From: a virus
Reading direction: 5' to 3' (one strand)
IMG/VR virus record: IMGVR_UViG_3300046004_001366
Span: 1-52,361 of that record
Length of the DNA: 52,361 nucleotides
In this document: one piece after another, positions 1 to 52,361 of the stretch
Position numbering within the stretch: position 1 is the first letter of the stretch
How the letters are laid out: every line of letters begins with the position of its first letter
Translations under genes and position numbers: made by a program
Notes under the pieces: generated by a model
Database searches by the model: none
Seen by the model: only the letters and a program-made list of their open reading frames with translations
What the model was told of the DNA's origin: nothing

Positions 1-792
1 CTTGATGCTTTCTCCCGCATCCTGCCAGTTCACCGGACCGTGCGTGATGCCACCTTTGTCATCGAAGAACCGAAAGCTATCTCTGTCACCGTCACTGATG
101 CCTCAAAGGCGATTGTCATTGGAACATTTTTCCCATTTGGCGCTTATGCTTCCGCTTCTGACCTGCCGGGCCGGGGCGTCATCCTGGCCGGAGACACCAA
201 GCTGAATCGGTTGCTCTCCAGTACGGAGATGATCGAGCATTACATGGGCGCTTCTGGTTCCGTGTCCGCCATGCTTTACAGCGATGGCATACCCATTGGA
301 CACCGGGCTGACCAATTGGCCGGGATTCCCTATTTCACTCCATCGACCTCATCCCAAAGACACCACCTAATTCACGTTGATGATGCACGGTCATGGACTG
401 CAAACGCTTCCGTCCACACGGGCCAACCTGCTTATTGGTGGGTCGATCCGTTTGGCGGGAGTGATGCGCTGGCTACGTCGTGGCTTCTCCGGCTTCATCC
501 GCTGCCTACCGGGCGTGGGATTCTAAGCGTGCCAATGAAGCAGTTCCCGGCCAGTGTGACCCTGACAGATTTGCACATCACGCCGCGAGCTTTGCCCATC
601 CAAGAGCTTGAGGAAGGACACCTCGCCAACATCTGTGCTGCCTACCTGATTACCTGCCCACTCTGGAAGGAGACCGTCAATAAGGCTGATGTGCGCGCCA
701 AGGCTGACGATTCCCGCCGCGCCATGGAGGCACGATCCAATCACAACCCGTCTGGATTCCCTAACCGAGTTCACACCCGCCCCGGATACTGA
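1..792 (+). CDS. Virion-associated protein, 5' end cut off by the window
   Basis: The frame is open from the first base, so the true start lies upstream; a GTG at 40 is only an internal candidate. At least 263 residues are visible. The protein has no signal peptide or membrane segment. It is rich in aromatic residues and glycine in the middle and ends in a basic, Asn/Pro-rich tail (the last residues include NHNPSGFPNRVHTRPGY). It stops four bases before the next gene and is the first visible member of a tightly packed + strand late operon that leads into fibre and lysis genes. A structural or tail-associated role is inferred from position only; no family was recognised. Confidence 0.65.
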   Translation, partial: LDAFSRILPVHRTVRDATFVIEEPKAISVTVTDASKAIVIGTFFPFGAYASASDLPGRGVILAGDTKLNRLLSSTEMIEHYMGASGSVSAMLYSDGIPIGHRADQLAGIPYFTPSTSSQRHHLIHVDDARSWTANASVHTGQPAYWWVDPFGGSDALATSWLLRLHPLPTGRGILSVPMKQFPASVTLTDLHITPRALPIQELEEGHLANICAAYLITCPLWKETVNKADVRAKADDSRRAMEARSNHNPSGFPNRVHTRPGY

Positions 793-796
793 TTCT

Positions 797-1195
797 ATGC
801 TTGTCCCACTCTCCAAGCTCGACCACTACATTGCTGAGACAATTCTCGCGGTTCAACGCGCTCGCGCTCATGTGGCGGCGCAGTCGGTGCCGATTGATAC
901 CGACCCGCCCGAGTCGGTGCAGTTCAGTATCCAAGTGATCGACGACACCGCCCCGGCCATCAATGCCGCAGAGTCGCAGTCGATTGAACCAGAGACGACG
1001 CAGACGCAGACGCAGGGAACCGACTCCAGCACCAGCACGACGAAGCAACACGCCGTGACCACGGAGGAAACGCAAGTCAATGAGGTTGATACGACCGTAT
1101 TCAATCAACCCGGAGGTGGCAGCATATTGGTCAATGAACTGCATATGCAATACAATGGCCGAAACGTCACAACCACAACGGAGGAAACACTATAA
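797..1195 (+). CDS. Small hypothetical late protein, Thr/Gln-rich C-terminus
   Basis: ATG at 797 is chosen because it lies just after the preceding stop; the frame is open back to 689, but that stretch overlaps the upstream gene. 132 residues. The N-terminus (about 1-30) is a predicted amphipathic helix beginning MLVPLSKLDHYIAE, followed by a beta-like stretch ESVQFSIQVIDD and a low-complexity Thr/Gln/Ser region (about 60-110). The pattern of a short helix followed by VxFxIxV vaguely resembles small DUF2589-type proteins, but this is weak. Its TAA overlaps the next ATG (TAATG), indicating translational coupling. Confidence 0.7.
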   Translation: MLVPLSKLDHYIAETILAVQRARAHVAAQSVPIDTDPPESVQFSIQVIDDTAPAINAAESQSIEPETTQTQTQGTDSSTSTTKQHAVTTEETQVNEVDTTVFNQPGGGSILVNELHMQYNGRNVTTTTEETL

Positions 1196-1446
1196 TGGCT
1201 ACTTCATCGTCACAAAAACAGGGCGGTCAAGACTCAGCGGTAACCATTACGCCGAAGAAAACGACCACCAGCAAGCGGGTTCAGCCGGAGCAAGTCAGCA
1301 TTGTGACGCAGGTTGGACAACCCAAGACCAGCACCACGGTTATTGCCGCATCCACGAAGCGCAGCGTCCAAGTCGAAAAGGTGGGCTTCACTCTGTCTTT
1401 CGCCATCAAAATCAACAATTCCCTGCCGCCTAAACTCCTCTCCTGA
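1195..1446 (+). CDS. Small hypothetical late protein (83 aa)
   Basis: Starts within the TAATG overlap with the upstream gene. The first 50 residues are Ser/Thr/Lys/Gln-rich and basic. The C-terminal third (VEKVGFTLSFAIKINNS) is beta-like and recalls the VxFxIxV stretch of the preceding protein, so the two may form a pair. No signal peptide or membrane segment. Function not recognised; it belongs to the late + strand operon. Confidence 0.65.
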   Translation: MATSSSQKQGGQDSAVTITPKKTTTSKRVQPEQVSIVTQVGQPKTSTTVIAASTKRSVQVEKVGFTLSFAIKINNSLPPKLLS

Positions 1447-1448
1447 TT

Positions 1449-1757
1449 ATGTCCTTACTCTCTACCATCTCCGTCGATGATGGCACCCTGGCCGGTGTCG
1501 TTGAAATTGTGCCCGCCTTGCCGGTCGGCCAGTCGCGTAACTTCGTGATCCTTGGCCGGACAGACACGGGCACTGACAAGCTCGCGCTCAGTGTCGGTCT
1601 TCATAAATTCTCCTTCGGCGAGGCTGCGCTCTGGATTGCTGCGGGCGAACGACTCGTTTTCACCCCTGATGACGTGCTCTGGCCGCTCATCTCCCAAGGT
1701 ATCTTCGGCATCTGCGACACAGGTGTAACTGTCTCCGTCAACGTCCAACTCGGCTAA
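1449..1757 (+). CDS. Small hypothetical late protein (102 aa)
   Basis: The ATG follows the previous stop by two bases. The sequence alternates hydrophobic and polar residues (for example SRNFVILGRTDTGTDKLALSV), suggesting a compact beta-sandwich. No catalytic motif, signal or membrane segment is visible. Its place directly before two fibre-like genes suggests a virion accessory or tail role, but this is inference from position. Confidence 0.65.
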   Translation: MSLLSTISVDDGTLAGVVEIVPALPVGQSRNFVILGRTDTGTDKLALSVGLHKFSFGEAALWIAAGERLVFTPDDVLWPLISQGIFGICDTGVTVSVNVQLG

Positions 1758-1764
1758 TACCATT

Positions 1765-2454
1765 ATGGGACTCGAAATTCACACAAAACCCTCATCTGGC
1801 GGAGGCGGCGGAGAGACCAACCTCGGCAGAACCCTTTCGGCAACGCAGGTTGTTGTCACCTCAGACACAGGAACGGATGCGACTATTCCAGCCGCAGACA
1901 CGACCAATGCGGGCGTGATGACCAAGGCAATGTATGACAAGCTCGCCGGCATCGAGGCAAGTGCGGATGTTACTGATGCGGGCAATGTTGGTTCGAGCAT
2001 TCATGGAGCAACGGCCAAGACAACGCCGGTCGATGCCGACACCGTTGGGTTGATCGACTCCGCTGCGTCCAACGTCTTGAAAAAGGTGACTTGGGCAAAC
2101 ATCAAGGCGACGTTGAAAGCCTACTTTGACAATATTTACGCGAGCACCGTTTACGCCAACACTGACATTGGTACAGGCACACTCACAGTCGATACGGCGA
2201 ACGGTCTTCGTCAAAAGGTCAACATGACTGGAAACATCACTGTTGCCGCTCCAGCAAATCCTGTCGCCGGAATGGAGTTGTCACTCGCATTGACTGCCAC
2301 TGGAGGGAGCGCACGCACGATCACTTTAGGTTCCATCACAGTTCCCACAGGATACACCTTCTCTGGCGTAGTTGCTTCCGGCAGCGTTCGTCGCTTGAAG
2401 GTCTATTACACCGGAAGCGCATGGCTGTTAACCTCTAACCTGGAGTTCACATAA
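1765..2454 (+). CDS. Tail fibre-like protein
   Basis: 229 residues. The N-terminus is a Gly-rich linker (residues 10-16) followed by TLSATQVVVTSDTGTDA. The middle carries the fibre signature TTNAGVMTKAMYDKLAGIEA followed by DVTDAGNVGSSIHGA, a sequence type repeatedly seen in phage tail-fibre and neck-fibre proteins around trimeric coiled or beta segments. The C-terminal half is beta-rich with many Thr/Gly/Val residues. The stop overlaps the next ATG (TAATG). The product is probably a trimeric fibre or fibre-tip component; the receptor cannot be inferred. Confidence 0.75.
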   Translation: MGLEIHTKPSSGGGGGETNLGRTLSATQVVVTSDTGTDATIPAADTTNAGVMTKAMYDKLAGIEASADVTDAGNVGSSIHGATAKTTPVDADTVGLIDSAASNVLKKVTWANIKATLKAYFDNIYASTVYANTDIGTGTLTVDTANGLRQKVNMTGNITVAAPANPVAGMELSLALTATGGSARTITLGSITVPTGYTFSGVVASGSVRRLKVYYTGSAWLLTSNLEFT

Positions 2455-3296
2455 TGCCCCTCTACTTCTCCAATACGGCTGATCAAGATCCAAATAATGC
2501 TAATAACTGGTGGGATGGCATCGGTGGAACAGGGACAAATGGTATACCCCCGTCTGGCTCAGACAACTGTATTATCGAGGCAGGCCAGACTTGCTCGACT
2601 AGCAACTTCATTTATTCAAGTCTAACTGTAGAAGGAACGCTCACGCTCAATGACTCAGGTAAGACTGTTGCGAGTGTAAGCGGTGCCGTCACGGATAACT
2701 ACGGCACCATTTCATCAAATGTTGGGACTATCGTGACAAATGCAGTCGGTGGAACCGTTGGGGATAACTACGGCGTTGTTACGTATAACTATGGAGGTAT
2801 TAGTAATCGCCAATCAGGTGGATCGACGACTAATGAATACGAGATCGCAAGCATCCCATCCGGTTATACTGTGTTTTCTTTGGTGGCAAGTGATTCCGGT
2901 ATTATCAATAATGGCACGATTACAAACCTAAATAACGTAATCGGCACTAATAATGGAACAATCGTAGATATTGGTAACACAGGGCAGCTTGATAACAACG
3001 CTGGAGGAGTGACGGCGAATCATGGTTCGATTTCGTTTAACAGCGGTTCAGGAACGGTAACAACCAACTACGGGCAAGTCTATGAAAATTCTGGGACTGT
3101 TACGACTAATCACAGTTCAGGCACAGTAACCAACAACAACTATACTGGAACCATTGCTAACCAAAATGGGACATTGCGTATTGGCAACGTCACGGGTGGT
3201 TCTGGCAACCTTGCGGCGGCGTCTACCACAAATCTTTCCTCTCAGGCCGCAGGTGCAAACGTCACTCTTCCAACCGGTAACACTACTTGGTGGTAA
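2454..3296 (+). CDS. Asn/Gly repeat protein, probable beta-solenoid fibre
   Basis: 280 residues. After an N-terminal region of about 65 residues (NANNWWDGIGGTGTNGIPPSG, a sheath-like start), residues 75-255 consist of short degenerate repeats of the type NxGTIxxNxGT or NYGxVxxN. Regularly spaced Asn, Gly, Thr and Val suggest a right-handed beta-helix with one short coil per repeat. The C-terminus ends in TGNTTWW. Base composition is noticeably more AT-rich than the neighbours (many aat, act, gga codons), which may reflect recent acquisition or the Asn-rich composition. It follows the fibre gene with a TAATG overlap, so a fibre or decoration role is likely. Confidence 0.7.
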   Translation: MPLYFSNTADQDPNNANNWWDGIGGTGTNGIPPSGSDNCIIEAGQTCSTSNFIYSSLTVEGTLTLNDSGKTVASVSGAVTDNYGTISSNVGTIVTNAVGGTVGDNYGVVTYNYGGISNRQSGGSTTNEYEIASIPSGYTVFSLVASDSGIINNGTITNLNNVIGTNNGTIVDIGNTGQLDNNAGGVTANHGSISFNSGSGTVTTNYGQVYENSGTVTTNHSSGTVTNNNYTGTIANQNGTLRIGNVTGGSGNLAAASTTNLSSQAAGANVTLPTGNTTWW

Positions 3297-3313
3297 CTTA
3301 ATCTAAAACTCCT

Positions 3314-3601
3314 ATGATTCTTACATCACAGCCAATCACAGTCGGCAGCGTCACCGCAACCGAAACCACGGTCAACCTGATCCTCAACACTCAACTAGGT
3401 TCAGCGGGAAACAAAACCACTGCTAATATCATCGGTCAGCGCTTCATCCGCGACGGTTCCACCACAATCCCAATCGGTGTCGCGATCAATAAAGGCTACG
3501 CCGACGTCTTCGCAACTGCCGCAACTTCCCCGGCCATCGCTGCCGAAGTCCAAATCATCTTCGATTCCCTCGCCCGCCTTGCTCCTCTCCTCGGACTTTA
3601 A
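3314..3601 (+). CDS. Small hypothetical late protein (95 aa)
   Basis: The start is the ATG preceded by ACTCCTATG. The sequence contains alternating beta-like segments (VTATETTVNLILNTQLG) and an amphipathic C-terminal helix (AEVQIIFDSLARLAPLLGL). No catalytic or membrane signature. It lies between the solenoid-like fibre gene and the lysis cassette. It could be a fibre chaperone or virion component; no family was recognised. Confidence 0.65.
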   Translation: MILTSQPITVGSVTATETTVNLILNTQLGSAGNKTTANIIGQRFIRDGSTTIPIGVAINKGYADVFATAATSPAIAAEVQIIFDSLARLAPLLGL

Positions 3602-3613
3602 TTCAACCGCTCT

Positions 3614-3928
3614 ATGTCTGACAAAGCTCTCAAATGGGTATTGACTGTCATCGGTGTCATCACCGGTCTTGGCACCATTGGCTCCAATGTCATCAGCCTT
3701 GGGGAAATCAAAGGCAGCATTATGACCATGCTCCAAGCGCATGAGAGACGACTCGAAGAGCACGCCAAGCAGTTTGAGCGCCAAGCAAATCAACTCTCTG
3801 CCGCCGAGCGGCAGATTGACCGCATCAAAGACCGTGTCGGTATCGCCAGCCTAAAACCTGACTCCTCCGCCACGGCGGCAAACCCTCCCCCCTGCACAGA
3901 AAACGAACCCGAACAACAAACACACTAG
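3614..3928 (+). CDS. Membrane-anchored coiled-coil protein of the lysis cassette
   Basis: 104 residues. One N-terminal hydrophobic segment (about residues 8-30, WVLTVIGVITGLGTIGSNVI) is followed by a coiled coil (about 40-80, MLQAHERRLEEHAKQFERQANQ) and a Pro/Thr-rich tail. This N-in anchor plus periplasmic helix resembles inner-membrane spanins or small phage membrane proteins. It opens the lysis module, upstream of a holin-like gene, the nested spanin pair and the endolysin. It could be an additional spanin-like or holin-accessory protein; the exact role is not determined. Confidence 0.65.
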   Translation: MSDKALKWVLTVIGVITGLGTIGSNVISLGEIKGSIMTMLQAHERRLEEHAKQFERQANQLSAAERQIDRIKDRVGIASLKPDSSATAANPPPCTENEPEQQTH

Positions 3929-3934
3929 ATCCCC

Positions 3935-4105
3935 ATGCAAGCTATCAACTACGTCACCGGCCACTGGTCGGAAATTTGCTCCGGTGCCGCCGGATTTGTC
4001 ATCTTCGCCCGTGTCGTCGTCAAGCTGACGCCAACGCCAAAGGATGACACTGTCCTCGAAAAAGTGGTCAACTTTGTGAAGCACCTCGGTCTCCACATCA
4101 AATGA
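3935..4105 (+). CDS. Small holin-like membrane protein (56 aa)
   Basis: A short gene starting at ATG 3935. One hydrophobic segment (about residues 9-26, CSGAAGFVIFARVVVKL) is followed by TPTPKDDTVLEKVVNFVKHLGLHIK, a charged amphipathic C-terminal helix typical of small phage holin-like proteins. Its TGA overlaps the ATG of the next gene (ATGA), giving tight translational coupling in the lysis cassette. The assignment rests on size, topology and context. Confidence 0.6.
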   Translation: MQAINYVTGHWSEICSGAAGFVIFARVVVKLTPTPKDDTVLEKVVNFVKHLGLHIK

Positions 4106-4371
4106 CGTTCCTCGCCGCTCTCACTGCCGCCCTGCGTGCCTTCCCCTTGTGGCTGGCGTGGCAGGTGACAAGAGAGAGCGAGAGCCTCGTGAAAGAGATC
4201 ATCGCCCATGAAGCCGCCAATACTCCTACTGCTAGTCGTCTCGCTGACGAGTTGCGTATCAACCTCGCCTACCGTCGCCGACTCCATGACGCTCTATGCC
4301 CCGCCGTTCCTGCATATCGCGGCAGGGACGGTGGTGCAAACGTCACAAGGGCTGTACCGGTCGCAGAGTGA
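4102..4371 (+). CDS. Inner-membrane spanin-like protein (Rz-like)
   Basis: 89 residues. A hydrophobic N-terminus (about residues 3-22, FLAALTAALRAFPLWLAW) is followed by an extended helical, charged segment (ESESLVKEIIAHEA to LAYRRRLHDALC). An N-terminal anchor plus periplasmic helix is the i-spanin layout. A lipoprotein gene starts at 4208 in the +1 frame inside it and runs past its stop, the arrangement of lambda Rz/Rz1. I infer that this protein and the lipoprotein span the periplasm and disrupt the outer membrane in the last lysis step, implying a Gram-negative host. Confidence 0.65.
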   Translation: MTFLAALTAALRAFPLWLAWQVTRESESLVKEIIAHEAANTPTASRLADELRINLAYRRRLHDALCPAVPAYRGRDGGANVTRAVPVAE

Positions 4372-4432
4372 CGAGGTGTGGCACTCTGACGCCGAGTACC
4401 AGCGCCGGGTGCGCGAGTCGCTCAAACCCTGA
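4208..4432 (+). CDS. Outer-membrane spanin-like lipoprotein (Rz1-like), nested
   Basis: 74 residues. The N-terminus KPPILLLLVVSLTSC is a clear lipoprotein signal with lipobox LTSC; the lipidated Cys would be residue 16. The mature part is about 59 residues, which is short as expected for o-spanins. The first 164 bases overlap the preceding gene in the +1 frame, so this region codes for two proteins. It lies between the Rz-like gene and a 35-residue membrane protein, before the endolysin. An alternative is an unrelated small lipoprotein, but the nested position strongly favours an o-spanin. Confidence 0.7.
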   Translation: MKPPILLLLVVSLTSCVSTSPTVADSMTLYAPPFLHIAAGTVVQTSQGLYRSQSDEVWHSDAEYQRRVRESLKP

Positions 4433-4445
4433 AACAATACCCACC

Positions 4446-4553
4446 ATGACCATGCTCGCCGCGCTCCTGTCTGATGCCGCTCTCGCCATGGGCATGGCAT
4501 CGTTCATCCTATTTTTGGTCATAATGATACCTCTAGCCATCTTCCGCTCATGA
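4446..4553 (+). CDS. Very small membrane protein (35 aa)
   Basis: ATG at 4446, preceded by ACCCACCATG. Almost the whole product (MTMLAALLSDAALAMGMASF then ILFLVIMIPLAIF) is hydrophobic, giving one long or two short membrane helices. The stop overlaps the endolysin ATG (ATGA). Size, topology and coupling to the endolysin suggest a holin, antiholin or pinholin-like function. The frame is open further upstream to about 4296, but that extension overlaps the lipoprotein gene and is basic and unlike a real protein. Confidence 0.5.
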   Translation: MTMLAALLSDAALAMGMASFILFLVIMIPLAIFRS

Positions 4554-5281
4554 CACCCATCGACTTCGTCAAAGAATTTCAGCGCCGTAACAAACTTGAA
4601 CCGGATGGCGATCCAGGTCGCGACACACTCGGAGCACTGAACCGACTGCTGCCCCAGCAACCAACCACAGTCATCCCGGCATCACAGACCGGCCTGAATC
4701 AATCACCCGCCGAGAAACTGGCCGCGTGCATCATTGCTGAAGCCAAACGCTTCTGCGGTTTGCAGGAAGTCAGGCCAAACCAGAATTGGGACAACCCTGC
4801 CACCAAAGGGCCGGATACCGCCATCGTCGCCGAACTCATCGCCGGAATGCGCCAGTCGCCTTGGGAGCCGGGATGGGCATACTGCGCGGCATTTGCCGAG
4901 GCGATGGTTGCCAAGGGGCTTGAGCAATTCGGCGCCACGCCTGCGCAGATTGCCAAATTCAGGGCGGTCATGTCTCCTCACTGCATGACCTCCGCAGCAG
5001 CATTTGCGCGCCTCAACCTGTTGTCATCCGCCCCGGTAGCAGGTGCTATCTGGCTGGCTCAACACGGCAGCTCGAACAACGGCCATGCCGGTATTTGCAC
5101 GCTGCCGCACTCGCCGAACATGGACACCATCGAAGCCAATACGGGCGGCAACGGCACCGGCAGTCAGCGCGAGGGCGATTGGATCACACACAAAATCCGG
5201 CCCATCGCTGGACCGGGAGACCTTCACACGAAGGGCTTTGTCCATCCTGTCGCCATTCTCAAAATCTGCGGTTTGGCTTAG
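4550..5281 (+). CDS. Endolysin: CHAP/NlpC-P60-like peptidoglycan amidase or endopeptidase
   Basis: 243 residues. The N-terminus (about 1-35, TPIDFVKEFQRRNKLEPDGDPG then DTLGALNRLL) looks like a short peptidoglycan-binding helical module. The catalytic domain has WAYCAAF (candidate nucleophile Cys112), NNGHAGIC (candidate His179) and TIEANTG (Glu195/Asn197), the C-H-E/N order of CHAP or NlpC/P60 cysteine peptidases. No signal peptide is present, so release through the holin is expected. It is the last gene of the lysis cassette. The precise cleaved bond cannot be read from sequence. Confidence 0.8.
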   Translation: MTPIDFVKEFQRRNKLEPDGDPGRDTLGALNRLLPQQPTTVIPASQTGLNQSPAEKLAACIIAEAKRFCGLQEVRPNQNWDNPATKGPDTAIVAELIAGMRQSPWEPGWAYCAAFAEAMVAKGLEQFGATPAQIAKFRAVMSPHCMTSAAAFARLNLLSSAPVAGAIWLAQHGSSNNGHAGICTLPHSPNMDTIEANTGGNGTGSQREGDWITHKIRPIAGPGDLHTKGFVHPVAILKICGLA

Positions 5282-5338
5282 TTTCCAATATCCATTCCCA
5301 TCCTTTCCTGATAAGAAACCAAACACCCATAGCACCCC

Positions 5339-6016
5339 ATGAACATCACAGACGGAACCAAAGGCATTGCCTACAAAGCTAATATCCGCTTCTCCACTGA
5401 GGCGGCAGTCCATCAAGAAACCGACGACCACACGATTCTGGTTGATGCAACCTCCGCAGCCGCCGTGCTTTGGCTTCGGCAAGCTGAAGAAGGCCGCGTC
5501 ATCTGCCTGAAGAAGGTCGATAGCAGCGCCAACGCCATCACGATTCAATCATCGGCAGGCGAAACCATCAACAGCGCTGCAACACTGACCCTGAGCGGGC
5601 CGGGCCAGTCGGTCACGCTGCAAGGCCGTGACGGGTCGTGGGTGGTGATCTCCGAGCAAACCACGCTCACCGCTCCATCTGTCACCGTCGCCAACCACGC
5701 CACGCCCAACGGTAACGCCTACATCACCTTGCAGGCCGTTGACGCCCAGGGCAACGCGCTGGCAAAGCGTGTGCTCTTCAAGGTGTGGCTTGCCGCTACG
5801 GCGCACGCTGCTCCTGCGGACCTCGGCACCCTCACGGCGACCACCGGCACGATCCTGAAAGAGGACACTGACGACGCTCTTGCCACCGTGGCATCTGACG
5901 CCAATGGCACAGCCGTTCTTGTGCTCGATGTTGCTACCACTTCCGCCATTCACGCAATGGCCGAGTGCAATGGCATGGTCGGTACCAGTTCCGTTTCAGT
6001 GACCGCCGTCCCGTAA
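5339..6016 (+). CDS. Ig-like virion protein
   Basis: 225 residues, beta-rich throughout. An N-terminal domain (about 1-105) contains DHTILVDATSAAAVLWLRQA and a GQSVTLQGRDGSWVVIS strand pair like those in phage fibre or decoration domains. A C-terminal part (about 110-225) resembles a bacterial Ig-like domain (VTVANHATPNGNAYITLQAV, later DANGTAVLVLDVA). The gene follows the endolysin after a 57-base gap holding the leader AATATCCATTCCCATCC, and a strong hairpin follows the stop. A surface-exposed virion or adhesion protein is likely. Confidence 0.7.
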   Translation: MNITDGTKGIAYKANIRFSTEAAVHQETDDHTILVDATSAAAVLWLRQAEEGRVICLKKVDSSANAITIQSSAGETINSAATLTLSGPGQSVTLQGRDGSWVVISEQTTLTAPSVTVANHATPNGNAYITLQAVDAQGNALAKRVLFKVWLAATAHAAPADLGTLTATTGTILKEDTDDALATVASDANGTAVLVLDVATTSAIHAMAECNGMVGTSSVSVTAVP

Positions 6017-6030
6017 ACCATCCCTCCACC

Positions 6031-6065
6031 GGATAGCGGGCGTTGCATCCATGCGCCCGCTATCC
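6031..6065 (+). terminator. Perfect 12-bp hairpin after the Ig-like gene
   Basis: GGATAGCGGGCG pairs perfectly with CGCCCGCTATCC around an 11-base loop; the tail ATTTCTAT is only weakly T-rich. It lies 15 bases after the stop of the Ig-like gene. It may be a terminator or an mRNA stabiliser separating the lysis region from the genes leading into the giant protein. The loop holds a TTG (6043) that could extend the next gene; the hairpin argues against that start. Confidence 0.65.
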
Positions 6066-6123
6066 ATTTCTATCAATTACGGATGCACTTGGCGAGTCTC
6101 GCGCTACTCTTCCGAACACGATC

Positions 6124-7332
6124 ATGTCCGCCATCCTACTTAAAACGCTCCAGGGTTTGATGCAAAACGCCGCTGACAAACAGGCAACGGCTCAACCTGA
6201 TGTCACGCCAGCACAACCGGAAGCCGCGCAACCGGAAGCCGCGCAACCGGAAGCCGCCAACGATGGGTCTTCAGCATTCAGCCGCTTTTACAGCGAGCAA
6301 ATCGCCGGTTCGCGAGGGGTGAACAAATCTATGCGCGGAGGGAAGATTCTCGGCGGTCGATTCCACGGCAAAACGCCTGAGCAAGCCAGAGAACTCCTGC
6401 GCCAAGAGTTCGCCTCAATGGATGATGCGACCAAGGCCGATTACGCCAGTCGAGCAAGTGGTGCGGACCTGAAGCCCAATTCTTCGGCCCTGCCCTTCGC
6501 GCAATCACCTACCACGTCCATGACTGGCATGGATGGCAAAACCGTGAAGTTTGGGCAATCACCAAGCGCGCCAGCCCGTGCGGAAGCAATGCAGGCACAA
6601 ACCGCCGCAGCCTCACAGGCTGGCGCGGATGCTGTGAAGTATGCGCAAGCCGCCCAAGCTGCTGACCCGGTAGGTGTTGCCAAGCGGGCGCAAGCCGCCA
6701 AGTCTGCCGTTCTTGGCAAGGATGGCATCACCGACATGGGAGGCGGAACCATGGCGATGCAGAATCAGTACGGCTCGGGATTTGCTCAACAGATCGACGC
6801 AAGCAAGCCTCGCGCTCCCGGTCGTATCTTCGATGAGAAGGGCGAGGTTGATATGCCGATTATGATGGCAAAAAAAGGCCAACAGGTCGATGCCAAAGGC
6901 CGCGCTAACTCCATTCAGTACATGGAGAATGGGGGCGACGCTATCGGCGCGGGTGTCTCTGGCAATATCCAACAGAGCATTGCTGATGCTGCGCCCGGTA
7001 TGGAAGGGCGACGTTCGGCAGACATCGCAAGGTCTGCTGCCATTTTCTCTGGCGCTTTGCCTCCAGCATTCCGCCGACCCGATGACAATGCGCCAGGAAT
7101 TGCGCGCACTCCCGCCCCTGTGGACGATACACCCGGAGCCTCTGCCGCTGCTGCACATGCAGGCATGATGAGTATCAAGCCTGCCGCGCCTACTGTGACA
7201 GGGCAAGCCGTGGACTCTGCGATTGCCGGGCTTCCGCCATCTCTGCGTGTAGCGCAAATTGCCAAGGTTCAGCCTGCTGCCCGCCCCGGACCTCTCCCGC
7301 CAAGTTACGGCGTGCCCAAAATTACCCGTTAA
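6124..7332 (+). CDS. Probable internal virion protein (Ala/Gln-rich)
   Basis: 402 residues with the chosen ATG at 6124; the frame is open back to 6043, but that lies in a hairpin loop. After a QPEAA repeat (about 31-45) comes a predicted helical module (SRFYSEQIAGSRGVNKSMRG, later GKTPEQARELLRQEFASMDD). A long Ala/Gln coiled-coil-like stretch (about 140-200) and a Pro/Ala-rich tail follow. No membrane or catalytic motif. It sits 30 bases before the giant gene, and such low-complexity helical proteins next to giant polyvalent genes are often internal virion or ejection partners. The role is inferred from context. Confidence 0.65.
   Translation: MSAILLKTLQGLMQNAADKQATAQPDVTPAQPEAAQPEAAQPEAANDGSSAFSRFYSEQIAGSRGVNKSMRGGKILGGRFHGKTPEQARELLRQEFASMDDATKADYASRASGADLKPNSSALPFAQSPTTSMTGMDGKTVKFGQSPSAPARAEAMQAQTAAASQAGADAVKYAQAAQAADPVGVAKRAQAAKSAVLGKDGITDMGGGTMAMQNQYGSGFAQQIDASKPRAPGRIFDEKGEVDMPIMMAKKGQQVDAKGRANSIQYMENGGDAIGAGVSGNIQQSIADAAPGMEGRRSADIARSAAIFSGALPPAFRRPDDNAPGIARTPAPVDDTPGASAAAAHAGMMSIKPAAPTVTGQAVDSAIAGLPPSLRVAQIAKVQPAARPGPLPPSYGVPKITR
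6214..6258 (+). repeat. Three tandem 15-bp repeats encoding QPEAA
   Basis: The unit CAACCGGAAGCCGCG occurs three times head to tail (the last with one change at its end), in frame with the gene starting at 6124. It encodes (QPEAA)3 and probably varies in copy number by slippage. Confidence 0.85.
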
Positions 7333-7361
7333 TCCCCCAACTCCCCTACCACATACCTCCT

Positions 7362-10300
7362 ATGGCTCTGCCTTTTGGAATCCCGAACGTCTCTTCTCGC
7401 CCTACCGGAACGCCTGCCCCAAGCCTACCTTTTGGTCCGCCTCCAAGCAAGTCTGACCCAATGAGCGCCACGAATATGGCGGCTCAAGGCGTGAATCCTC
7501 TCTATTACGGGGGAAGCGAAGCTTTGGCAGCAGATCACAACCGGGATGCAGCATGGAACCTCGAACGCGAGAACCATGATCGCGCAGTTGCTCAAGCTGA
7601 CAAGATGGCGAAGGACCGCCAAAGCGAGTTTGATGCCGCCGAAGCCGAGCGCGTGAAAGCTCGCGATGAACAGAACGAGCGCGATGTTGCGCAAGCATCT
7701 CTTGCGGAAGCGACTGCGCCCAAGACTCTCACGGACTCGCAACGTCGAGACGCGGAAGAGACGGCCAAGAAGAAGTCTGATGAAGCCAAGCGTGCCGCAA
7801 TTGGCGGTATGCAGACCAGTTTGGAACCCATCGCCTCCCAAACACAGGGCGGATTCCTTGGATTCGGGGCAGAGCCGACAGACGCAGCCAAGGAGGCAAC
7901 CGCCAAAATTCAGGCGCTCCAGAACCAAGAGGTCTCGGATGCCGACCTTGCCGAATATCGCAAAGCCCATCCTGAAACCTTTGCCGAGTTGGACAGAGTA
8001 CAGGCAACAATCACACAGGACGACGCTGCCCGTGCGGCTCGCAAGCCTGCCGAGGTGGCACTTGCACGCGCAAAGGCCATCAAGGCCGGTCTCTCTCCCG
8101 AAGAAGCGGACGCTCAACTTGCCTCACAGTCGCCACAAAGCGCAGATCCCAAGATTGCCGACATGCAACGTGTGGCAGCGTCAGGGCTGATGGAGCGTGA
8201 GCAAGCGCGTATCGGTGAACTCACGCAGCGCATCCAAGATCGACACAATAAATTGGCCGAGATTGACGCGGAATCGCAAAACATCGAGCAACGCCTCATT
8301 CAGGGCGGAACTGCCGCGCAGATTGGACCACTCACGCAGCGCAGGCATGAACTCATCGCCCAGCGCAAAGCCGAGCAGGTCGCTATTGCCAATGAGAGCG
8401 AAGCGGCCGCAGGCGCTCAACGGGCCATTGAGATTCGTCGCCAGCGCATCCAGGAGGCAGAAGCAATGCAGGGCAAGGGGGTGGATGCCCCAAGCGCTAC
8501 GGGCTACCTTCCAGCCAAAGACCCGGCCAAGGCAACTGAGGAAGTGCGTGCAGCCAAGAAGGCTGATGCAGAGAAAGCGATTGGCGTTCTCAGTGACCGA
8601 TCCAAGCAGCGTGCAGACGCCGCCCGCGCAGCAAGCGAGCAGGTCGAGGCGCAAGTCCGCACCGGTAAGATCACGCCGGAGGTTGGGGCGCAATTACGCG
8701 AGAAGGCCATCGAAAAGTCCATGCAGGACTTTGATGCGCAGTTCGACGAGGACAAGAGCACGCTCGCCGACAGTCTCGATGACTACGCGGCAGGCACCAT
8801 TGATGCGGATACCCTCAACTCCATCTTTCACGCCGCAGGAGCCGCAAAGTCTGGCGTGGAGTCATTTCGTGACAACGCTGACAATCTCAAAAAGAAGGAC
8901 GAGACCTTGGAGGCGCTTCAAAAAGTGGCTTTGGGCGATGACAACGGCAACAGCAATCCTTCTCTCAACGGTGAAGAGATGAGGCTTCTCAGTGAGATTG
9001 CCGGACACGAAAGCGACGCAAACAATCCCCTCAACTGGAAGGCTAAAGCAACGTCTGTGACTACCGACGAATATGGTCGTTCGCATGATGTGTTCTCGGA
9101 GGCTGATTATGAAAAGCTCCGGTCGCAGTCGAAACAAGCCGCGCTCGACGGGAAGAAACAACTCACTGAGCTTCGTGCAGCCAATCGCGCCAAGATGGTC
9201 GCTGAATTGGAGAAGCGCGGCATCACTGACCCCGGTGAACAGGCGCAACTCATTGTTGAGGCTGACCTGAAGGCGGCAAGCAAGGCGCGCCCAGGTATCG
9301 CCGCCAATGTCGCTGCCCGTGGTGGCATTGCTGCAACACTCGCGCAAAAACTGCCGTTCGCCGGGGGTGTTGTCGAGGCGAGCCGTATCCTGCCGTATGC
9401 AGCCACGGCGATTGCCTTGGAAGCCGGGCAGACTCCACCGGTCGAAGACTTGGAAGCGCTGGCCGCGTTTGCAAAGTTCGCGGGCACGGATTCAACTTTC
9501 TGGTCAAAGACGGCAGATGTCGTCTCGGCGCTGCCGGGTTTCGTAATCGAACTGAATACCACGGGTGGCATTGCTACCGCAGTGAAGAAAGTCGGTTTGG
9601 AGGGGATGAAGAAAGCCCTCACGGGTTTGGCATCTGTTCAGGGGCGCAAGCAACTCGCCGCCGCCATCGCACGCGCCAGCGCGGAGAACATTGGCAAACT
9701 CGGCTCCAAGAAGGTGCTGGCAATGCGCCTTGGCTCTGGACTCGCTCAAGAGGCGGTCCGCCTTGCCCCTGCCTCTGCCGGGCGCATCGCTTCCAAGTTC
9801 ACCCAAGACACGGCGCTGAGCGGTGTCAACCTTTCGCCCGTAGAGGGCAAACTCGCCGCCAGCATGAACATGGAGAACCGGCGCGGCTCTGGCGGTCGTC
9901 TTCTTGATGCCGTTGTGGACAGCTACATCGAGAACGTCTCGGAACGTAGCGGCAAATACGTCATGGGTGCCTTGGGCATGATTGGCAAGAAGGTGTTACC
10001 ACAAGCAGTTTCCGGCTTCTTTGCCAAGGCAGGCAATGCCGCTAAAGATGGGATGCTGCGCGCTGCTTTTGTGAAGTCGCTGATGGCGAAGAACCCAGGC
10101 ATTGAGCCGCTCAAGCTGCAACGCTACCTCAAGGGCGCGAACATTGGCGGCACCATCGAGGAAATGATGGAGGAACGAGTCGGAGGCGCAGCCCGTGATG
10201 CGTATGCCGCCATCACGACAGGCCGCGATGACAACAAGGTTCTCGGCTACATCACCAAGCCGACCATGGAAGACTTGCTTGTGGAGTTGGTCTCCTTCTC

Positions 10301-13300
10301 GGTTCCAAGCGGAATCAGCGCCGTGCAGACCAACCGCCACTTCAGCGGATTGGACAAAGCCATCGCAGGCAGCGATGCCGAGAGCACCGAGCGAATCAAT
10401 GACATTGACCTTAACCCGCAGGCGCACGCTGACCGGCTCACAGAGCTTGGCGGAACTCCTTTTGAGGCTTCAGACATCACCCGCGCCACCGATCTTGTCG
10501 GGAGCGTTGCGGGAGCCGATAGCATCCGCTCCTCTGACAAGACGCAAGCGGATTACATGGAGAGATCACGCGCAGCCATTGATGCGGGCGACCTCGACAA
10601 GGCATCCAAGCTCATGCAGATGGCATTGCAGCAGTCGCGCACGCGCTCAAGTCTGGCCGATCAGGAACTTGGACAGGCAGCACTCGCCGCCCAGCAGATC
10701 GAGCAGGCACGCGCAGGAGGCAAAACGGCGGCAGCGCAACTACGCCAACAGGCGCAAGACACTCTGGCCGCAGATCCGAAAGCGAAGAAGCAGGCGGAGA
10801 CCTTGGAAGCTCATGCCGCTGCGCTCGAAACCGTGGCTGACCGTGCGGCAGCAATCGTCAAAATTGCCCGTGGTCGTGGCGATACCCTCACAACCGCTGA
10901 AAAGAATGCTCTTGGCGATGCCGTGGTGAACGAAGGCCAAGGCATGATCATCACTGACGCAGCCCGCGAAGAGTTGGCTCAGATCGCACCCGCCGCAGCC
11001 CGTTACGTCAAGCAGACGGAAACGATGCGCCGAGAACAGCTTTCCCGAGATCAGGCACAAGCAGCAGGAGCCGCCGCACCAGTGAGCACGCCCGCCCCGG
11101 CTCCAACCGCAGCGAATCCACCTCCTGCCGCTTCGCCTGCCCGTGGGACATCCACCAATGCGGGTGGTGCGCCATCGGTTACTGGCGCAGTGACCGCCCA
11201 GGGTGCGGCAACGGCTCCGCCTGCCGGTGCCGCGCCCGCTGGTGGCAAACTGCCAAAAGACCTCGCTGGAGCCAACCCTCGCTACAACCACGGCTCAAAA
11301 GCATTTGAGGTCGAGTTTGAAAACGACATCGACAAGGCCGCATACATTGCCGCCCAAGAGAATCCTAGCAAACGAGACGCTGATTATGTCGCTTGGGCTG
11401 TGCAAGCCAGCGGCATGACTGAGGCGGAAGTTCGCGATCACGGCAAAAAGGTACGCGCCAAGCTCAAAGAGATCGGAGCAAAATCGAACTCAGGGAAGCT
11501 GAAGCTCAAAGACCAGATGCCGCAGGCTACCAATAGCCAGCCTCCGGCTAGCCAGAGTCCGGCTAAACCTGCCGCTGCCCCCGCTCCTGCCGCACAACCC
11601 GCCGCGAAGCCTGCCGTGTGGAAGGGTGTGGGTATCAGTGGCAAAACTGCCGAGATTCCAGCCGACGAAGCCGCAACTCAGGACGAGGCCGAAAAGAAGC
11701 TCATCAAGAAGCTTGGCGAGCCTCTGCGTTCAGGTGGCGTGACATCGCCCACCAAAGCCAAGGGTGCTCCAGCCGCTAAACCAACCGCTTCCGCTCCTGC
11801 CGCCGCCCCCGCCCAAACTCCCGCAGACAAGAAGCGCGACCGCCTCCGCACAGTGGGCGAGCAGATCGACGCCCTTCTTCCTTCCTACCGCGACGCCTTC
11901 ACGGGCATCGTGGAAGAGTCCGGCAAAGGTCGGCGCGCATGGCTCGACCCCAAGACCGGCGCTCTCCACCTGAACCGGCAGCAGTTCGCCGCACAGTCCG
12001 CCGACCTGGACGATGCCGCCCTCGCCGCTGAGATCGAGACAATCATCCGCCATGAGTGGATTCATGCAGGAACCGTTGCCGTGCGCAATGATGCCCAAGC
12101 CGCTGCATTCTGGACAGAACTCGGCAAAAGCAAAGCGGGCAAGGACATCCAAACTGCCGCGCTCCGCGCCTACAATGCACCATATGAGGCCAGAGGTGTC
12201 GTTCCTCCCGCGCTCACTGATGCGCAGTCGGGATACGAAGCCTACCGGATGCTTTATGAACTCGCCCGCGACGGCAAACTCTCCGAGACGACCAACATCC
12301 CCGAATCACTCGCCGCTGACATCCGCTCCTTCCTGCAAGGGCTGGTCGATTGGATGCGCGCACGTCTCGCAAAGTTGCCGAAGAAACTCCGCAGCCAGAT
12401 CGAAGCAGACATTGCCGAGATCGAGGGCGCTCTCAAGAAACTCACTCCTGCCGCTCCTGCCGCGAAGGCAAGCAAGCCCGCGCCGGTCAATGCCGCAGAT
12501 ACGCAATCGCTGACGATTGTTCGACTCAAGGACGGTCGTCTTGTGCATGTCCATGAGAAGGAACTCGCCAAGAATAGCGCACGGCTACGCATGTTCACGC
12601 CCGAGGGTGAACCGATCAAGGGGGCCGCTGGCGTGCTGGAGCGCTCTGACATCGACCTTTCTCCGATTGAGGGAGCCGCAAATAACGCCCCCGATACCGT
12701 AGATGCTGCCGCACACGAAGCCGCGACAAGCCCGAACAACGACAAAGCGCACCCAACGCCTGATGAGATCAAGGCGGGCAACTACGAGAAGGGTCACTTC
12801 ACCCTTGGCGGCATGGACATCTCCATCGAGAACCCGGCTGGAAGTGAACGCAGCGGCATCGACAAGGACGGCAAGAAGTGGACCGTCCCGATGAAGTCCC
12901 ATTACGGCTACATCAAAGGCACCGAAGGCAAGGACGGCGACCATATCGACATCTTCATCGCCGAGGGCACGCCCAAGGATTACGACGGCCCCGTATTCGT
13001 CGTGAACCAGATGCGTCCCGTGACGCTCGTTCAGTCCGACATCCGCACCGGCAAGAAAACGGAAGTGCCAGCAGGCAAGGAGTTCGATGAACACAAGGCT
13101 GTCACCGGAACCGGCATCACCACTGAGGCGGAGGCAAAGGCCGCATATCTCGCCAACTACTCGGAAGGATGGGATGGCGCAGGAAGCATTGTGTCTTTCG
13201 CGAACCTCGCAGCGTTCAAATCGTGGGCGATGGGGAAGAAGCGCGTTGGCGCACTGACGCAGAGCGCGGCAGACAGTCACTCGCGAGCCGCAAGTGCAGA

Positions 13301-16300
13301 AGCAGGAGAGGCAAAGCAAGCACCCCTCCCAGCGGAGCAGATTGCCAAGCTTACCGATGCGAACAAGCAACTCAGCCGGTGGTCGAGCAATAATAACGCC
13401 TCGGCTCGCCACCAGATCGCCATCAACAAGTATGCGAGTGGCGCATGGACATTGCAGGACACGCCTTCACCTGAAAAGACACTTGCCGACATCGAGCAGG
13501 AAACCGCAAAGGCGCGCACGGCGTGGATTGTCACTCACATGGGTTATATCAACCAGAAGAATGACGCGCTAGTGCAGGCATTGGCCGCAGATCCAAAGGT
13601 TGTCGCTATCGCAACCAATGAGAACAATGACGCCATGAACATGCGCGTCTATCTGGCGGACCGCATCAAGGCCCAAATGGTCAAGGATTTGAAGGCTAAT
13701 CTCTCGGGAGATTCCCGCTTTGGATTGTACTACGACTTCACGCAGGAACGCATCAAAAGCGCTGATTGGCTTGACCACATAGCCGAATCTTTGAAAAAGG
13801 CCATCAAGCCAGCGGTATCAAATGATACCAGCGCGCCAACCTTTGAGCGCGGCGACCGCGTGACGTGGACGAGCGGCAAGGAATCACTCTCCGGCACTAT
13901 CCGCAGCGTCTCCAGCGATGGAACGGCATCCGTGGACACCGATCAAATCTCTTTCGCTGGTGGTGTGCCCATTGGCCGCATCGAGACGGTTCAAATGAGC
14001 CGACTGAGTAAGGAGGGGGAAGCAAAGCCCGCGCCGAAACCAAAAGCCGAGCCTGCTCCAGCCCCCGCGCCCAAGGATGCTGCCGACGAAGCTCTCGCGC
14101 AGGCGTTCGAGGGTCTTTTCGCCGCAGACCGGCCTATTGTCGATCCGGTCGTTCAGGCTCTCCGTGTGCTATCGCAAAATGACGAGTTCTTCCGTTTTAG
14201 CATCGTTCCACAAGATGTGAAGTCTCTCACGGAGATTATGCAGCGCGTCGTTCCTGGCTCGACCTATAAAGGCGATGCCACGCGGAACAATGAGCCAGAC
14301 CTGACCGAAGCTTACAGCCGCCAGATGTTCGCCACCAAGAGCGGAGCGCCTTTCTTTGTCTTCCAAGGCTACCACGATGGCGAGAAAACCACATGGATTG
14401 ATGTCAGTGGACTTAAAGAGGGCGGTGGCGGATCGGCCATCTATGCAGCCGTTGGCAACTACGCATACAACAATGGACTCAAATTCATTGGCGACCCTGC
14501 TGGACTCTCGGAGGCAGCGGTCATGCGCAGGACAAGTCACCTTCTTTCGCTGGCGCTTCGCTACGGCACTACAAAGCACATCGCGCCATCCAGGGAGCAA
14601 TTAGACGGCGTGCCAGAAAAAGGTATTGCGCCCGTCCGTTGGGATGGTGATGATACGGCCAAGATTCGATCATTGATCGAGTCCTTCCTCGGCACACTCC
14701 AGAAACGCTATCCTGAAATCCTCAATGCACGCTACGACTTCGACGCTGGTCAGTTCCTCGACTCACAAGGAATGCCTATTCGCTTTGATCGTGCTAAGAA
14801 GCCAGCTATCGAAGCGGGTGACGAGAATTCTGCCGAGATGGGAATTGAGGCGCGAAAAAGCGGAGCGCGAGCGGGTGAGGCAACATTACGTCGAGGTATT
14901 TTCCTCAAGTCCCTTGTATCAGGCGAGGGCCGCGAAAGATCCGAACTTCTGGAGCAACTGGAACTCTGGAATCGTGCATATGTAACCTCGGGAAATCTGG
15001 ACGGCCTTTTCGCCGCAGACCGCCCCGTTGCTGACATCGAGCAAGCCGACCTGCCGAAAGATCGCCGAGCGGCCATGCTCAATGCGGCTGGCGCATTGAT
15101 TGACGCTGAAGTAAAGCGCCCCGATGAACTCGCCGCACGACTTGAGAAACTCGCCCCCGGTGGGCAGTTGCGCAAATACTCGCGCTCGTTCTGGCGCTTG
15201 ATGAGCGGCTTCGACTCCACACTCGCGGAGAATCCCGACTGGAACGCCATCTATGATGCCATTGACAACCCCACTACCGAGAAGGATACTTTAACAGATG
15301 AAACTCAAACCGACATTCGTCCGCAAGATTCGGAGGGGCTACCTCCAGTCGGAGGGTCGGACGGCTCCAACGGACTCGGGATTCCCGAGCCAGATCAAGC
15401 AGGCGCTTCAGGTCGGAGCGCCCAAGGTGGCGTCAATTCTGGAGAAGGAGGGGATTCTCCTCCAGTGGGCGAGTCTGATGGCGGACCAAGTTTGGGAGAT
15501 GGTAAAAAGCCGTCCAAAAGGAATCGAACCCCGCGAGGCGGAAAAGGAAGCTCTGCTGATGCTAATCCCATCGACGGAGGAGCAGCAGGGGCAGTGGATG
15601 AGCCAACACGTAGCCCAGGCCGCGAGAACTACTTCCTAAGCGACCCTGAGTCGATTGTCGGAGGTGGTCAAAAGACGCGCTTCAACAAGAACAAGCTGGC
15701 TCTCGAAACTCTCGAACTCATCCAAGAAGAGGGCCGCGACCCTACTCCCGCAGAGTTGGACATCCTCGCCGCTTATACTGGCTGGGGTTCACTCGCGCAG
15801 GAACTCTTTCAAGGCGGCACCTTCGAGCGCCACGCTGGCCCGCAGGACTGGAAAGATGAATCCATGTGGCTTCGTGAACGTCTCGGCAAAGAGGCGTGGA
15901 TGTCGGCATTCGACTCCATCCTCAATGCTCACTATACCGACCCGCCGACCGTAAAAGCCATGTGGGACATGGTACGTCGCCTTGGCTTCAAAGGTGGCCG
16001 CGCTTTGGAGCCATCCGAGGGTATTGGCAACTTTTGGGGACTCATGCCGAGAGATATGATGGCGCTGAGTATGTTGACCGGCATCGAGATGGACTCCACC
16101 ACGGCAGCGATTGCTAAGATGCTGTATCCACAGGTGAATCACCGCTTGATGCCTTACCAGCAGTCTCAGACATCAGACAACTTCTATGATCTAGTGATTG
16201 GCAACTGGCCGTTCTCCGCCAACGACAAGCCAGCAGATCCACGCTTTGACCACCTCAAGGCGACGGTTCACAATTTCTTCTTTGTGAAAGCCCTTCATCA

Positions 16301-19300
16301 GACACGCCCAGGCGGTCTGGTGATTGGTATCACGTCATCCAAGACGATGGACGGCAAAAGCTCGCTGGTGCGCAAGTATCTGGCTGCGCGTGGTGAACTC
16401 GTCGCCGCCTTCCGTTTGCCAACAGGAGCCTTCGGCAAGTACGCAGGCACCAAGGTTGTCACTGACATCATCATCCTCAAGAAGCGTGAGACTGTCCTAG
16501 AGCGCGATGCTGGGGGCGAGGGATGGATTAACACCGTTCGCGACACGGCCGGGCGCGACTTTGACATCAATGAATACTTCGTTGCCAATCCGCAGAACAT
16601 TCTTGGCGAGTTAGATTTTGGGCACGGCACCACCTTTAACCGTGAGGGCATGATCGTGAATCGGTTGCCGAATTACGAGCAAGTGCTGCCGCGCCTGTTC
16701 GAGCGCCTGCCCGAGAATGTGATGACGCCGTGGAATCCCGTCGGGCATGAGCGAATCATCAACAACACCACCAAAGAGCGCAGGCAGGGAGCCGCAGTAT
16801 TCGCCAATGACGACCTTTATGTCGTGGACGGCGAAAGCCTTGTTCCTTTGCAGGACCGCGCCAAATGGCAGACCAAGACAGGCACGGCGAAGCGTCTTGC
16901 CGAGGGTGTGTCACTCATCGCTATGCGCGACGCCTTCAACGCCGTGCTCGACGCCAACCGGCAAGGGTCGGACGGCGAGACACAGCGGAAAGCATTGCAG
17001 GAGGCTTATGCGTCCTTTGTGAAGGATCACGGCCCGCTTCACAAGTCGTTCATGCTTGGACGCTTCCGCAAGGCGGGCGACCAAAACGCCATTGACCTTC
17101 TGGCGCTTGTCGAGGTCGATGAAACGACCGGCGCGGAAAAGCCGCGCTCACTCATGCTGCGCAACACGATGCGCAGGACGCAACTCGACGCGAAGGGCAG
17201 CATCGCCGACGCCTACGCCTTGCACCGCTCCGAGACGCTCGACTTCGATGCGGCCGCAGTGGCGAAGCTGGCGGGCGACGACACCAGCCCGAACGATGTG
17301 ATCGCCTTCCTCCAAGAGAAGGGACTCGTCTTCAAAATGCCAGATGGCCGGTGGATGCCGAATGAAATCTATCTCGCGGGCAATGTCCGCCGCAAACTGC
17401 GCGAAGCCATCGCCGCCAAAGAGGACGGAGTTGAAGGCATGGACGTTAACATCGACGCACTGACGTCCATCATTCCCGAGGACATCCCGTATCACAAGAT
17501 CACCGTGCAGATGGGGGCGGCGTGGATTCCGACCTCCGACTATGAGCAGTTCATCACTGAACTACTCGGAGGCAATGCCGCCGATGTGCAGGTCGTCAAA
17601 GGCATGAGCGGCTACAATGTCCGAATCGGTGGGCGCACAGCGGACAGCCGCGACGCCCGCCAGACGTGGAACGTAGTGACTGAAGCTGGCCAATCGCTCC
17701 TTCACCCGAGCCGCATGTTCCAAGCCGCGATGAACGGCACCGAGTTAATCATCAAGCGGGAAGTTGAAGACGAGAACGGCAACAAGCGCGAGGAGGTGGA
17801 TGAGCCCGCCACCAGACGCGCTATCGCTATGCGCGACAGCATTCGTGACCGTCTCCAGATGTGGGTTTGGACGGATGAATCCCGCATTGCACGACTGACC
17901 TTGGACTACAACGAGATGAAGAACTCCGTCATCAACCCAGAGTTTGACGGCTCTCATTTACGCCTGCCGGGATTATCACTCACCTTGAGCGACAGCGGCG
18001 ACCCATTCGAGTTTCGTCAGCATCAGGTGAATGCCGTATGGCGTGGCATCCTTCAGAAGCAGGGCGTTTACGCCCATGAGGTCGGCACCGGCAAGACCTT
18101 CACTATGGCAGGCTTAGCAATTGAGGGCCGAAGACTCGGCTCACATCGCAAGCCGATCATCTTCGCTCACAACGCAAACGCCGCGAGCGTCGCCGCTGAC
18201 TTCCGTCTCGCTTACCCTGGCGCGAAGATCCTGTTCGTGGACAATCTTTCACCTTCCACCAAGGAGTTGACGCTTCGGCAGATCGCCACCGATGAATGGG
18301 ACGCCATCATTGTCCCGCACTCACTGGTGGACCGTTTCGGATTGAGGCCGGAAACTATGCGAGCGCTGGCACAACCAGAACTCGACCGCATTGAGTCTGA
18401 GTTCTGGGCAGAACTGGACGAGCTTGGCGTTGATTCCTCATCAATTGATTTGGATGACATGCGCGGCATGGGGCAAATCCTGAACCGTCTCAAAGGTTCA
18501 GCAACGGCCAAGGAACTCGCCAACGCTCGCCGCCGCATCATGACCCGCATCGAAAAGCAGGTCGCGAAATTCTCCGGCCCCGGTGTCGTGTACTTCGAGG
18601 ACATGGGTATTGATGCTGTGATTGTCGATGAGGCTCACGTCTTCAAGAAGATCAGTCTAGCGACGCGCAAGGTGATCAAGGGACTGAACAAAACCGAGTC
18701 AGGTAAAGGATTCCAACTCGGCCTGCTCACCGACTGGTTGAAAACACAGACAGGCGGCAAGGGCGTTCATCTCTTCACCGGCACACCAGTTACGAACACA
18801 CTCAATGAGGTGTTCAACATGATGCGCTTCGCGATGGATAAGGAAATGGGCGAGTCGGGCATCGACAACTTTGACGACTGGTATAACGATTATGCTGACG
18901 GATTCTCCGACACCGAGCCGACATCTGGCGGCACCTATGAAGAAGTTACCCGACTGAGGGGATTCCTCAATGTGCCAGAGCTTGCCCGCTTGGCAGGCCA
19001 AGCCTTTGATGTGGTGCGCGCCGACGAAATGCCAGAGTTCAAGCCCCGCGCTTCGCATGAGGGCATCACGGAAAAACCCATTGGACGACCGCACAAGCAG
19101 GTGCGCCCCATCGTGATTGAGCCGACATCCGTGGCGAAGCGACTCAAGGCGTGGATTCGTCAACGGTTCTTCTATTATCGCGGACTCTCTGGGCGTGAGC
19201 GCATGTTCCTGAAAAAGATGGGCGGAGATCAGCCCGTCGTCATGGATGGCGACGGTAAAGCGGGGGCGCTTGACCCGCGTTTCGTAAGCCCAACAGCCGA

Positions 19301-22300
19301 AGATGACGCAAACTCAAAAGTGAATTATGCGGTGCGTAACATCGTCGAGCACTACAACGAGCACGACCTCGCTACGCAGATGGTATTTGTAGAGCGTGGA
19401 GCAGGCGATTACACCGAGGCTGATGTTGCCGTTCGTGATGCCGAAGGGAAACCGCAATACGACAACGACGGCAACCGCGTCGAGGTCAAGGAGCGCCGGT
19501 TACAGTTCAATCTCCTGCGCGACATGGTTGAAAAGCTGGTCGCTGAAGGCGTGAAGCCGGAAGAGATCGCCGTTTTTCAAAACCTCAAACTGCTACCTCT
19601 GCCAGACGGCAAGGATGATATTCTTTTGAGAGTTCACCGTGTTAATGGGCCGGAAGACAAGGAGGAAGCGGCCAAACTGATGCGTGAGGGTAAAATCCGC
19701 ATCGCTTTTGGTGGCACCGAGACAATGGGCACAGGCGTCAACGCACAGACATGGATGCGCGCCATGCACCATCTGGACGTTCCTTACATGCCTGGAGAAC
19801 TTGAGCAGCGCAATGGACGCGGCTGGAGACAGGGCAATAAGTGGAACACCGTCTTTGAATATCGCTACACCGTTGAGGGTAGCCATGACGCGAAGATGTG
19901 GAGCACTCTGCTAAACAAGGTCCGGTTCATTGAACGGTTCATTGGGATGCTGCAAGGCAAGAACCTAAGTCGCAACTTGGAAGGCGACGGCGCAGATGCC
20001 GCCGACGACGAGGACGGCATGAGCAACGCGGACTTTGAACAGATGTTCTCGACTGCCGCAGGAGACCCGCGCCTTATCTTGCGTCTCTCCCTCGGCAAGA
20101 AGGTTGATCGCATCCAGCAGGCCAAGAACATGCATCTTCAGTTCATGGAGCAGACTCGACGCAAGAACGCCGCTATCGAGAACAATGAGATTCCGAGGTT
20201 GGAAGCTGCTGTTCGGCAGTTTGAGAAAGGCGACGAGCTTTATCAGCAGGTTGCTGGAAAACCATTCTCGGCAACTCTTCGCGGGGAAACTTATACAGAG
20301 CGCAAAGACTTCGATGAGGCTATGACACGCCTTCCGCGCTACTTGGATCGCAAAGAAATCGGCACCTACGGACCTTTCCGCATTTACATCCAACCAACAA
20401 TGGGCGGCGGTTATTACGAGCTATCAGGGCCGGATAACTTCAACGCGTCATTCATGAATCCAAGCATGGCTTCGCTTGAGGGCACGCTACGCGCCATGAA
20501 GAAAAAGGCAGAAGGCAAGGCCGAAGAAATTGCAACCCTTCAGAAGTCGCTCGTTCGAGCCAAGGATGAGATGTCGCGCCCATTCCCCAAGGAGGAGGAA
20601 CTCACCAAGGCTCAAAACGCGCTGGCAGTCATCGAGTCGGAGATTCGCATCAGCCCCTACCCGGCCCCCGGCTGGCTTCGAGTCGGAGCGCCCCAAGGCT
20701 CTCTCATGTACTTGAAGGAGAAGGGCAAATTGAACGCCTACGACGTGGAAGCGCATCGGTGGGATGAAAACAACTATTGGGCAATGATCAGCCGAGACGG
20801 CGAATTGTTCCCCATCCCCTACAATGAAATGCTGGACGCCACCGGGGCGCGCATCTTTGAAGATCACGACCACACGGCACCGCCCGAGGCTCCCCCAACA
20901 ACGGCAGACGGCCAACAAGGCTCATTCCCCGGTGTTGAAGTCGGACTCGATGCCGAGTTCGGTTATCGAACATTGATCGACCGAGTGACCGGCGAGCGCA
21001 GCATCGAGCACAAGTTCTACACGCGATACGCGACCGTCGCCGATGGCTTCTATAATGCCGCCGCAGGTGGCGGGCGACTGCCTGCCAATGCCGCCGACTA
21101 CCTTCCCAAGACTGTTGAAGAGCTTCAACGCCTGCTCGTCAGATCGGGCGCGGCGAGCGGTCTGTTCAATGGCAAAGATTGGAAGTTCCTCGCTCCCGGC
21201 GAAAGCGATGAGCTTTATAAGCCCACCGAGACATGGCGAGTATTTGCCCCTGGCGGATGGATGGTTGGCGAAGGAGCGTCCCCTCGCGAGGCATTCTTTG
21301 AGGCACGCAACCATGACCAGAACGGAGACACCTTCATGGACGCCATTCGTTATGCCGTGATGCAGTTGCCGGAATCTGAGGATGACATCAATGAACTCCT
21401 CAGAATCGCGTCCCAGCTACCCAGCGGTATTGAGTTCCAGATGATCGACCCTGGATTAGACGACCCCTTCGAGAGCGAAAACGATGATACCAACGTCTTC
21501 CGCCTCACAAGCGACGGCTACGGCATCTTAGGTAGTGGCGAAAGACGCGCATTCGCCCTTCGCGATGCGCTGACGCATGAGCGATTCGGACGCACATTCA
21601 AGGAGGCTCTCGCCATCTACAACGCGCCCCCAGCGAAAAACCCGCTGGAGCGACTTGCCGACGAATCACGCCTACTCGATACCGACCGCCGTAGCCGTGG
21701 GCTTTTCCGCCGTCGTGCCAAATTGCGCAAACTCCTCGATGTGATTGAGCGCCGACGCGCCGAGGTGGAAAGCAACGAGGACAGATACCGCAACCGTGAC
21801 GCGCAAGACGAGACGCTCCAAAGCCTCATTGCCCGCGAGAAGGCGCTGACCGAGAAACTCGCCGAGGTGGAGTCGTTCATCATTTACCGTGAGCGCACCG
21901 AGGAGCCTTTGCCTCTCGCTGCTGCGGACCGGCCAATGATGGACGCGGAGGAGTTCGCTGATGCGCTTGACGCCTTGAACTCCGACATGCCGAGCGAATC
22001 TGACCTGGACGACCTTCGCCAGCGCGCCGGTCTCGATTGGGGCCGCGAATACACAGACAGCGAGCTTGCCGGACTGTCTGGCGGTATGCGCGCAGGGATG
22101 CGGACCGCATACGATGACAAGCTTGACCGGCAGACGCACGAAGCTTGGAACGAAAAGGCTCACAAGCTCATTGATGAAGATCCTACCCGGGTGCTTGCCG
22201 ACTTGGTGAGCACGGCGACAGATCGCGGCTCCATCATCAACCCTGTTCAGGTCAAGGCATCGCAGATTCTTCTTCCGCAACTCATGCGCGAGGCAATCGC

Positions 22301-25196
22301 CAACCGTGATGCCAAATCCTTCCGCATGGCCGAAACTCTGACGTGGGCATACGACGCGGCAGGGACGGAAACAGCGCGAGGACTCGCCGCCCGCTGGCAA
22401 CCGCACCTTTCCCCCGAGGAGAGGCACCGCGAAGTCTTGGCGAAGATCATCTTCACGCCGGGCGCAAAGGACCGCGAGGACATCAAGCGCGCCCCGACAG
22501 ACCGCGCCCAGGCTGAGCGCATTGCTTCGCTGGAGAAAGAAATCGAGCGTGTGCGCTCTGAGGCGACCGAACGCGAGAAGGACATGCTACGCCAAGTGGC
22601 AGGCATGACGGAATCTCTACGCGAGGCACGCCGCAAGGATGCCGTTGCCCTGCGCGCCGAAGCCAAGAAGGAACTCGATGCCCTGCGCGCCGAGTTGAAG
22701 CGCGTGCAGGCACAGAAGACGCAGCTTCAGATGCTCCACGACATCAACACGGAGCGACTCGCCAAGATCGAGAAAGCCTTTGAGGAAATGGGCATCACGT
22801 ACCATGACATTTTCGTTTCCCGTGAGATTTCGATTGGTCTCAAGACCTCCAGCGTGGTGAAGAATGCCATGCAGCCATTCACGCCGAAGGAGCGCCAAGC
22901 TCTCCAGATGATGATGGATGGACGCAGCGACCGGCAGATTGCCAATAAAACGGGCATCAGTCGCAACAGCATGGCGGGAATTGAAGCGCGTTTTGACAAA
23001 GTGCTCGATGCCAAGCTCGAAGCGCTGGTCCGTCGCGGGTTTGACATCTCGAAGGCTGATGGCCTCGATGTGGACAAGCTCATCGACAAGGCCGGTAACA
23101 TCCTCGCCGCTGCCGACCGCCCGGTTGCGACGCTGACCGCCGAGGAGGTTAAAAAGCGCGTGGGTGAACTGCGTGCCATCATCAAGCCATCTCCTGACGC
23201 TCGAAACTCCGGCGCTCTCCGCCGTCTGAAGGGTGAAGAGTCCAAGGAGGCGCCGTACGGCTTCGACATCAGCCGTCCAGAGCACGCAGCCATGCTCATG
23301 CGCGCCATTCACCGCATGGACAGCAACCCAATGGACATGGTGTATGAATACTGGATCAACGGGCTTCTCTCCGGCCCTGCGACTCACACGGCCAACATTG
23401 CTGGCAACCTTGGCAGCGCTGGTCTGGAATACCTCATTCAGCGACCGATTGAGGCAATCACCAATGCCGTTCTCTTCCAAAACGTCGCAGGCGCAAGCCT
23501 TGGCGAATACCAGAGCATGACCAAGTATGCCGCCCGCGCAGCAAGCACCGCTTGGCGCTTCGCTCGCATTGCCTGGAACACCGAGGTTTCCCTCTTTGAT
23601 TCACAATGGCTCAACAAGCCGCTCGTCGTTTCCGGCAACAGCGGAGACAAGGGGCAGTTGGAGCGGTTTGCTATCCCTGGCACTACCGGCCGCGTCGTTC
23701 GGACTCCGACACGCTTCCTGCAATTCGCGGACGAATGGGCCAAGCATTTCTTCGGCATGATCGAGGCGGCAGCACAAGCGCACCGGTTGGTAAAGGCGGA
23801 CGGTCTAAAGCCCGGCAGCGCCGAGTTTGACGACCGGGTGGAACAACTCGTCGGCATTCCCGGCTCTCCTGCTTGGCTCGCTGCCGTCGATAAGGCGCAC
23901 CGGTTGACCTTCACGAACGATCTTCCTGCGCCATTGGCGAAAGCTCAAGAGATGCTTCACTCCCGCGCTAAAACGCCTTGGGGAGCCGTCGCTAAAACGC
24001 TTCTGCGCTTCGTGTTCCCATTCATTCGCACGCCATACAACATCTTTGCTACTGGTCTGCGTAAGACGCCTCTCGGATCTGCGCGTATGATTGGCAAAGG
24101 ATTGGCCGCATGGCACGGGAAACAGCCATTCTTCGACAGCTACCCACAGGCGGCACTCGCGACAGACATCGCCGAACAGCTTCTCGGCTGGTCTGCGGCA
24201 ATGATACTCTTCGCCATCGGCGAGGGAGACCCTGACGACGAAAAGAAGACGATCCTCATCACCGGCTCTCGCTCACGCAGCGACGACAGAGGCGAGGACC
24301 AACTTCTTGACCGCCTGCGCGGTGGCGAGACAACCATCCTCATCAAAGGCAAACCTGTTTTCAATTATGGACGCTACGAGCCTTTTGCGACGATCATCTC
24401 GACGCTGGTCGATGCTTCTCGCGACATGAAGAAGATCAAAGGCGGGCAGAAACCAAGCAAGGCAATAGGTGAAGCTGTGCGAGGTGTGCTCGATCAAGCG
24501 CGAACCAAGACGTTCCTGCAAGGTCTTGATGGCCTCATGCAGCTTATTGAAGGCCGCACTTCCACCACGATGCCTGAGCAACTGCGCAAGTTTATCGTGA
24601 CCGGCATTGTGCCGAACCTTGTCCGCCAGCCAATCCGTAACGCTGATGAGTTTGCCAGAGACACACGCAATGCGCCTTGGTATTACCATGCCATCCCTCT
24701 TGGTGGTCTCGCTGAACCGCTGTATGACCTTTACGGCCGACCAGTGGAGAAGATGGGCAATCCAGTCACGCGGGCGTTTATCAATACCCCTGTGCAGCCA
24801 AGCACTCCGACCAATCCGGCTGACCGTGCATTGCGCGTCTGGAACGACCGGAATCCCCTGCGTGGAGATGGCGACGGTATGGGATACTTCCCGACGAACG
24901 TCGATAAGAGCATGATGCGCTTCAAGGATGCCTCCAAAAAATGGCAGGACATGACACCACGCGAAGCCGCAGAACTCCGCCGCAAAGGTGGACAAATCAT
25001 GGATGCGGAAGCGCGGGCGGCAATCACCAACCCGACAAACCCGACTCAGGACGACATCGACAGGCTCAAGAAGGCGCGCAACAAGGCGTTCTCGAAGGCT
25101 AAAAGTGAGATGTTCTCGGGCGGTGTTCGTCCTGTGCTGCCAGCACGGCGACCTCCATCACTGAGCGAAATCTTCGGGCAAGTGCTGCGCAGGTAG
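7362..25196 (+). CDS. Giant polyvalent protein (5944 aa): peptidase-, pyrophosphatase-, methylase- and helicase-like domains
   Basis: One uninterrupted frame. The ATG is preceded by ACATACCTCCTATG. Layout by residue: 33-46 PMSATNMAAQGVNP, shared with the protein at 42586-43200; about 40-640 coiled coils; about 646-870 helical, Gly/Ala-rich; Pro/Ala linkers near 1235-1296 and 1386-1490; HEWIH at 1564-1568 with possible third ligand Glu1626 (zinc-peptidase-like); about 1800-1965 inorganic-pyrophosphatase-like (HYGYIKGTEGKDGDHIDIF); 2883 EPSEGIGNF and 2948 NWPF (adenine methylase-like); 3573-3579 EVGTGKT, 3756 DEAH, 3806 TGTP and 4149 QRNGRGWR (SF2 helicase); about 5173-5215 an HTH resembling LuxR type; 5255-5944 a conserved hydrophobic C-terminal region. 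LFAADRP or LAAADRP occurs at 2252, 2549, 4852 and 5248. Such proteins are known in phages and conjugative elements and are thought to enter the host with the DNA, protecting or establishing it. Activity and processing here are inference. Confidence 0.9.
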   Translation: MALPFGIPNVSSRPTGTPAPSLPFGPPPSKSDPMSATNMAAQGVNPLYYGGSEALAADHNRDAAWNLERENHDRAVAQADKMAKDRQSEFDAAEAERVKARDEQNERDVAQASLAEATAPKTLTDSQRRDAEETAKKKSDEAKRAAIGGMQTSLEPIASQTQGGFLGFGAEPTDAAKEATAKIQALQNQEVSDADLAEYRKAHPETFAELDRVQATITQDDAARAARKPAEVALARAKAIKAGLSPEEADAQLASQSPQSADPKIADMQRVAASGLMEREQARIGELTQRIQDRHNKLAEIDAESQNIEQRLIQGGTAAQIGPLTQRRHELIAQRKAEQVAIANESEAAAGAQRAIEIRRQRIQEAEAMQGKGVDAPSATGYLPAKDPAKATEEVRAAKKADAEKAIGVLSDRSKQRADAARAASEQVEAQVRTGKITPEVGAQLREKAIEKSMQDFDAQFDEDKSTLADSLDDYAAGTIDADTLNSIFHAAGAAKSGVESFRDNADNLKKKDETLEALQKVALGDDNGNSNPSLNGEEMRLLSEIAGHESDANNPLNWKAKATSVTTDEYGRSHDVFSEADYEKLRSQSKQAALDGKKQLTELRAANRAKMVAELEKRGITDPGEQAQLIVEADLKAASKARPGIAANVAARGGIAATLAQKLPFAGGVVEASRILPYAATAIALEAGQTPPVEDLEALAAFAKFAGTDSTFWSKTADVVSALPGFVIELNTTGGIATAVKKVGLEGMKKALTGLASVQGRKQLAAAIARASAENIGKLGSKKVLAMRLGSGLAQEAVRLAPASAGRIASKFTQDTALSGVNLSPVEGKLAASMNMENRRGSGGRLLDAVVDSYIENVSERSGKYVMGALGMIGKKVLPQAVSGFFAKAGNAAKDGMLRAAFVKSLMAKNPGIEPLKLQRYLKGANIGGTIEEMMEERVGGAARDAYAAITTGRDDNKVLGYITKPTMEDLLVELVSFSVPSGISAVQTNRHFSGLDKAIAGSDAESTERINDIDLNPQAHADRLTELGGTPFEASDITRATDLVGSVAGADSIRSSDKTQADYMERSRAAIDAGDLDKASKLMQMALQQSRTRSSLADQELGQAALAAQQIEQARAGGKTAAAQLRQQAQDTLAADPKAKKQAETLEAHAAALETVADRAAAIVKIARGRGDTLTTAEKNALGDAVVNEGQGMIITDAAREELAQIAPAAARYVKQTETMRREQLSRDQAQAAGAAAPVSTPAPAPTAANPPPAASPARGTSTNAGGAPSVTGAVTAQGAATAPPAGAAPAGGKLPKDLAGANPRYNHGSKAFEVEFENDIDKAAYIAAQENPSKRDADYVAWAVQASGMTEAEVRDHGKKVRAKLKEIGAKSNSGKLKLKDQMPQATNSQPPASQSPAKPAAAPAPAAQPAAKPAVWKGVGISGKTAEIPADEAATQDEAEKKLIKKLGEPLRSGGVTSPTKAKGAPAAKPTASAPAAAPAQTPADKKRDRLRTVGEQIDALLPSYRDAFTGIVEESGKGRRAWLDPKTGALHLNRQQFAAQSADLDDAALAAEIETIIRHEWIHAGTVAVRNDAQAAAFWTELGKSKAGKDIQTAALRAYNAPYEARGVVPPALTDAQSGYEAYRMLYELARDGKLSETTNIPESLAADIRSFLQGLVDWMRARLAKLPKKLRSQIEADIAEIEGALKKLTPAAPAAKASKPAPVNAADTQSLTIVRLKDGRLVHVHEKELAKNSARLRMFTPEGEPIKGAAGVLERSDIDLSPIEGAANNAPDTVDAAAHEAATSPNNDKAHPTPDEIKAGNYEKGHFTLGGMDISIENPAGSERSGIDKDGKKWTVPMKSHYGYIKGTEGKDGDHIDIFIAEGTPKDYDGPVFVVNQMRPVTLVQSDIRTGKKTEVPAGKEFDEHKAVTGTGITTEAEAKAAYLANYSEGWDGAGSIVSFANLAAFKSWAMGKKRVGALTQSAADSHSRAASAEAGEAKQAPLPAEQIAKLTDANKQLSRWSSNNNASARHQIAINKYASGAWTLQDTPSPEKTLADIEQETAKARTAWIVTHMGYINQKNDALVQALAADPKVVAIATNENNDAMNMRVYLADRIKAQMVKDLKANLSGDSRFGLYYDFTQERIKSADWLDHIAESLKKAIKPAVSNDTSAPTFERGDRVTWTSGKESLSGTIRSVSSDGTASVDTDQISFAGGVPIGRIETVQMSRLSKEGEAKPAPKPKAEPAPAPAPKDAADEALAQAFEGLFAADRPIVDPVVQALRVLSQNDEFFRFSIVPQDVKSLTEIMQRVVPGSTYKGDATRNNEPDLTEAYSRQMFATKSGAPFFVFQGYHDGEKTTWIDVSGLKEGGGGSAIYAAVGNYAYNNGLKFIGDPAGLSEAAVMRRTSHLLSLALRYGTTKHIAPSREQLDGVPEKGIAPVRWDGDDTAKIRSLIESFLGTLQKRYPEILNARYDFDAGQFLDSQGMPIRFDRAKKPAIEAGDENSAEMGIEARKSGARAGEATLRRGIFLKSLVSGEGRERSELLEQLELWNRAYVTSGNLDGLFAADRPVADIEQADLPKDRRAAMLNAAGALIDAEVKRPDELAARLEKLAPGGQLRKYSRSFWRLMSGFDSTLAENPDWNAIYDAIDNPTTEKDTLTDETQTDIRPQDSEGLPPVGGSDGSNGLGIPEPDQAGASGRSAQGGVNSGEGGDSPPVGESDGGPSLGDGKKPSKRNRTPRGGKGSSADANPIDGGAAGAVDEPTRSPGRENYFLSDPESIVGGGQKTRFNKNKLALETLELIQEEGRDPTPAELDILAAYTGWGSLAQELFQGGTFERHAGPQDWKDESMWLRERLGKEAWMSAFDSILNAHYTDPPTVKAMWDMVRRLGFKGGRALEPSEGIGNFWGLMPRDMMALSMLTGIEMDSTTAAIAKMLYPQVNHRLMPYQQSQTSDNFYDLVIGNWPFSANDKPADPRFDHLKATVHNFFFVKALHQTRPGGLVIGITSSKTMDGKSSLVRKYLAARGELVAAFRLPTGAFGKYAGTKVVTDIIILKKRETVLERDAGGEGWINTVRDTAGRDFDINEYFVANPQNILGELDFGHGTTFNREGMIVNRLPNYEQVLPRLFERLPENVMTPWNPVGHERIINNTTKERRQGAAVFANDDLYVVDGESLVPLQDRAKWQTKTGTAKRLAEGVSLIAMRDAFNAVLDANRQGSDGETQRKALQEAYASFVKDHGPLHKSFMLGRFRKAGDQNAIDLLALVEVDETTGAEKPRSLMLRNTMRRTQLDAKGSIADAYALHRSETLDFDAAAVAKLAGDDTSPNDVIAFLQEKGLVFKMPDGRWMPNEIYLAGNVRRKLREAIAAKEDGVEGMDVNIDALTSIIPEDIPYHKITVQMGAAWIPTSDYEQFITELLGGNAADVQVVKGMSGYNVRIGGRTADSRDARQTWNVVTEAGQSLLHPSRMFQAAMNGTELIIKREVEDENGNKREEVDEPATRRAIAMRDSIRDRLQMWVWTDESRIARLTLDYNEMKNSVINPEFDGSHLRLPGLSLTLSDSGDPFEFRQHQVNAVWRGILQKQGVYAHEVGTGKTFTMAGLAIEGRRLGSHRKPIIFAHNANAASVAADFRLAYPGAKILFVDNLSPSTKELTLRQIATDEWDAIIVPHSLVDRFGLRPETMRALAQPELDRIESEFWAELDELGVDSSSIDLDDMRGMGQILNRLKGSATAKELANARRRIMTRIEKQVAKFSGPGVVYFEDMGIDAVIVDEAHVFKKISLATRKVIKGLNKTESGKGFQLGLLTDWLKTQTGGKGVHLFTGTPVTNTLNEVFNMMRFAMDKEMGESGIDNFDDWYNDYADGFSDTEPTSGGTYEEVTRLRGFLNVPELARLAGQAFDVVRADEMPEFKPRASHEGITEKPIGRPHKQVRPIVIEPTSVAKRLKAWIRQRFFYYRGLSGRERMFLKKMGGDQPVVMDGDGKAGALDPRFVSPTAEDDANSKVNYAVRNIVEHYNEHDLATQMVFVERGAGDYTEADVAVRDAEGKPQYDNDGNRVEVKERRLQFNLLRDMVEKLVAEGVKPEEIAVFQNLKLLPLPDGKDDILLRVHRVNGPEDKEEAAKLMREGKIRIAFGGTETMGTGVNAQTWMRAMHHLDVPYMPGELEQRNGRGWRQGNKWNTVFEYRYTVEGSHDAKMWSTLLNKVRFIERFIGMLQGKNLSRNLEGDGADAADDEDGMSNADFEQMFSTAAGDPRLILRLSLGKKVDRIQQAKNMHLQFMEQTRRKNAAIENNEIPRLEAAVRQFEKGDELYQQVAGKPFSATLRGETYTERKDFDEAMTRLPRYLDRKEIGTYGPFRIYIQPTMGGGYYELSGPDNFNASFMNPSMASLEGTLRAMKKKAEGKAEEIATLQKSLVRAKDEMSRPFPKEEELTKAQNALAVIESEIRISPYPAPGWLRVGAPQGSLMYLKEKGKLNAYDVEAHRWDENNYWAMISRDGELFPIPYNEMLDATGARIFEDHDHTAPPEAPPTTADGQQGSFPGVEVGLDAEFGYRTLIDRVTGERSIEHKFYTRYATVADGFYNAAAGGGRLPANAADYLPKTVEELQRLLVRSGAASGLFNGKDWKFLAPGESDELYKPTETWRVFAPGGWMVGEGASPREAFFEARNHDQNGDTFMDAIRYAVMQLPESEDDINELLRIASQLPSGIEFQMIDPGLDDPFESENDDTNVFRLTSDGYGILGSGERRAFALRDALTHERFGRTFKEALAIYNAPPAKNPLERLADESRLLDTDRRSRGLFRRRAKLRKLLDVIERRRAEVESNEDRYRNRDAQDETLQSLIAREKALTEKLAEVESFIIYRERTEEPLPLAAADRPMMDAEEFADALDALNSDMPSESDLDDLRQRAGLDWGREYTDSELAGLSGGMRAGMRTAYDDKLDRQTHEAWNEKAHKLIDEDPTRVLADLVSTATDRGSIINPVQVKASQILLPQLMREAIANRDAKSFRMAETLTWAYDAAGTETARGLAARWQPHLSPEERHREVLAKIIFTPGAKDREDIKRAPTDRAQAERIASLEKEIERVRSEATEREKDMLRQVAGMTESLREARRKDAVALRAEAKKELDALRAELKRVQAQKTQLQMLHDINTERLAKIEKAFEEMGITYHDIFVSREISIGLKTSSVVKNAMQPFTPKERQALQMMMDGRSDRQIANKTGISRNSMAGIEARFDKVLDAKLEALVRRGFDISKADGLDVDKLIDKAGNILAAADRPVATLTAEEVKKRVGELRAIIKPSPDARNSGALRRLKGEESKEAPYGFDISRPEHAAMLMRAIHRMDSNPMDMVYEYWINGLLSGPATHTANIAGNLGSAGLEYLIQRPIEAITNAVLFQNVAGASLGEYQSMTKYAARAASTAWRFARIAWNTEVSLFDSQWLNKPLVVSGNSGDKGQLERFAIPGTTGRVVRTPTRFLQFADEWAKHFFGMIEAAAQAHRLVKADGLKPGSAEFDDRVEQLVGIPGSPAWLAAVDKAHRLTFTNDLPAPLAKAQEMLHSRAKTPWGAVAKTLLRFVFPFIRTPYNIFATGLRKTPLGSARMIGKGLAAWHGKQPFFDSYPQAALATDIAEQLLGWSAAMILFAIGEGDPDDEKKTILITGSRSRSDDRGEDQLLDRLRGGETTILIKGKPVFNYGRYEPFATIISTLVDASRDMKKIKGGQKPSKAIGEAVRGVLDQARTKTFLQGLDGLMQLIEGRTSTTMPEQLRKFIVTGIVPNLVRQPIRNADEFARDTRNAPWYYHAIPLGGLAEPLYDLYGRPVEKMGNPVTRAFINTPVQPSTPTNPADRALRVWNDRNPLRGDGDGMGYFPTNVDKSMMRFKDASKKWQDMTPREAAELRRKGGQIMDAEARAAITNPTNPTQDDIDRLKKARNKAFSKAKSEMFSGGVRPVLPARRPPSLSEIFGQVLRR
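15298..15639 (+). CDS. Nested overlapping gene inside the giant gene (113 aa)
   Basis: An ATG-started frame, +1 relative to the giant gene, lying wholly within it. AAGGA lies 11 bases upstream of the ATG. The product looks like a normal folded protein: a basic N-terminus (MKLKPTFVRKIRRGYLQ), then helices with regular hydrophobic spacing (IKQALQVGAPKVASILEKEG, later WASLMADQVWEMVKS and EKEALLMLIPS). In the same stretch the giant protein is low-complexity Gly/Ser/Asp/Pro. By hand count, third-position GC is about 70 percent in this frame and about 44 percent in the giant frame, the reverse of what a shadow frame would show. Its own start and stop argue against a frameshifted domain. No family was recognised. 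Confidence 0.5.
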   Translation: MKLKPTFVRKIRRGYLQSEGRTAPTDSGFPSQIKQALQVGAPKVASILEKEGILLQWASLMADQVWEMVKSRPKGIEPREAEKEALLMLIPSTEEQQGQWMSQHVAQAARTTS

Positions 25197-25234
25197 AGGC
25201 TGATATGGCATTGCGACACGACGTTATGGAAACA

Positions 25235-25264
25235 ATAAATCCCCGTATCGGGGCGGGGATTTAT
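25235..25264. terminator. Bidirectional terminator between converging genes
   Basis: ATAAATCCCCG pairs perfectly over 11 bp with CGGGGATTTAT around an 8-base loop. It lies 38 bases after the stop of the giant gene and overlaps the stop codon of the converging minus-strand gene ending at 25261. The A/T-rich outer stem gives U-rich tails in both directions, so it probably ends both operons. Confidence 0.8.
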
Positions 25265-25593
25265 GCGTCACGCAGGACCAGCGGAGGGCGATTATCAACC
25301 AGCGTGCCAACAAGCTTGGCATCAAGCACGATTGCGCAGCCTGCGGCCACATGGCCCAAGTGATGCGCGCCACTCTCCGGGTCGATGTCTTCGCCGTCGA
25401 TGATGCAGTCGATGTGCCTCTTGAGTGCCCCAAGATAAGTCATCAACTCCACTTTGTTGTCTCGCCAATTCCAAGGGCCGTATTTTCTGGCACCAAGCGC
25501 CAAAGCCGCCGCTACCTCACGGTTGAGCACAGGCGGGATAAGTTGTAGTTGTGGCTTCTGCGCCCCGGCAATGCTCTTTGGGTCAAGACTCAT
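25261..25593 (-). CDS. dATP/dGTP diphosphohydrolase-like protein (DUF5664 type)
   Basis: 110 residues. Diagnostic stretch: LNREVAAALALGARKYGPWN followed by WRDNKVELMTYLGALKRHID and GEDIDPESGAHHLGHVAAG. The sequence GARKYGxxNW, the conserved Arg-His and GEDxDPESGxHHLxH are typical of the phage DUF5664 family, annotated as the N-terminal domain of dATP/dGTP diphosphohydrolases with a MazG-like all-alpha fold. It would remove pyrophosphate from a purine deoxynucleotide and so alter dNTP pools. It is the last gene of the leftward operon, overlapping the preceding ORF by four bases. No PurZ-like gene is visible, so 2-aminoadenine DNA is not supported. Confidence 0.75.
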   Translation of the reverse strand: MSLDPKSIAGAQKPQLQLIPPVLNREVAAALALGARKYGPWNWRDNKVELMTYLGALKRHIDCIIDGEDIDPESGAHHLGHVAAGCAIVLDAKLVGTLVDNRPPLVLRDA

Positions 25594-25901
25594 GGGAGGT
25601 GATCTTCGGGCAAATCGGTTCCAATGACTTGAGCCATTACCGTTGCCGCCCCCTGCTCCATCATCTCGATGTCAGTGAAGAGCGCTCCCTTGATTGCCCG
25701 ATAGCGGGCGATCTTGAGGCGGATTGCCATCATGTCGCCATCCAACGGCATTGTTTCAAGGATATCAGCGGCGAGCGCAGCAAGCTTGCCTTGTGCATCC
25801 GCTTGAAACCACTGCCAGCCGTGGCACCTCTTGAGCGACACGACAACGGCGGCATTCTTGAGGGCTTGACCCTGTGCAGTGATGGGTGGCGCGGTTATCA
25901 C
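25590..25901 (-). CDS. Small hypothetical protein after the portal (103 aa)
   Basis: The start is a GTG overlapping the portal TGA (GTGA), and its stop overlaps the next ATG. It contains helical segments (GKLAALAADILETMPLDGDM, then AIRLKIARYRAIKGALFTDI) and a conspicuous KRCHGWQWF stretch. No membrane segment. Coupling to the portal suggests a head-completion or connector-accessory protein, but the family was not recognised. Confidence 0.7.
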   Translation of the reverse strand: MITAPPITAQGQALKNAAVVVSLKRCHGWQWFQADAQGKLAALAADILETMPLDGDMMAIRLKIARYRAIKGALFTDIEMMEQGAATVMAQVIGTDLPEDHLP

Positions 25902-28027
25902 TGTGCAACCGGTTGAGGCTGACTCGCGGCCATGAGTTGCTGCTCGGTGGGCAGGGTAAGAACGGTATCCACATCGCGGACTCCGTTCCCCTTGAGCCTT
26001 TGATGAAAGAGCGGAGCGAGATTCAGGCGAACTTCGGGAGGCAACTGATAGTACATTATCCCGGTTTGAATTGCCTGATCTGCCATAGCCACTTGCTGCT
26101 CGCCGTGCATACGGGTCAACTCAAGCCTGATTTGCCACTTGAATTGACGAAGGTCAGCGCCGGAAAGCTGCTTGATGAGTAGCGCGCCCTGGGGACCCAT
26201 GACATGAAATACCTCCTCGTCGCGAGCGTGAGCAACGGAGAGGTAGATGCAATCTTCAACCGCTTGAGCGATGCCAATCTCCAAGTGGGAGATGAGCGGG
26301 GCGAATTGTTCCTGTCCGCTGCGGTCGATGTTCTTCACGCCCGTAGCAAGCTTGGATGTGTCCAACCCGGCCATGGCGGCATCATTGGCATTCGCGACAC
26401 CAGAAAGGTTGGTCATCATCTGCTGCACGATGCCAAGCAACTCTTGCAGGGATGCGCCTTCAAAATCGTAGAGAGACACGACTTCGATGATATCCTCGAT
26501 GCGTGTCGTGGGATTGGCCTTGGTGTAAGTCTGCCCGCCATTCAGGACAAGCGCCGGATTGGCTGCGCCTTCCACGGTCAGTTTGGGATTCCAGCAAATG
26601 ACCTTGCCGGAGCGACTGGTGCTCATTTCCCATCGTGCAATCACCAAGTCGCTGAACCGCTGAAGTTGCCAGAAGGCACTAACGACGCTTTGACCATGCC
26701 AACGACCGTCCACCGGGTTCACGCGCACGGTGCGATACGGGCGGCGGCGGTTGCGATAGACGTTGGCAACATAGTCGATGAGGATTGGACGGTGCGTGTC
26801 CTTGTCGATCAAGACGACGATGTTCTCGCGCTGGCCGTCGTTGTTGGCATCAATCCACATGTGGCAGCGAATGGCATGTACCATTGCGTCACCACGCTGA
26901 GAGAGCTTCTCCATGCTGCTTTCTCCGAGAGATGCGCGGCCATCGCTGCCTTGGGCTTCTGTTTCGGTGGTGCGCCCGCTCACATCGCTCAAGAGAGCCA
27001 TGACCCGAGGATACTCCTTTTCATCCCACACGCCGATTTTCTCCAGCCTGCGAATGTAATCCTCGACGATCTCAATGGCCGGAATGTCGGTGTATTCGCC
27101 AATGAACTCCGCCTCGTCCAAGTTCTTGGCATTGAGAGGCACAAGCAAGTCGCGATGAGGAACGATCTCGATTTGTGGACCTGCATAAATGACGTTCTTC
27201 CGGCGCACCTTCGTTTCCAAGAAAGTGAGTTCTGCGAATGGCATTGGCGTTTCTCCATCGCGCTTGAGAACCATTCCCACTCCTTCAACAAGGGAGAACT
27301 CGTCTGTCTCGAAGATGTAATCACCATCATTCGCCAAAATTGGCTCTGCCGTGGTTGGATCAACGGCGACGTTGGCATAGGTCTCGTAATACTCGATGCG
27401 CTCGACTTCCTCGATGCGAAGCACGCACTCGCCACGGATGAAAGCTAACTCGACGGCTTTCTCGAACTGGCTCTTTGCCTGCGCTTCGTTGAGTTTGTAC
27501 TGTGCCCACTCATTCGCTGCCGTGGCAGTGTCCACGCTCAAGCCCTGCATTGAGGGAGGAACGGGGGAGGCTGCAACCCAGGGTTCACTTTGGAAAAAGT
27601 AGTTCTGCGCACGGGCGATCATCTGCTGAACAAAGCGCCGGGTGTGCGGTAGGTGGACGTTTTGCCCTTCGGCATAGATGCCGCCGACGAGACGCTTCCT
27701 CCAGTCAAATTTCTGGTGATAGACGAGATCCCACAAATCCCGCTGCGCCATGAACTTCATGCCCTCGACGCTCATGGGGTCTCCGCCTATGTCGTGCGTG
27801 AACTCAGGATCATCGAAACGACCACTGTTGCGCCCTGACTCGTTTTCTAGCTCAAGGGCAAAGTTGAGCGCTTTTTGGACAACAAACTCTTCCTGCTCTC
27901 GCGTGAGTTCAAGCCCACCTTGGAAGATGGCGATTGGCTCATGCGGATTTTCTTCCGTGGGAGTGTGGTCAGTGACGGGAACCCGTTGGAGAAACGCGGC
28001 GATCTGTGTGTCTGCGTTGTGGAGCAT
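25898..28027 (-). CDS. Portal (head-tail connector) protein
   Basis: 709 residues, a typical length for large podoviral portals. Recognisable features: N-terminal helices around RDLWDLVYHQKFDWRKRLVG; a central beta-rich wing (residues about 200-330); the stem and crown region with YRTVRVNPVDGRWHGQSVVS; and FEGASLQELLGIVQQMMTNL followed by SGVANANDAAMAGLDTSKLA, matching podovirus connector proteins in which a conserved helix precedes a Met/Thr-rich tunnel loop. It would form the dodecameric ring through which DNA is packaged and ejected. It lies on the minus strand behind replication genes, about 20 kb from terL. The start ATG is preceded by AACCTCCTATG. Confidence 0.8.
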   Translation of the reverse strand: MLHNADTQIAAFLQRVPVTDHTPTEENPHEPIAIFQGGLELTREQEEFVVQKALNFALELENESGRNSGRFDDPEFTHDIGGDPMSVEGMKFMAQRDLWDLVYHQKFDWRKRLVGGIYAEGQNVHLPHTRRFVQQMIARAQNYFFQSEPWVAASPVPPSMQGLSVDTATAANEWAQYKLNEAQAKSQFEKAVELAFIRGECVLRIEEVERIEYYETYANVAVDPTTAEPILANDGDYIFETDEFSLVEGVGMVLKRDGETPMPFAELTFLETKVRRKNVIYAGPQIEIVPHRDLLVPLNAKNLDEAEFIGEYTDIPAIEIVEDYIRRLEKIGVWDEKEYPRVMALLSDVSGRTTETEAQGSDGRASLGESSMEKLSQRGDAMVHAIRCHMWIDANNDGQRENIVVLIDKDTHRPILIDYVANVYRNRRRPYRTVRVNPVDGRWHGQSVVSAFWQLQRFSDLVIARWEMSTSRSGKVICWNPKLTVEGAANPALVLNGGQTYTKANPTTRIEDIIEVVSLYDFEGASLQELLGIVQQMMTNLSGVANANDAAMAGLDTSKLATGVKNIDRSGQEQFAPLISHLEIGIAQAVEDCIYLSVAHARDEEVFHVMGPQGALLIKQLSGADLRQFKWQIRLELTRMHGEQQVAMADQAIQTGIMYYQLPPEVRLNLAPLFHQRLKGNGVRDVDTVLTLPTEQQLMAASQPQPVAQ

Positions 28028-28033
28028 AGGAGG

Positions 28034-28156
28034 TTATATTCCTTCATTATCCGTTCCTATCAAGACCGGATATTGAAGAGCCTGCCGCCGGTTCCAAGGC
28101 TCCTCTTGCGATGAGCCAAGCAGAGAAGGTGAACCAGCGGCAGGCAAGGGGTTCAT
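28034..28156 (-). CDS. Tiny hypothetical protein filling the gap before the portal (40 aa)
   Basis: The ATG overlaps the stop of the Tad2-like gene (ATGA) and the TAA lies six bases before the portal ATG, so the frame fills the gap exactly. The product is polar: MNPLPAAGSPSLLGSSQEEP followed by WNRRQALQYPVLIGTDNEGI. The segment LGSSQEEP and its DNA closely resemble LGSSKEEP in the zinc-knuckle protein at 36600-36776, suggesting a duplicated fragment. Function unknown. Confidence 0.5.
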   Translation of the reverse strand: MNPLPAAGSPSLLGSSQEEPWNRRQALQYPVLIGTDNEGI

Positions 28157-28752
28157 TCGATGATCTGCCAATCTTCAGCGAGCATGTCGGTTTGAGAGGC
28201 AAGCCAGCCGGTCAGCACCTTTTTATCCGCCGTGAACATTCGGATTGAGCCGAGTGCATCGAAGGTCTCGCCGCCAAGTTCAGATTCGATCACGGCTCGA
28301 AGCGCTGGATCGTGGATAACCTTCGTCGGAATGCCGTCACTGGCAGGCAGCAGGAACAGAAACATCCCTTTACCATTCCAGCCACTCCGAGCCACACGCT
28401 TGCCAAGTTTGAGGGCGACAATAGCTTCCCCGAAAGTGAGATGGCCGGAGATCGGGATGAGGGGCATGTATCCTTCCTCGAAAGCCTGCGCCGGGCTGAT
28501 GCTCATGTAACCGTCGTTGTAGCGAACGAAGTAATCCCCGACTTGAGGCTTGTGCTTGGACACAAATTCATCAGAGACGATGATAACAGGCGCGTTTGCG
28601 TCATCTCCAAGATACAGAGGAGTTTCACCAGTGATAACTTGAGGAGCGATGCCGGTGATTTTCTCAGCTTCAACAATCTTGTGGGACTTCCAACGGTGCA
28701 AAGGTCGGTGTATGACATTTTCAGGGATGGGGGGTGTGGATGTATCGTTCAT
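28153..28752 (-). CDS. tad2: Tad2-like anti-Thoeris protein (DUF2829) with N-terminal extra domain
   Basis: 199 residues from the ATG at 28752 (preceded by ACCACCATG); a TTG at 28827 would extend it. The C-terminal half (about 104-199) is a DUF2829 domain: LTFGEAIVALKLGKRVARSG followed by WNGKGMFLFLLPASDG, and the ending TGWLASQTDMLAEDWQIIE. Tad2 proteins of this family bind the gcADPR signal made by Thoeris immune systems and so block NADase activation. The N-terminal half holds a small domain (FVSKHKPQVGDYFVRYNDG, then FEEGYMPLIPI) that often precedes DUF2829 in phages. The gene sits between the helicase loader and the portal. The family call is strong; anti-Thoeris action in this host is inferred. 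Confidence 0.8.
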   Translation of the reverse strand: MNDTSTPPIPENVIHRPLHRWKSHKIVEAEKITGIAPQVITGETPLYLGDDANAPVIIVSDEFVSKHKPQVGDYFVRYNDGYMSISPAQAFEEGYMPLIPISGHLTFGEAIVALKLGKRVARSGWNGKGMFLFLLPASDGIPTKVIHDPALRAVIESELGGETFDALGSIRMFTADKKVLTGWLASQTDMLAEDWQIIE

Positions 28753-28823
28753 GGTGGTGCTTTTTGGTTCAGAGGGCGCAGGCGGAATTGCCTGTGATGC
28801 CCTCAAATTGGTTTCTGGTGAGT

Positions 28824-29657
28824 TCAAAAGTTGCTCGCCTCATCATCGTCGGTGCCGCGCATGGAATCCCATTCGCCGTAGCACAGAGCCACGCCACCGG
28901 AACGCAGCCGGTCAACGATACGACTGCCCAGCCACTTCTTGACTTCCGTAGCGATGGCATTGCCAAGGAGGATCGACGGCAACCCGTTTTTGTGGCGACG
29001 GTCCAAGATGGCGAAAAGAATCTCCTCGCCATCCTTGGGCAAGTCAGTGAGGCAAATCTCATCCAGCACCAGCAACGCAGCCGTTGCGTAGGTCCGCACA
29101 ATCGCCTCCGTGGTGTCGGTCTTGTAGGCGCGATGATAGTCAGCGAACAGGCGGGCGCATTCGGCCCAGGAGACGGACTTGCCCTTGACGATGTACTGAA
29201 TGGCTACCGCTGCCGCAAGGTGTCCCTTCCCTATCCCCGGAGTCCCGGCCAAGATCAAGTTGCGCAAGCCTCCTGCTGCAAAGATGGAGGTCTTCTCCAA
29301 GAACGTGCTCGGATGAGCATAGCCTTTGCCCTCTTTGACGTGATTACGCTCGATCAAGAAATTGCTGAGAGTCGCGTGCCTTACGTCGGCTGGAATGCCT
29401 GCGGCTATCACCCGCTTCTTGCAGCGCTCAAGGAATGCCTCATGCTCACAGGTGGCACAGACATAAACCAGTTTGCCCGCCTGCCATGATGCTTCCCGGT
29501 TGAGCGCATTGAGCATTCCGCCATGGATGCCGCAAGGCATGGCTGCGGGGGCTGCGTCGATTTCCTGCTCGAACGCTATGCTTCGGGCACGAACGATTTC
29601 AAGCAGTCGGTCAAGGCTGTGCAGGGAGAAGGCTGAATCTGGTATTTCGGTGGTCAT
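28824..29657 (-). CDS. DnaC/IstB-like replicative helicase loader (AAA+ ATPase)
   Basis: 277 residues from the ATG at 29657, four bases after the upstream stop; the frame is open to 29717. The N-terminal part has a possible zinc site (CGIHGG and CATCEH, about residues 42-70). The AAA+ core has Walker A GTPGIGKGHLA, in which a Gly replaces the usual Thr/Ser after Lys, and Walker B ALLVLDEICLTD, followed by a sensor-like SILLGNAIATEV. The length and the pairing with a DUF1376 replication protein match DnaC-like loaders that deliver the host or phage DnaB helicase to the origin. The K-G variation could weaken ATPase activity. Confidence 0.8.
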   Translation of the reverse strand: MTTEIPDSAFSLHSLDRLLEIVRARSIAFEQEIDAAPAAMPCGIHGGMLNALNREASWQAGKLVYVCATCEHEAFLERCKKRVIAAGIPADVRHATLSNFLIERNHVKEGKGYAHPSTFLEKTSIFAAGGLRNLILAGTPGIGKGHLAAAVAIQYIVKGKSVSWAECARLFADYHRAYKTDTTEAIVRTYATAALLVLDEICLTDLPKDGEEILFAILDRRHKNGLPSILLGNAIATEVKKWLGSRIVDRLRSGGVALCYGEWDSMRGTDDDEASNF

Positions 29658-29661
29658 AAAT

Positions 29662-30420
29662 TTAGAATTTGCCGATTTCTTCCGGTGTTTTGCCGCGTGT
29701 GTGCGATTCTGCGTCATAGGCCGGGTGACGAGGCGGACGGGTGCCGCTGGCTTGTTTCTGGCTTGGAAGCCACTTCTGCGCTTTCCAGTTCCTCATGCCC
29801 GCCTGCCAGTCCTTGCTTGGGTTGCTGCCGTTCTTCCATCCGTTCGCCGTCCAGTGGTCGAACATCGCAGAGCCATCACTAGCCGGTTGACCTATTTCGA
29901 CGGCGAAGGCTTCGAGTTCCTCTCGCGTCCCCTTGGCTTTTGATTTTGCCAAAGGGATTACAGGGATAACTTCCGAAGGAAGTAATAGAGACTGAGACTG
30001 AGAAGAGACTGAGACTGAGAGCTTTTCCAATTGAAAGCCGTCGCTTTTCTTTTCGCTTAACCCATTAGAAAGCGGTGGGTTTATTTGGCTATCATTTGGC
30101 TTTTTCGGTCTGCCGCCTTTTTTTCCGTTCTCGCTTTGGGTTTTGCGATAGTCGTTCAACTCTTCGCGAAGTGACTCCATTCGTTGATTAGCAAGCGTTA
30201 AGCCATCTTCCGAGGTAACAAACTTGGCAATGACATCGACCAGTTTGGATGCCTTGATGCCCGTGATTCTCTCGATCTTTGCCGAGTTATTTGGGACGCT
30301 TCCTTGCTGCCACTGGTAGCAGAGTAGCCGGATATATGCGCCGACTTCATGCGCCTCCATGAGCATGGTGCCGCCAATAAAATCAGCGGGATAGAATTGG
30401 AATGATGGAGATGTCTTCAT
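29662..30420 (-). CDS. DUF1376-type replication initiation/primosomal protein
   Basis: 252 residues from the ATG at 30420; an upstream start at 30435 would overlap the preceding gene. The N-terminus SPSFQFYPADFIGGTMLMEA followed by HEVGAYIRLLCYQWQQG is the DUF1376 signature, a winged-helix domain found in phage replication proteins next to dnaC. The middle has a basic linker (NGKKGGRPKKPND) and a Ser-rich stretch. The C-terminus has the SKDWQAGMRNWKAQKWLPSQ element typical of O-like or DnaT-like replication proteins. It probably binds the origin and recruits the loader encoded immediately downstream. Confidence 0.8.
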   Translation of the reverse strand: MKTSPSFQFYPADFIGGTMLMEAHEVGAYIRLLCYQWQQGSVPNNSAKIERITGIKASKLVDVIAKFVTSEDGLTLANQRMESLREELNDYRKTQSENGKKGGRPKKPNDSQINPPLSNGLSEKKSDGFQLEKLSVSVSSQSQSLLLPSEVIPVIPLAKSKAKGTREELEAFAVEIGQPASDGSAMFDHWTANGWKNGSNPSKDWQAGMRNWKAQKWLPSQKQASGTRPPRHPAYDAESHTRGKTPEEIGKF

Positions 30421-30424
30421 AATT

Positions 30425-30643
30425 TTATCTGGCAAGCCTCCACCAAGAGCGCTGCTTGATGGTTGAGGTTCGATGCTCGATGTAACCTTTTTTGCACAAC
30501 GCTCGAAGGATCACACAGGCGTTGTTTTGACAGCATCCAAACCAACTGCTGATTTCTCGCGTGGTGGGAAGGCGGTCCTCTTGGTGATGGAAATCCTTCA
30601 AGAACTCGAGTACTGCCTCTTGGCGTGGCGTTAGTTCAGTCAT
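30425..30643 (-). CDS. LexA-type winged-helix DNA-binding protein (72 aa)
   Basis: The whole protein is one winged-helix domain like the N-terminus of LexA: LTPRQEAVLEFLKDFHHQ, then PTTREISSWFGC and ILRALCKKGYIEHR. No peptidase domain is present, so it is not an autocleaving repressor. It could regulate the replication genes or help at the origin. It is preceded on the minus strand by a long hairpin (30663-30727) and ends five bases before the DUF1376 gene. Confidence 0.7.
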   Translation of the reverse strand: MTELTPRQEAVLEFLKDFHHQEDRLPTTREISSWFGCCQNNACVILRALCKKGYIEHRTSTIKQRSWWRLAR

Positions 30644-30662
30644 GGTCAGCCCTTAAAATGGC

Positions 30663-30727
30663 GCTCCCCACACAGAACAGAGGTCGAAAACCGTATCGCT
30701 CGGTATTTCTCTGTTCTGGCGGGGAGC
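30663..30727. terminator. Long structured hairpin, possible terminator or attenuator
   Basis: GCTCCCC (30663-30669) pairs with GGGGAGC (30721-30727), AGAACAGAG (30674-30682) with CTCTGTTCT (30709-30717), and an inner CCG/CGG step closes the loop. On the + strand it is followed by TTTTTG, on the minus strand by CATTTTAAGG. It lies in the 190-base gap between the helicase gene and the LexA-like gene, inside the leftward operon. Intergenic sequence on the far side (30728-30833) shows nothing else clear. Confidence 0.65.
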
Positions 30728-30833
30728 TTTTTGTTGTCTGACATTGCGATAATTCCGTTTCGACGCGGTGGGCTAAAATACTTGGAAGATTGACACTGCA
30801 AAGAGTTTTATCCGTTTTTGATGGTTCTGGATA

Positions 30834-32528
30834 TTAGAAGCGGGCAGAAGCCGCCATTGAGCCGTCGTTGATGGTGGCAATACGAAGCATCTTCTGGCGT
30901 GTGCGATGAATCATCTTCTCGGTCATGCTGCCCGCTACGAAGGGGATAAACTGCTGACTGGCTGATTTGCCGCCAACACGGTCAACCCGTCCCGTGGCCT
31001 GCTCCATTTTGATAACGTGATCCGTTGGCATGATGTAGGAGACCCGTGCGCGCCAGCCATTGACATCGTGCAGCGAAACGGAAGCGCCCCCGGCTCCAAT
31101 GTTGTTGACGAGAACGTGTTGCCTGTCCGCCTGAAACTCCCGCTCCCAATACTGCCGCTTCTTCAAGGGCTGCCCACCATAGAACCCGGCAGAGGTGTTC
31201 AGCAGCTTCGACAGTCCAATGCGGGACTCATTGAAGTTCATAAACACGGCGACGCTTTTCCCGTCGCGCACGTCTTTCTTGATGCGGTCGGCCAGATACG
31301 GCACCAGCAGCATTTCACACTTCTTCCACATCTGCATGTGAGCCTGCTGCTCTTTGATGCGGAGTTGCGGAGCGCTCATTTGCAGGGCGAGACGACGAAG
31401 CATGTCCTCGGTGGCTTTCCATTCAGCTTCAACCTTCGCGGCTTCGGGAATATCGAATGGCAGCGTTTCAATGGTGGTCTCGGGGCATTCTTCGCCCAAG
31501 TCCTGCTTCCTAACGCGAGCGCCACGCCACGGGAAAAGCTGAGTGTTGATGCGCAACAGGTGGTGGTGCTTACCGTCCCACACATAGCTTTTCCCTTTGT
31601 TGTAACAGCCATGGTTCACAAGGAAGCGATGCCAATCGTCATCGCCCTTGTGCAATCCTGAAATGCGCCCGGCAAAGCGCATCTCAATCGGGGATGTTGC
31701 TATGGTGGCTGAAGCGACAATGATCGGTATGCCCTGGCGGACTGCCGCCGAACAACAGCGCACAGTCAACGTGTCGTCATGCCTCAATGCCTGCGCTTCA
31801 TCCAGAATGATCACGATTTCGCCCGGGTGCTTCCATGTGAATTTGCCCGTGGCATCCATGGTCGCGATGTGATCACGGAAACCACCGCGAACCGCTTCAT
31901 AAGTCGAGATGAAATGCGGAGTGATGCCGAAGTGCTCGCAGGCGCGTTGCCAGCCTGCCGCCCCGACAGTCGGGCAAAGGATAGCCGGGTCGCGCCCCGT
32001 GGCGATGGCGGCAGCGAGATCCTGATAGGTCTTGCCAATGCCCATGTCTGAGAAGTCCACAGCGCCGGGGTATCCCCATTCTGCCCGGCCCTGCATCAGC
32101 GCACGGTAAATCTGGCGGGTTGGTATCACCTGATACCCGCGCAACTTCGCCTCGATTTCGCTCGGCAGGTCAGGCAGCACGATTTGACGAGGCGCAGGAG
32201 CGCTTAACGCTAGGGGTTGATCGGTTGGTGCTTTCCCAAGTGCGATTATCTTCTCGCGGCCAACAGGAGTCAGGGTCAAGCCAGCGGGAGTCTCAAGGAG
32301 CCACTGACGCAAGAACCAAGCGCCGTTGAGTAGGCAGGTTGAAAAGCCGCGCTCCAACCATGCGCGCTTGTGCTTTACCCATGCCTGCTTGAAGGCAAAA
32401 TCATGGCTGATACCAATCTTGAGTTCACGAAACCGGCAGGTGCCGTCACGGGTCAGCTTTTGATGGAGCGGAGGCAAGGCTAGCCATTGCAACTCCACGG
32501 GTGGAGATGGGTCGGTAATGATGCTCAT
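30834..32528 (-). CDS. SNF2-type SF2 DNA helicase/translocase
   Basis: 564 residues. Walker A DMGIGKT (161-167), motif Ia-like ILCPTVGAAGW, DEAQ (243-246), SAT (273-275), a C-terminal lobe and motif VI QATGRVDRVGGKS near 516-528 give a complete ATPase. The N-terminal 150 residues are a phage-specific extension. Such helicases in replication operons probably remodel forks or recombination intermediates, or open the origin. A strong SD-like AAAGGAGG precedes the ATG, which overlaps the stop of the upstream recombinase (ATGA), so the two are translationally coupled. Confidence 0.85.
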   Translation of the reverse strand: MSIITDPSPPVELQWLALPPLHQKLTRDGTCRFRELKIGISHDFAFKQAWVKHKRAWLERGFSTCLLNGAWFLRQWLLETPAGLTLTPVGREKIIALGKAPTDQPLALSAPAPRQIVLPDLPSEIEAKLRGYQVIPTRQIYRALMQGRAEWGYPGAVDFSDMGIGKTYQDLAAAIATGRDPAILCPTVGAAGWQRACEHFGITPHFISTYEAVRGGFRDHIATMDATGKFTWKHPGEIVIILDEAQALRHDDTLTVRCCSAAVRQGIPIIVASATIATSPIEMRFAGRISGLHKGDDDWHRFLVNHGCYNKGKSYVWDGKHHHLLRINTQLFPWRGARVRKQDLGEECPETTIETLPFDIPEAAKVEAEWKATEDMLRRLALQMSAPQLRIKEQQAHMQMWKKCEMLLVPYLADRIKKDVRDGKSVAVFMNFNESRIGLSKLLNTSAGFYGGQPLKKRQYWEREFQADRQHVLVNNIGAGGASVSLHDVNGWRARVSYIMPTDHVIKMEQATGRVDRVGGKSASQQFIPFVAGSMTEKMIHRTRQKMLRIATINDGSMAASARF

Positions 32529-33541
32529 GCTACCCTCCTTTCAAAAGGCGTGATGTTTGGCGCGCTGTGATTATGTGCTTGGTCCATTGGGCTGGTTCTA
32601 CGTGTTGTCAGGCGAGGGAGGCAGTGAGCGTAAATTTGTGTCGTCGTGACATGCTTGTGACCCATCACCTCTTGAAGTTCCTGAATAGGCATTCCCGACA
32701 TAAGCATTTCGGTGGCAAAGGAGTGTCTCAATGAATGGACGGTGACACGCTGATTGCCGCTCCATAAGCGAACCGCTGCCGAGATGGCCTTGCCTAACGT
32801 ATCACGGTGGACATGATGCCTGCGCACAATGCCAGAACGCGGGTCGCGGCTCTCTGTATTACCAGCCCATACCCAAAACCAAGGCCAATCCTTGCCGGTG
32901 AACTTGGTAGATGGAACTTCAACACCAGGACGATCATTGCGGCGGTCATGCTCCCACACTGCCCGCATCCGCTGCTCCTGCTCTTTGAGCGCTGGAATAC
33001 ACGACTCAGGCAGGAATGTGACACGGTCCTTATCCCCCTTCCCTGATCTGATTACAATCTGCCGTTGCGCATAGTGAATATCCTTCCAGCGCAGGCTAGC
33101 AAGATCGTGACTGCGTAACCCGGAGCCATAGCCAATCTCCGCCATGAGCCGGTTTTGACCTTTCATGCAGGCAAGTAGCGCCATCATGTCCTCATGCGCT
33201 AACCACACGGGGAGTTTCTTGGGCCTGCGCGCCTTCGCCCAAGTCCCAAGATCACCTAACGGCTTCTCAATGACATGACGATAATAGAACACCAATGCAT
33301 TACGAAACAGGTTCTCGGAAGCGATTGACCAATGACGGGCCTTTGACTCCACGTACAGCCGCGCCAGTTCCTCGGGTGGCAGGGCCGCAAATCCCGGAAC
33401 TCTCACAGAAAAACGCATGAAGGCGCGGAGATGCCCTGTGTAACTGCTCTCCGTTGTGATTGCCCGTGCGCTCTTCGATGTCGCCATGACAACCCGCATA
33501 CGTTGAATGCGTTGCTCGATGATGTGTTCGTAGTTTGTCAT
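32525..33541 (-). CDS. Tyrosine recombinase, integron-integrase-like
   Basis: 338 residues. The N-terminal SAM-like DNA-binding domain (about 25-105) is followed by a catalytic domain with Arg143 (GSGLRSHDLASLRW), Lys near 168-171 (SGKGDKDR), His269-x-x-Arg272 (HSLRHSFAT), His295 (GHKHV) and nucleophile Tyr304 (TQIYAH). All catalytic residues are present. An insertion before the HxxR box (DPRSGIVRRHHVHRDTL) resembles the extra motif of IntI integrases. It could resolve phage multimers, integrate, or act at a non-canonical site. It lies inside the replication operon, away from the other integrase. Confidence 0.9.
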   Translation of the reverse strand: MTNYEHIIEQRIQRMRVVMATSKSARAITTESSYTGHLRAFMRFSVRVPGFAALPPEELARLYVESKARHWSIASENLFRNALVFYYRHVIEKPLGDLGTWAKARRPKKLPVWLAHEDMMALLACMKGQNRLMAEIGYGSGLRSHDLASLRWKDIHYAQRQIVIRSGKGDKDRVTFLPESCIPALKEQEQRMRAVWEHDRRNDRPGVEVPSTKFTGKDWPWFWVWAGNTESRDPRSGIVRRHHVHRDTLGKAISAAVRLWSGNQRVTVHSLRHSFATEMLMSGMPIQELQEVMGHKHVTTTQIYAHCLPRLTTRRTSPMDQAHNHSAPNITPFERRVA

Positions 33542-33566
33542 ATTATTGCGAAGTTCTTCCGTAGAA

Positions 33567-33815
33567 TCATCTGTTCTGAGAATCCAAGACGCGGCGGGCT
33601 TCTTCCAGATACGTCCAGTTGATGCCTTCCCGGTCGGTGATGCGGATTGACGCGCCTTCCGCCCATAGAATCGCCTTGCGGAGAGCCTCTTTCAGTTGTT
33701 CGCGTGCGATGAAGTGATGCACGGCTTCTTCTTGGTGCGCAGTCAGCTCTTTTTTGAGTATGCTGTTTTCGTGTTCCAGCAGCTTGTTTTTCTCTTCTGG
33801 GGTGTATTGATACAT
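33567..33815 (-). CDS. Small coiled-coil hypothetical protein (82 aa)
   Basis: Begins MYQYTPEEKNKLLEHENS, a charged helix, then a second helical part ending LEEARRVLDSQNR. No signal, membrane segment or known motif. The ATG is preceded by ATAACCACCATG. Another minus-strand frame overlaps this gene (33538-33915) but is Arg/Pro-rich and judged a shadow. Function not recognised. Confidence 0.6.
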   Translation of the reverse strand: MYQYTPEEKNKLLEHENSILKKELTAHQEEAVHHFIAREQLKEALRKAILWAEGASIRITDREGINWTYLEEARRVLDSQNR

Positions 33816-33820
33816 GGTGG

Positions 33821-34192
33821 TTATTCGGGCTGATTCTCAGAACAAGCCGCGTCATCCGACGGCGATAACGCTCCGGTTTGTTTTCGGGCATCTGCGTCGC
33901 CGCGGATGCGCTCATCGTTGGGCGGCTCGGCTGGCGCTTCGGGTTGTTCGTCCATTGCCTGCTGCCGTTGCATTTCCGTGTAGTATTCTTCTTCGGACGG
34001 CTCTTGGGGCTTTGGCCGCTGTGCCCAAAGTTCAGCAGAGGCCGCGCTTTCAGCGTCCTGTCCGTTGTAGTAGCGGTCTTGCACTCGGTCTGGGTCTATG
34101 CGGTCAGTATTGCCACCGCTTCTCCACACCTCGTAGAAGACATCACTCTCGTATCTCCGTTGTTCTTCGCGTCTTTCTTCGTAGGATTTCAT
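33821..34192 (-). CDS. Acidic, charged hypothetical protein (123 aa)
   Basis: A very polar sequence starting MKSYEERREEQRRYESDVFY, with a Pro/Glu-rich low-complexity C-terminal half. Probably largely disordered after an N-terminal helix. No known motif. It lies downstream of a hairpin (34303-34335) and upstream of the recombinase operon segment. Function unknown. Confidence 0.6.
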   Translation of the reverse strand: MKSYEERREEQRRYESDVFYEVWRSGGNTDRIDPDRVQDRYYNGQDAESAASAELWAQRPKPQEPSEEEYYTEMQRQQAMDEQPEAPAEPPNDERIRGDADARKQTGALSPSDDAACSENQPE

Positions 34193-34302
34193 ATTCGTTT
34201 ATCGTTGATTCGCCGCCCAACCAGTCACTTCAGCGAACCCGGCTGGGCGCTCTGGTTAGCAATCGGAGCGTCACTCGCGCCGGGTCGCTGAGTTCCATCG
34301 TT

Positions 34303-34335
34303 CCACCAAGAAAGGGATCGGCCCTTCCTTGGTGG
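34303..34335. promoter_or_regulatory. Intra-operon RNA hairpin A
   Basis: CCACCAAG pairs with CTTGGTGG, then an A/C mismatch, then AAGGG with CCCTT around the loop ATCGG. It starts nine bases after the stop of the gene at 34345-34632 (minus strand) and has no T-run, so it may be a processing or stability element rather than a terminator. Architecture matches the hairpin at 35282-35313. The rest of the 34193-34344 gap shows no gene. Confidence 0.6.
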
Positions 34336-34344
34336 CAGTTCGGT

Positions 34345-34632
34345 TTAGACGAGTTTCCGCCCTCCGTTTTCATCATCAGCGATCTTCACGCCGGGAACGA
34401 AGGTCAACGCCTCCGCCAGCGAATAGGTGCCGTCGATGTTCTTTTGCTGGGTCGTGACTTGGACGACGCAACCATGCGGTGTTTCCATCGCCTTAGTGCT
34501 TTTCATCCATCCCTCGTTTTGCGACGAGGCTTTGCATAGCAGCCGGAACGTGTCTCCGTTGCCGACGACTTTGATGTCTGGGACGTTTTGGCGAGCGCCG
34601 GAAACGTCTGAATTGTGCAGTGTCTTTTCCAT
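34345..34632 (-). CDS. Conserved-looking small phage protein (95 aa)
   Basis: ATG at 34632 is chosen: the product begins MEKTLHNSDVSGARQNVPDI. The longer frame to 34818 is Arg-rich and overlaps the upstream gene. Composition is typical of a folded alpha/beta protein, with segments GNGDTFRLLCKASSQNEGWM and GCVVQVTTQQ and the ending LTFVPGVKIADDENGGRKLV. I recognise this as a recurrent hypothetical protein type in phage recombination operons, but no function is known. It is followed by hairpin A. Confidence 0.65.
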   Translation of the reverse strand: MEKTLHNSDVSGARQNVPDIKVVGNGDTFRLLCKASSQNEGWMKSTKAMETPHGCVVQVTTQQKNIDGTYSLAEALTFVPGVKIADDENGGRKLV

Positions 34633-34693
34633 AATATCAGAGGTGGAACAAGTAGCGGCAGACCAACCAGCGACCGCTCCGAGTTCCAAGTTT

Positions 34694-34996
34694 TCAGGTG
34701 TTAGTTTGGTTGGTGTGAGTATCGGCGCTCGCCCCCGTCGCTGTTGGCTGCGCATGGACGTTCGGCTCAGTTTCGGGGATATAACAGACCATATGTTCCG
34801 GCACTCCGTACAGCACATTGCAGAGAGTCAGCGAGTTGCGCCATGTTGCGCGCTCCACCGTCGCAAGGCCGTTGCCAGTCGTGGACACTTCCACAGACTC
34901 GCCAGTTGCGAAGTTGCAATATTGTCCAGCCAGCGGAGCCGCAAGCCGAACAAATCGGATGCAGGCAACGGCTCGTATGGAGTTGGTAGCGTTCAT
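34694..34996 (-). CDS. Small hypothetical protein (100 aa)
   Basis: The ATG overlaps the stop of the upstream gene (34993). The N-terminal 70 residues look folded (SIRAVACIRFVRLAAPLAG, then ERATWRNSLTLCNVLYGVPE); the last 20 are Thr/Asn-rich. There is no clear signal peptide. Function not recognised; it belongs to the leftward operon. Confidence 0.5.
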   Translation of the reverse strand: MNATNSIRAVACIRFVRLAAPLAGQYCNFATGESVEVSTTGNGLATVERATWRNSLTLCNVLYGVPEHMVCYIPETEPNVHAQPTATGASADTHTNQTNT

Positions 34997-35232
34997 CCAA
35001 TAAGAAGAGTTTCCGGGATGGCGGACGTGATCTCGAAGATGAAGTCGTTCGCTGCCTTCTCCACGCCGTCGATGATGGCACCCTTGGCCATCACTAGTAC
35101 CTTCTCTGCCACATCGTCAGGCATGATCATTGTCGTCGTGGACTTGTCGCCGTTGATGGAGATTTCGGCCACAAGCTTGCCTTTGTTTTCGCCGTATTGG
35201 GCCACTTCAATCTTGAGCGATTTGAATTTCAT
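34993..35232 (-). CDS. Small hypothetical protein (79 aa)
   Basis: Begins MKFKSLKIEVAQYGENKGKL and continues as two beta strands followed by an amphipathic helix (DDVAEKVLVMAKGAIIDGVE). It is acidic to neutral with no cysteine or membrane segment. Small proteins of this kind occur beside phage recombination genes, but no function was recognised. It overlaps the next gene by four bases and is preceded by hairpin B. Confidence 0.65.
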   Translation of the reverse strand: MKFKSLKIEVAQYGENKGKLVAEISINGDKSTTTMIMPDDVAEKVLVMAKGAIIDGVEKAANDFIFEITSAIPETLLIG

Positions 35233-35281
35233 ATCGGTGGTCTGAGGCTTGTTTTAGGGTTGCTGCTATCATTCTCATCGT

Positions 35282-35313
35282 TGGCAGAGAAGGGGTCGGA
35301 CCTTTCCCTGCCA
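35282..35313. promoter_or_regulatory. Intra-operon RNA hairpin B
   Basis: TGGCAG pairs with CTGCCA, then an A/C mismatch, then GAAGGG with CCTTTC (one wobble) around the loop GTCGGA. It starts 12 bases after the stop of the gene at 35326-35805. Stem order, mismatch position and the TCGG loop core match hairpin A at 34303-34335. Confidence 0.6.
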
Positions 35314-35325
35314 TTGTTTATTTCC

Positions 35326-35805
35326 TCAATCTTCCTTGGGAGATTCGCCAACTGCCTCTTCAGGCAGCAGGCTCATTTGACGCTCCTCACTGGTGATGTC
35401 CCGCACCTCAATGACTTCGAGTGTGTCACTGCGGACGAGTGTCTTTTTCTCGGGGTGGTGGATGCGCTCGCCGCTGGCGGTGTCAATGCCTGCGCATTCG
35501 TAGATCCAGTGGCATTCCACCGGGCGCTCTTCGCGGCCATCGCTCACAATGCCGCTCAAGCGAGATTGATCGACTTCGACGGTTTCAATGCGCGCCTTCC
35601 ATTGGCTTGCGGATGCCTTGGCATCGCGGGTCAGGTTGGCGATCTGCGGCACCGTCTCGGCGAGCTTGCGGGAGAACATGCTGAGTTCGTTCGTGTTCAG
35701 CACAACGAACAACGACCGGCGCTCGATTGATTCGGGCCATTCGTATTGCGGGACGGCAGGGGTATTGATGGTTTCATCTTGGGGGTCTTGCTTTTTGGTA
35801 GCCAT
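35326..35805 (-). CDS. Hypothetical protein of the recombination operon (159 aa)
   Basis: Polar and alpha/beta in character: EWPESIERRSLFVVLNTNEL, then ISERLSG-like beta stretches and a long acidic C-terminus ending PEEAVGESPKED. It contains a WKARIETVEVD strand pair. No catalytic signature is visible. It directly precedes (in genome order) the RusA gene in the same operon. It could be a recombination accessory or single-strand-binding-type protein, but this is not supported by a recognisable motif. Confidence 0.6.
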   Translation of the reverse strand: MATKKQDPQDETINTPAVPQYEWPESIERRSLFVVLNTNELSMFSRKLAETVPQIANLTRDAKASASQWKARIETVEVDQSRLSGIVSDGREERPVECHWIYECAGIDTASGERIHHPEKKTLVRSDTLEVIEVRDITSEERQMSLLPEEAVGESPKED

Positions 35806-35830
35806 GTTGGTATCGGATTGTTACGGATGT

Positions 35831-36298
35831 TTATGTGTCCAGGCAGGTTATGCGGATGCGTGCGCCCGCTGCCTGATCGGTCGCCGCATAGTTTTTGCTG
35901 GTGCCACCAGAGCAAACTTGAGCGTCATCACGCCAGATTTGCAGTTCGTTGGCTCCAAGGGCATCGAGGATAGCCTTCTCGCAGTTGTCGCGATCCGGCT
36001 TCGATGTGTGGTAAGTGGGCGCGTCCTGCTTGATGCCGGACTTGCGAAAGTGTGCCTTCGGGCGTGGGAACCAAAGGGCGATGTCCACACGTAGCGGACC
36101 TGTGAAGATGGGGGCTGTAAGACCTGCCGGATTGATGCCAGCAGATAGCAGCGCATCCTTGGCGGCATGGCGAACGCATGATTTCCATGAGTCGGCTGTG
36201 CCGGGGTCATACATGCCTGCGCGTTTTCCGCGTATGCAGGCGCGTGGACGTGGTTGGCCTTTCGGTTCGCCCGTGATGTAAATTTCGAGCGACTTCAT
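35831..36298 (-). CDS. rusA: RusA-type Holliday junction resolvase
   Basis: 155 residues, close to the family length. Opens with the beta strand IYITGEPKGQPRPRA and carries the RusA signature KPDRDNCEKAILDAL followed by QIWRDDAQV; the clustered aspartates bind Mg2+ for cleavage. It would cut four-way junctions produced by the ERF/RecE-like recombination module encoded upstream in the operon and clear branches before packaging. The ATG overlaps the previous stop (ATGA). Confidence 0.9.
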   Translation of the reverse strand: MKSLEIYITGEPKGQPRPRACIRGKRAGMYDPGTADSWKSCVRHAAKDALLSAGINPAGLTAPIFTGPLRVDIALWFPRPKAHFRKSGIKQDAPTYHTSKPDRDNCEKAILDALGANELQIWRDDAQVCSGGTSKNYAATDQAAGARIRITCLDT

Positions 36299-36585
36299 GG
36301 CAGGAGGTTGTGATGCTTTACGAGTTCAAGCCACTCTTGGCCCTGTTTGGTGATTGTGTAGTTGGCCTGCTCGCCATCGCGGACCAGTTCAACGAGCGAG
36401 TTCCTGATAAGCGGCCCCATGACTTGCAAAATCGCTGATGGGCTGTTGCCGCCGTACTTAACTCGTTTTTCCAAAGCGGCGGGCGACTTGGCGATCTCCG
36501 CAAGGGCAACGGCAGCGCTATATCCTACGTTGCGGCGGTGAATGCCAAGTTTTTGGGTGAGCAGTGTGAATGTGGGTGCGTCCAT
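36295..36585 (-). CDS. Small winged-helix-like protein (96 aa)
   Basis: ATG 36585 is chosen; a longer frame to 36765 overlaps the zinc-knuckle gene. Helices (MDAPTFTLLTQKLGIHRRN, then SPSAILQVMGPLIRNSLVEL) followed by a small beta wing (EQANYTITKQGQEWLEL) suggest a winged-helix DNA-binding fold. It overlaps rusA by four bases. It probably regulates the operon or assists recombination; this is inference. Confidence 0.6.
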   Translation of the reverse strand: MDAPTFTLLTQKLGIHRRNVGYSAAVALAEIAKSPAALEKRVKYGGNSPSAILQVMGPLIRNSLVELVRDGEQANYTITKQGQEWLELVKHHNLLP

Positions 36586-36599
36586 TATATCATGTGGGT

Positions 36600-36776
36600 T
36601 TATGGTTTTGATGCCGACTGCTCTTGCTCCCGAGGCTCTTCTTTCGATGAGCCAAGCGGGACGAAGAAGACTTGAGCAGTCGGCAAATTCTGGCATTGGC
36701 ACGGCTTCAAGAGTCCGGTGCCTGCATTGGTGATGATTTTGCCTGTTCCGAGGCAGTGAGTACATGTCTTGCTCAT
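36600..36776 (-). CDS. Zinc-knuckle small protein, DnaJ-like CxxCxGxG motif (58 aa)
   Basis: Starts MSKTCTHCLGTGKIITNAG and contains a second CQC pair, so CTHCLGTG plus CQC resembles half of a DnaJ zinc-finger repeat. The tail LGSSKEEPREQEQS is polar and shares DNA and protein similarity with the tiny ORF at 28034-28156. It begins four bases after the stop of the nuclease gene. Function unknown. Confidence 0.65.
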   Translation of the reverse strand: MSKTCTHCLGTGKIITNAGTGLLKPCQCQNLPTAQVFFVPLGSSKEEPREQEQSASKP

Positions 36777-36780
36777 GGCG

Positions 36781-37779
36781 TTAGTCGGCGAGCACCCACC
36801 GGCCTTTCTCACCGGCTTCGAGTTCATAGGCGGGCCAAATGCGGCGGATGACGGCAAAGTTTTCCGTCGTGTTCTCAGGGCATCCAGCCTCGATGTAGTT
36901 GCGTAGGCAGTCCAGAAAGGTATCAACTCGGGAAAAGCCTTCTGGAATGCCTAACGCTTTCCGGGCATTCTCGATGCCTTTGCAGATTGTCGCGTCCATT
37001 GGAACGTCGTAAACGCGGCACATTGCGGGACGTGGATATTTGGAATCATCCGCTTTGGATATGGCGACGAATGTAAATTTAGCGACGTGGAGGTTGAACC
37101 TTGCCATGAGCAGTTCGTGGAGGTCCGCATACCATGCGGCTTGCAGGAAATACCCGAATTGCCATGCGTCTTTGGCGAAGTCGGCGACGTGGCGCGATGT
37201 CGTCTTGATGTCCGACAGGTAGCGACCATGACGCGGCAGGATGTCCACGCGCCACTTAACCCAGCATTGCCAGCGTGGATGAAACACGAAACCTGACGCC
37301 TCGGTGTGAATATCATCAAGCTCGCTCATCGCGTCCGGGTTGGAGTGCAGGGCTCGCTGGAGATCCTTACAAACGAGCATGTAGTCGTGAAAGCTCTCTG
37401 GCGTGACAATGATACGGCCGGGATGCAAGGCTGACGCTTCCTGCCATGCTTCCGCTCCCTTTTTGGTATCCTTGCCGTAGGGTTTTTCGGTGCGTGGGTT
37501 GATCGGGATGTCAGCGACGGCGAACTTCTCCTGCCAAGATAACTCGGGTTCCAAGGCAACCATGTGGACGAGTGTGCCAATGGTCAGCGCGTCGGTGTCT
37601 TTGTGCTCTGCCGTGAGGCTGGCGAACATCTCGGCGGCAGTCCGGCACTTCATCAGACTCGCGTTGACCGCAGGGAAGGCGTGGTACTCGTCTGCTGATA
37701 CGTCTCGATAGCCATTGGCACCGGGTATTGGAGACCCAGGCAAAGCAAGGTTGGGGTTGGTGTAGTCGCTCCAGTTCAT
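36781..37779 (-). CDS. RecE-like PD-(D/E)XK exonuclease
   Basis: 332 residues. The N-terminal DVSADEYHAFPAVNASLMKC is the typical start of phage exodeoxyribonuclease-VIII-like nucleases. The core has GTLVHMVALEP, then IHTEASGFVFHPRW, VKWRVDILPRHGRYLSDIKT (DIKTT is the PD-(D/E)XK metal and Lys motif) and QFGYFLQAAWYADLH. It would resect 5' ends to give single strands for the ERF annealing protein encoded two genes upstream. A GGGAGGT SD-like sequence precedes the ATG, which overlaps the upstream stop. Confidence 0.85.
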   Translation of the reverse strand: MNWSDYTNPNLALPGSPIPGANGYRDVSADEYHAFPAVNASLMKCRTAAEMFASLTAEHKDTDALTIGTLVHMVALEPELSWQEKFAVADIPINPRTEKPYGKDTKKGAEAWQEASALHPGRIIVTPESFHDYMLVCKDLQRALHSNPDAMSELDDIHTEASGFVFHPRWQCWVKWRVDILPRHGRYLSDIKTTSRHVADFAKDAWQFGYFLQAAWYADLHELLMARFNLHVAKFTFVAISKADDSKYPRPAMCRVYDVPMDATICKGIENARKALGIPEGFSRVDTFLDCLRNYIEAGCPENTTENFAVIRRIWPAYELEAGEKGRWVLAD

Positions 37780-38030
37780 TGTTTTACCTCCCGTGCTGCA
37801 ATCATGGCATCTGCGTATTCATAGGCACCGCTTGCTGTTTGCCGGTCAATCTCGCTGATGCCCACAAACTGCGTTTTAAGAGGAGATTTAGCGATGATGG
37901 CTTGCATTGCCTGCCCTGCGAATAAGTCGCGGAGGGTCATGCCGAATTCCATTGGTGCCATTGGCTCTCCTTGTGCGTTGAGTGGTTGGCAAGGGTGGAT
38001 TGGCCCGCCATCGTTGATTGGAGTGCTCAT
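37776..38030 (-). CDS. Small conserved-type phage protein (84 aa)
   Basis: Contains GMTLRDLFAGQAMQAIIAK and a C-terminal AYEYADAMIAAREVKQ helix. This layout (GMxLRDxFAxxAM plus AYxxADAMxxxRE) is widespread in small phage proteins of recombination operons, but the function is unknown. A strong SD-like AAAGGAGGT precedes the ATG, overlapping the upstream gene end. Coupled to the nuclease gene by ATGA. Confidence 0.7.
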   Translation of the reverse strand: MSTPINDGGPIHPCQPLNAQGEPMAPMEFGMTLRDLFAGQAMQAIIAKSPLKTQFVGISEIDRQTASGAYEYADAMIAAREVKQ

Positions 38031-38329
38031 TCGGCACCTCCTTTCTTTGGCTCAGGCCGGAGATGACGAGCAATGTCGGCGATCTCGTTGCATAGCTTGT
38101 CGTGCGGTGACGCATCTGGCGCGCCGTCCGCGTAGCCTTCGGTCATGTCGTAAATACAGCCTAACGCCTCACGGAGAGGCTTGGCGGCGACATACGCGCC
38201 GTTTTCCCAAGCAATTTTTGTCATGCGGCGGACGTGTTGCTCTGCATCCTCGCTGGGCAAGGGTGCCATGGCGGAACCTTCGTTGTGCCACCACAATTCA
38301 AACGGAGTGTATGGAGTTGGGGCGCTCAT
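38027..38329 (-). CDS. Small hypothetical protein (100 aa)
   Basis: ATG 38329, preceded by AAAGGAG, is chosen; the longer frame to 38389 overlaps the ERF gene. The N-terminus TPYTPFELWWHNEGSAMAP and the helix RRMTKIAWENGAYVAAKPLR are phage-like. The tail is charged. No catalytic motif is visible; it lies between the annealing protein and the RecE-like nuclease. Confidence 0.65.
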   Translation of the reverse strand: MSAPTPYTPFELWWHNEGSAMAPLPSEDAEQHVRRMTKIAWENGAYVAAKPLREALGCIYDMTEGYADGAPDASPHDKLCNEIADIARHLRPEPKKGGAE

Positions 38330-39120
38330 TATGCGGCTCCTTTCCCCTTGAGGCTGCGGGCGAGAACATTGAGTTGCTCGCTGTGACATTCCTCGAACTT
38401 GGCAGGCAATCCAAGCTTGGGCAGGAAGCCAACCAACTCAGCCCAGCTTGTGATGCCGCTCTGTTCGGCGCGCTGACCGACAAGTTCAGCCATCCATCCG
38501 TCGATTCCGACAGATCGGGAACCGTGCAACCAGAGTTTGCCAATCGCGGCTTCCGACAAGTCTCCAAGCGTGCGCTGACCGGTCTCGTCGGACGGGTCGG
38601 CAAGCGCGGCCCATGTTCCAGCAGTTTCCTCCGTGCCAGCACCAAGGAGCGGCACATGGCAGAACTGTGACCAATGAGCGTCATCAGCGGCTTTCAGGCC
38701 AATGGTCTCGCGCATAGGCTGGCCGAGTCGCACGGCGTCATCATCATCACCCGTGATCAAATGGAAGTAATCAACGAGGGCGTAGCGCTTGCCGTAGGTA
38801 TGCGACATGCCTTGCCGCTGCGTGAGATTGACGCCGCGATTACCCTCGGGGAACAGGACTTCAAAAGGCACGAAAACGACATCTTCGCCGTGTGATACCT
38901 GCATGATGAGATGTTGTATCCATGCTTCACCGTCCTTGCGGATGGTGGAGGGGGCAAAACCAACGGCAATGTTTGCCTCATTGAGCGCGGGTTGCAGGAT
39001 GTCCATGACATCGGCATAGGACGCATAGGCAGAGTTGATGCCGGTATTCTTGGCCGTCTTGATGACGACGAGGCACTTGGAGCGGACCGCAGCAACTGCG
39101 GCGAGTAGGGAGGGAGGCAT
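38329..39120 (-). CDS. ERF-family single-strand annealing protein
   Basis: 263 residues. The family signature is present: YASYADVMDILQPALNEANI, followed by MQVSHGEDVVFVP, the TQRQGMSHTYGKRYALVDY element and the acidic GDDDDAV patch. ERF proteins form rings and anneal complementary single strands during phage recombination and circularisation. The C-terminal third (GITSWAELVGFLPKLGLPAK) is phage-specific. Together with the RecE-like nuclease and RusA it forms a complete recombination module. Confidence 0.85.
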   Translation of the reverse strand: MPPSLLAAVAAVRSKCLVVIKTAKNTGINSAYASYADVMDILQPALNEANIAVGFAPSTIRKDGEAWIQHLIMQVSHGEDVVFVPFEVLFPEGNRGVNLTQRQGMSHTYGKRYALVDYFHLITGDDDDAVRLGQPMRETIGLKAADDAHWSQFCHVPLLGAGTEETAGTWAALADPSDETGQRTLGDLSEAAIGKLWLHGSRSVGIDGWMAELVGQRAEQSGITSWAELVGFLPKLGLPAKFEECHSEQLNVLARSLKGKGAA

Positions 39121-40373
39121 TATAGGGAGGATGTTTGGGTTTCAATCCATGTTGCGAATGATGCGACCTTGTGGGCGATCTCTGCGGCGACTCGCTTGCC
39201 GTCTTCGGTGGTTGCGGTTGGCACGGCAAGGCCGCGAACCTGATCGGCGAATGCCTTCAACTTGGTTTTGTCTGGTGCGCGTGCTGCTTTCGCTTCGGCA
39301 TCAGCTTTCGCTTTTGCTTCAGCAGCGATTCGGGCTTTTTCCAGTCTGATGCGCTCGGCTTCGGCTAGGCGCTCAGCTTCACGGGCGGCTTCACGGGCGG
39401 CGGCTTCACGGGCGGCGGCTTCGCGCTCCGCCTTGAGCAATGCTTCTTGTGCGCGCAGTTTTGCAGCAGCTTCAGCCTCTACCTTCTGGCGTTCAGCCTC
39501 CAGCTTCCGGCGCTCAGCTTCGCGCTCGGCGGCGATACGATCAGCTTCAGCTTTAGCGGCAAGGCGTTCAGCTTCGCGTTCCTCTTCAATCTTCCGGCGT
39601 TCTGCTTCGGCGGCAAGGCGTTCAGCTTCGCGTTCGGCAGCAAGGCGCTCTGCCTCAATGGCTGCGGCTGTCGCTTCGGCTCGAAGCCTCTCCATTTCGA
39701 GGCGGACACGCTCGCGCTCCGCTGCTTCTTCGGCTTCACGCAATGCCCTGGCTTCGGCTTCTGCTTTTTCCTTCGCAATGCGCTCCTCCTCGGCTTTGCG
39801 AGCAGCTTCAATCTTTGCCTCATGCAGCAGGCGATAGTCCGCTAGCAATTGGTCAAATCCTTCAGGAGTCAGAATATCGAAGGGTGGCAACGCTTGGCCC
39901 TCGGTGACGTATGGAGCCAAAGCGGCAGTACGCTCGATGATGATGCGCGCTTTTTGCTCGGCAAGCAGGCGAGCGGCGAAGTTCTCTTGTTCCTCAAGGT
40001 AGGTTTCAAGGGGAACGATTGCGGCGAGCAAAATGGCGTTGGTTCCGTCGATAGCGCGACCCATGAGGAGGCTTTCTTCCTTCAGCTTCTTCCGCACCTT
40101 CTCAGCCTCGACGCGGATTGCCTTGAGTTCGAGACGTGCCACGCGGGCGAGTTTCATGTCACCGGTTTGGTCGGCACTCGTCACCTTGATGGACATTGCC
40201 TTCTGTCTCCATTCGTCCGCCTTAGCAAATGCGGCGGCAAACCCATCTCGGATATTGGTCAGCATCGACGGGGCCAACTGGTCGGCATGAGGAATGGTGA
40301 TCTCGGTGGACTGCGCGCCAGTTGTTTCAGGCGGCAGGACTTCTATGGTGGGGGTAGTTTCAGTATCTTGCAT
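39120..40373 (-). CDS. Long coiled-coil protein next to ERF
   Basis: 417 residues from the ATG at 40373. The N-terminal globular part (about 1-135) includes TNIRDGFAAAFAKADEWRQK and LKEESLLMGRAIDGTNAILL. A very long Glu/Arg/Ala coiled coil (about 170-370) with repeats such as AEREAERLAAE and EAERRK follows, then a small C-terminal domain (KTKLKAFADQVRGLAVPTAT). TolA-like annotation would only reflect the coiled coil. Its position immediately upstream of ERF suggests a recombination or single-strand-DNA partner. Its stop overlaps the ERF start (TAATG). The repetitive DNA is protein-driven. Confidence 0.75.
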   Translation of the reverse strand: MQDTETTPTIEVLPPETTGAQSTEITIPHADQLAPSMLTNIRDGFAAAFAKADEWRQKAMSIKVTSADQTGDMKLARVARLELKAIRVEAEKVRKKLKEESLLMGRAIDGTNAILLAAIVPLETYLEEQENFAARLLAEQKARIIIERTAALAPYVTEGQALPPFDILTPEGFDQLLADYRLLHEAKIEAARKAEEERIAKEKAEAEARALREAEEAAERERVRLEMERLRAEATAAAIEAERLAAEREAERLAAEAERRKIEEEREAERLAAKAEADRIAAEREAERRKLEAERQKVEAEAAAKLRAQEALLKAEREAAAREAAAREAAREAERLAEAERIRLEKARIAAEAKAKADAEAKAARAPDKTKLKAFADQVRGLAVPTATTEDGKRVAAEIAHKVASFATWIETQTSSL

Positions 40374-40402
40374 ATGTGTGTTGGGGTGAGTTGAGTTCTG
40401 GT

Positions 40403-40780
40403 TCAGTCTTCTGCCGTTCCGGTGGTGTGGGCTTCTTTGTGCCAAGCGATGCGGTCCTTGTTCTCTCCGCAGAGGTATTCTTCGGCCTCGCTCCATAGCG
40501 ACTCCTTCAGGTATTCATCCACTCGGCGACCTTCGACGCGGAAGCCTTCAAGCTTCCATTCTCCTTCCTTGCCCGAGACTTCGAGGACGAGCGGAGAGTG
40601 TTCGGGCCAGTCAATCAGGTCGTGATTGCGTGCCAAAGCGTCATCACGCAGGTCAGAGCGACAGCCAAGCTTTTCAGCCCAAGATGCGATGTCAGTTGCG
40701 AGTGATCTCAGCACTTCCGGCATTGCCTCAAAGGATGATTGAGATTGCAAAGGCCGCGATAGGATATGTGCAGGGGTCAT
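40403..40780 (-). CDS. Hypothetical protein (125 aa)
   Basis: An acidic, helix-rich sequence: FEAMPEVLRSLATDIASWAE, then SPLVLEVSGKEGEWKLEG and a C-terminal helix ESLWSEAEEYL. No cysteine cluster or membrane segment. It opens the recombination part of the leftward operon. The ATG is preceded by AACCATTATG. Function not recognised. Confidence 0.6.
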   Translation of the reverse strand: MTPAHILSRPLQSQSSFEAMPEVLRSLATDIASWAEKLGCRSDLRDDALARNHDLIDWPEHSPLVLEVSGKEGEWKLEGFRVEGRRVDEYLKESLWSEAEEYLCGENKDRIAWHKEAHTTGTAED

Positions 40781-40801
40781 AATGGTTCCGGGTTGTAATG
40801 G

Positions 40802-41086
40802 TTATTTAGTGACGCGCTTTTTCTTCTTGGTGGTCGTGGCACGAAGGAAATGCTGGCGGAGGCTGCGATACACACTCGGCACGTCCGCCTTGGTGATTTC
40901 GCCCTGCTCCGCTAACCACCTGATTGCAGGTCGCAACTGGAAGCCATTCCTCCTCAGTTGGATCACGACAGGCGCGAGATACAGCCACTTGGAATGCGAA
41001 GGCTTCGCGGGTAGCGCTGCGCTGGCTAACTCCAGTAAATTTAGTTTACGGCTCATGGGTGGGATTGCGTTGGGGTTACTAGCCAT
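40802..41086 (-). CDS. Small helix-turn-helix-like protein (94 aa)
   Basis: The segment APVVIQLRRNGFQLRPAIRW followed by EQGEITKADVPSVYRSLRQH reads like a helix-turn-helix or small winged helix. The C-terminus is very basic (KKKKRVTK), consistent with nucleic-acid binding. An alternative ATG at 41053 (MSRKLNLLEL) is possible. It overlaps the stop of the upstream gene by eight bases. Function inferred only in general terms. Confidence 0.6.
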   Translation of the reverse strand: MASNPNAIPPMSRKLNLLELASAALPAKPSHSKWLYLAPVVIQLRRNGFQLRPAIRWLAEQGEITKADVPSVYRSLRQHFLRATTTKKKKRVTK

Positions 41087-41258
41087 CGGCGCGATAGAGT
41101 GAATCCCTGCCGTCCTGCAAGCCTCTCAAATAGGCATTGCGGCGAATGTGGCGAACTAGGCGGTTATCAATCTGCGTCTGCCGGTAGGACAGCAGCAGGA
41201 AGAACATGGTTGCGACGAGTGAGCCGCACATCAAACAAAGGACATTGGATACGGTCAT
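41079..41258 (-). CDS. Small membrane protein (59 aa)
   Basis: ATG 41258 is chosen, preceded by ACCACCATG; the longer frame to 41366 is basic and overlaps the next gene. One hydrophobic helix (NVLCLMCGSLVATMFFLLLS) is followed by a basic tail (RLVRHIRRNAYLRGLQDGRD), predicting the positive end inside the cell. Function unknown; it is among the first genes of the leftward operon. Confidence 0.55.
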   Translation of the reverse strand: MTVSNVLCLMCGSLVATMFFLLLSYRQTQIDNRLVRHIRRNAYLRGLQDGRDSLYRADG

Positions 41259-41269
41259 GGTGGTATCGG

Positions 41270-41539
41270 TTAGGAATGGATGTGTTGGGATGGGATGCCG
41301 CCTGTTCCGTTGCGACCTTTGCCATTGTTGGCGAGGCGCAACTTGCACTCGTAGGCGGCGAGGCATGAGCGGCGATGAGCCGCAAGACGGCGTGAGTTGC
41401 CCGCCATCTCTGCGAAACGACGCGCTTCAGGGTTTGCCATCAGTCGGCGCTTTTCAGCGGCGAACTCCTCGCGTGTCGGTTTCTTTTTGGCTGACTTGAA
41501 AAAGCCAAACGTTAGGGCGTTGAAAATACCGGAGATCAT
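41270..41539 (-). CDS. Small basic hypothetical protein (89 aa)
   Basis: Begins MISGIFNALTFGFFKSAKKK, a short hydrophobic start followed by a lysine cluster. The middle is a charged helix (REEFAAEKRRLMANPEARRF) and the C-terminus is disordered. It overlaps the next gene by four bases. An amphipathic membrane-associated N-terminus is possible. Function unknown. Confidence 0.55.
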   Translation of the reverse strand: MISGIFNALTFGFFKSAKKKPTREEFAAEKRRLMANPEARRFAEMAGNSRRLAAHRRSCLAAYECKLRLANNGKGRNGTGGIPSQHIHS

Positions 41540-41742
41540 GGGTTGTGTGGGTGGGGGATGGAGTTGAGGAGAGTTTCGTTGTGCGCTGCGTCGTGCTTGG
41601 AGAGCGCGCCAACCGCATCGCCACGCACGACAGAGGCGCGGATGTAGATGATGGCAGAGCCGTCATTAGCGCGGACGGGTTGATGGTCGTCCGTGAGACG
41701 AGTCTCAGCGGCATAGAGCAGGATGGATTGCGGCTTGCTCAT
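41536..41742 (-). CDS. Small hypothetical early protein (68 aa)
   Basis: Starts MSKPQSILLYAAETRLTDDH; beta-like, no motif recognised. It is preceded by AAAGGAGGT, one of the strongest Shine-Dalgarno sequences in the window, located inside the end of the RHH gene, whose TGA overlaps this ATG. Probably an immediate-early protein translated together with the regulator. Function unknown. Confidence 0.6.
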   Translation of the reverse strand: MSKPQSILLYAAETRLTDDHQPVRANDGSAIIYIRASVVRGDAVGALSKHDAAHNETLLNSIPHPHNP

Positions 41743-41909
41743 GCGCGCTGACCTCCTTTCTTGGCTCTGGATGTCTTGGTCGTTTTCTTTCCGAAGTAAG
41801 CTACGAGAGCCTTGCGAGCTACGCTCGAAATGGGTCGGTCATCGTGCTTGGCTTCGGCTCTGAGTCGGTCGGCTAATACTGTGTCTAGTGTGAGGGTGAT
41901 GCGTTGCAT
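41739..41909 (-). CDS. Ribbon-helix-helix transcription regulator (56 aa), leftward
   Basis: A short gene starting at ATG 41909. MQRITLTLDTVLADRLRAEA is the RHH beta strand and first helix, followed by DRPISSVARKALVAYFGKK (second helix), then a basic tail. The strand residues QRITLT are the expected DNA contacts. It is the first gene behind the promoter at 41945-41973 and is divergent from another RHH gene at 42014; the operators between them indicate autoregulation. It probably controls the leftward early operon, like Arc/Mnt-type phage repressors. Its stop overlaps the next ATG. Confidence 0.75.
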   Translation of the reverse strand: MQRITLTLDTVLADRLRAEAKHDDRPISSVARKALVAYFGKKTTKTSRAKKGGQRA

Positions 41910-41928
41910 GTGTATTATTTGTGTGTCA

Positions 41929-41941
41929 GGTGTCAGACACC
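41929..41941. promoter_or_regulatory. RHH operator 1
   Basis: A perfect palindrome GGTGTCAGACACC, of the form GGTGT-NNN-ACACC, overlapping the expected transcription start of the leftward promoter. Identical to operator 2. Confidence 0.8.
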
Positions 41942-41944
41942 CGG

Positions 41945-41973
41945 GTTCTACAAGGTGTCAGACACCCTGTCAA
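41945..41973 (-). promoter_or_regulatory. Sigma70-like promoter for the leftward operon
   Basis: On the minus strand TTGACA (41973-41968) and TAGAAC (41950-41945) are separated by exactly 17 bases. The spacer contains operator 2 (41954-41966), and the expected start site near 41938 lies in operator 1. It would drive the RHH regulator and the leftward operon. Confidence 0.75.
41954..41966. promoter_or_regulatory. RHH operator 2
   Basis: A perfect palindrome GGTGTCAGACACC within the -35/-10 spacer of the leftward promoter, 25 bases centre to centre from operator 1. Confidence 0.8.
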
Positions 41974-41998
41974 AATGAATTTGCATAAATATGTAAAG

Positions 41999-42011
41999 GG
42001 TGTATGACACC
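41999..42011. promoter_or_regulatory. RHH operator 3
   Basis: GGTGTATGACACC: the same arms with a changed centre, 45 bases from operator 2 and immediately before the ATG of the rightward RHH gene. A bound regulator here would block rightward expression. Confidence 0.75.
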
Positions 42012-42013
42012 CC

Positions 42014-42220
42014 ATGGCCAACCAACGAAAAAAAGGAATTGAGAGGCTAACCCTTACTCTCCCGGATGAATTGCTCGCGAGTCTCGAAGCTGATGCGAGT
42101 GCGCGAGGCGTTGACCGTTTAGCGCTACTCCGCGAGATCCTTGCGGACTACCTCAACACCCAACACCCCAAGTCAACGAAGCGCGGGGTAAAACGAGCAA
42201 CGGCTCAGGGCGGTTTGTGA
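42014..42220 (+). CDS. Ribbon-helix-helix regulator (68 aa), rightward
   Basis: CopG/Arc-like: IERLTLTLPDELLASLEADA is the strand and helix 1, then DRLALLREILADYLNTQH is helix 2, with a basic C-terminus. It is divergent from the leftward RHH gene across 104 bases that carry three operators; operator 3 abuts its start codon, and the leader is therefore very short or absent. The two regulators may form a bistable switch similar in logic to CI/Cro but built from RHH proteins. Confidence 0.75.
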   Translation: MANQRKKGIERLTLTLPDELLASLEADASARGVDRLALLREILADYLNTQHPKSTKRGVKRATAQGGL

Positions 42221-42295
42221 TGTTCATGTGATCACCTTCGGCATATTGACGATTCGTGCAAATGCCCGCCTGTGTTACAGCGTTTGTGAATAACT

Positions 42296-42577
42296 ATGTC
42301 AGCCTCCAAAACGAAAACGATACGCCTCTCCCATGATCTCGCTGATGCAGGAAGCCTACGGGCCAAGGAGTTGGGTTACGAGTCTGTCACTGCACTTATT
42401 GAAGGTCTCCTGCGCTACGATTGCCTTTGTCGCTCAAGCCACGGAGTAACGACACAATGGGCGAAGCTCACAGGTGCGCAGCAAGACGAAATAGACGGCA
42501 AGATGCTGGCGCGAGTGCTTGAGCGAAAGGGCATGAAAGCTGCGGAAGCGGCTTCCGTGGACTGGCGGAAGCTGTAA
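42296..42577 (+). CDS. RHH-like DNA-binding protein (93 aa)
   Basis: The N-terminus KTKTIRLSHDLADAGSLRAK followed by LGYESVTALIEGLLRYDCL fits strand, helix 1 and helix 2 of an RHH protein. The C-terminal half (TQWAKLTGAQQDEIDGKMLA) is helical and may oligomerise or bind a partner. It follows the rightward RHH gene after a 75-base gap holding TTGACG at 42246, for which no good -10 is seen. Confidence 0.65.
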   Translation: MSASKTKTIRLSHDLADAGSLRAKELGYESVTALIEGLLRYDCLCRSSHGVTTQWAKLTGAQQDEIDGKMLARVLERKGMKAAEAASVDWRKL

Positions 42578-42585
42578 ACAGGCTA

Positions 42586-43200
42586 TTACGGCACGATGAT
42601 GACTTGTTGAGTCGTGCCGTCCTTGTTTTGGATCATGTAGTGACCTGCGCCCTGGTGAATGATGGTGGCACCTCCTGCTGCTCCTCCGTGTGTGGTGAAC
42701 ACGCCTCCTGAGCCAGTGATGACAGTCGCCCCTGTGGATGGTTTGGGTGTAGCCCAAAATATCGGGTTCACGCCCTGTGCCGCCATGTTCTCGGGACTCA
42801 TGGGGTTGCTGTAAGGGTTGTATGAAGCTCTTGGAGTATTGGCGGCGGCAATCTGCGCGTTGAATGCTGCCGTGTCCCTAGCCCGGTCTTGGGCTTCCCT
42901 TGCTATTTGGGCCTTCTGCTCCTGAAACTCTCTCTCTATTTTAGCCATGCCTGCCTCCAACTTGCGTTGTCTCTCTTCTTCCTCTGCAACAAGCCGCTTG
43001 TGAGTAATCTCAGCTTCAGCCTTCACCTTCGCGTGATAAATCACGTTCGAGCGTTCCTGCGCCTCTTCCTTTTCAGCCTGGATTTGGGCAAAACGCTTTT
43101 GACGTTGAACCTTTATGGACTGGTCTAAAGCGTAAAACAGGGATGCGACAACAGCGATAAACAAGAAAGCCCTCATGTTGAAACATCGCGTTTCCTCCAT
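42586..43200 (-). CDS. Membrane-anchored coiled-coil protein sharing a peptide with the giant protein
   Basis: 204 residues from ATG 43200; an ATG at 43176 is an alternative. The N-terminal hydrophobic segment MRAFLFIAVVASLFYALDQS is followed by a long charged coiled coil (RQKRFAQIQAEKEEAQERS to KAQIAREAQDRARDTAA). A C-terminal region then carries PMSPENMAAQGVNPIFWATP, almost the same as PMSATNMAAQGVNPLYYGG at residues 33-51 of the giant protein. The tail is Gly-rich with a beta end (HYMIQNKDGTTQQVIIVP). The topology suits a membrane or periplasmic docking partner; this is inference. Confidence 0.7.
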   Translation of the reverse strand: MEETRCFNMRAFLFIAVVASLFYALDQSIKVQRQKRFAQIQAEKEEAQERSNVIYHAKVKAEAEITHKRLVAEEEERQRKLEAGMAKIEREFQEQKAQIAREAQDRARDTAAFNAQIAAANTPRASYNPYSNPMSPENMAAQGVNPIFWATPKPSTGATVITGSGGVFTTHGGAAGGATIIHQGAGHYMIQNKDGTTQQVIIVP

Positions 43201-43232
43201 GTCCCGCAAGATTTAATAAAGGTGAACGACGA

Positions 43233-43245
43233 GTGAACGACTATT
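43233..43245. repeat. Left copy of a 13-bp repeat flanking int
   Basis: GTGAACGACTATT, also at 44815-44827 in the same orientation on the other side of the integrase gene. A related GGTGAACGAC lies at 43221-43230. Candidate arm-type or attachment-site sequence. Confidence 0.6.
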
Positions 43246-43278
43246 GACATTCACGCCATATCCATTCCAATTAACCCC

Positions 43279-43530
43279 ATGGCAACCAAACAGACCGCAA
43301 ACAAGGGGCAGACCAGCATCAACATTCATCCTGGCATTCTCAAGCAGGGCCGGGCAATCGCGAAAGATGATCATCGCTCATTCTCCAGCTTCGTCGAAGC
43401 GTGCATTGCAAAGGAGATCCGCCGCTATGTCGCCATGAAGGCGCTCGATGCCGACTTAGCAAAGGAAGAGGAAGCTCAACGTCGCCGCGCTTTAGCCAAG
43501 GCACCGCGCAAGCTTTCAACTTCCCGGTGA
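43279..43530 (+). CDS. RHH-like DNA-binding protein (83 aa)
   Basis: QTSINIHPGILKQGRAIAKD is the strand and helix 1, and SFSSFVEACIAKEIRRYVAM is helix 2 of an RHH fold; a basic Lys/Arg-rich C-terminus follows. TTGACA at 43244 may be a -35, but no convincing -10 is seen. The last 55 bases overlap the 3' end of the converging integrase gene, so the two may regulate each other. It could be an excision or integration-control factor; inferred from position. Confidence 0.7.
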   Translation: MATKQTANKGQTSINIHPGILKQGRAIAKDDHRSFSSFVEACIAKEIRRYVAMKALDADLAKEEEAQRRRALAKAPRKLSTSR

Positions 43531-44597
43531 GTGTATCGGCGCTGTATCTGAACGTCATCGTGATCGGTGACGAGCCGCGCCAACTCGCCGGACACGCCCG
43601 CAGAGGTTAGCCGTGTCGTCATGGAGTGCCGGTAGCTGTGGAAACTCTTCAGATGCACCACTCGAACGCCGCGCATTTTTGGCTGCGGGTCAATGCCACC
43701 TTTCCGCATGAACTGGATAAACCGCTCGCTGGCTTTCCCGTTCCGATTGTCAGCATGGAATATCGTCTTGAAGTTGCCCAAACGCGTGACCCGTAGCGCC
43801 AGCCAGTTCGGCAATGGTAAAACCACGGTCCTGCCGCCCTGCCTGCCTTTTTTCCGTGGCTGCAATGTCACCAGATCGCCAGATATGCTGGCGGCGGTCA
43901 CGTCGAGCAAGTCTTGCAGCCGGTGTCCTGTGTGCCAGCCAAGCGAACAAAGCGCCGTCCAGTCCTTCCGCTTCACCTTGCGGCACTGTCGCAGGATAAC
44001 GGCGTGCTCCGCCCGCGTTAGGTGAAGCTTCTCGACGGCATCAGGGGTTGCCCGCACAACTCCTGCACATGGGTTGCCCGCTCGATGTCCGTGGTTCATC
44101 GCCCGCCCGAACATCATCGACGCGAAATTGAGGTGATCCCCTGCCGTCGTGGCGCTGAACTTCTTCCGCGTAGCGTCGTAATAGTCCTGCATGTCCTGAA
44201 TCGTTATGTTCTGCACCGGCTCACTTGCGCGCTTGCCTGCCCATTTCGCTAGGCTCGTCCATTGAGCCGAGTACTTGCGGCGGGTGCCTGCGCTCACGTT
44301 CGCTGCATCCAGGAAGGCTTTGGCGCACTCGGCAAGCGATGGCACAGGGACAAGCTCAGAAATGCCCGCCAGACGCAAGATGTCGTTCACCATCTCCAAG
44401 GCTCGCTCTTTGGTCATGGTGCCAGCCTTCGCGGCCCCGCTTGCCTGCTCCAGTGTCGCGGCGATTCCTGCCGCCTGAGCTTTGTCAGTGACTCCAGTAC
44501 CTTTCTGCCTCCACACGTATTTCCCTTTCGCGGCATCCCAAACCCGGAATGCAGCGACCCAAGTATCAGAGCCGGATGGACGAAAGACAGTAGCCAC
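43476..44597 (-). CDS. int: Phage tyrosine integrase
   Basis: 373 residues with the GTG at 44597 (product begins with VATVFRPSG, typical of this integrase type); the frame is open to 44711. The N-terminal arm-binding domain lies at about 5-30, the core-binding domain at about 90-185. The catalytic residues are Arg226 (GWHTGHRLQDLL), Lys near 250, His320-x-x-Arg323 (FHSYRHSMTTRL), His346 (VTDHDDV) and Tyr355 (RRYTH). Repeats around the gene fit an attP region. It is unlike the recombinase at 32525-33541. The ATGCAAA/TTTGCAT inverted repeat (44613-44637) overlaps its start region. Confidence 0.85.
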   Translation of the reverse strand: MATVFRPSGSDTWVAAFRVWDAAKGKYVWRQKGTGVTDKAQAAGIAATLEQASGAAKAGTMTKERALEMVNDILRLAGISELVPVPSLAECAKAFLDAANVSAGTRRKYSAQWTSLAKWAGKRASEPVQNITIQDMQDYYDATRKKFSATTAGDHLNFASMMFGRAMNHGHRAGNPCAGVVRATPDAVEKLHLTRAEHAVILRQCRKVKRKDWTALCSLGWHTGHRLQDLLDVTAASISGDLVTLQPRKKGRQGGRTVVLPLPNWLALRVTRLGNFKTIFHADNRNGKASERFIQFMRKGGIDPQPKMRGVRVVHLKSFHSYRHSMTTRLTSAGVSGELARLVTDHDDVQIQRRYTHREVESLRGALAKARRR

Positions 44598-44711
44598 AAA
44601 GAATCCCACAAAATGCAAATATATGTTCACTTTGCATTCACTTTGTCGCAAAAACCGCAGAAACACGCCGAAACCTTGAGGAATAAGGCGAAAACGGATA
44701 TTCATGGGCAC

Positions 44712-44738
44712 AAAAAAGCACCCGGCTAAGGGTGCTTT
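44712..44738 (-). terminator. Rho-independent terminator, leftward
   Basis: On the minus strand a 9-bp stem AAAGCACCC/GGGTGCTTT with a 6-base loop is followed by a T-run (the AAAAAA at 44712-44717 of the + strand). It lies between the accessory genes ending at 44823 and the integrase start, insulating int from upstream transcription. Confidence 0.85.
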
Positions 44739-44814
44739 CGTGCCTTTGGGAACATCCCCTTAGCTCCACTTCACCAAGGGAGGATGGGTAAACCCACAAA
44801 GAAACCCATAAAGG

Positions 44815-44827
44815 GTGAACGACTATT
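44815..44827. repeat. Right copy of the 13-bp repeat flanking int
   Basis: GTGAACGACTATT, same orientation as at 43233-43245. It follows tandem 12-bp units AAACCCACAAAG and AAACCCATAAAG (44790-44813). The region 44740-44830 has no gene and is the best attP candidate. Confidence 0.6.
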
Positions 44828-45293
44828 TGCGGCTTGGTGAATGACCTGACAAATAGGTGAGCAGTATGGGTTGCAGCCATGCGGGCGGATGGCGAGGCGA
44901 GTTGGCGCGAGTCCATGAATAAGCCGTTGCTGCCGGGCACCCTAGCCGGGCGATGATTTCAGCGGGCGACCATGGGGCAATTTGTTCCTGCCAAGTCTGT
45001 GGTGTTTTTACCTTCGGGGGCATGGCCGGTGATGCTACCGTGCCAACATCACCTTTCAACGGTGTGATGATGAGATTCCAAAGGAAGTCGCGACGGATGA
45101 ACGGGCGGACTGCCTCAATGGCTTGAGCCTCGCTCGCGAAGATAATCCTCGCGGACTGGCATCGCTTCTCAGACATTCGGCCGAATCCGCCTAACCATGG
45201 CAAGATGGAGTCGAATGTGCTCAGGTGGTGCAATCCGAGTTGCTCGCTTTTGTGGTAAGCTTCCACGACGTAAAAGGTGGGTGTTGGTGGCAT
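44823..45293 (-). CDS. Hypothetical protein with C-terminal helix-turn-helix-like region (156 aa)
   Basis: ATG 45293 is chosen (MPPTPTFYVVEAYHKSEQLG); the longer frame to 45404 is Arg-rich. The N-terminal half is alpha/beta (FASEAQAIEAVRPFIRRD), and the C-terminus WSPAEIIARLGCPAATAYSW resembles a helix-turn-helix used for DNA or RNA binding. It is the last of the accessory minus-strand genes before the terminator at 44712-44738. Function not known. Confidence 0.6.
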   Translation of the reverse strand: MPPTPTFYVVEAYHKSEQLGLHHLSTFDSILPWLGGFGRMSEKRCQSARIIFASEAQAIEAVRPFIRRDFLWNLIITPLKGDVGTVASPAMPPKVKTPQTWQEQIAPWSPAEIIARLGCPAATAYSWTRANSPRHPPAWLQPILLTYLSGHSPSRK

Positions 45294-45304
45294 AAAATTG
45301 GTGG

Positions 45305-45556
45305 TTAAAATTCGCCGCCTACTCCAAAGCTTTCGCCGGTCTCTTCTCCCCATTGGTGCCGGGGGGCGAGTTGCGTGCCGGAGGAGTTGTATTCGGTGCC
45401 GCATCTGTCGCAGGTTTCGTCATAGCCAGGGGACCATGAGAGCAGGCATCCGCAGTCGCACTTGATGCCGACTGGACGCTCGTTGTTGTCGTATGCGGCT
45501 TCACTGGCGTAGCGAAGGCGGGTGGAGTCGTAGGGTTGATAGAGTTTGGTGGGCAT
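45305..45556 (-). CDS. Small zinc-ribbon protein (83 aa)
   Basis: ATG 45556, preceded by GAAACCATTATG. It begins MPTKLYQPYDSTRLRYASEA and contains KCDCGCLLSWSPGYDETCDR followed by CGTEYN, a CxC...CxxC zinc-ribbon. Single zinc-ribbon proteins are frequent phage accessory proteins and may modulate host transcription; the target is unknown. Confidence 0.65.
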   Translation of the reverse strand: MPTKLYQPYDSTRLRYASEAAYDNNERPVGIKCDCGCLLSWSPGYDETCDRCGTEYNSSGTQLAPRHQWGEETGESFGVGGEF

Positions 45557-45585
45557 AATGGTTTCAGGTGGGAATGGGTAATGAT

Positions 45586-46047
45586 TTAGAAGCGGCGATA
45601 GCCTGCGCCCCGCGTGTCGTTGCGTGGTTCCATGGCTGTTTCCTCGCAGATCGACCAAGAGGGGCGGCGAGCCGTGGAAGCGGCTAAAGGAGTCGGAAGC
45701 TGCGAACGGTAGGCAGCGGCGATCTTGCCCGCATACTGCGCGGCCAAGAATCCCATCACTGCATCGCGCAGGGTAAGACCGTCGCGGATCTCGACATCAG
45801 GCGGCGGCGAGTCGTGGTCGCTGCCACCTCCAGAGATGACGGTGAGCGAGTAAGTCGTCATGCGCGAGTGACGACCAATGCCAGGGAAGTCGTGAGCACG
45901 AAGCTCTAGCGCGTGATCGTCAGTGGATACCATCTCGCCCGAGTCGTTAGACGAATCAGGGCGAAGTGTGAAGTCAATCTTCCCGAAGGGGTCGAGAACT
46001 GCGGCTGTAGCGAGGACGGAGTTGTAAAGGCGGTCGATAGATTTCAT
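45586..46047 (-). CDS. Hypothetical protein (153 aa)
   Basis: ATG 46047 (MKSIDRLYNSVLATAAVLDP), preceded by GCCAATAATG; the longer frame to 46251 is unlikely. It contains a GLTLRDAVMGFLAAQYAGKI helix resembling the GMTLRDxFAxxA stretch of the gene at 37776-38030, so both may share a small module. The C-terminus is basic. Function unknown. Confidence 0.6.
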   Translation of the reverse strand: MKSIDRLYNSVLATAAVLDPFGKIDFTLRPDSSNDSGEMVSTDDHALELRAHDFPGIGRHSRMTTYSLTVISGGGSDHDSPPPDVEIRDGLTLRDAVMGFLAAQYAGKIAAAYRSQLPTPLAASTARRPSWSICEETAMEPRNDTRGAGYRRF

Positions 46048-46090
46048 TATTGGCTTTGGATGGTGAAGGTTTGAATTAGCAGGATGTTGG

Positions 46091-46264
46091 TTAAATGGCA
46101 CTATCACGATGGGCGCATTCACAGAGTAGCCAGCCGAAGCCGAAGCCTCCCAGCAACGTGAGGCAGAAACCTCCGACGTGGTAAGGGTTGGCTCCCCCCG
46201 CAATAGCGGCAGCGGTGGGAAGGATGGCGCATGATGCACCAGAGATTGCATAGAGTATTTTCAT
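46091..46264 (-). CDS. Small membrane protein (57 aa)
   Basis: ATG 46264, preceded by CATTCCAATTATG. Two hydrophobic segments (ILYAISGASCAILPTAAAIA and GGFCLTLLGGFGFGWLLC) make it a likely two-helix membrane protein. Function unknown; the short acidic tail ends DSAI. Confidence 0.55.
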   Translation of the reverse strand: MKILYAISGASCAILPTAAAIAGGANPYHVGGFCLTLLGGFGFGWLLCECAHRDSAI

Positions 46265-46290
46265 AATTGGAATGGGTGGTAATGGATAAC

Positions 46291-46617
46291 TCAGGCAGTG
46301 GCAAAGGTAGGAAGTCGGGTTTCGAGTCCTGTTTGCTCGCGGAACAGGTCGCAGAGGTTGTCGCAATACACGCCTTCCCAGAGGGACACCCTGCGGCTGG
46401 TGAGTTTGCGAATGACGCAGAACTCCACGGTATAAACGTCGTCGGGGTCGAGTGTGATCTTAACGTAGTTGATGCGGTTGCGTGTCAGCGTGCCGGGAAT
46501 GCGAAACGATAGCCCGCGTTCAATGGCAGTGAGCATCTTTACCCCGCACATAAAGACGAATTTACGGCCCCCGAGTTGTTCGAGGATGGTTTGAGCGATT
46601 TGTTGGTTTTCAGTCAT
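46291..46617 (-). CDS. Conserved-type phage protein (108 aa)
   Basis: ATG 46617 is chosen (MTENQQIAQTILEQLGGRKF); the frame open to 46893 overlaps the next gene. Features are GGRKFVFMCGVKMLTAIERG, the beta stretch INYVKITLDPDDVYTVEF and the ending GVYCDNLCDLFREQTGLETR. This combination (an LGG...F start, then VYxDxLxDLFxExTGL) recurs in small proteins of many phages; the function is not known to me. Confidence 0.65.
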   Translation of the reverse strand: MTENQQIAQTILEQLGGRKFVFMCGVKMLTAIERGLSFRIPGTLTRNRINYVKITLDPDDVYTVEFCVIRKLTSRRVSLWEGVYCDNLCDLFREQTGLETRLPTFATA

Positions 46618-46696
46618 AGCAGTGTGTTCTTGTGTGTTGTGGTGGGCTTTTGCCCTCCCTGCTGCGCACTCCCGCGAGAATGCGCAGGGTGGGAGA

Positions 46697-46978
46697 TCAA
46701 GAGCAGCAACCGCAGCAGGGCGCATCCTCGCAGCGTCCACGGCGGTTTTGCGTCCACTCGCCACCACCGGCAAAGCGGGCATACTTTGAGCGTGTCTTGC
46801 GCGGTTCCCAAGCTGACTTGGGTGTTGCGTCAACCATGCGTTGCGCCTCACTGTGGCGATCCGCTGGAACAAACCACGTCTTCGCGGCTGCATTCCATGT
46901 GCCGCCCATCTCGCGAATACGTTCGCGGACGGGGTAGGTGTTGCCTGAGAGAGGAAGGGAGAGTGTAGCGGTTTTCAT
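46697..46978 (-). CDS. Small DUF5710-like protein with cysteine-rich tail (93 aa)
   Basis: Residues 13-38 read TYPVRERIREMGGTWNAAAK followed by TWFVPA, typical of a small domain (TYPVKxxIKxxGGxWxxxxKxWxVP) found alone or appended to phage and polyvalent proteins. The C-terminus CEDAPCCGCCS is Cys-rich and may bind metal. The leader TATCCATTCCCAACAAAAAC precedes the ATG. Function unknown. Confidence 0.65.
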   Translation of the reverse strand: MKTATLSLPLSGNTYPVRERIREMGGTWNAAAKTWFVPADRHSEAQRMVDATPKSAWEPRKTRSKYARFAGGGEWTQNRRGRCEDAPCCGCCS

Positions 46979-47012
46979 ATTGGTTTTTGTTGGGAATGGA
47001 TATGGACAGGGT

Positions 47013-47171
47013 TTAGAAGTTCCAAGGTTTCGCGCCGTGTTCGGCTGCGACTTTGCGAGCCTGCACTTTGCCCGTCACCGCGATGACCTTGACGGCATCG
47101 ACGGGGCGGATTGTGGGAGTGAGCGCCAGCAGGTAGCCGGACGATTCGCGGATGAGATGGGCGTAATTCAT
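47013..47171 (-). CDS. Tiny hypothetical protein (52 aa)
   Basis: ATG 47171: MNYAHLIRESSGYLLALTPT, then VKVIAVTGKVQARKVAAEHG. The composition is that of a real, compact basic protein. It fills the gap between the genes at 46978 and 47231. No family recognised. Confidence 0.5.
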   Translation of the reverse strand: MNYAHLIRESSGYLLALTPTIRPVDAVKVIAVTGKVQARKVAAEHGAKPWNF

Positions 47172-47230
47172 GGCGGGAGAGTTTTATTGTTGTTTCCGCG
47201 TGTAGGATGCGCGGCCCCCGTGTCTGACTG

Positions 47231-47809
47231 TTATTCTTCTTCGATGCCTGCGGCTTGGCACGGCTCACACCAGCGACCATTGCCTTGCAGTTCGCGCAGG
47301 GTGAACAAGCCCCCGCAATCGCGGCACTTGCATTTGATCTCCGCAATCCAAGCATCAGGACCAGCACAAAGGCCCGCGATGTCCGCAGGGATGACTTGGT
47401 TGGATGGGGTAAGCTTCACGAACCGCTCGCCTGCCTCGTTCTTCAGGATGGTGTAACGTGGGTCTTTCTCCTTCTTCACCACTCCCGCAGGCTTTACCAA
47501 CTCAGCCGCGAGAGCCTCAAAGAGGTCATTTGCAAAACTATCGGTGCCTCCCCAACTCACCTCAAGAGGGTCAGCAAGTGCCACGCCAAAGAAGTCGGTC
47601 AGCACCATATCGAGAGACTCGCGCAGTTTGCCAAAGACAGAGTTGAAGCCTGCCCACTGCGGAAGATTGCCTTCCTCGTTCTCATACTCGCGACGGATAA
47701 CGCTATCAGCGCGATTAGCGATCTCCATCGCCTGAGTGATAGCATGAATGATGGCGCTCACAGGTTTCCAGGCTTGATGTAGTTCGAGGCGTGTTTTGTA
47801 TGTTTTCAT
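47231..47809 (-). CDS. Hypothetical protein with C-terminal zinc ribbon (192 aa)
   Basis: The N-terminal part is helical (KPVSAIIHAITQAMEIANRA, later LRESLDMVLTDFFGVAL). The C-terminus has CKCRDCGGLFTLRELQGNGR followed by WCEPCQ, a four-cysteine zinc ribbon of the CxxC...CxxC type. Leader TATCCAATCCCATCTGAAAC precedes the ATG. It is the first gene of the 44823-47809 block and may be a regulator of host or phage expression. Confidence 0.65.
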   Translation of the reverse strand: MKTYKTRLELHQAWKPVSAIIHAITQAMEIANRADSVIRREYENEEGNLPQWAGFNSVFGKLRESLDMVLTDFFGVALADPLEVSWGGTDSFANDLFEALAAELVKPAGVVKKEKDPRYTILKNEAGERFVKLTPSNQVIPADIAGLCAGPDAWIAEIKCKCRDCGGLFTLRELQGNGRWCEPCQAAGIEEE

Positions 47810-47950
47810 ATTGGTTTCAGATGGGATTGGATACTTCCCACTAATTACTACAATGTAACAAATACAAAGGCAACAACTATTTAATGCAATGTATAAAAGG
47901 AACCAAGGTCTCCACTTGCTGAGAGAGAGCTATGTTGTTCATTCGCCGGT
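47810..47950. promoter_or_regulatory. AT-rich divergent promoter region
   Basis: The 141-base gap between divergent genes is clearly AT-rich relative to the surroundings and contains TATAAA at 47891 (+ strand). No confident -35 could be matched in either direction. It probably holds the promoters of the TerS-like gene and the leftward accessory block. Confidence 0.45.
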
Positions 47951-48442
47951 ATGAGCGATACGCCTCCTTCCCCCGTCAAACCAAGGAAAGCCAAGCCCAA
48001 GGCTGATGACACCCAGCCCGGTGGGGATACTGCAAAAGGTGGCTCCTCGCGTGCGCCCGCGCTTAGCACCACTGGACTGGTGGACAAGGCAATCGCGCCT
48101 GTTTACACGCCGTCAACATCCTCGTCTCAAGCGATCACTGAGGCATTAGCGAGGAGGTTCGCCCCGGAAGAGCTATGCGACCGCATCCAGGAGGGGCTGG
48201 ACGCTGTTATCTCCATCACGACCAAGGATGGGAAGGTTCATGTCCGCGAGGACCACTCGACGCGGCTGCGGTTCCTAGAACTGGTGTTCGCCTACCAGAT
48301 CGGCAGACCTGTCGAGCGGCAGATGGTCATCACCTCGACTCCACCGGCTACACTGGACGACCTGATGGAGAAAGCGCGTAGCTCTCCAGTGTTCCGGCAG
48401 ACGTTCTTGCGACTGCTTCAGGATATGGACGAAGGCAAATAG
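47951..48442 (+). CDS. Terminase small subunit-like protein
   Basis: 163 residues. The N-terminal 50 are disordered and basic/Pro-rich; the rest is helical (SQAITEALARRFAPEELCDR) with the module REDHSTRLRFLELVFAYQIG followed by RPVERQMVI and a C-terminal helix (SSPVFRQTFLRLLQDM). The STRLRFLELxxxYQxGRPVER pattern is typical of small DNA-packaging proteins beside terL. Here it converges on terL from the opposite strand, separated by 70 bases without a clear terminator. The call rests on context and this weak pattern. Confidence 0.5.
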   Translation: MSDTPPSPVKPRKAKPKADDTQPGGDTAKGGSSRAPALSTTGLVDKAIAPVYTPSTSSSQAITEALARRFAPEELCDRIQEGLDAVISITTKDGKVHVREDHSTRLRFLELVFAYQIGRPVERQMVITSTPPATLDDLMEKARSSPVFRQTFLRLLQDMDEGK

Positions 48443-48512
48443 ATACTTGCGTGCCGTTTTATCTCCTGAATCGCGATCTGAGACCGCTTTTCGCGTATTA
48501 TTGTGATAAAAG

Positions 48513-50306
48513 TCACCAGTGACCACCTTTTGCGGGCCGTTCGTCGGGCATTCCCTCAATCCGTGGACGTGCAAGATGTGGCCGCGTGAAGGTCGTGGCG
48601 CTCGCTATGCAGGCAAGGCCAATGCCGGTCATCATCACGAAGTCATCGTGGCACCCTGCGAGCTTCATCGCGCCCTCGGTGCCGTCCTTGTGCCGCACGA
48701 AGGTTCTGCACTCCTTGAGAATCCACGGGAAGGCGATCAAGATTCCTGCGCCCGGCTTCTGGCACTCGCGGATGTGGCGCGCCAAGTTCTCGACGAGGTA
48801 GCGCTTCGATTCGGTGGTTGTCTGCCAACCCAGCAGGCCGGAATGCTCGCCGGAGTCGATTTCCACCCGCTTCCGCTCGCGCTCGAAGATCATCACGTTC
48901 TTGCGCCTCAACTCGGTAATGAGCAACTCGCCGCGATTCGCCTCGGGAACGGTCATGCACCGGCCATAGTAGCCGGACATGCACGCGACCACTTCGGCGA
49001 GTATGTCCTGATCCCATGCAATGCCGGGCATGAGAGACATGACCAACTCAGGAGCGCACCATTTGCCGCGATGATTGTAAAACCCATCCCGCAACACGGC
49101 GACGGCGTGCTTGTCCGGGTCTGCGCCTTGGACGAAGCTGCGCCCCTGGCTGTTGTCGGCTGGCGTGATGTATCTCCGCCCTTCCTCGGGTTCCTCCAGT
49201 AGCGCAACGGTTGCCTGCTCCATGGCGCACGGCTGAAAGCGGATGCGTTGATAAAACAAGTCGTCAGGCTCGCGAACAAGATTCCCGTAATGGATGTCAG
49301 TCGCCCGGCTTGCTGCGTATGCGTCCAGCACCTCCAGCGCGGCGAGATCGAAGCGCGAAGGTGACGAAGCCTTGAATCCATCCTCCTCGAACGTGGGATA
49401 CTCGCGATCCCGCTTCATCAGGTCTCCTCCGCACTCGGGGGCGTTCAGCTTGTTGTGATACCAAGCGATTTGCTCCGGCTCTAACTGCAACTGTGCCCAT
49501 ATCCGCAGCGCTTTCGTGTCACCGGCTAATCGGATGCGCTCGCGCAACGTCTCAGGCGTATCGGCTGTGTCCAGCCTGGCCCGGCACCGGTCGAACTTAA
49601 ACCAAGGGGCGAAAACCTTGATGTAACCGTTCCCCCACTGCCCGGCTGATGCCTGCGCAATGCTGACTGCGCCCTTCCATGTCTCGGGAAAGACGCCCTC
49701 CGGCCCTTGTGCCGTGCTTTCCATGATCACGGCTGTTCCCGGCCCGTCGCCAACGCAGTTCAAGACCGAGTTCAGCACGTCGGCCGCATTCTTCGCGCCA
49801 TCTGTCGGCCAACGCGCAACCTCTGTGGCGAGGATAGCGTGATAGTTGCCAGATCGTCCAGCTTCCTTGTCTCCTGCCGTCTCACGTTCCCACAATGTCC
49901 CGTTACTCACGGTGGCACGCTCCATGTTCGCGGTGAACTCGTTGCCCCATGCGCCAAACTTGTCGGTGTTCCCGTAGTAGCGGAGGATCTTCCAAAGGTT
50001 GTCGGTCTGCGATGCCTGCCCACCAATGACGAGGATCTTCATTTTCACGCACCGGCCAAGGACGTAGAGCACCTCGACGCTGATGGTGCTGCAACCCTGC
50101 TGGCGCGGTTTGTAGATGATGAGCCGGATTGGCCGTTTCTCTCTCAAGCACAGCGCGACGGCTTCACCCACCTGGACTTGGAGATAGTTCGCGTTCGGTG
50201 CGGCATCACTCGCGCCGACGTTCTTGCCTTCGATGCGCCCATAAAGCTCGAACCATGCGACGGGGTTGGCCTCGAATACGGCTCGCTCGATTTGTTCAGG
50301 ACTCAT
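48513..50306 (-). CDS. terL: Terminase large subunit
   Basis: 597 residues. The ATPase has the deviant Walker A KPRQQGCST (66-74) typical of TerL, a possible motor Glu in ILATEVARWPTDGA, and ESTAQGPEG as the coupling motif. The RNase H-like nuclease has GADPDKHAVAV, an acidic VPEANRG and CHDDFVMMTG as metal ligands. It packages DNA through the portal and cuts it. The gene points leftward, opposite to the capsid genes that begin 460 bases away. Confidence 0.9.
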   Translation of the reverse strand: MSPEQIERAVFEANPVAWFELYGRIEGKNVGASDAAPNANYLQVQVGEAVALCLREKRPIRLIIYKPRQQGCSTISVEVLYVLGRCVKMKILVIGGQASQTDNLWKILRYYGNTDKFGAWGNEFTANMERATVSNGTLWERETAGDKEAGRSGNYHAILATEVARWPTDGAKNAADVLNSVLNCVGDGPGTAVIMESTAQGPEGVFPETWKGAVSIAQASAGQWGNGYIKVFAPWFKFDRCRARLDTADTPETLRERIRLAGDTKALRIWAQLQLEPEQIAWYHNKLNAPECGGDLMKRDREYPTFEEDGFKASSPSRFDLAALEVLDAYAASRATDIHYGNLVREPDDLFYQRIRFQPCAMEQATVALLEEPEEGRRYITPADNSQGRSFVQGADPDKHAVAVLRDGFYNHRGKWCAPELVMSLMPGIAWDQDILAEVVACMSGYYGRCMTVPEANRGELLITELRRKNVMIFERERKRVEIDSGEHSGLLGWQTTTESKRYLVENLARHIRECQKPGAGILIAFPWILKECRTFVRHKDGTEGAMKLAGCHDDFVMMTGIGLACIASATTFTRPHLARPRIEGMPDERPAKGGHW

Positions 50307-50320
50307 GCGCGGGTGTTATG

Positions 50321-50383
50321 TAGTATGCAGTAGGCAGATGGCAGGATGCAGAGGGTAGAGATGCAGATGGTAGATGGCAGCAG
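50321..50383. repeat. Short purine-rich repeats beside terL
   Basis: Degenerate repeats of GCAGATGG and TAGATGGCAG: GCAGATGG occurs at 50334-50341 and 50363-50370, with related units between and after. The block lies within 80 bases of the terL start and is non-coding. It may be a terminase recognition (pac) site or a slippage-prone leader. Confidence 0.5.
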
Positions 50384-50397
50384 AACTTCGCGGGGGG

Positions 50398-50637
50398 TCA
50401 CTCCCGGGTAAAGACGGTTGAGTTCATCTCGCGTATCAGCCTCTCAACGTCTTGCTTCGGGTAGAGGTATGTGCTGCTGTTCATCTGGATGTGGACCAAG
50501 CGCCCCTTCGTCCGCCAGCGCATCAGCGTTACACGGCTTATTGGACGCAACGTCCCCGAAGCATCGACACGGCCAAAAAGGCGACGCACTTGGCCGGAGG
50601 ATAGACAGTCCCGAGGGAGAAAGGATGAAGCACTCAC
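50398..50637 (-). CDS. MerR/excisionase-like HTH protein (79 aa)
   Basis: The GTG at 50637 is chosen; a TTG at 50673 would add 12 residues. CLSSGQVRRLFGRVDASGTL followed by SRVTLMRWRTKGRLVHI and YLYPKQDVERLIREM is the winged helix of excisionase or MerR-like proteins. It lies between terL and the scaffold-like gene and reads leftward. It may act as an excisionase, packaging factor or head-gene regulator. Confidence 0.65.
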   Translation of the reverse strand: MSASSFLPRDCLSSGQVRRLFGRVDASGTLRPISRVTLMRWRTKGRLVHIQMNSSTYLYPKQDVERLIREMNSTVFTRE

Positions 50638-50764
50638 GGGGCGCAGGTTTCGCCTATCCGTTCCTGATGGCAACGGATAAAACGTTACGCATCCAATCTT
50701 GCGTATCCATGCGTTACCCTTGCTGGCATGGCTTTACGATTCCAGGTCAATCAAACTTTGGCCC

Positions 50765-51868
50765 ATGACCGCCGACGCACCTCCAGCCGCCCCTATCGAG
50801 CAAGTTGTCACCCAAGCCGAGACGCGAGACGCTCTCGCCGAGTATCGCCAGATGATTGCCGACTTGGCGAGTGCTCCGACTGAAGGCTATGTTGACCCGC
50901 ACGTTGCAGAGATCACGGCACAGATGCCGGATGAAGTTACCGGCCTTTCCGTCATCGACGATGTTGATCCCGGCTATCTCGGTGGTCCCTCTGATGCTGA
51001 ACTCGCTGCGGGTGATGATGTCGATGGACTTGGCTCCCCTTCTGCCGGTCTGCCCACCGAGGCGGACCTTGAAGCAGGCGACCGCGTGGACGATGTGGAA
51101 ACCAACGGCGACGATGCTCCTGCCACTCCTGCCGCTCCTGCGGTTGATCCTGTCGAGGCGCTGACAAAGACTCTCCGTGCTGCCAATCCCAAGCTGACGC
51201 TCGCGCAAGCCGCCCTCAAGGCGGAGGAGATCATTGGCGAAGGTGCCACCGCTCCCAATGAGGACGGAGAACCCGCCGCCGCTGCCGCTCCTGATGCTGA
51301 TCTTCCTTCGGCTGATGCACTCATGGCCGAACGCCGCGAACTCGACAAGGCATGGCGCAAGTCTGTCCGTGACATGGACGACGACGAGAAGATTGACGCC
51401 ATGGAACAGCGCATCGCTGAGATTGATGCCCTCATTCCTCAAGCCAAGGTCGCTGATGTCCAGCGCGTCGAAGCCGTCACCACTGCTTACGAAGCCGCCG
51501 CCCAAAAAGCGATTGCCGCTTATCCCGACGCGGCCAAGGAAGGCACGCCCCTTTACAACCGGATGGCCGAGATTCACTCGGACCTTGAAGCCTCCGGCGA
51601 CGCTCTCATTTCCGACCCGAACAAGGCGCTGATCATCGCACAGATGGCGGCGAAGGAACTTCTTATCGCCCCGCGCAAGGCTACTGCCTCTGCAAAGGTT
51701 ACTCCCCCTGGTCCGCGAGGCTCTGCCTCTGTGATGTCCGCCATGCCTGCGGCTGGCTCCCAACGCCGCACAACCGCCCCCGCAATTCCTGCGGTGGCCC
51801 AGCAAGTCGAGAAGATCGACTCACCGGACGCTTACAACAACTTCATCCGAAGCCTGAGCGGTCGCTGA
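50765..51868 (+). CDS. Scaffold-like head assembly protein
   Basis: 367 residues from ATG 50765. Strongly acidic and Ala-rich, with Asp/Pro-rich stretches (about 60-150), then helical segments DPVEALTKTLRAANPKLTLA, MAERRELDKAWRKSVRDMDD and KIDAMEQRIAEIDALI. The C-terminal end is disordered and more basic, a common arrangement in scaffolding proteins that bind capsid through a basic tail. It sits immediately before the major capsid gene, supporting scaffold function. The longer frame from 50699 is unlikely. Confidence 0.75.
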   Translation: MTADAPPAAPIEQVVTQAETRDALAEYRQMIADLASAPTEGYVDPHVAEITAQMPDEVTGLSVIDDVDPGYLGGPSDAELAAGDDVDGLGSPSAGLPTEADLEAGDRVDDVETNGDDAPATPAAPAVDPVEALTKTLRAANPKLTLAQAALKAEEIIGEGATAPNEDGEPAAAAAPDADLPSADALMAERRELDKAWRKSVRDMDDDEKIDAMEQRIAEIDALIPQAKVADVQRVEAVTTAYEAAAQKAIAAYPDAAKEGTPLYNRMAEIHSDLEASGDALISDPNKALIIAQMAAKELLIAPRKATASAKVTPPGPRGSASVMSAMPAAGSQRRTTAPAIPAVAQQVEKIDSPDAYNNFIRSLSGR

Positions 51869-51911
51869 GTAGTTATTCCAATCCAAAACCAGCAACACCC
51901 CTTAAATCGTT

Positions 51912-52361
51912 ATGTCTGCCAATACCGCCTATTCCAGCCCGTCCTACACGGCTACTCCGATCACCGGAGACCGTCTCAAAGCCCTTGACGCCAATTCTGT
52001 CCGCCAGATTTGGAAGAAGGGTGTCGAAGTCCACGAACAAGCCGAGGACTTCTGGAAGCCTTTCATGGGTTCCGATCCTCTCTCGGTCATTCAGACTGAG
52101 ACTTCCCTCTCCACCGGTGCCGGTCAGAAGATGACCTTCACCAATCGCTCCGGTCTCTACTATGAGCCGCATCTTGGCGACCAGCGCTTCGACAACTCCG
52201 CGCACTACGAAGAGTTGCTCATCGGCTCGAACTCCCTGGAGGTCGATTGGTTCCGTCACGGTATCGAGTACACCGAACGCTCCGAGGAAGTCATGGGTAT
52301 GCGCGGCGAACTCCTCGCCGGTCTGCCTGACGAACTCGGCAAGTACTCCGGTCGTCTCTCC
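51912..52361 (+). CDS. Major capsid protein, N4-gp56-like, cut at the window edge
   Basis: 150 residues of the N-terminus are present and the frame is still open at the end of the window. It begins MSANTAYSSPSYTATPITGD, then LKALDANSVRQIWKKGVEVH, SVIQTETSLSTGAGQKMTFT and DWFRHGIEYTERSEEV. The TxLSxGAGxKxTF element followed by an HxxxxxERS-like stretch is characteristic of the N4-gp56 family of HK97-fold capsid proteins. It follows the scaffold gene after 43 bases. Confidence 0.8.
   Translation, partial: MSANTAYSSPSYTATPITGDRLKALDANSVRQIWKKGVEVHEQAEDFWKPFMGSDPLSVIQTETSLSTGAGQKMTFTNRSGLYYEPHLGDQRFDNSAHYEELLIGSNSLEVDWFRHGIEYTERSEEVMGMRGELLAGLPDELGKYSGRLS

Follow-up and report, generated by a model that had tools for sequence, protein, structure and literature searches.

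A probable overprinted gene in the linker of DarB-like giant phage genes

The gene considered here lies inside a gene for one of the giant DarB-like polyvalent proteins described by Iyer et al. (2017, PMC5512222). Co-ejection and activity against type I restriction have been described for the Dar proteins (PMC12810830), and the giant is present in the virion of JC1, a relative (PMC9144972). In phage P1, a gene beside darB encodes Ulx, a small protein that is listed as helping DarB to localize in the head (PMC9024508). The published account of the giants covers their domains, and a text search of that paper returned nothing on a nested gene. Complete nesting itself has a precedent in the embedded Rz/Rz1 spanin genes of phages, in which a complete gene lies within another and which have been reported for JC1-like phages (PMC9144972). 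However, Rz/Rz1 differ in their proteins and function; in the family described below, the outer frame codes for an unconstrained linker within a giant protein and free-standing relatives exist. A further point of comparison is the small transposon-encoded protein TnpV (PF14198). For TnpV of Tn4451, a role in excision has been postulated because of its homology to lambda Xis (PMC3158075). Both overlapping genes in general and the TnpV family are known, but no description of a conserved pairing of this kind with DarB-like giants was found, nor was a nested gene in such giants mentioned in the literature searched.

The window, i.e., the whole stretch of viral DNA analysed here (52,361 nucleotides; positions 1 to 52,361 of IMG/VR record IMGVR_UViG_3300046004_001366), harbors one such giant gene. 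Its features, all on the + strand, are the following.

7362–25196, + strand: giant DarB-like polyvalent protein gene, 5944 amino acids, housing the nested gene (phrog_10089, DarB-like antirestriction, E=7e-139)
14154–14924, + strand: LPD37 domain of the giant (large polyvalent protein associated domain 37; Pfam PF18853, E=1.7e-69), 5′ of the nested gene
15282–15286, + strand: AAGGA, putative ribosome-binding site of the nested gene, read from the sequence, 11 nt before its ATG, a rather long spacing
15292–15294, + strand: TAA, read from the sequence, in frame and two codons ahead of the nested ATG, cutting the nested frame off from anything upstream
15298–15639, + strand: nested gene of 113 codons and a stop codon, read in the +1 frame with respect to the giant, member of a family that is probably TnpV-related (open reading frame, composition, homology, place and phase, selection in the family)
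15300–15638, + strand: giant-frame stretch overlapping the nested gene, a low-complexity Gly/Ser/Asp/Pro linker by composition, GC3 0.44 (dN/dS 1.74 in the equivalent stretch of relatives)
15633–17000, + strand: methylase region of the giant, directly 3′ of the nested gene (PHROGs DNA methyltransferase and DarB-like matches)

The giant's protein presumably protects injected DNA against restriction. By its PHROGs matches to DarB-like proteins and DNA methyltransferases, it has the arrangement that marks a DarB-like giant, an adenine-methylase region followed by an SNF2-type helicase in one polypeptide; by Pfam, the SNF2 match is weak (E=8e-4, below the cut-off). The protein aligns over ~1,900 residues to the USP_18/USP_25 giants, and an Eco57I methylase occupies the part of the giant of gut scaffold L026 that is equivalent to the methylase region. 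An HEWIHAG stretch at approximately residues 1550–1570, seen by eye, resembles the zincin-like metallopeptidase motif (HExxH), and an InPase domain lies at ~12765–13022 (Pfam PF18823). Both are usual company in polyvalent proteins.

The nested open reading frame (ORF) begins with ATG at 15298, ends with TAA at 15637–15639 and specifies 113 amino acids within the giant ORF (7362–25196), its codons starting at giant codon position 2. The coordinates, start and stop given in the original prediction are thus confirmed on the sequence, as is the AAGGA that it had placed 11 nt upstream. The TAA at 15292–15294 means that the product needs its own start and is not a long frameshift extension of the giant. 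The GC content at codon positions 1/2/3 is 0.61/0.44/0.70 in the nested frame, 0.70/0.62/0.44 in the giant frame over the same bases and 0.64/0.46/0.65 over the whole giant, in agreement with the earlier hand counts of about 70% and about 44% at third positions. This reversal in GC3 is the sole signal offered by the single sequence and may partly reflect the Gly/Ser/Asp composition. The length of the ORF in the window alone is not beyond chance. When the giant is redrawn with synonymous codons, the +1 frame is open across the 113 codons in 38% of the redraws, and longer +1 ORFs, up to 243 codons, arise in the giant by chance. On their own, the length and the start of the ORF lend weaker support to a gene than had been claimed. 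Other long +1 ORFs inside the giant lie at 7666–8190, 8197–8982, 10195–10929 and 12013–12513, in Ala/Glu/Pro-rich stretches, and the redraws yield lengths like these by chance.

The protein of the window, being a member of a divergent branch, has no match elsewhere by tblastn or by an exact-peptide scan. With the methylase stretch (15633–17000) as the query, many DarB-like phage giants are found; the same query has no match in bacterial genomes. In the relatives, a +1 ORF of ~100–140 codons lies at the same site, upstream of the methylase and in a low-complexity Gly/Ser/Arg/Asp linker, and the nested protein sequence is clearly conserved in most of them (MNLNNWIxQARxHWKExxPxxYxxLKxxGxLxxALxxAAExTxxExxxLExxGxxxxEAWEMVRExYLFPPxE). 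A scan of viral contigs with 8 closer nested proteins yielded 66 loci, while an alignment of 11 divergent members was too weak for scanning. Place and +1 phase are the same in all 84 loci with a detected homologue, comprising the window, the phage records and the loci from the scan. For a second set, loci were picked solely by the methylase domain of the giant, and 79 of these were usable, i.e., had enough upstream sequence. Beside the methylase domain, 79/79 have an open +1 frame of at least 85 codons, compared with 6/79 for the +2 frame. Antisense frames at these loci are also often open; therefore, openness alone is not the argument for the nested gene. With a profile built from other loci, the nested frame is recognised at E<0.01 in 56 of 65 members of the subclade to which the window belongs, and most of the remaining nine are the nearest relatives of the window, on its divergent branch. 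In the overlap, GC3 is 0.82 in the nested frame versus 0.39 in the giant frame, with the nested value higher in 81/81 loci.

Completely nested genes escape standard annotation, and this one is a separate feature in none of the annotated phage records examined. In those records, the nested match falls under the feature of the giant or, in phage PBC5, under that of its N-terminal half. The giants of phages 8P, BKO1-TP3 and vB_PalP_Y7 harbor +1 ORFs at the same place (L011 7615–7927, L024 5597–5927 and L025 4453–4759) whose products are not recognised by the family profiles; these could represent either highly divergent members or another nested gene. A +1 ORF is also found there in the giants of the GC-rich loci L164–L169 and L171–L174, with a core that looks similar by eye. 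One viral contig (L051, 734–8048) is the only locus with a short giant frame around the nested gene. Its giant is in scrambled pieces, some of them on the opposite strand, as in a prophage that has decayed or been rearranged, and the nested ORF is intact.

Substitutions were compared in 17 non-overlapping, independent close pairs of relatives. At giant codon positions 1/2/3, there are 216/78/72 substitutions in the overlap versus 343/202/1553 downstream (odds ratio 13.6, P ~1e-81). The nested frame has a dN/dS of 0.164, whereas the giant frame has 1.74 over the same bases and 0.106 downstream. These are simple Nei–Gojobori counts without an overlap model, and because they ignore the overlap, the value of 1.74 reflects frozen synonymous sites and not positive selection. 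The subclade of the window exhibits the same shift (407/268/242 in the overlap versus 697/499/2087 downstream), as does L115–L096, a pair near the window (53/23/24 versus 92/55/273). As the window has no close relative, the selection figures are those of the family and not of this sequence. In the family, the nested frame is under purifying selection and the giant frame is relaxed. The comparative evidence for the nested gene is far beyond chance. The original prediction, in which the linker accommodates a real, selected second gene by overprinting, is supported by the conserved place, phase and sequence and by the substitutions in both frames, the comparison that it had proposed.

Two readings would dispense with a second gene. 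In one, a low-complexity Gly/Ser/Asp-rich linker simply leaves a long, functionless +1 frame open. The redraws of the window, the longer chance ORFs in the giant and the frequently open antisense frames are in its favour. However, it is already contradicted for the family by the conserved protein sequence, phase and place in 84/84 loci, by a nested dN/dS of 0.16 with depressed synonymous change in the giant frame and by the existence of free-standing homologues, and we regard it as hardly credible. In the other, the nested frame is a fossil of a frame flip or is reached by programmed frameshifting, and so represents a former or alternative part of the giant protein rather than a separate gene. 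Sinorhizobium phage PBC5 fits this reading, as the upstream half of its giant and the nested frame together form a single ORF (orf33). Against it, both frames are open in virtually all loci, stops lie 1–5 codons ahead of the ATG in many (e.g., the window, SopranoGao, LASTA, Pavtok and PEp14), Shine–Dalgarno (SD) motifs precede most nested starts and the free-standing homologues have their own start; it is very improbable. With nested starts chosen by profile position and ATG, SD-like motifs are found ahead of 79/84 in one set and 44/66 in the other, compared with 9.6% of out-of-frame ATGs in the same giants. On these grounds, the region 15298–15639 is very probably a real, separately translated gene, overprinted in the +1 frame in the linker upstream of the methylase domain of a DarB-like giant. 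In PBC5, the giant is split by a frameshift, either real or a sequencing error (orf33, L013 850–7440). The PHROGs “endolysin” family phrog_938 matches the nested protein at its C-terminal end, probably as a result of the fusion in orf33.

That the window itself belongs to the family follows from profile searches, another check suggested at the outset, in which its product was recognised by profiles built without it. A profile lacking both the window and most of its subclade detects the nested frame at E=0.005, the best window match among 7,837 open segments, and one that includes the subclade and leaves out the window detects it at E=1.3e-10. By BLASTP, the product is 36% identical to that of L119 over 103 residues, and the window groups with L119, L101, L096 and L112 in the tree (support 0.91). 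AlphaFold predicts a compact, all-helical protein of six helices (pLDDT 84, pTM 0.74); in a member of the PEp14 type (L092), the N-terminal two-thirds are predicted with confidence to be helical. Fold searches with these models in the PDB and BFVD gave no credible match, and a sequence search of the PDB matched only a designed helical repeat protein. An acidic DNA mimic was considered and ruled out on charge, which is +4 for the window protein, with family means of approximately −4.5 and −6.

The nested family is spread over phages and mobile elements of several phyla, and it is likely continuous with TnpV, which would then be the wider family. The likeness extends to size, helical character, a core motif around W/Y..P..Y..L...G.L and +1 nesting in gut giants. 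In the human-gut scaffolds L026, L027 and L178, SNF2-methylase giants contain unmistakable TnpV genes (E down to 3.9e-39) that are nested in the same +1 phase. Among the phage members, several match Pfam TnpV weakly (29/49 at E<0.05), and L091 passes the curated cut-off of PF14198 (30.9 bits versus 27). For most members from proteobacterial phages, the link is weak; the profile–profile probability between the nested family and TnpV is low, the window protein matches nothing in Pfam, at the TnpV cut-off included, or in PHROGs, and the TnpV protein of L026 as a query finds no relatives in viral contigs. The annotated TnpV genes examined differ in being free-standing, beside recombinase or mobilisation genes, and free-standing TnpV occurs on plasmids and transposons.

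Homologues of the nested protein in bacterial genomes are mostly nested as well, with several free-standing (L180, L182, L184, L196, L199, L201 and L209). The free-standing ones sit among the nested ones in the tree, which suggests that the gene has moved between the two states, probably more than once. As its family also exists free-standing, the nested frame is probably no newcomer. The free-standing relatives, together with codon use that is normal in the nested frame and a linker that lacks constraint, make it more likely that the low-complexity linker is the overprinted frame and that the nested frame is the older one. A free-standing homologue from Variovorax sp. WS11 (L201, 2–5319) is 76% identical to the nested phage copy of L088 and divergently adjoins a type I hsdM–hsdS–hsdR locus. 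Other free-standing copies also lie near defence genes, with hsdM nearby in L208, a BrxH/DrmD-like helicase in L209 and an McrB-like AAA gene in L196. These neighbours fit an antirestriction setting, as a few cases without a control for defence islands.

We infer that an accessory protein made separately from the giant is the best reading of the locus. Translation of the nested gene would start at its own ATG, with its own ribosome-binding site, on the mRNA of the giant, giving a separate small helical protein that would act as a dedicated partner of the adjacent dyad of methylase and SNF2 helicase. Such a partner could assist in loading the giant into virions (or transfer channels) or in localising it there, or could restrain the dyad before delivery, and nesting would tie its supply to that of the giant. 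This role, analogous to that of Ulx in DarB localisation in P1, is one that we favour tentatively, at somewhat less than even confidence, because of the fixed position beside the methylase, the precedent of Ulx, the presence of the giant in the JC1 virion and the defence-gene neighbours of some copies. The free-standing copies speak against it, as they indicate a protein without a constant need of the giant in cis. Like the nested protein, Ulx is a small protein encoded at darB; in contrast to it, Ulx is encoded by a separate gene just downstream of darB. Three profiles of the nested family do not match Ulx at E≤100, and no nested homologue was found in P1 darB or Ulx. Without sequence similarity, the likeness is one of arrangement, which offers a hypothesis rather than membership.

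The gene may be real and still serve otherwise. It could encode an independent counter-defence effector, such as an antirestriction protein, that merely shares the transcript, as suggested by the free-standing homologues beside type I restriction–modification genes (L201, and hsdM nearby in L208), the BrxH/DrmD-like helicase and the McrB-like gene. However, the cases are few and defence islands are uncontrolled for, the nested copies hold one fixed place beside the methylase, and the protein is not strongly acidic like known DNA mimics; we consider this rather unlikely. A DNA-binding regulator or an excision-type protein, for which the TnpV matches of L026, L027, L178 and L091 and the published postulate from lambda Xis homology (PMC3158075) can be cited, appears more doubtful, as the nested gene lies inside the giant gene and not beside an integrase and the AlphaFold models match no DNA-binding fold. 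In its broadest form, the partner reading would hold that an ancient, unannotated gene is overprinted at one spot and in one phase in the DarB/SNF2-methylase giants that phages and mobile elements from several bacterial phyla carry, as the obligatory small partner of a widespread counter-restriction machine, in a family that includes the orphan TnpV; we put this forward as a possibility short of a probable conclusion.

Many phages and mobile elements carry this antirestriction system, to which the nested gene adds a likely component; the family of the orphan TnpV also gains a setting that can be tested. Long-lived overprinting is, moreover, seen here with unusual clarity in a natural case: the inner protein is constrained, the outer frame is a free linker, and the direction of overprinting can be worked out with the help of the free-standing relatives.

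In Streptococcus phage phi-SsuZKB4_rum, the giant has no nested +1 ORF upstream of the methylase. Just past the 3′ end of its SNF2 gene (L023, 10154–10532), there are two TnpV-like fragments in different frames, which look as if they were a broken TnpV gene. Resistance elements of S. suis that carry TnpV have been reported to insert inside snf2 (PMC9815147).

Follow-up and report, generated by a model that had tools for sequence, protein, structure and literature searches.

Does the short peptide that is shared by two otherwise unrelated proteins of this uncultivated phage act as a common docking address, or is the likeness a coincidence? The window, i.e. the whole stretch of DNA that was analysed, spans 52,361 bases and covers one IMG/VR virus record in full, although that record may itself be a fragment. 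The first-pass annotation had reported nearly equal peptides in a giant protein and a membrane coiled-coil protein, and had suggested that both might be packaged or docked by the same partner, or that one mimics the other. Both copies were confirmed. The peptide PMSATNMAAQGVNP is encoded at nucleotides 7458-7499 (+) and comprises residues 33-46 of a giant polyvalent protein of 5944 amino acids (7362-25196, +). Its counterpart PMSPENMAAQGVNP is encoded at nucleotides 42763-42804 (-) and corresponds to residues 125-138 of a membrane coiled-coil protein of 196 amino acids (42586-43176, -), counted from the ATG at 43176 (the open reading frame, 42586-43209, opens at 43209). A BLASTP comparison of the two proteins gave a match of 19 residues (31-49 of the giant), S[ND]PMSxxNMAAQGVNP[IL][FY][WY], with 13 identical and 17 positive positions (35.8 bits), and nothing else meaningful, in agreement with the claim that their remainders are unrelated. 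A degenerate DNA search of the window with up to three mismatches recovered the core at these two sites only, with 0 expected. A DPMS likeness in the portal protein was weak and is not kept in the portals of relatives, and this candidate was dropped.

With low-complexity regions masked, the giant scored at most 73 (ungapped, BLOSUM62) in comparisons with the other proteins of the window, and this top score belongs to the shared peptide. When 78 foreign DarB-like giants (equal to 61 window-equivalents) were compared with the same window proteins, the highest score was 61 (mean 51.1, sd 3.7), corresponding to a Gumbel P of 2.8e-4; this null consists of real proteins and already contains the local G-hydrophobic-[ND]-P idiom described below. 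None of 400 masked local shuffles reached 73 (P 6.7e-4). Of 300 unmasked shuffles, seven did so, and the weaker P of 0.015 is due to inflation by the coiled-coil composition. With composition adjustment, BLASTP of the small membrane protein against the window proteome gave an E value of 3e-5, or about 1e-3 for all pairs. Exact matches of at least nine residues were not found between the window proteins and 82 foreign giants. A 9-mer common to two proteins in locus L049 was set aside, since by sequence judgement it probably belongs to a lytic-transglycosylase-type segment of both. Taken together, the match exceeds chance: its probability is about 3e-4 to 7e-4 when the giant is compared with the other window proteins, and about 1e-3 when all pairs are considered. 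It is real but isolated, and statistically notable. The score of 73 against a maximum of 61, the P values of about 3e-4 to 7e-4 and the BLASTP E value of 3e-5 favour the reading that the two copies may represent a short linear docking motif under selection at the amino acid level in two otherwise unrelated proteins, to which we give close to an even chance.

The two copies are identical at 32 of 42 nucleotides, which might point to a recent short recombination or duplication that carried the segment from one gene into the other. But third positions match at 7 of 14 sites, the flanking DNA is unrelated, and identical codons are used at three of the ten degenerate shared residues, as in unrelated codons (3.4 are expected from independent use of the genome's codons). 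The codons thus look independently chosen, which makes a recent DNA duplication or recombination unlikely; we consider such copying highly improbable, and a single recombination event, offered earlier as an alternative, is disfavoured. In an old copy with no function, the peptide would have decayed before the codons became random, which leaves peptide-level selection or coincidence. Since the peptide was kept while seven of the ten degenerate shared codons differ, any old shared segment would have been under selection. The same independent behaviour of the codons also speaks for coincidence, in which two disordered linkers would each contain a common short helix closed by Gly-hydrophobic-Asn-Pro, with no shared partner or function. 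We regard coincidence as a serious possibility, somewhat short of even. Overall, the choice between the two is about even, with the functional docking motif weighed slightly above coincidence.

The local sequence idiom bears directly on this choice. Among viral proteins, relaxed searches detected the core NMAxQG[VLFM][ND]P in several that are unrelated to the two window proteins, RecT and a tyrosine integrase included; the relaxed core combined with the PM-Ser part gave no matches. A search of 84,980 genomes for the exact core yielded only the variant NMAAQGLNP, in one clostridial helical protein family. The recurrence of this core in unrelated proteins weakens the docking motif and argues for coincidence, as does the frequency of its ending: compared to shuffled phage proteins, G[VIL][ND]P is about three times and A..G[VIL][ND]P about four times more common. 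We take this type of ending to be a helix C-cap type of sequence. A similar case is found in some relatives of this phage, in which virion structural proteins upstream of the giant (L055, L074, and L014; L074 and L014 assigned to phrog_8003) keep GVNPxSGR[YF]AG after a helical stretch. They resemble the shared peptide in their helix end, which is of the MAAMGVNP type in L074 and similar in L055 and L014, but are a different protein and continue with SGRYAG; homology to the two proteins of the window was not detected. Against coincidence stands its probability of only about 3e-4 to 1e-3 under a null of real proteins that already includes the idiom. Moreover, the match runs beyond the idiom, to PMS, N, M and the aromatic tail.

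For the docking motif, the nature of the giant is of importance. It comprises a disordered N-terminal tail, a long helix (residues 51-118), InPase and LPD37 domains, a DNA methylase and a SNF2-type helicase region. It matches phage proteins that are annotated as DarB-like antirestriction proteins (those of Burkholderia, Klebsiella and Pseudomonas phages among them), with 29-39% identity across stretches of as many as 1900 residues. Judged from homology and domain matches, it is a DarB-like protein, with homologous methylase and helicase regions within one very long polypeptide. In P1, the N-terminal 30 residues of DarB suffice for capsid targeting, the capsid-targeting sequence of T4 IPIII is cited alongside it, and no consensus signal is visible among the Dar proteins (PMC9024508). 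JC1 gp69, another DarB-like protein, was found in virions by mass spectrometry (PMC9144972). The docking motif is supported by the DarB-like character of the giant together with the capsid targeting by the N-terminal residues of P1 DarB: P1 DarB is likewise a large protein of this type with a short N-terminal address region, comparable to the position of the window peptide at residues 33-46. In contrast, the signal of P1 lies within residues 1-30, and the putative address of the window at 33-46. A further difference from the P1 Dar proteins and T4 IPIII is the second copy, which is located in a membrane protein encoded outside the virion cluster and nearer to the C-terminus. Other internal virion proteins do not share the window peptide and it is not conserved in relatives, as a capsid-targeting sequence might be; we regard such sharing or conservation as supportive rather than strictly required, because no consensus is visible among the P1 Dar proteins either. 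The giants of Bcep22-like phages (BcepIL02 gp70, JC1 gp69) have a homologous methylase and SNF2-type helicase region (about 30% identity), but the N-terminus of the BcepIL02 giant is unrelated, and no comparable peptide is shared with another BcepIL02 protein.

The nearest relatives, based on giant, TerL, portal and scaffold, are the IMG/VR records G001, G008, G020, and G023, with 32-34% identity in TerL. A scan of DarB-phage loci (3.7 million translated residues) that allowed up to four substitutions did not find the peptide, nor was its exact core detected elsewhere in IMG/VR. Six named phages (five scanned over most or all of their genome, one in part) and five relative records were compared, and in none did the giant share a comparable peptide with another open reading frame; such matches reached at most 6-8 residues. 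The lack of the peptide or a comparable pair in any DarB-type relative weakens the docking motif, and that no relative repeats the sharing speaks for coincidence. The first-pass annotation had held that absence from both proteins in all relatives would indicate chance or a single recombination event. The absence holds, but it is weak counter-evidence because the relatives are distant (TerL identity of about 33%) and do not encode the membrane protein. The four nearest relatives instead keep the segment SGxxAxxGxPxWRxFVxNxAF near the N-terminus of the giant (E of about 1e-8 among them). It occurs once per record, only in the giant and in an otherwise variable N-terminal region (L023, L030, L044, and L051), and is a candidate for the targeting segment of this phage group. 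By eye, its part SGFAAxxGxPVW appeared similar to the window peptide, but profile comparison with hhalign and HMMER gave no support for a counterpart. A segment confined to the giants, with a profile that does not match the window peptide, further weakens the docking motif.

The model of the membrane protein (from the single sequence) shows a hydrophobic N-terminal helix, a continuous helix from residue 2 to 112, a linker bearing the peptide and a low-confidence beta-rich end. Relatives were found neither in phages nor in IMG/VR or 32 relative records, the best weak match being noise on inspection. One weak match among phages, with an E value of 0.1, is to the pilot protein of a microvirus and reflects coiled-coil similarity, and searches of protein families, structures and PDB sequences gave no significant match. 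The gene is located between small genes that read as ribbon-helix-helix type and a tyrosine integrase gene, away from the virion genes. That the protein has no relative and is encoded beside an integrase rather than virion genes also weakens the docking motif. The same surroundings suit a sub-case of docking, in which the membrane protein would be a moron expressed from the prophage, a decoy that displays the giant's peptide and blocks entry or assembly steps of related phages that come in later (superinfection exclusion). In favour of such mimicry, the gene stands alone between these neighbours, is absent from relatives and has a GC content of 0.53 compared to 0.57 for the window, and the excess of positive charge (+4) that follows the hydrophobic segment points to a coiled coil in the cytoplasm. 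However, the protein has no known homologue, and no promoter-like site was found for its gene; we consider a decoy quite unlikely. A role as phage i-spanin was rejected, given the position by the integrase rather than in a lysis module, the charge pattern that suggests a cytoplasmic and not a periplasmic coiled coil, and the lack of a family match.

If the docking motif is functional, the peptide would form a small N-capped helix in a flexible linker, with a Ser cap, the residues xxNMAAQ, a Gly stop and a hydrophobic-Asn-Pro exit followed by an aromatic tail. In favour of such a motif, both copies fall in predicted low-confidence, Pro-flanked linkers in the structure models: that of the giant in the N-terminal tail just before the confident helix 51-118, and that of the membrane protein with PENMAA as a six-residue helix of low confidence. 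The copy of the giant would then act as an address for targeting or docking, comparable to the N-terminal signal of P1 DarB. The membrane protein would present its copy at the tip of a coiled-coil stalk anchored in the membrane and bind the same partner. Selection, the helical form of the peptide, a binding partner and the virion-borne or prophage-expressed state of the small protein are all what we infer. The sequence data neither establish nor exclude the shared address. Rather doubtful is the further step that the same docking peptide on an injected DarB-like giant and on a membrane protein of the prophage region could indicate a shared route of packaging and ejection, or a superinfection-exclusion decoy for the partner of the giant. 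Capsid recruitment of DarB-type giants has been mapped in P1, where the Dar proteins show no consensus signal, and a defined peptide of 14-19 residues common to a second protein would offer a tangible candidate signal that can be mutated. If the match is a coincidence, it provides a yardstick for matches of this kind in a proteome of this size, at about one in a thousand.

Some additional features of the genome were observed. The portal protein is SU10-like. The portal and large terminase genes (25898-28027 and 48513-50306, both -) are opposite in strand to the giant and tail genes. In G001 and G008 they are co-directional with the giant, and the window genome is rearranged. The record contains two tyrosine integrase genes (32525-33541 and 43476-44711, both -). 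The latter product has weak similarity (24%) to the integrase of an Akkermansia plasmid, which is a hint of a host among the Verrucomicrobiota. The product of 28153-28827 (-) has a Tad2-like domain (Thoeris anti-defence 2; Pfam E 2e-21) at its C-terminus, and a 458-residue protein without a family match, encoded at 39120-40496 (-), contains a long coiled-coil stretch that is extremely rich in Ala, Glu, and Arg.
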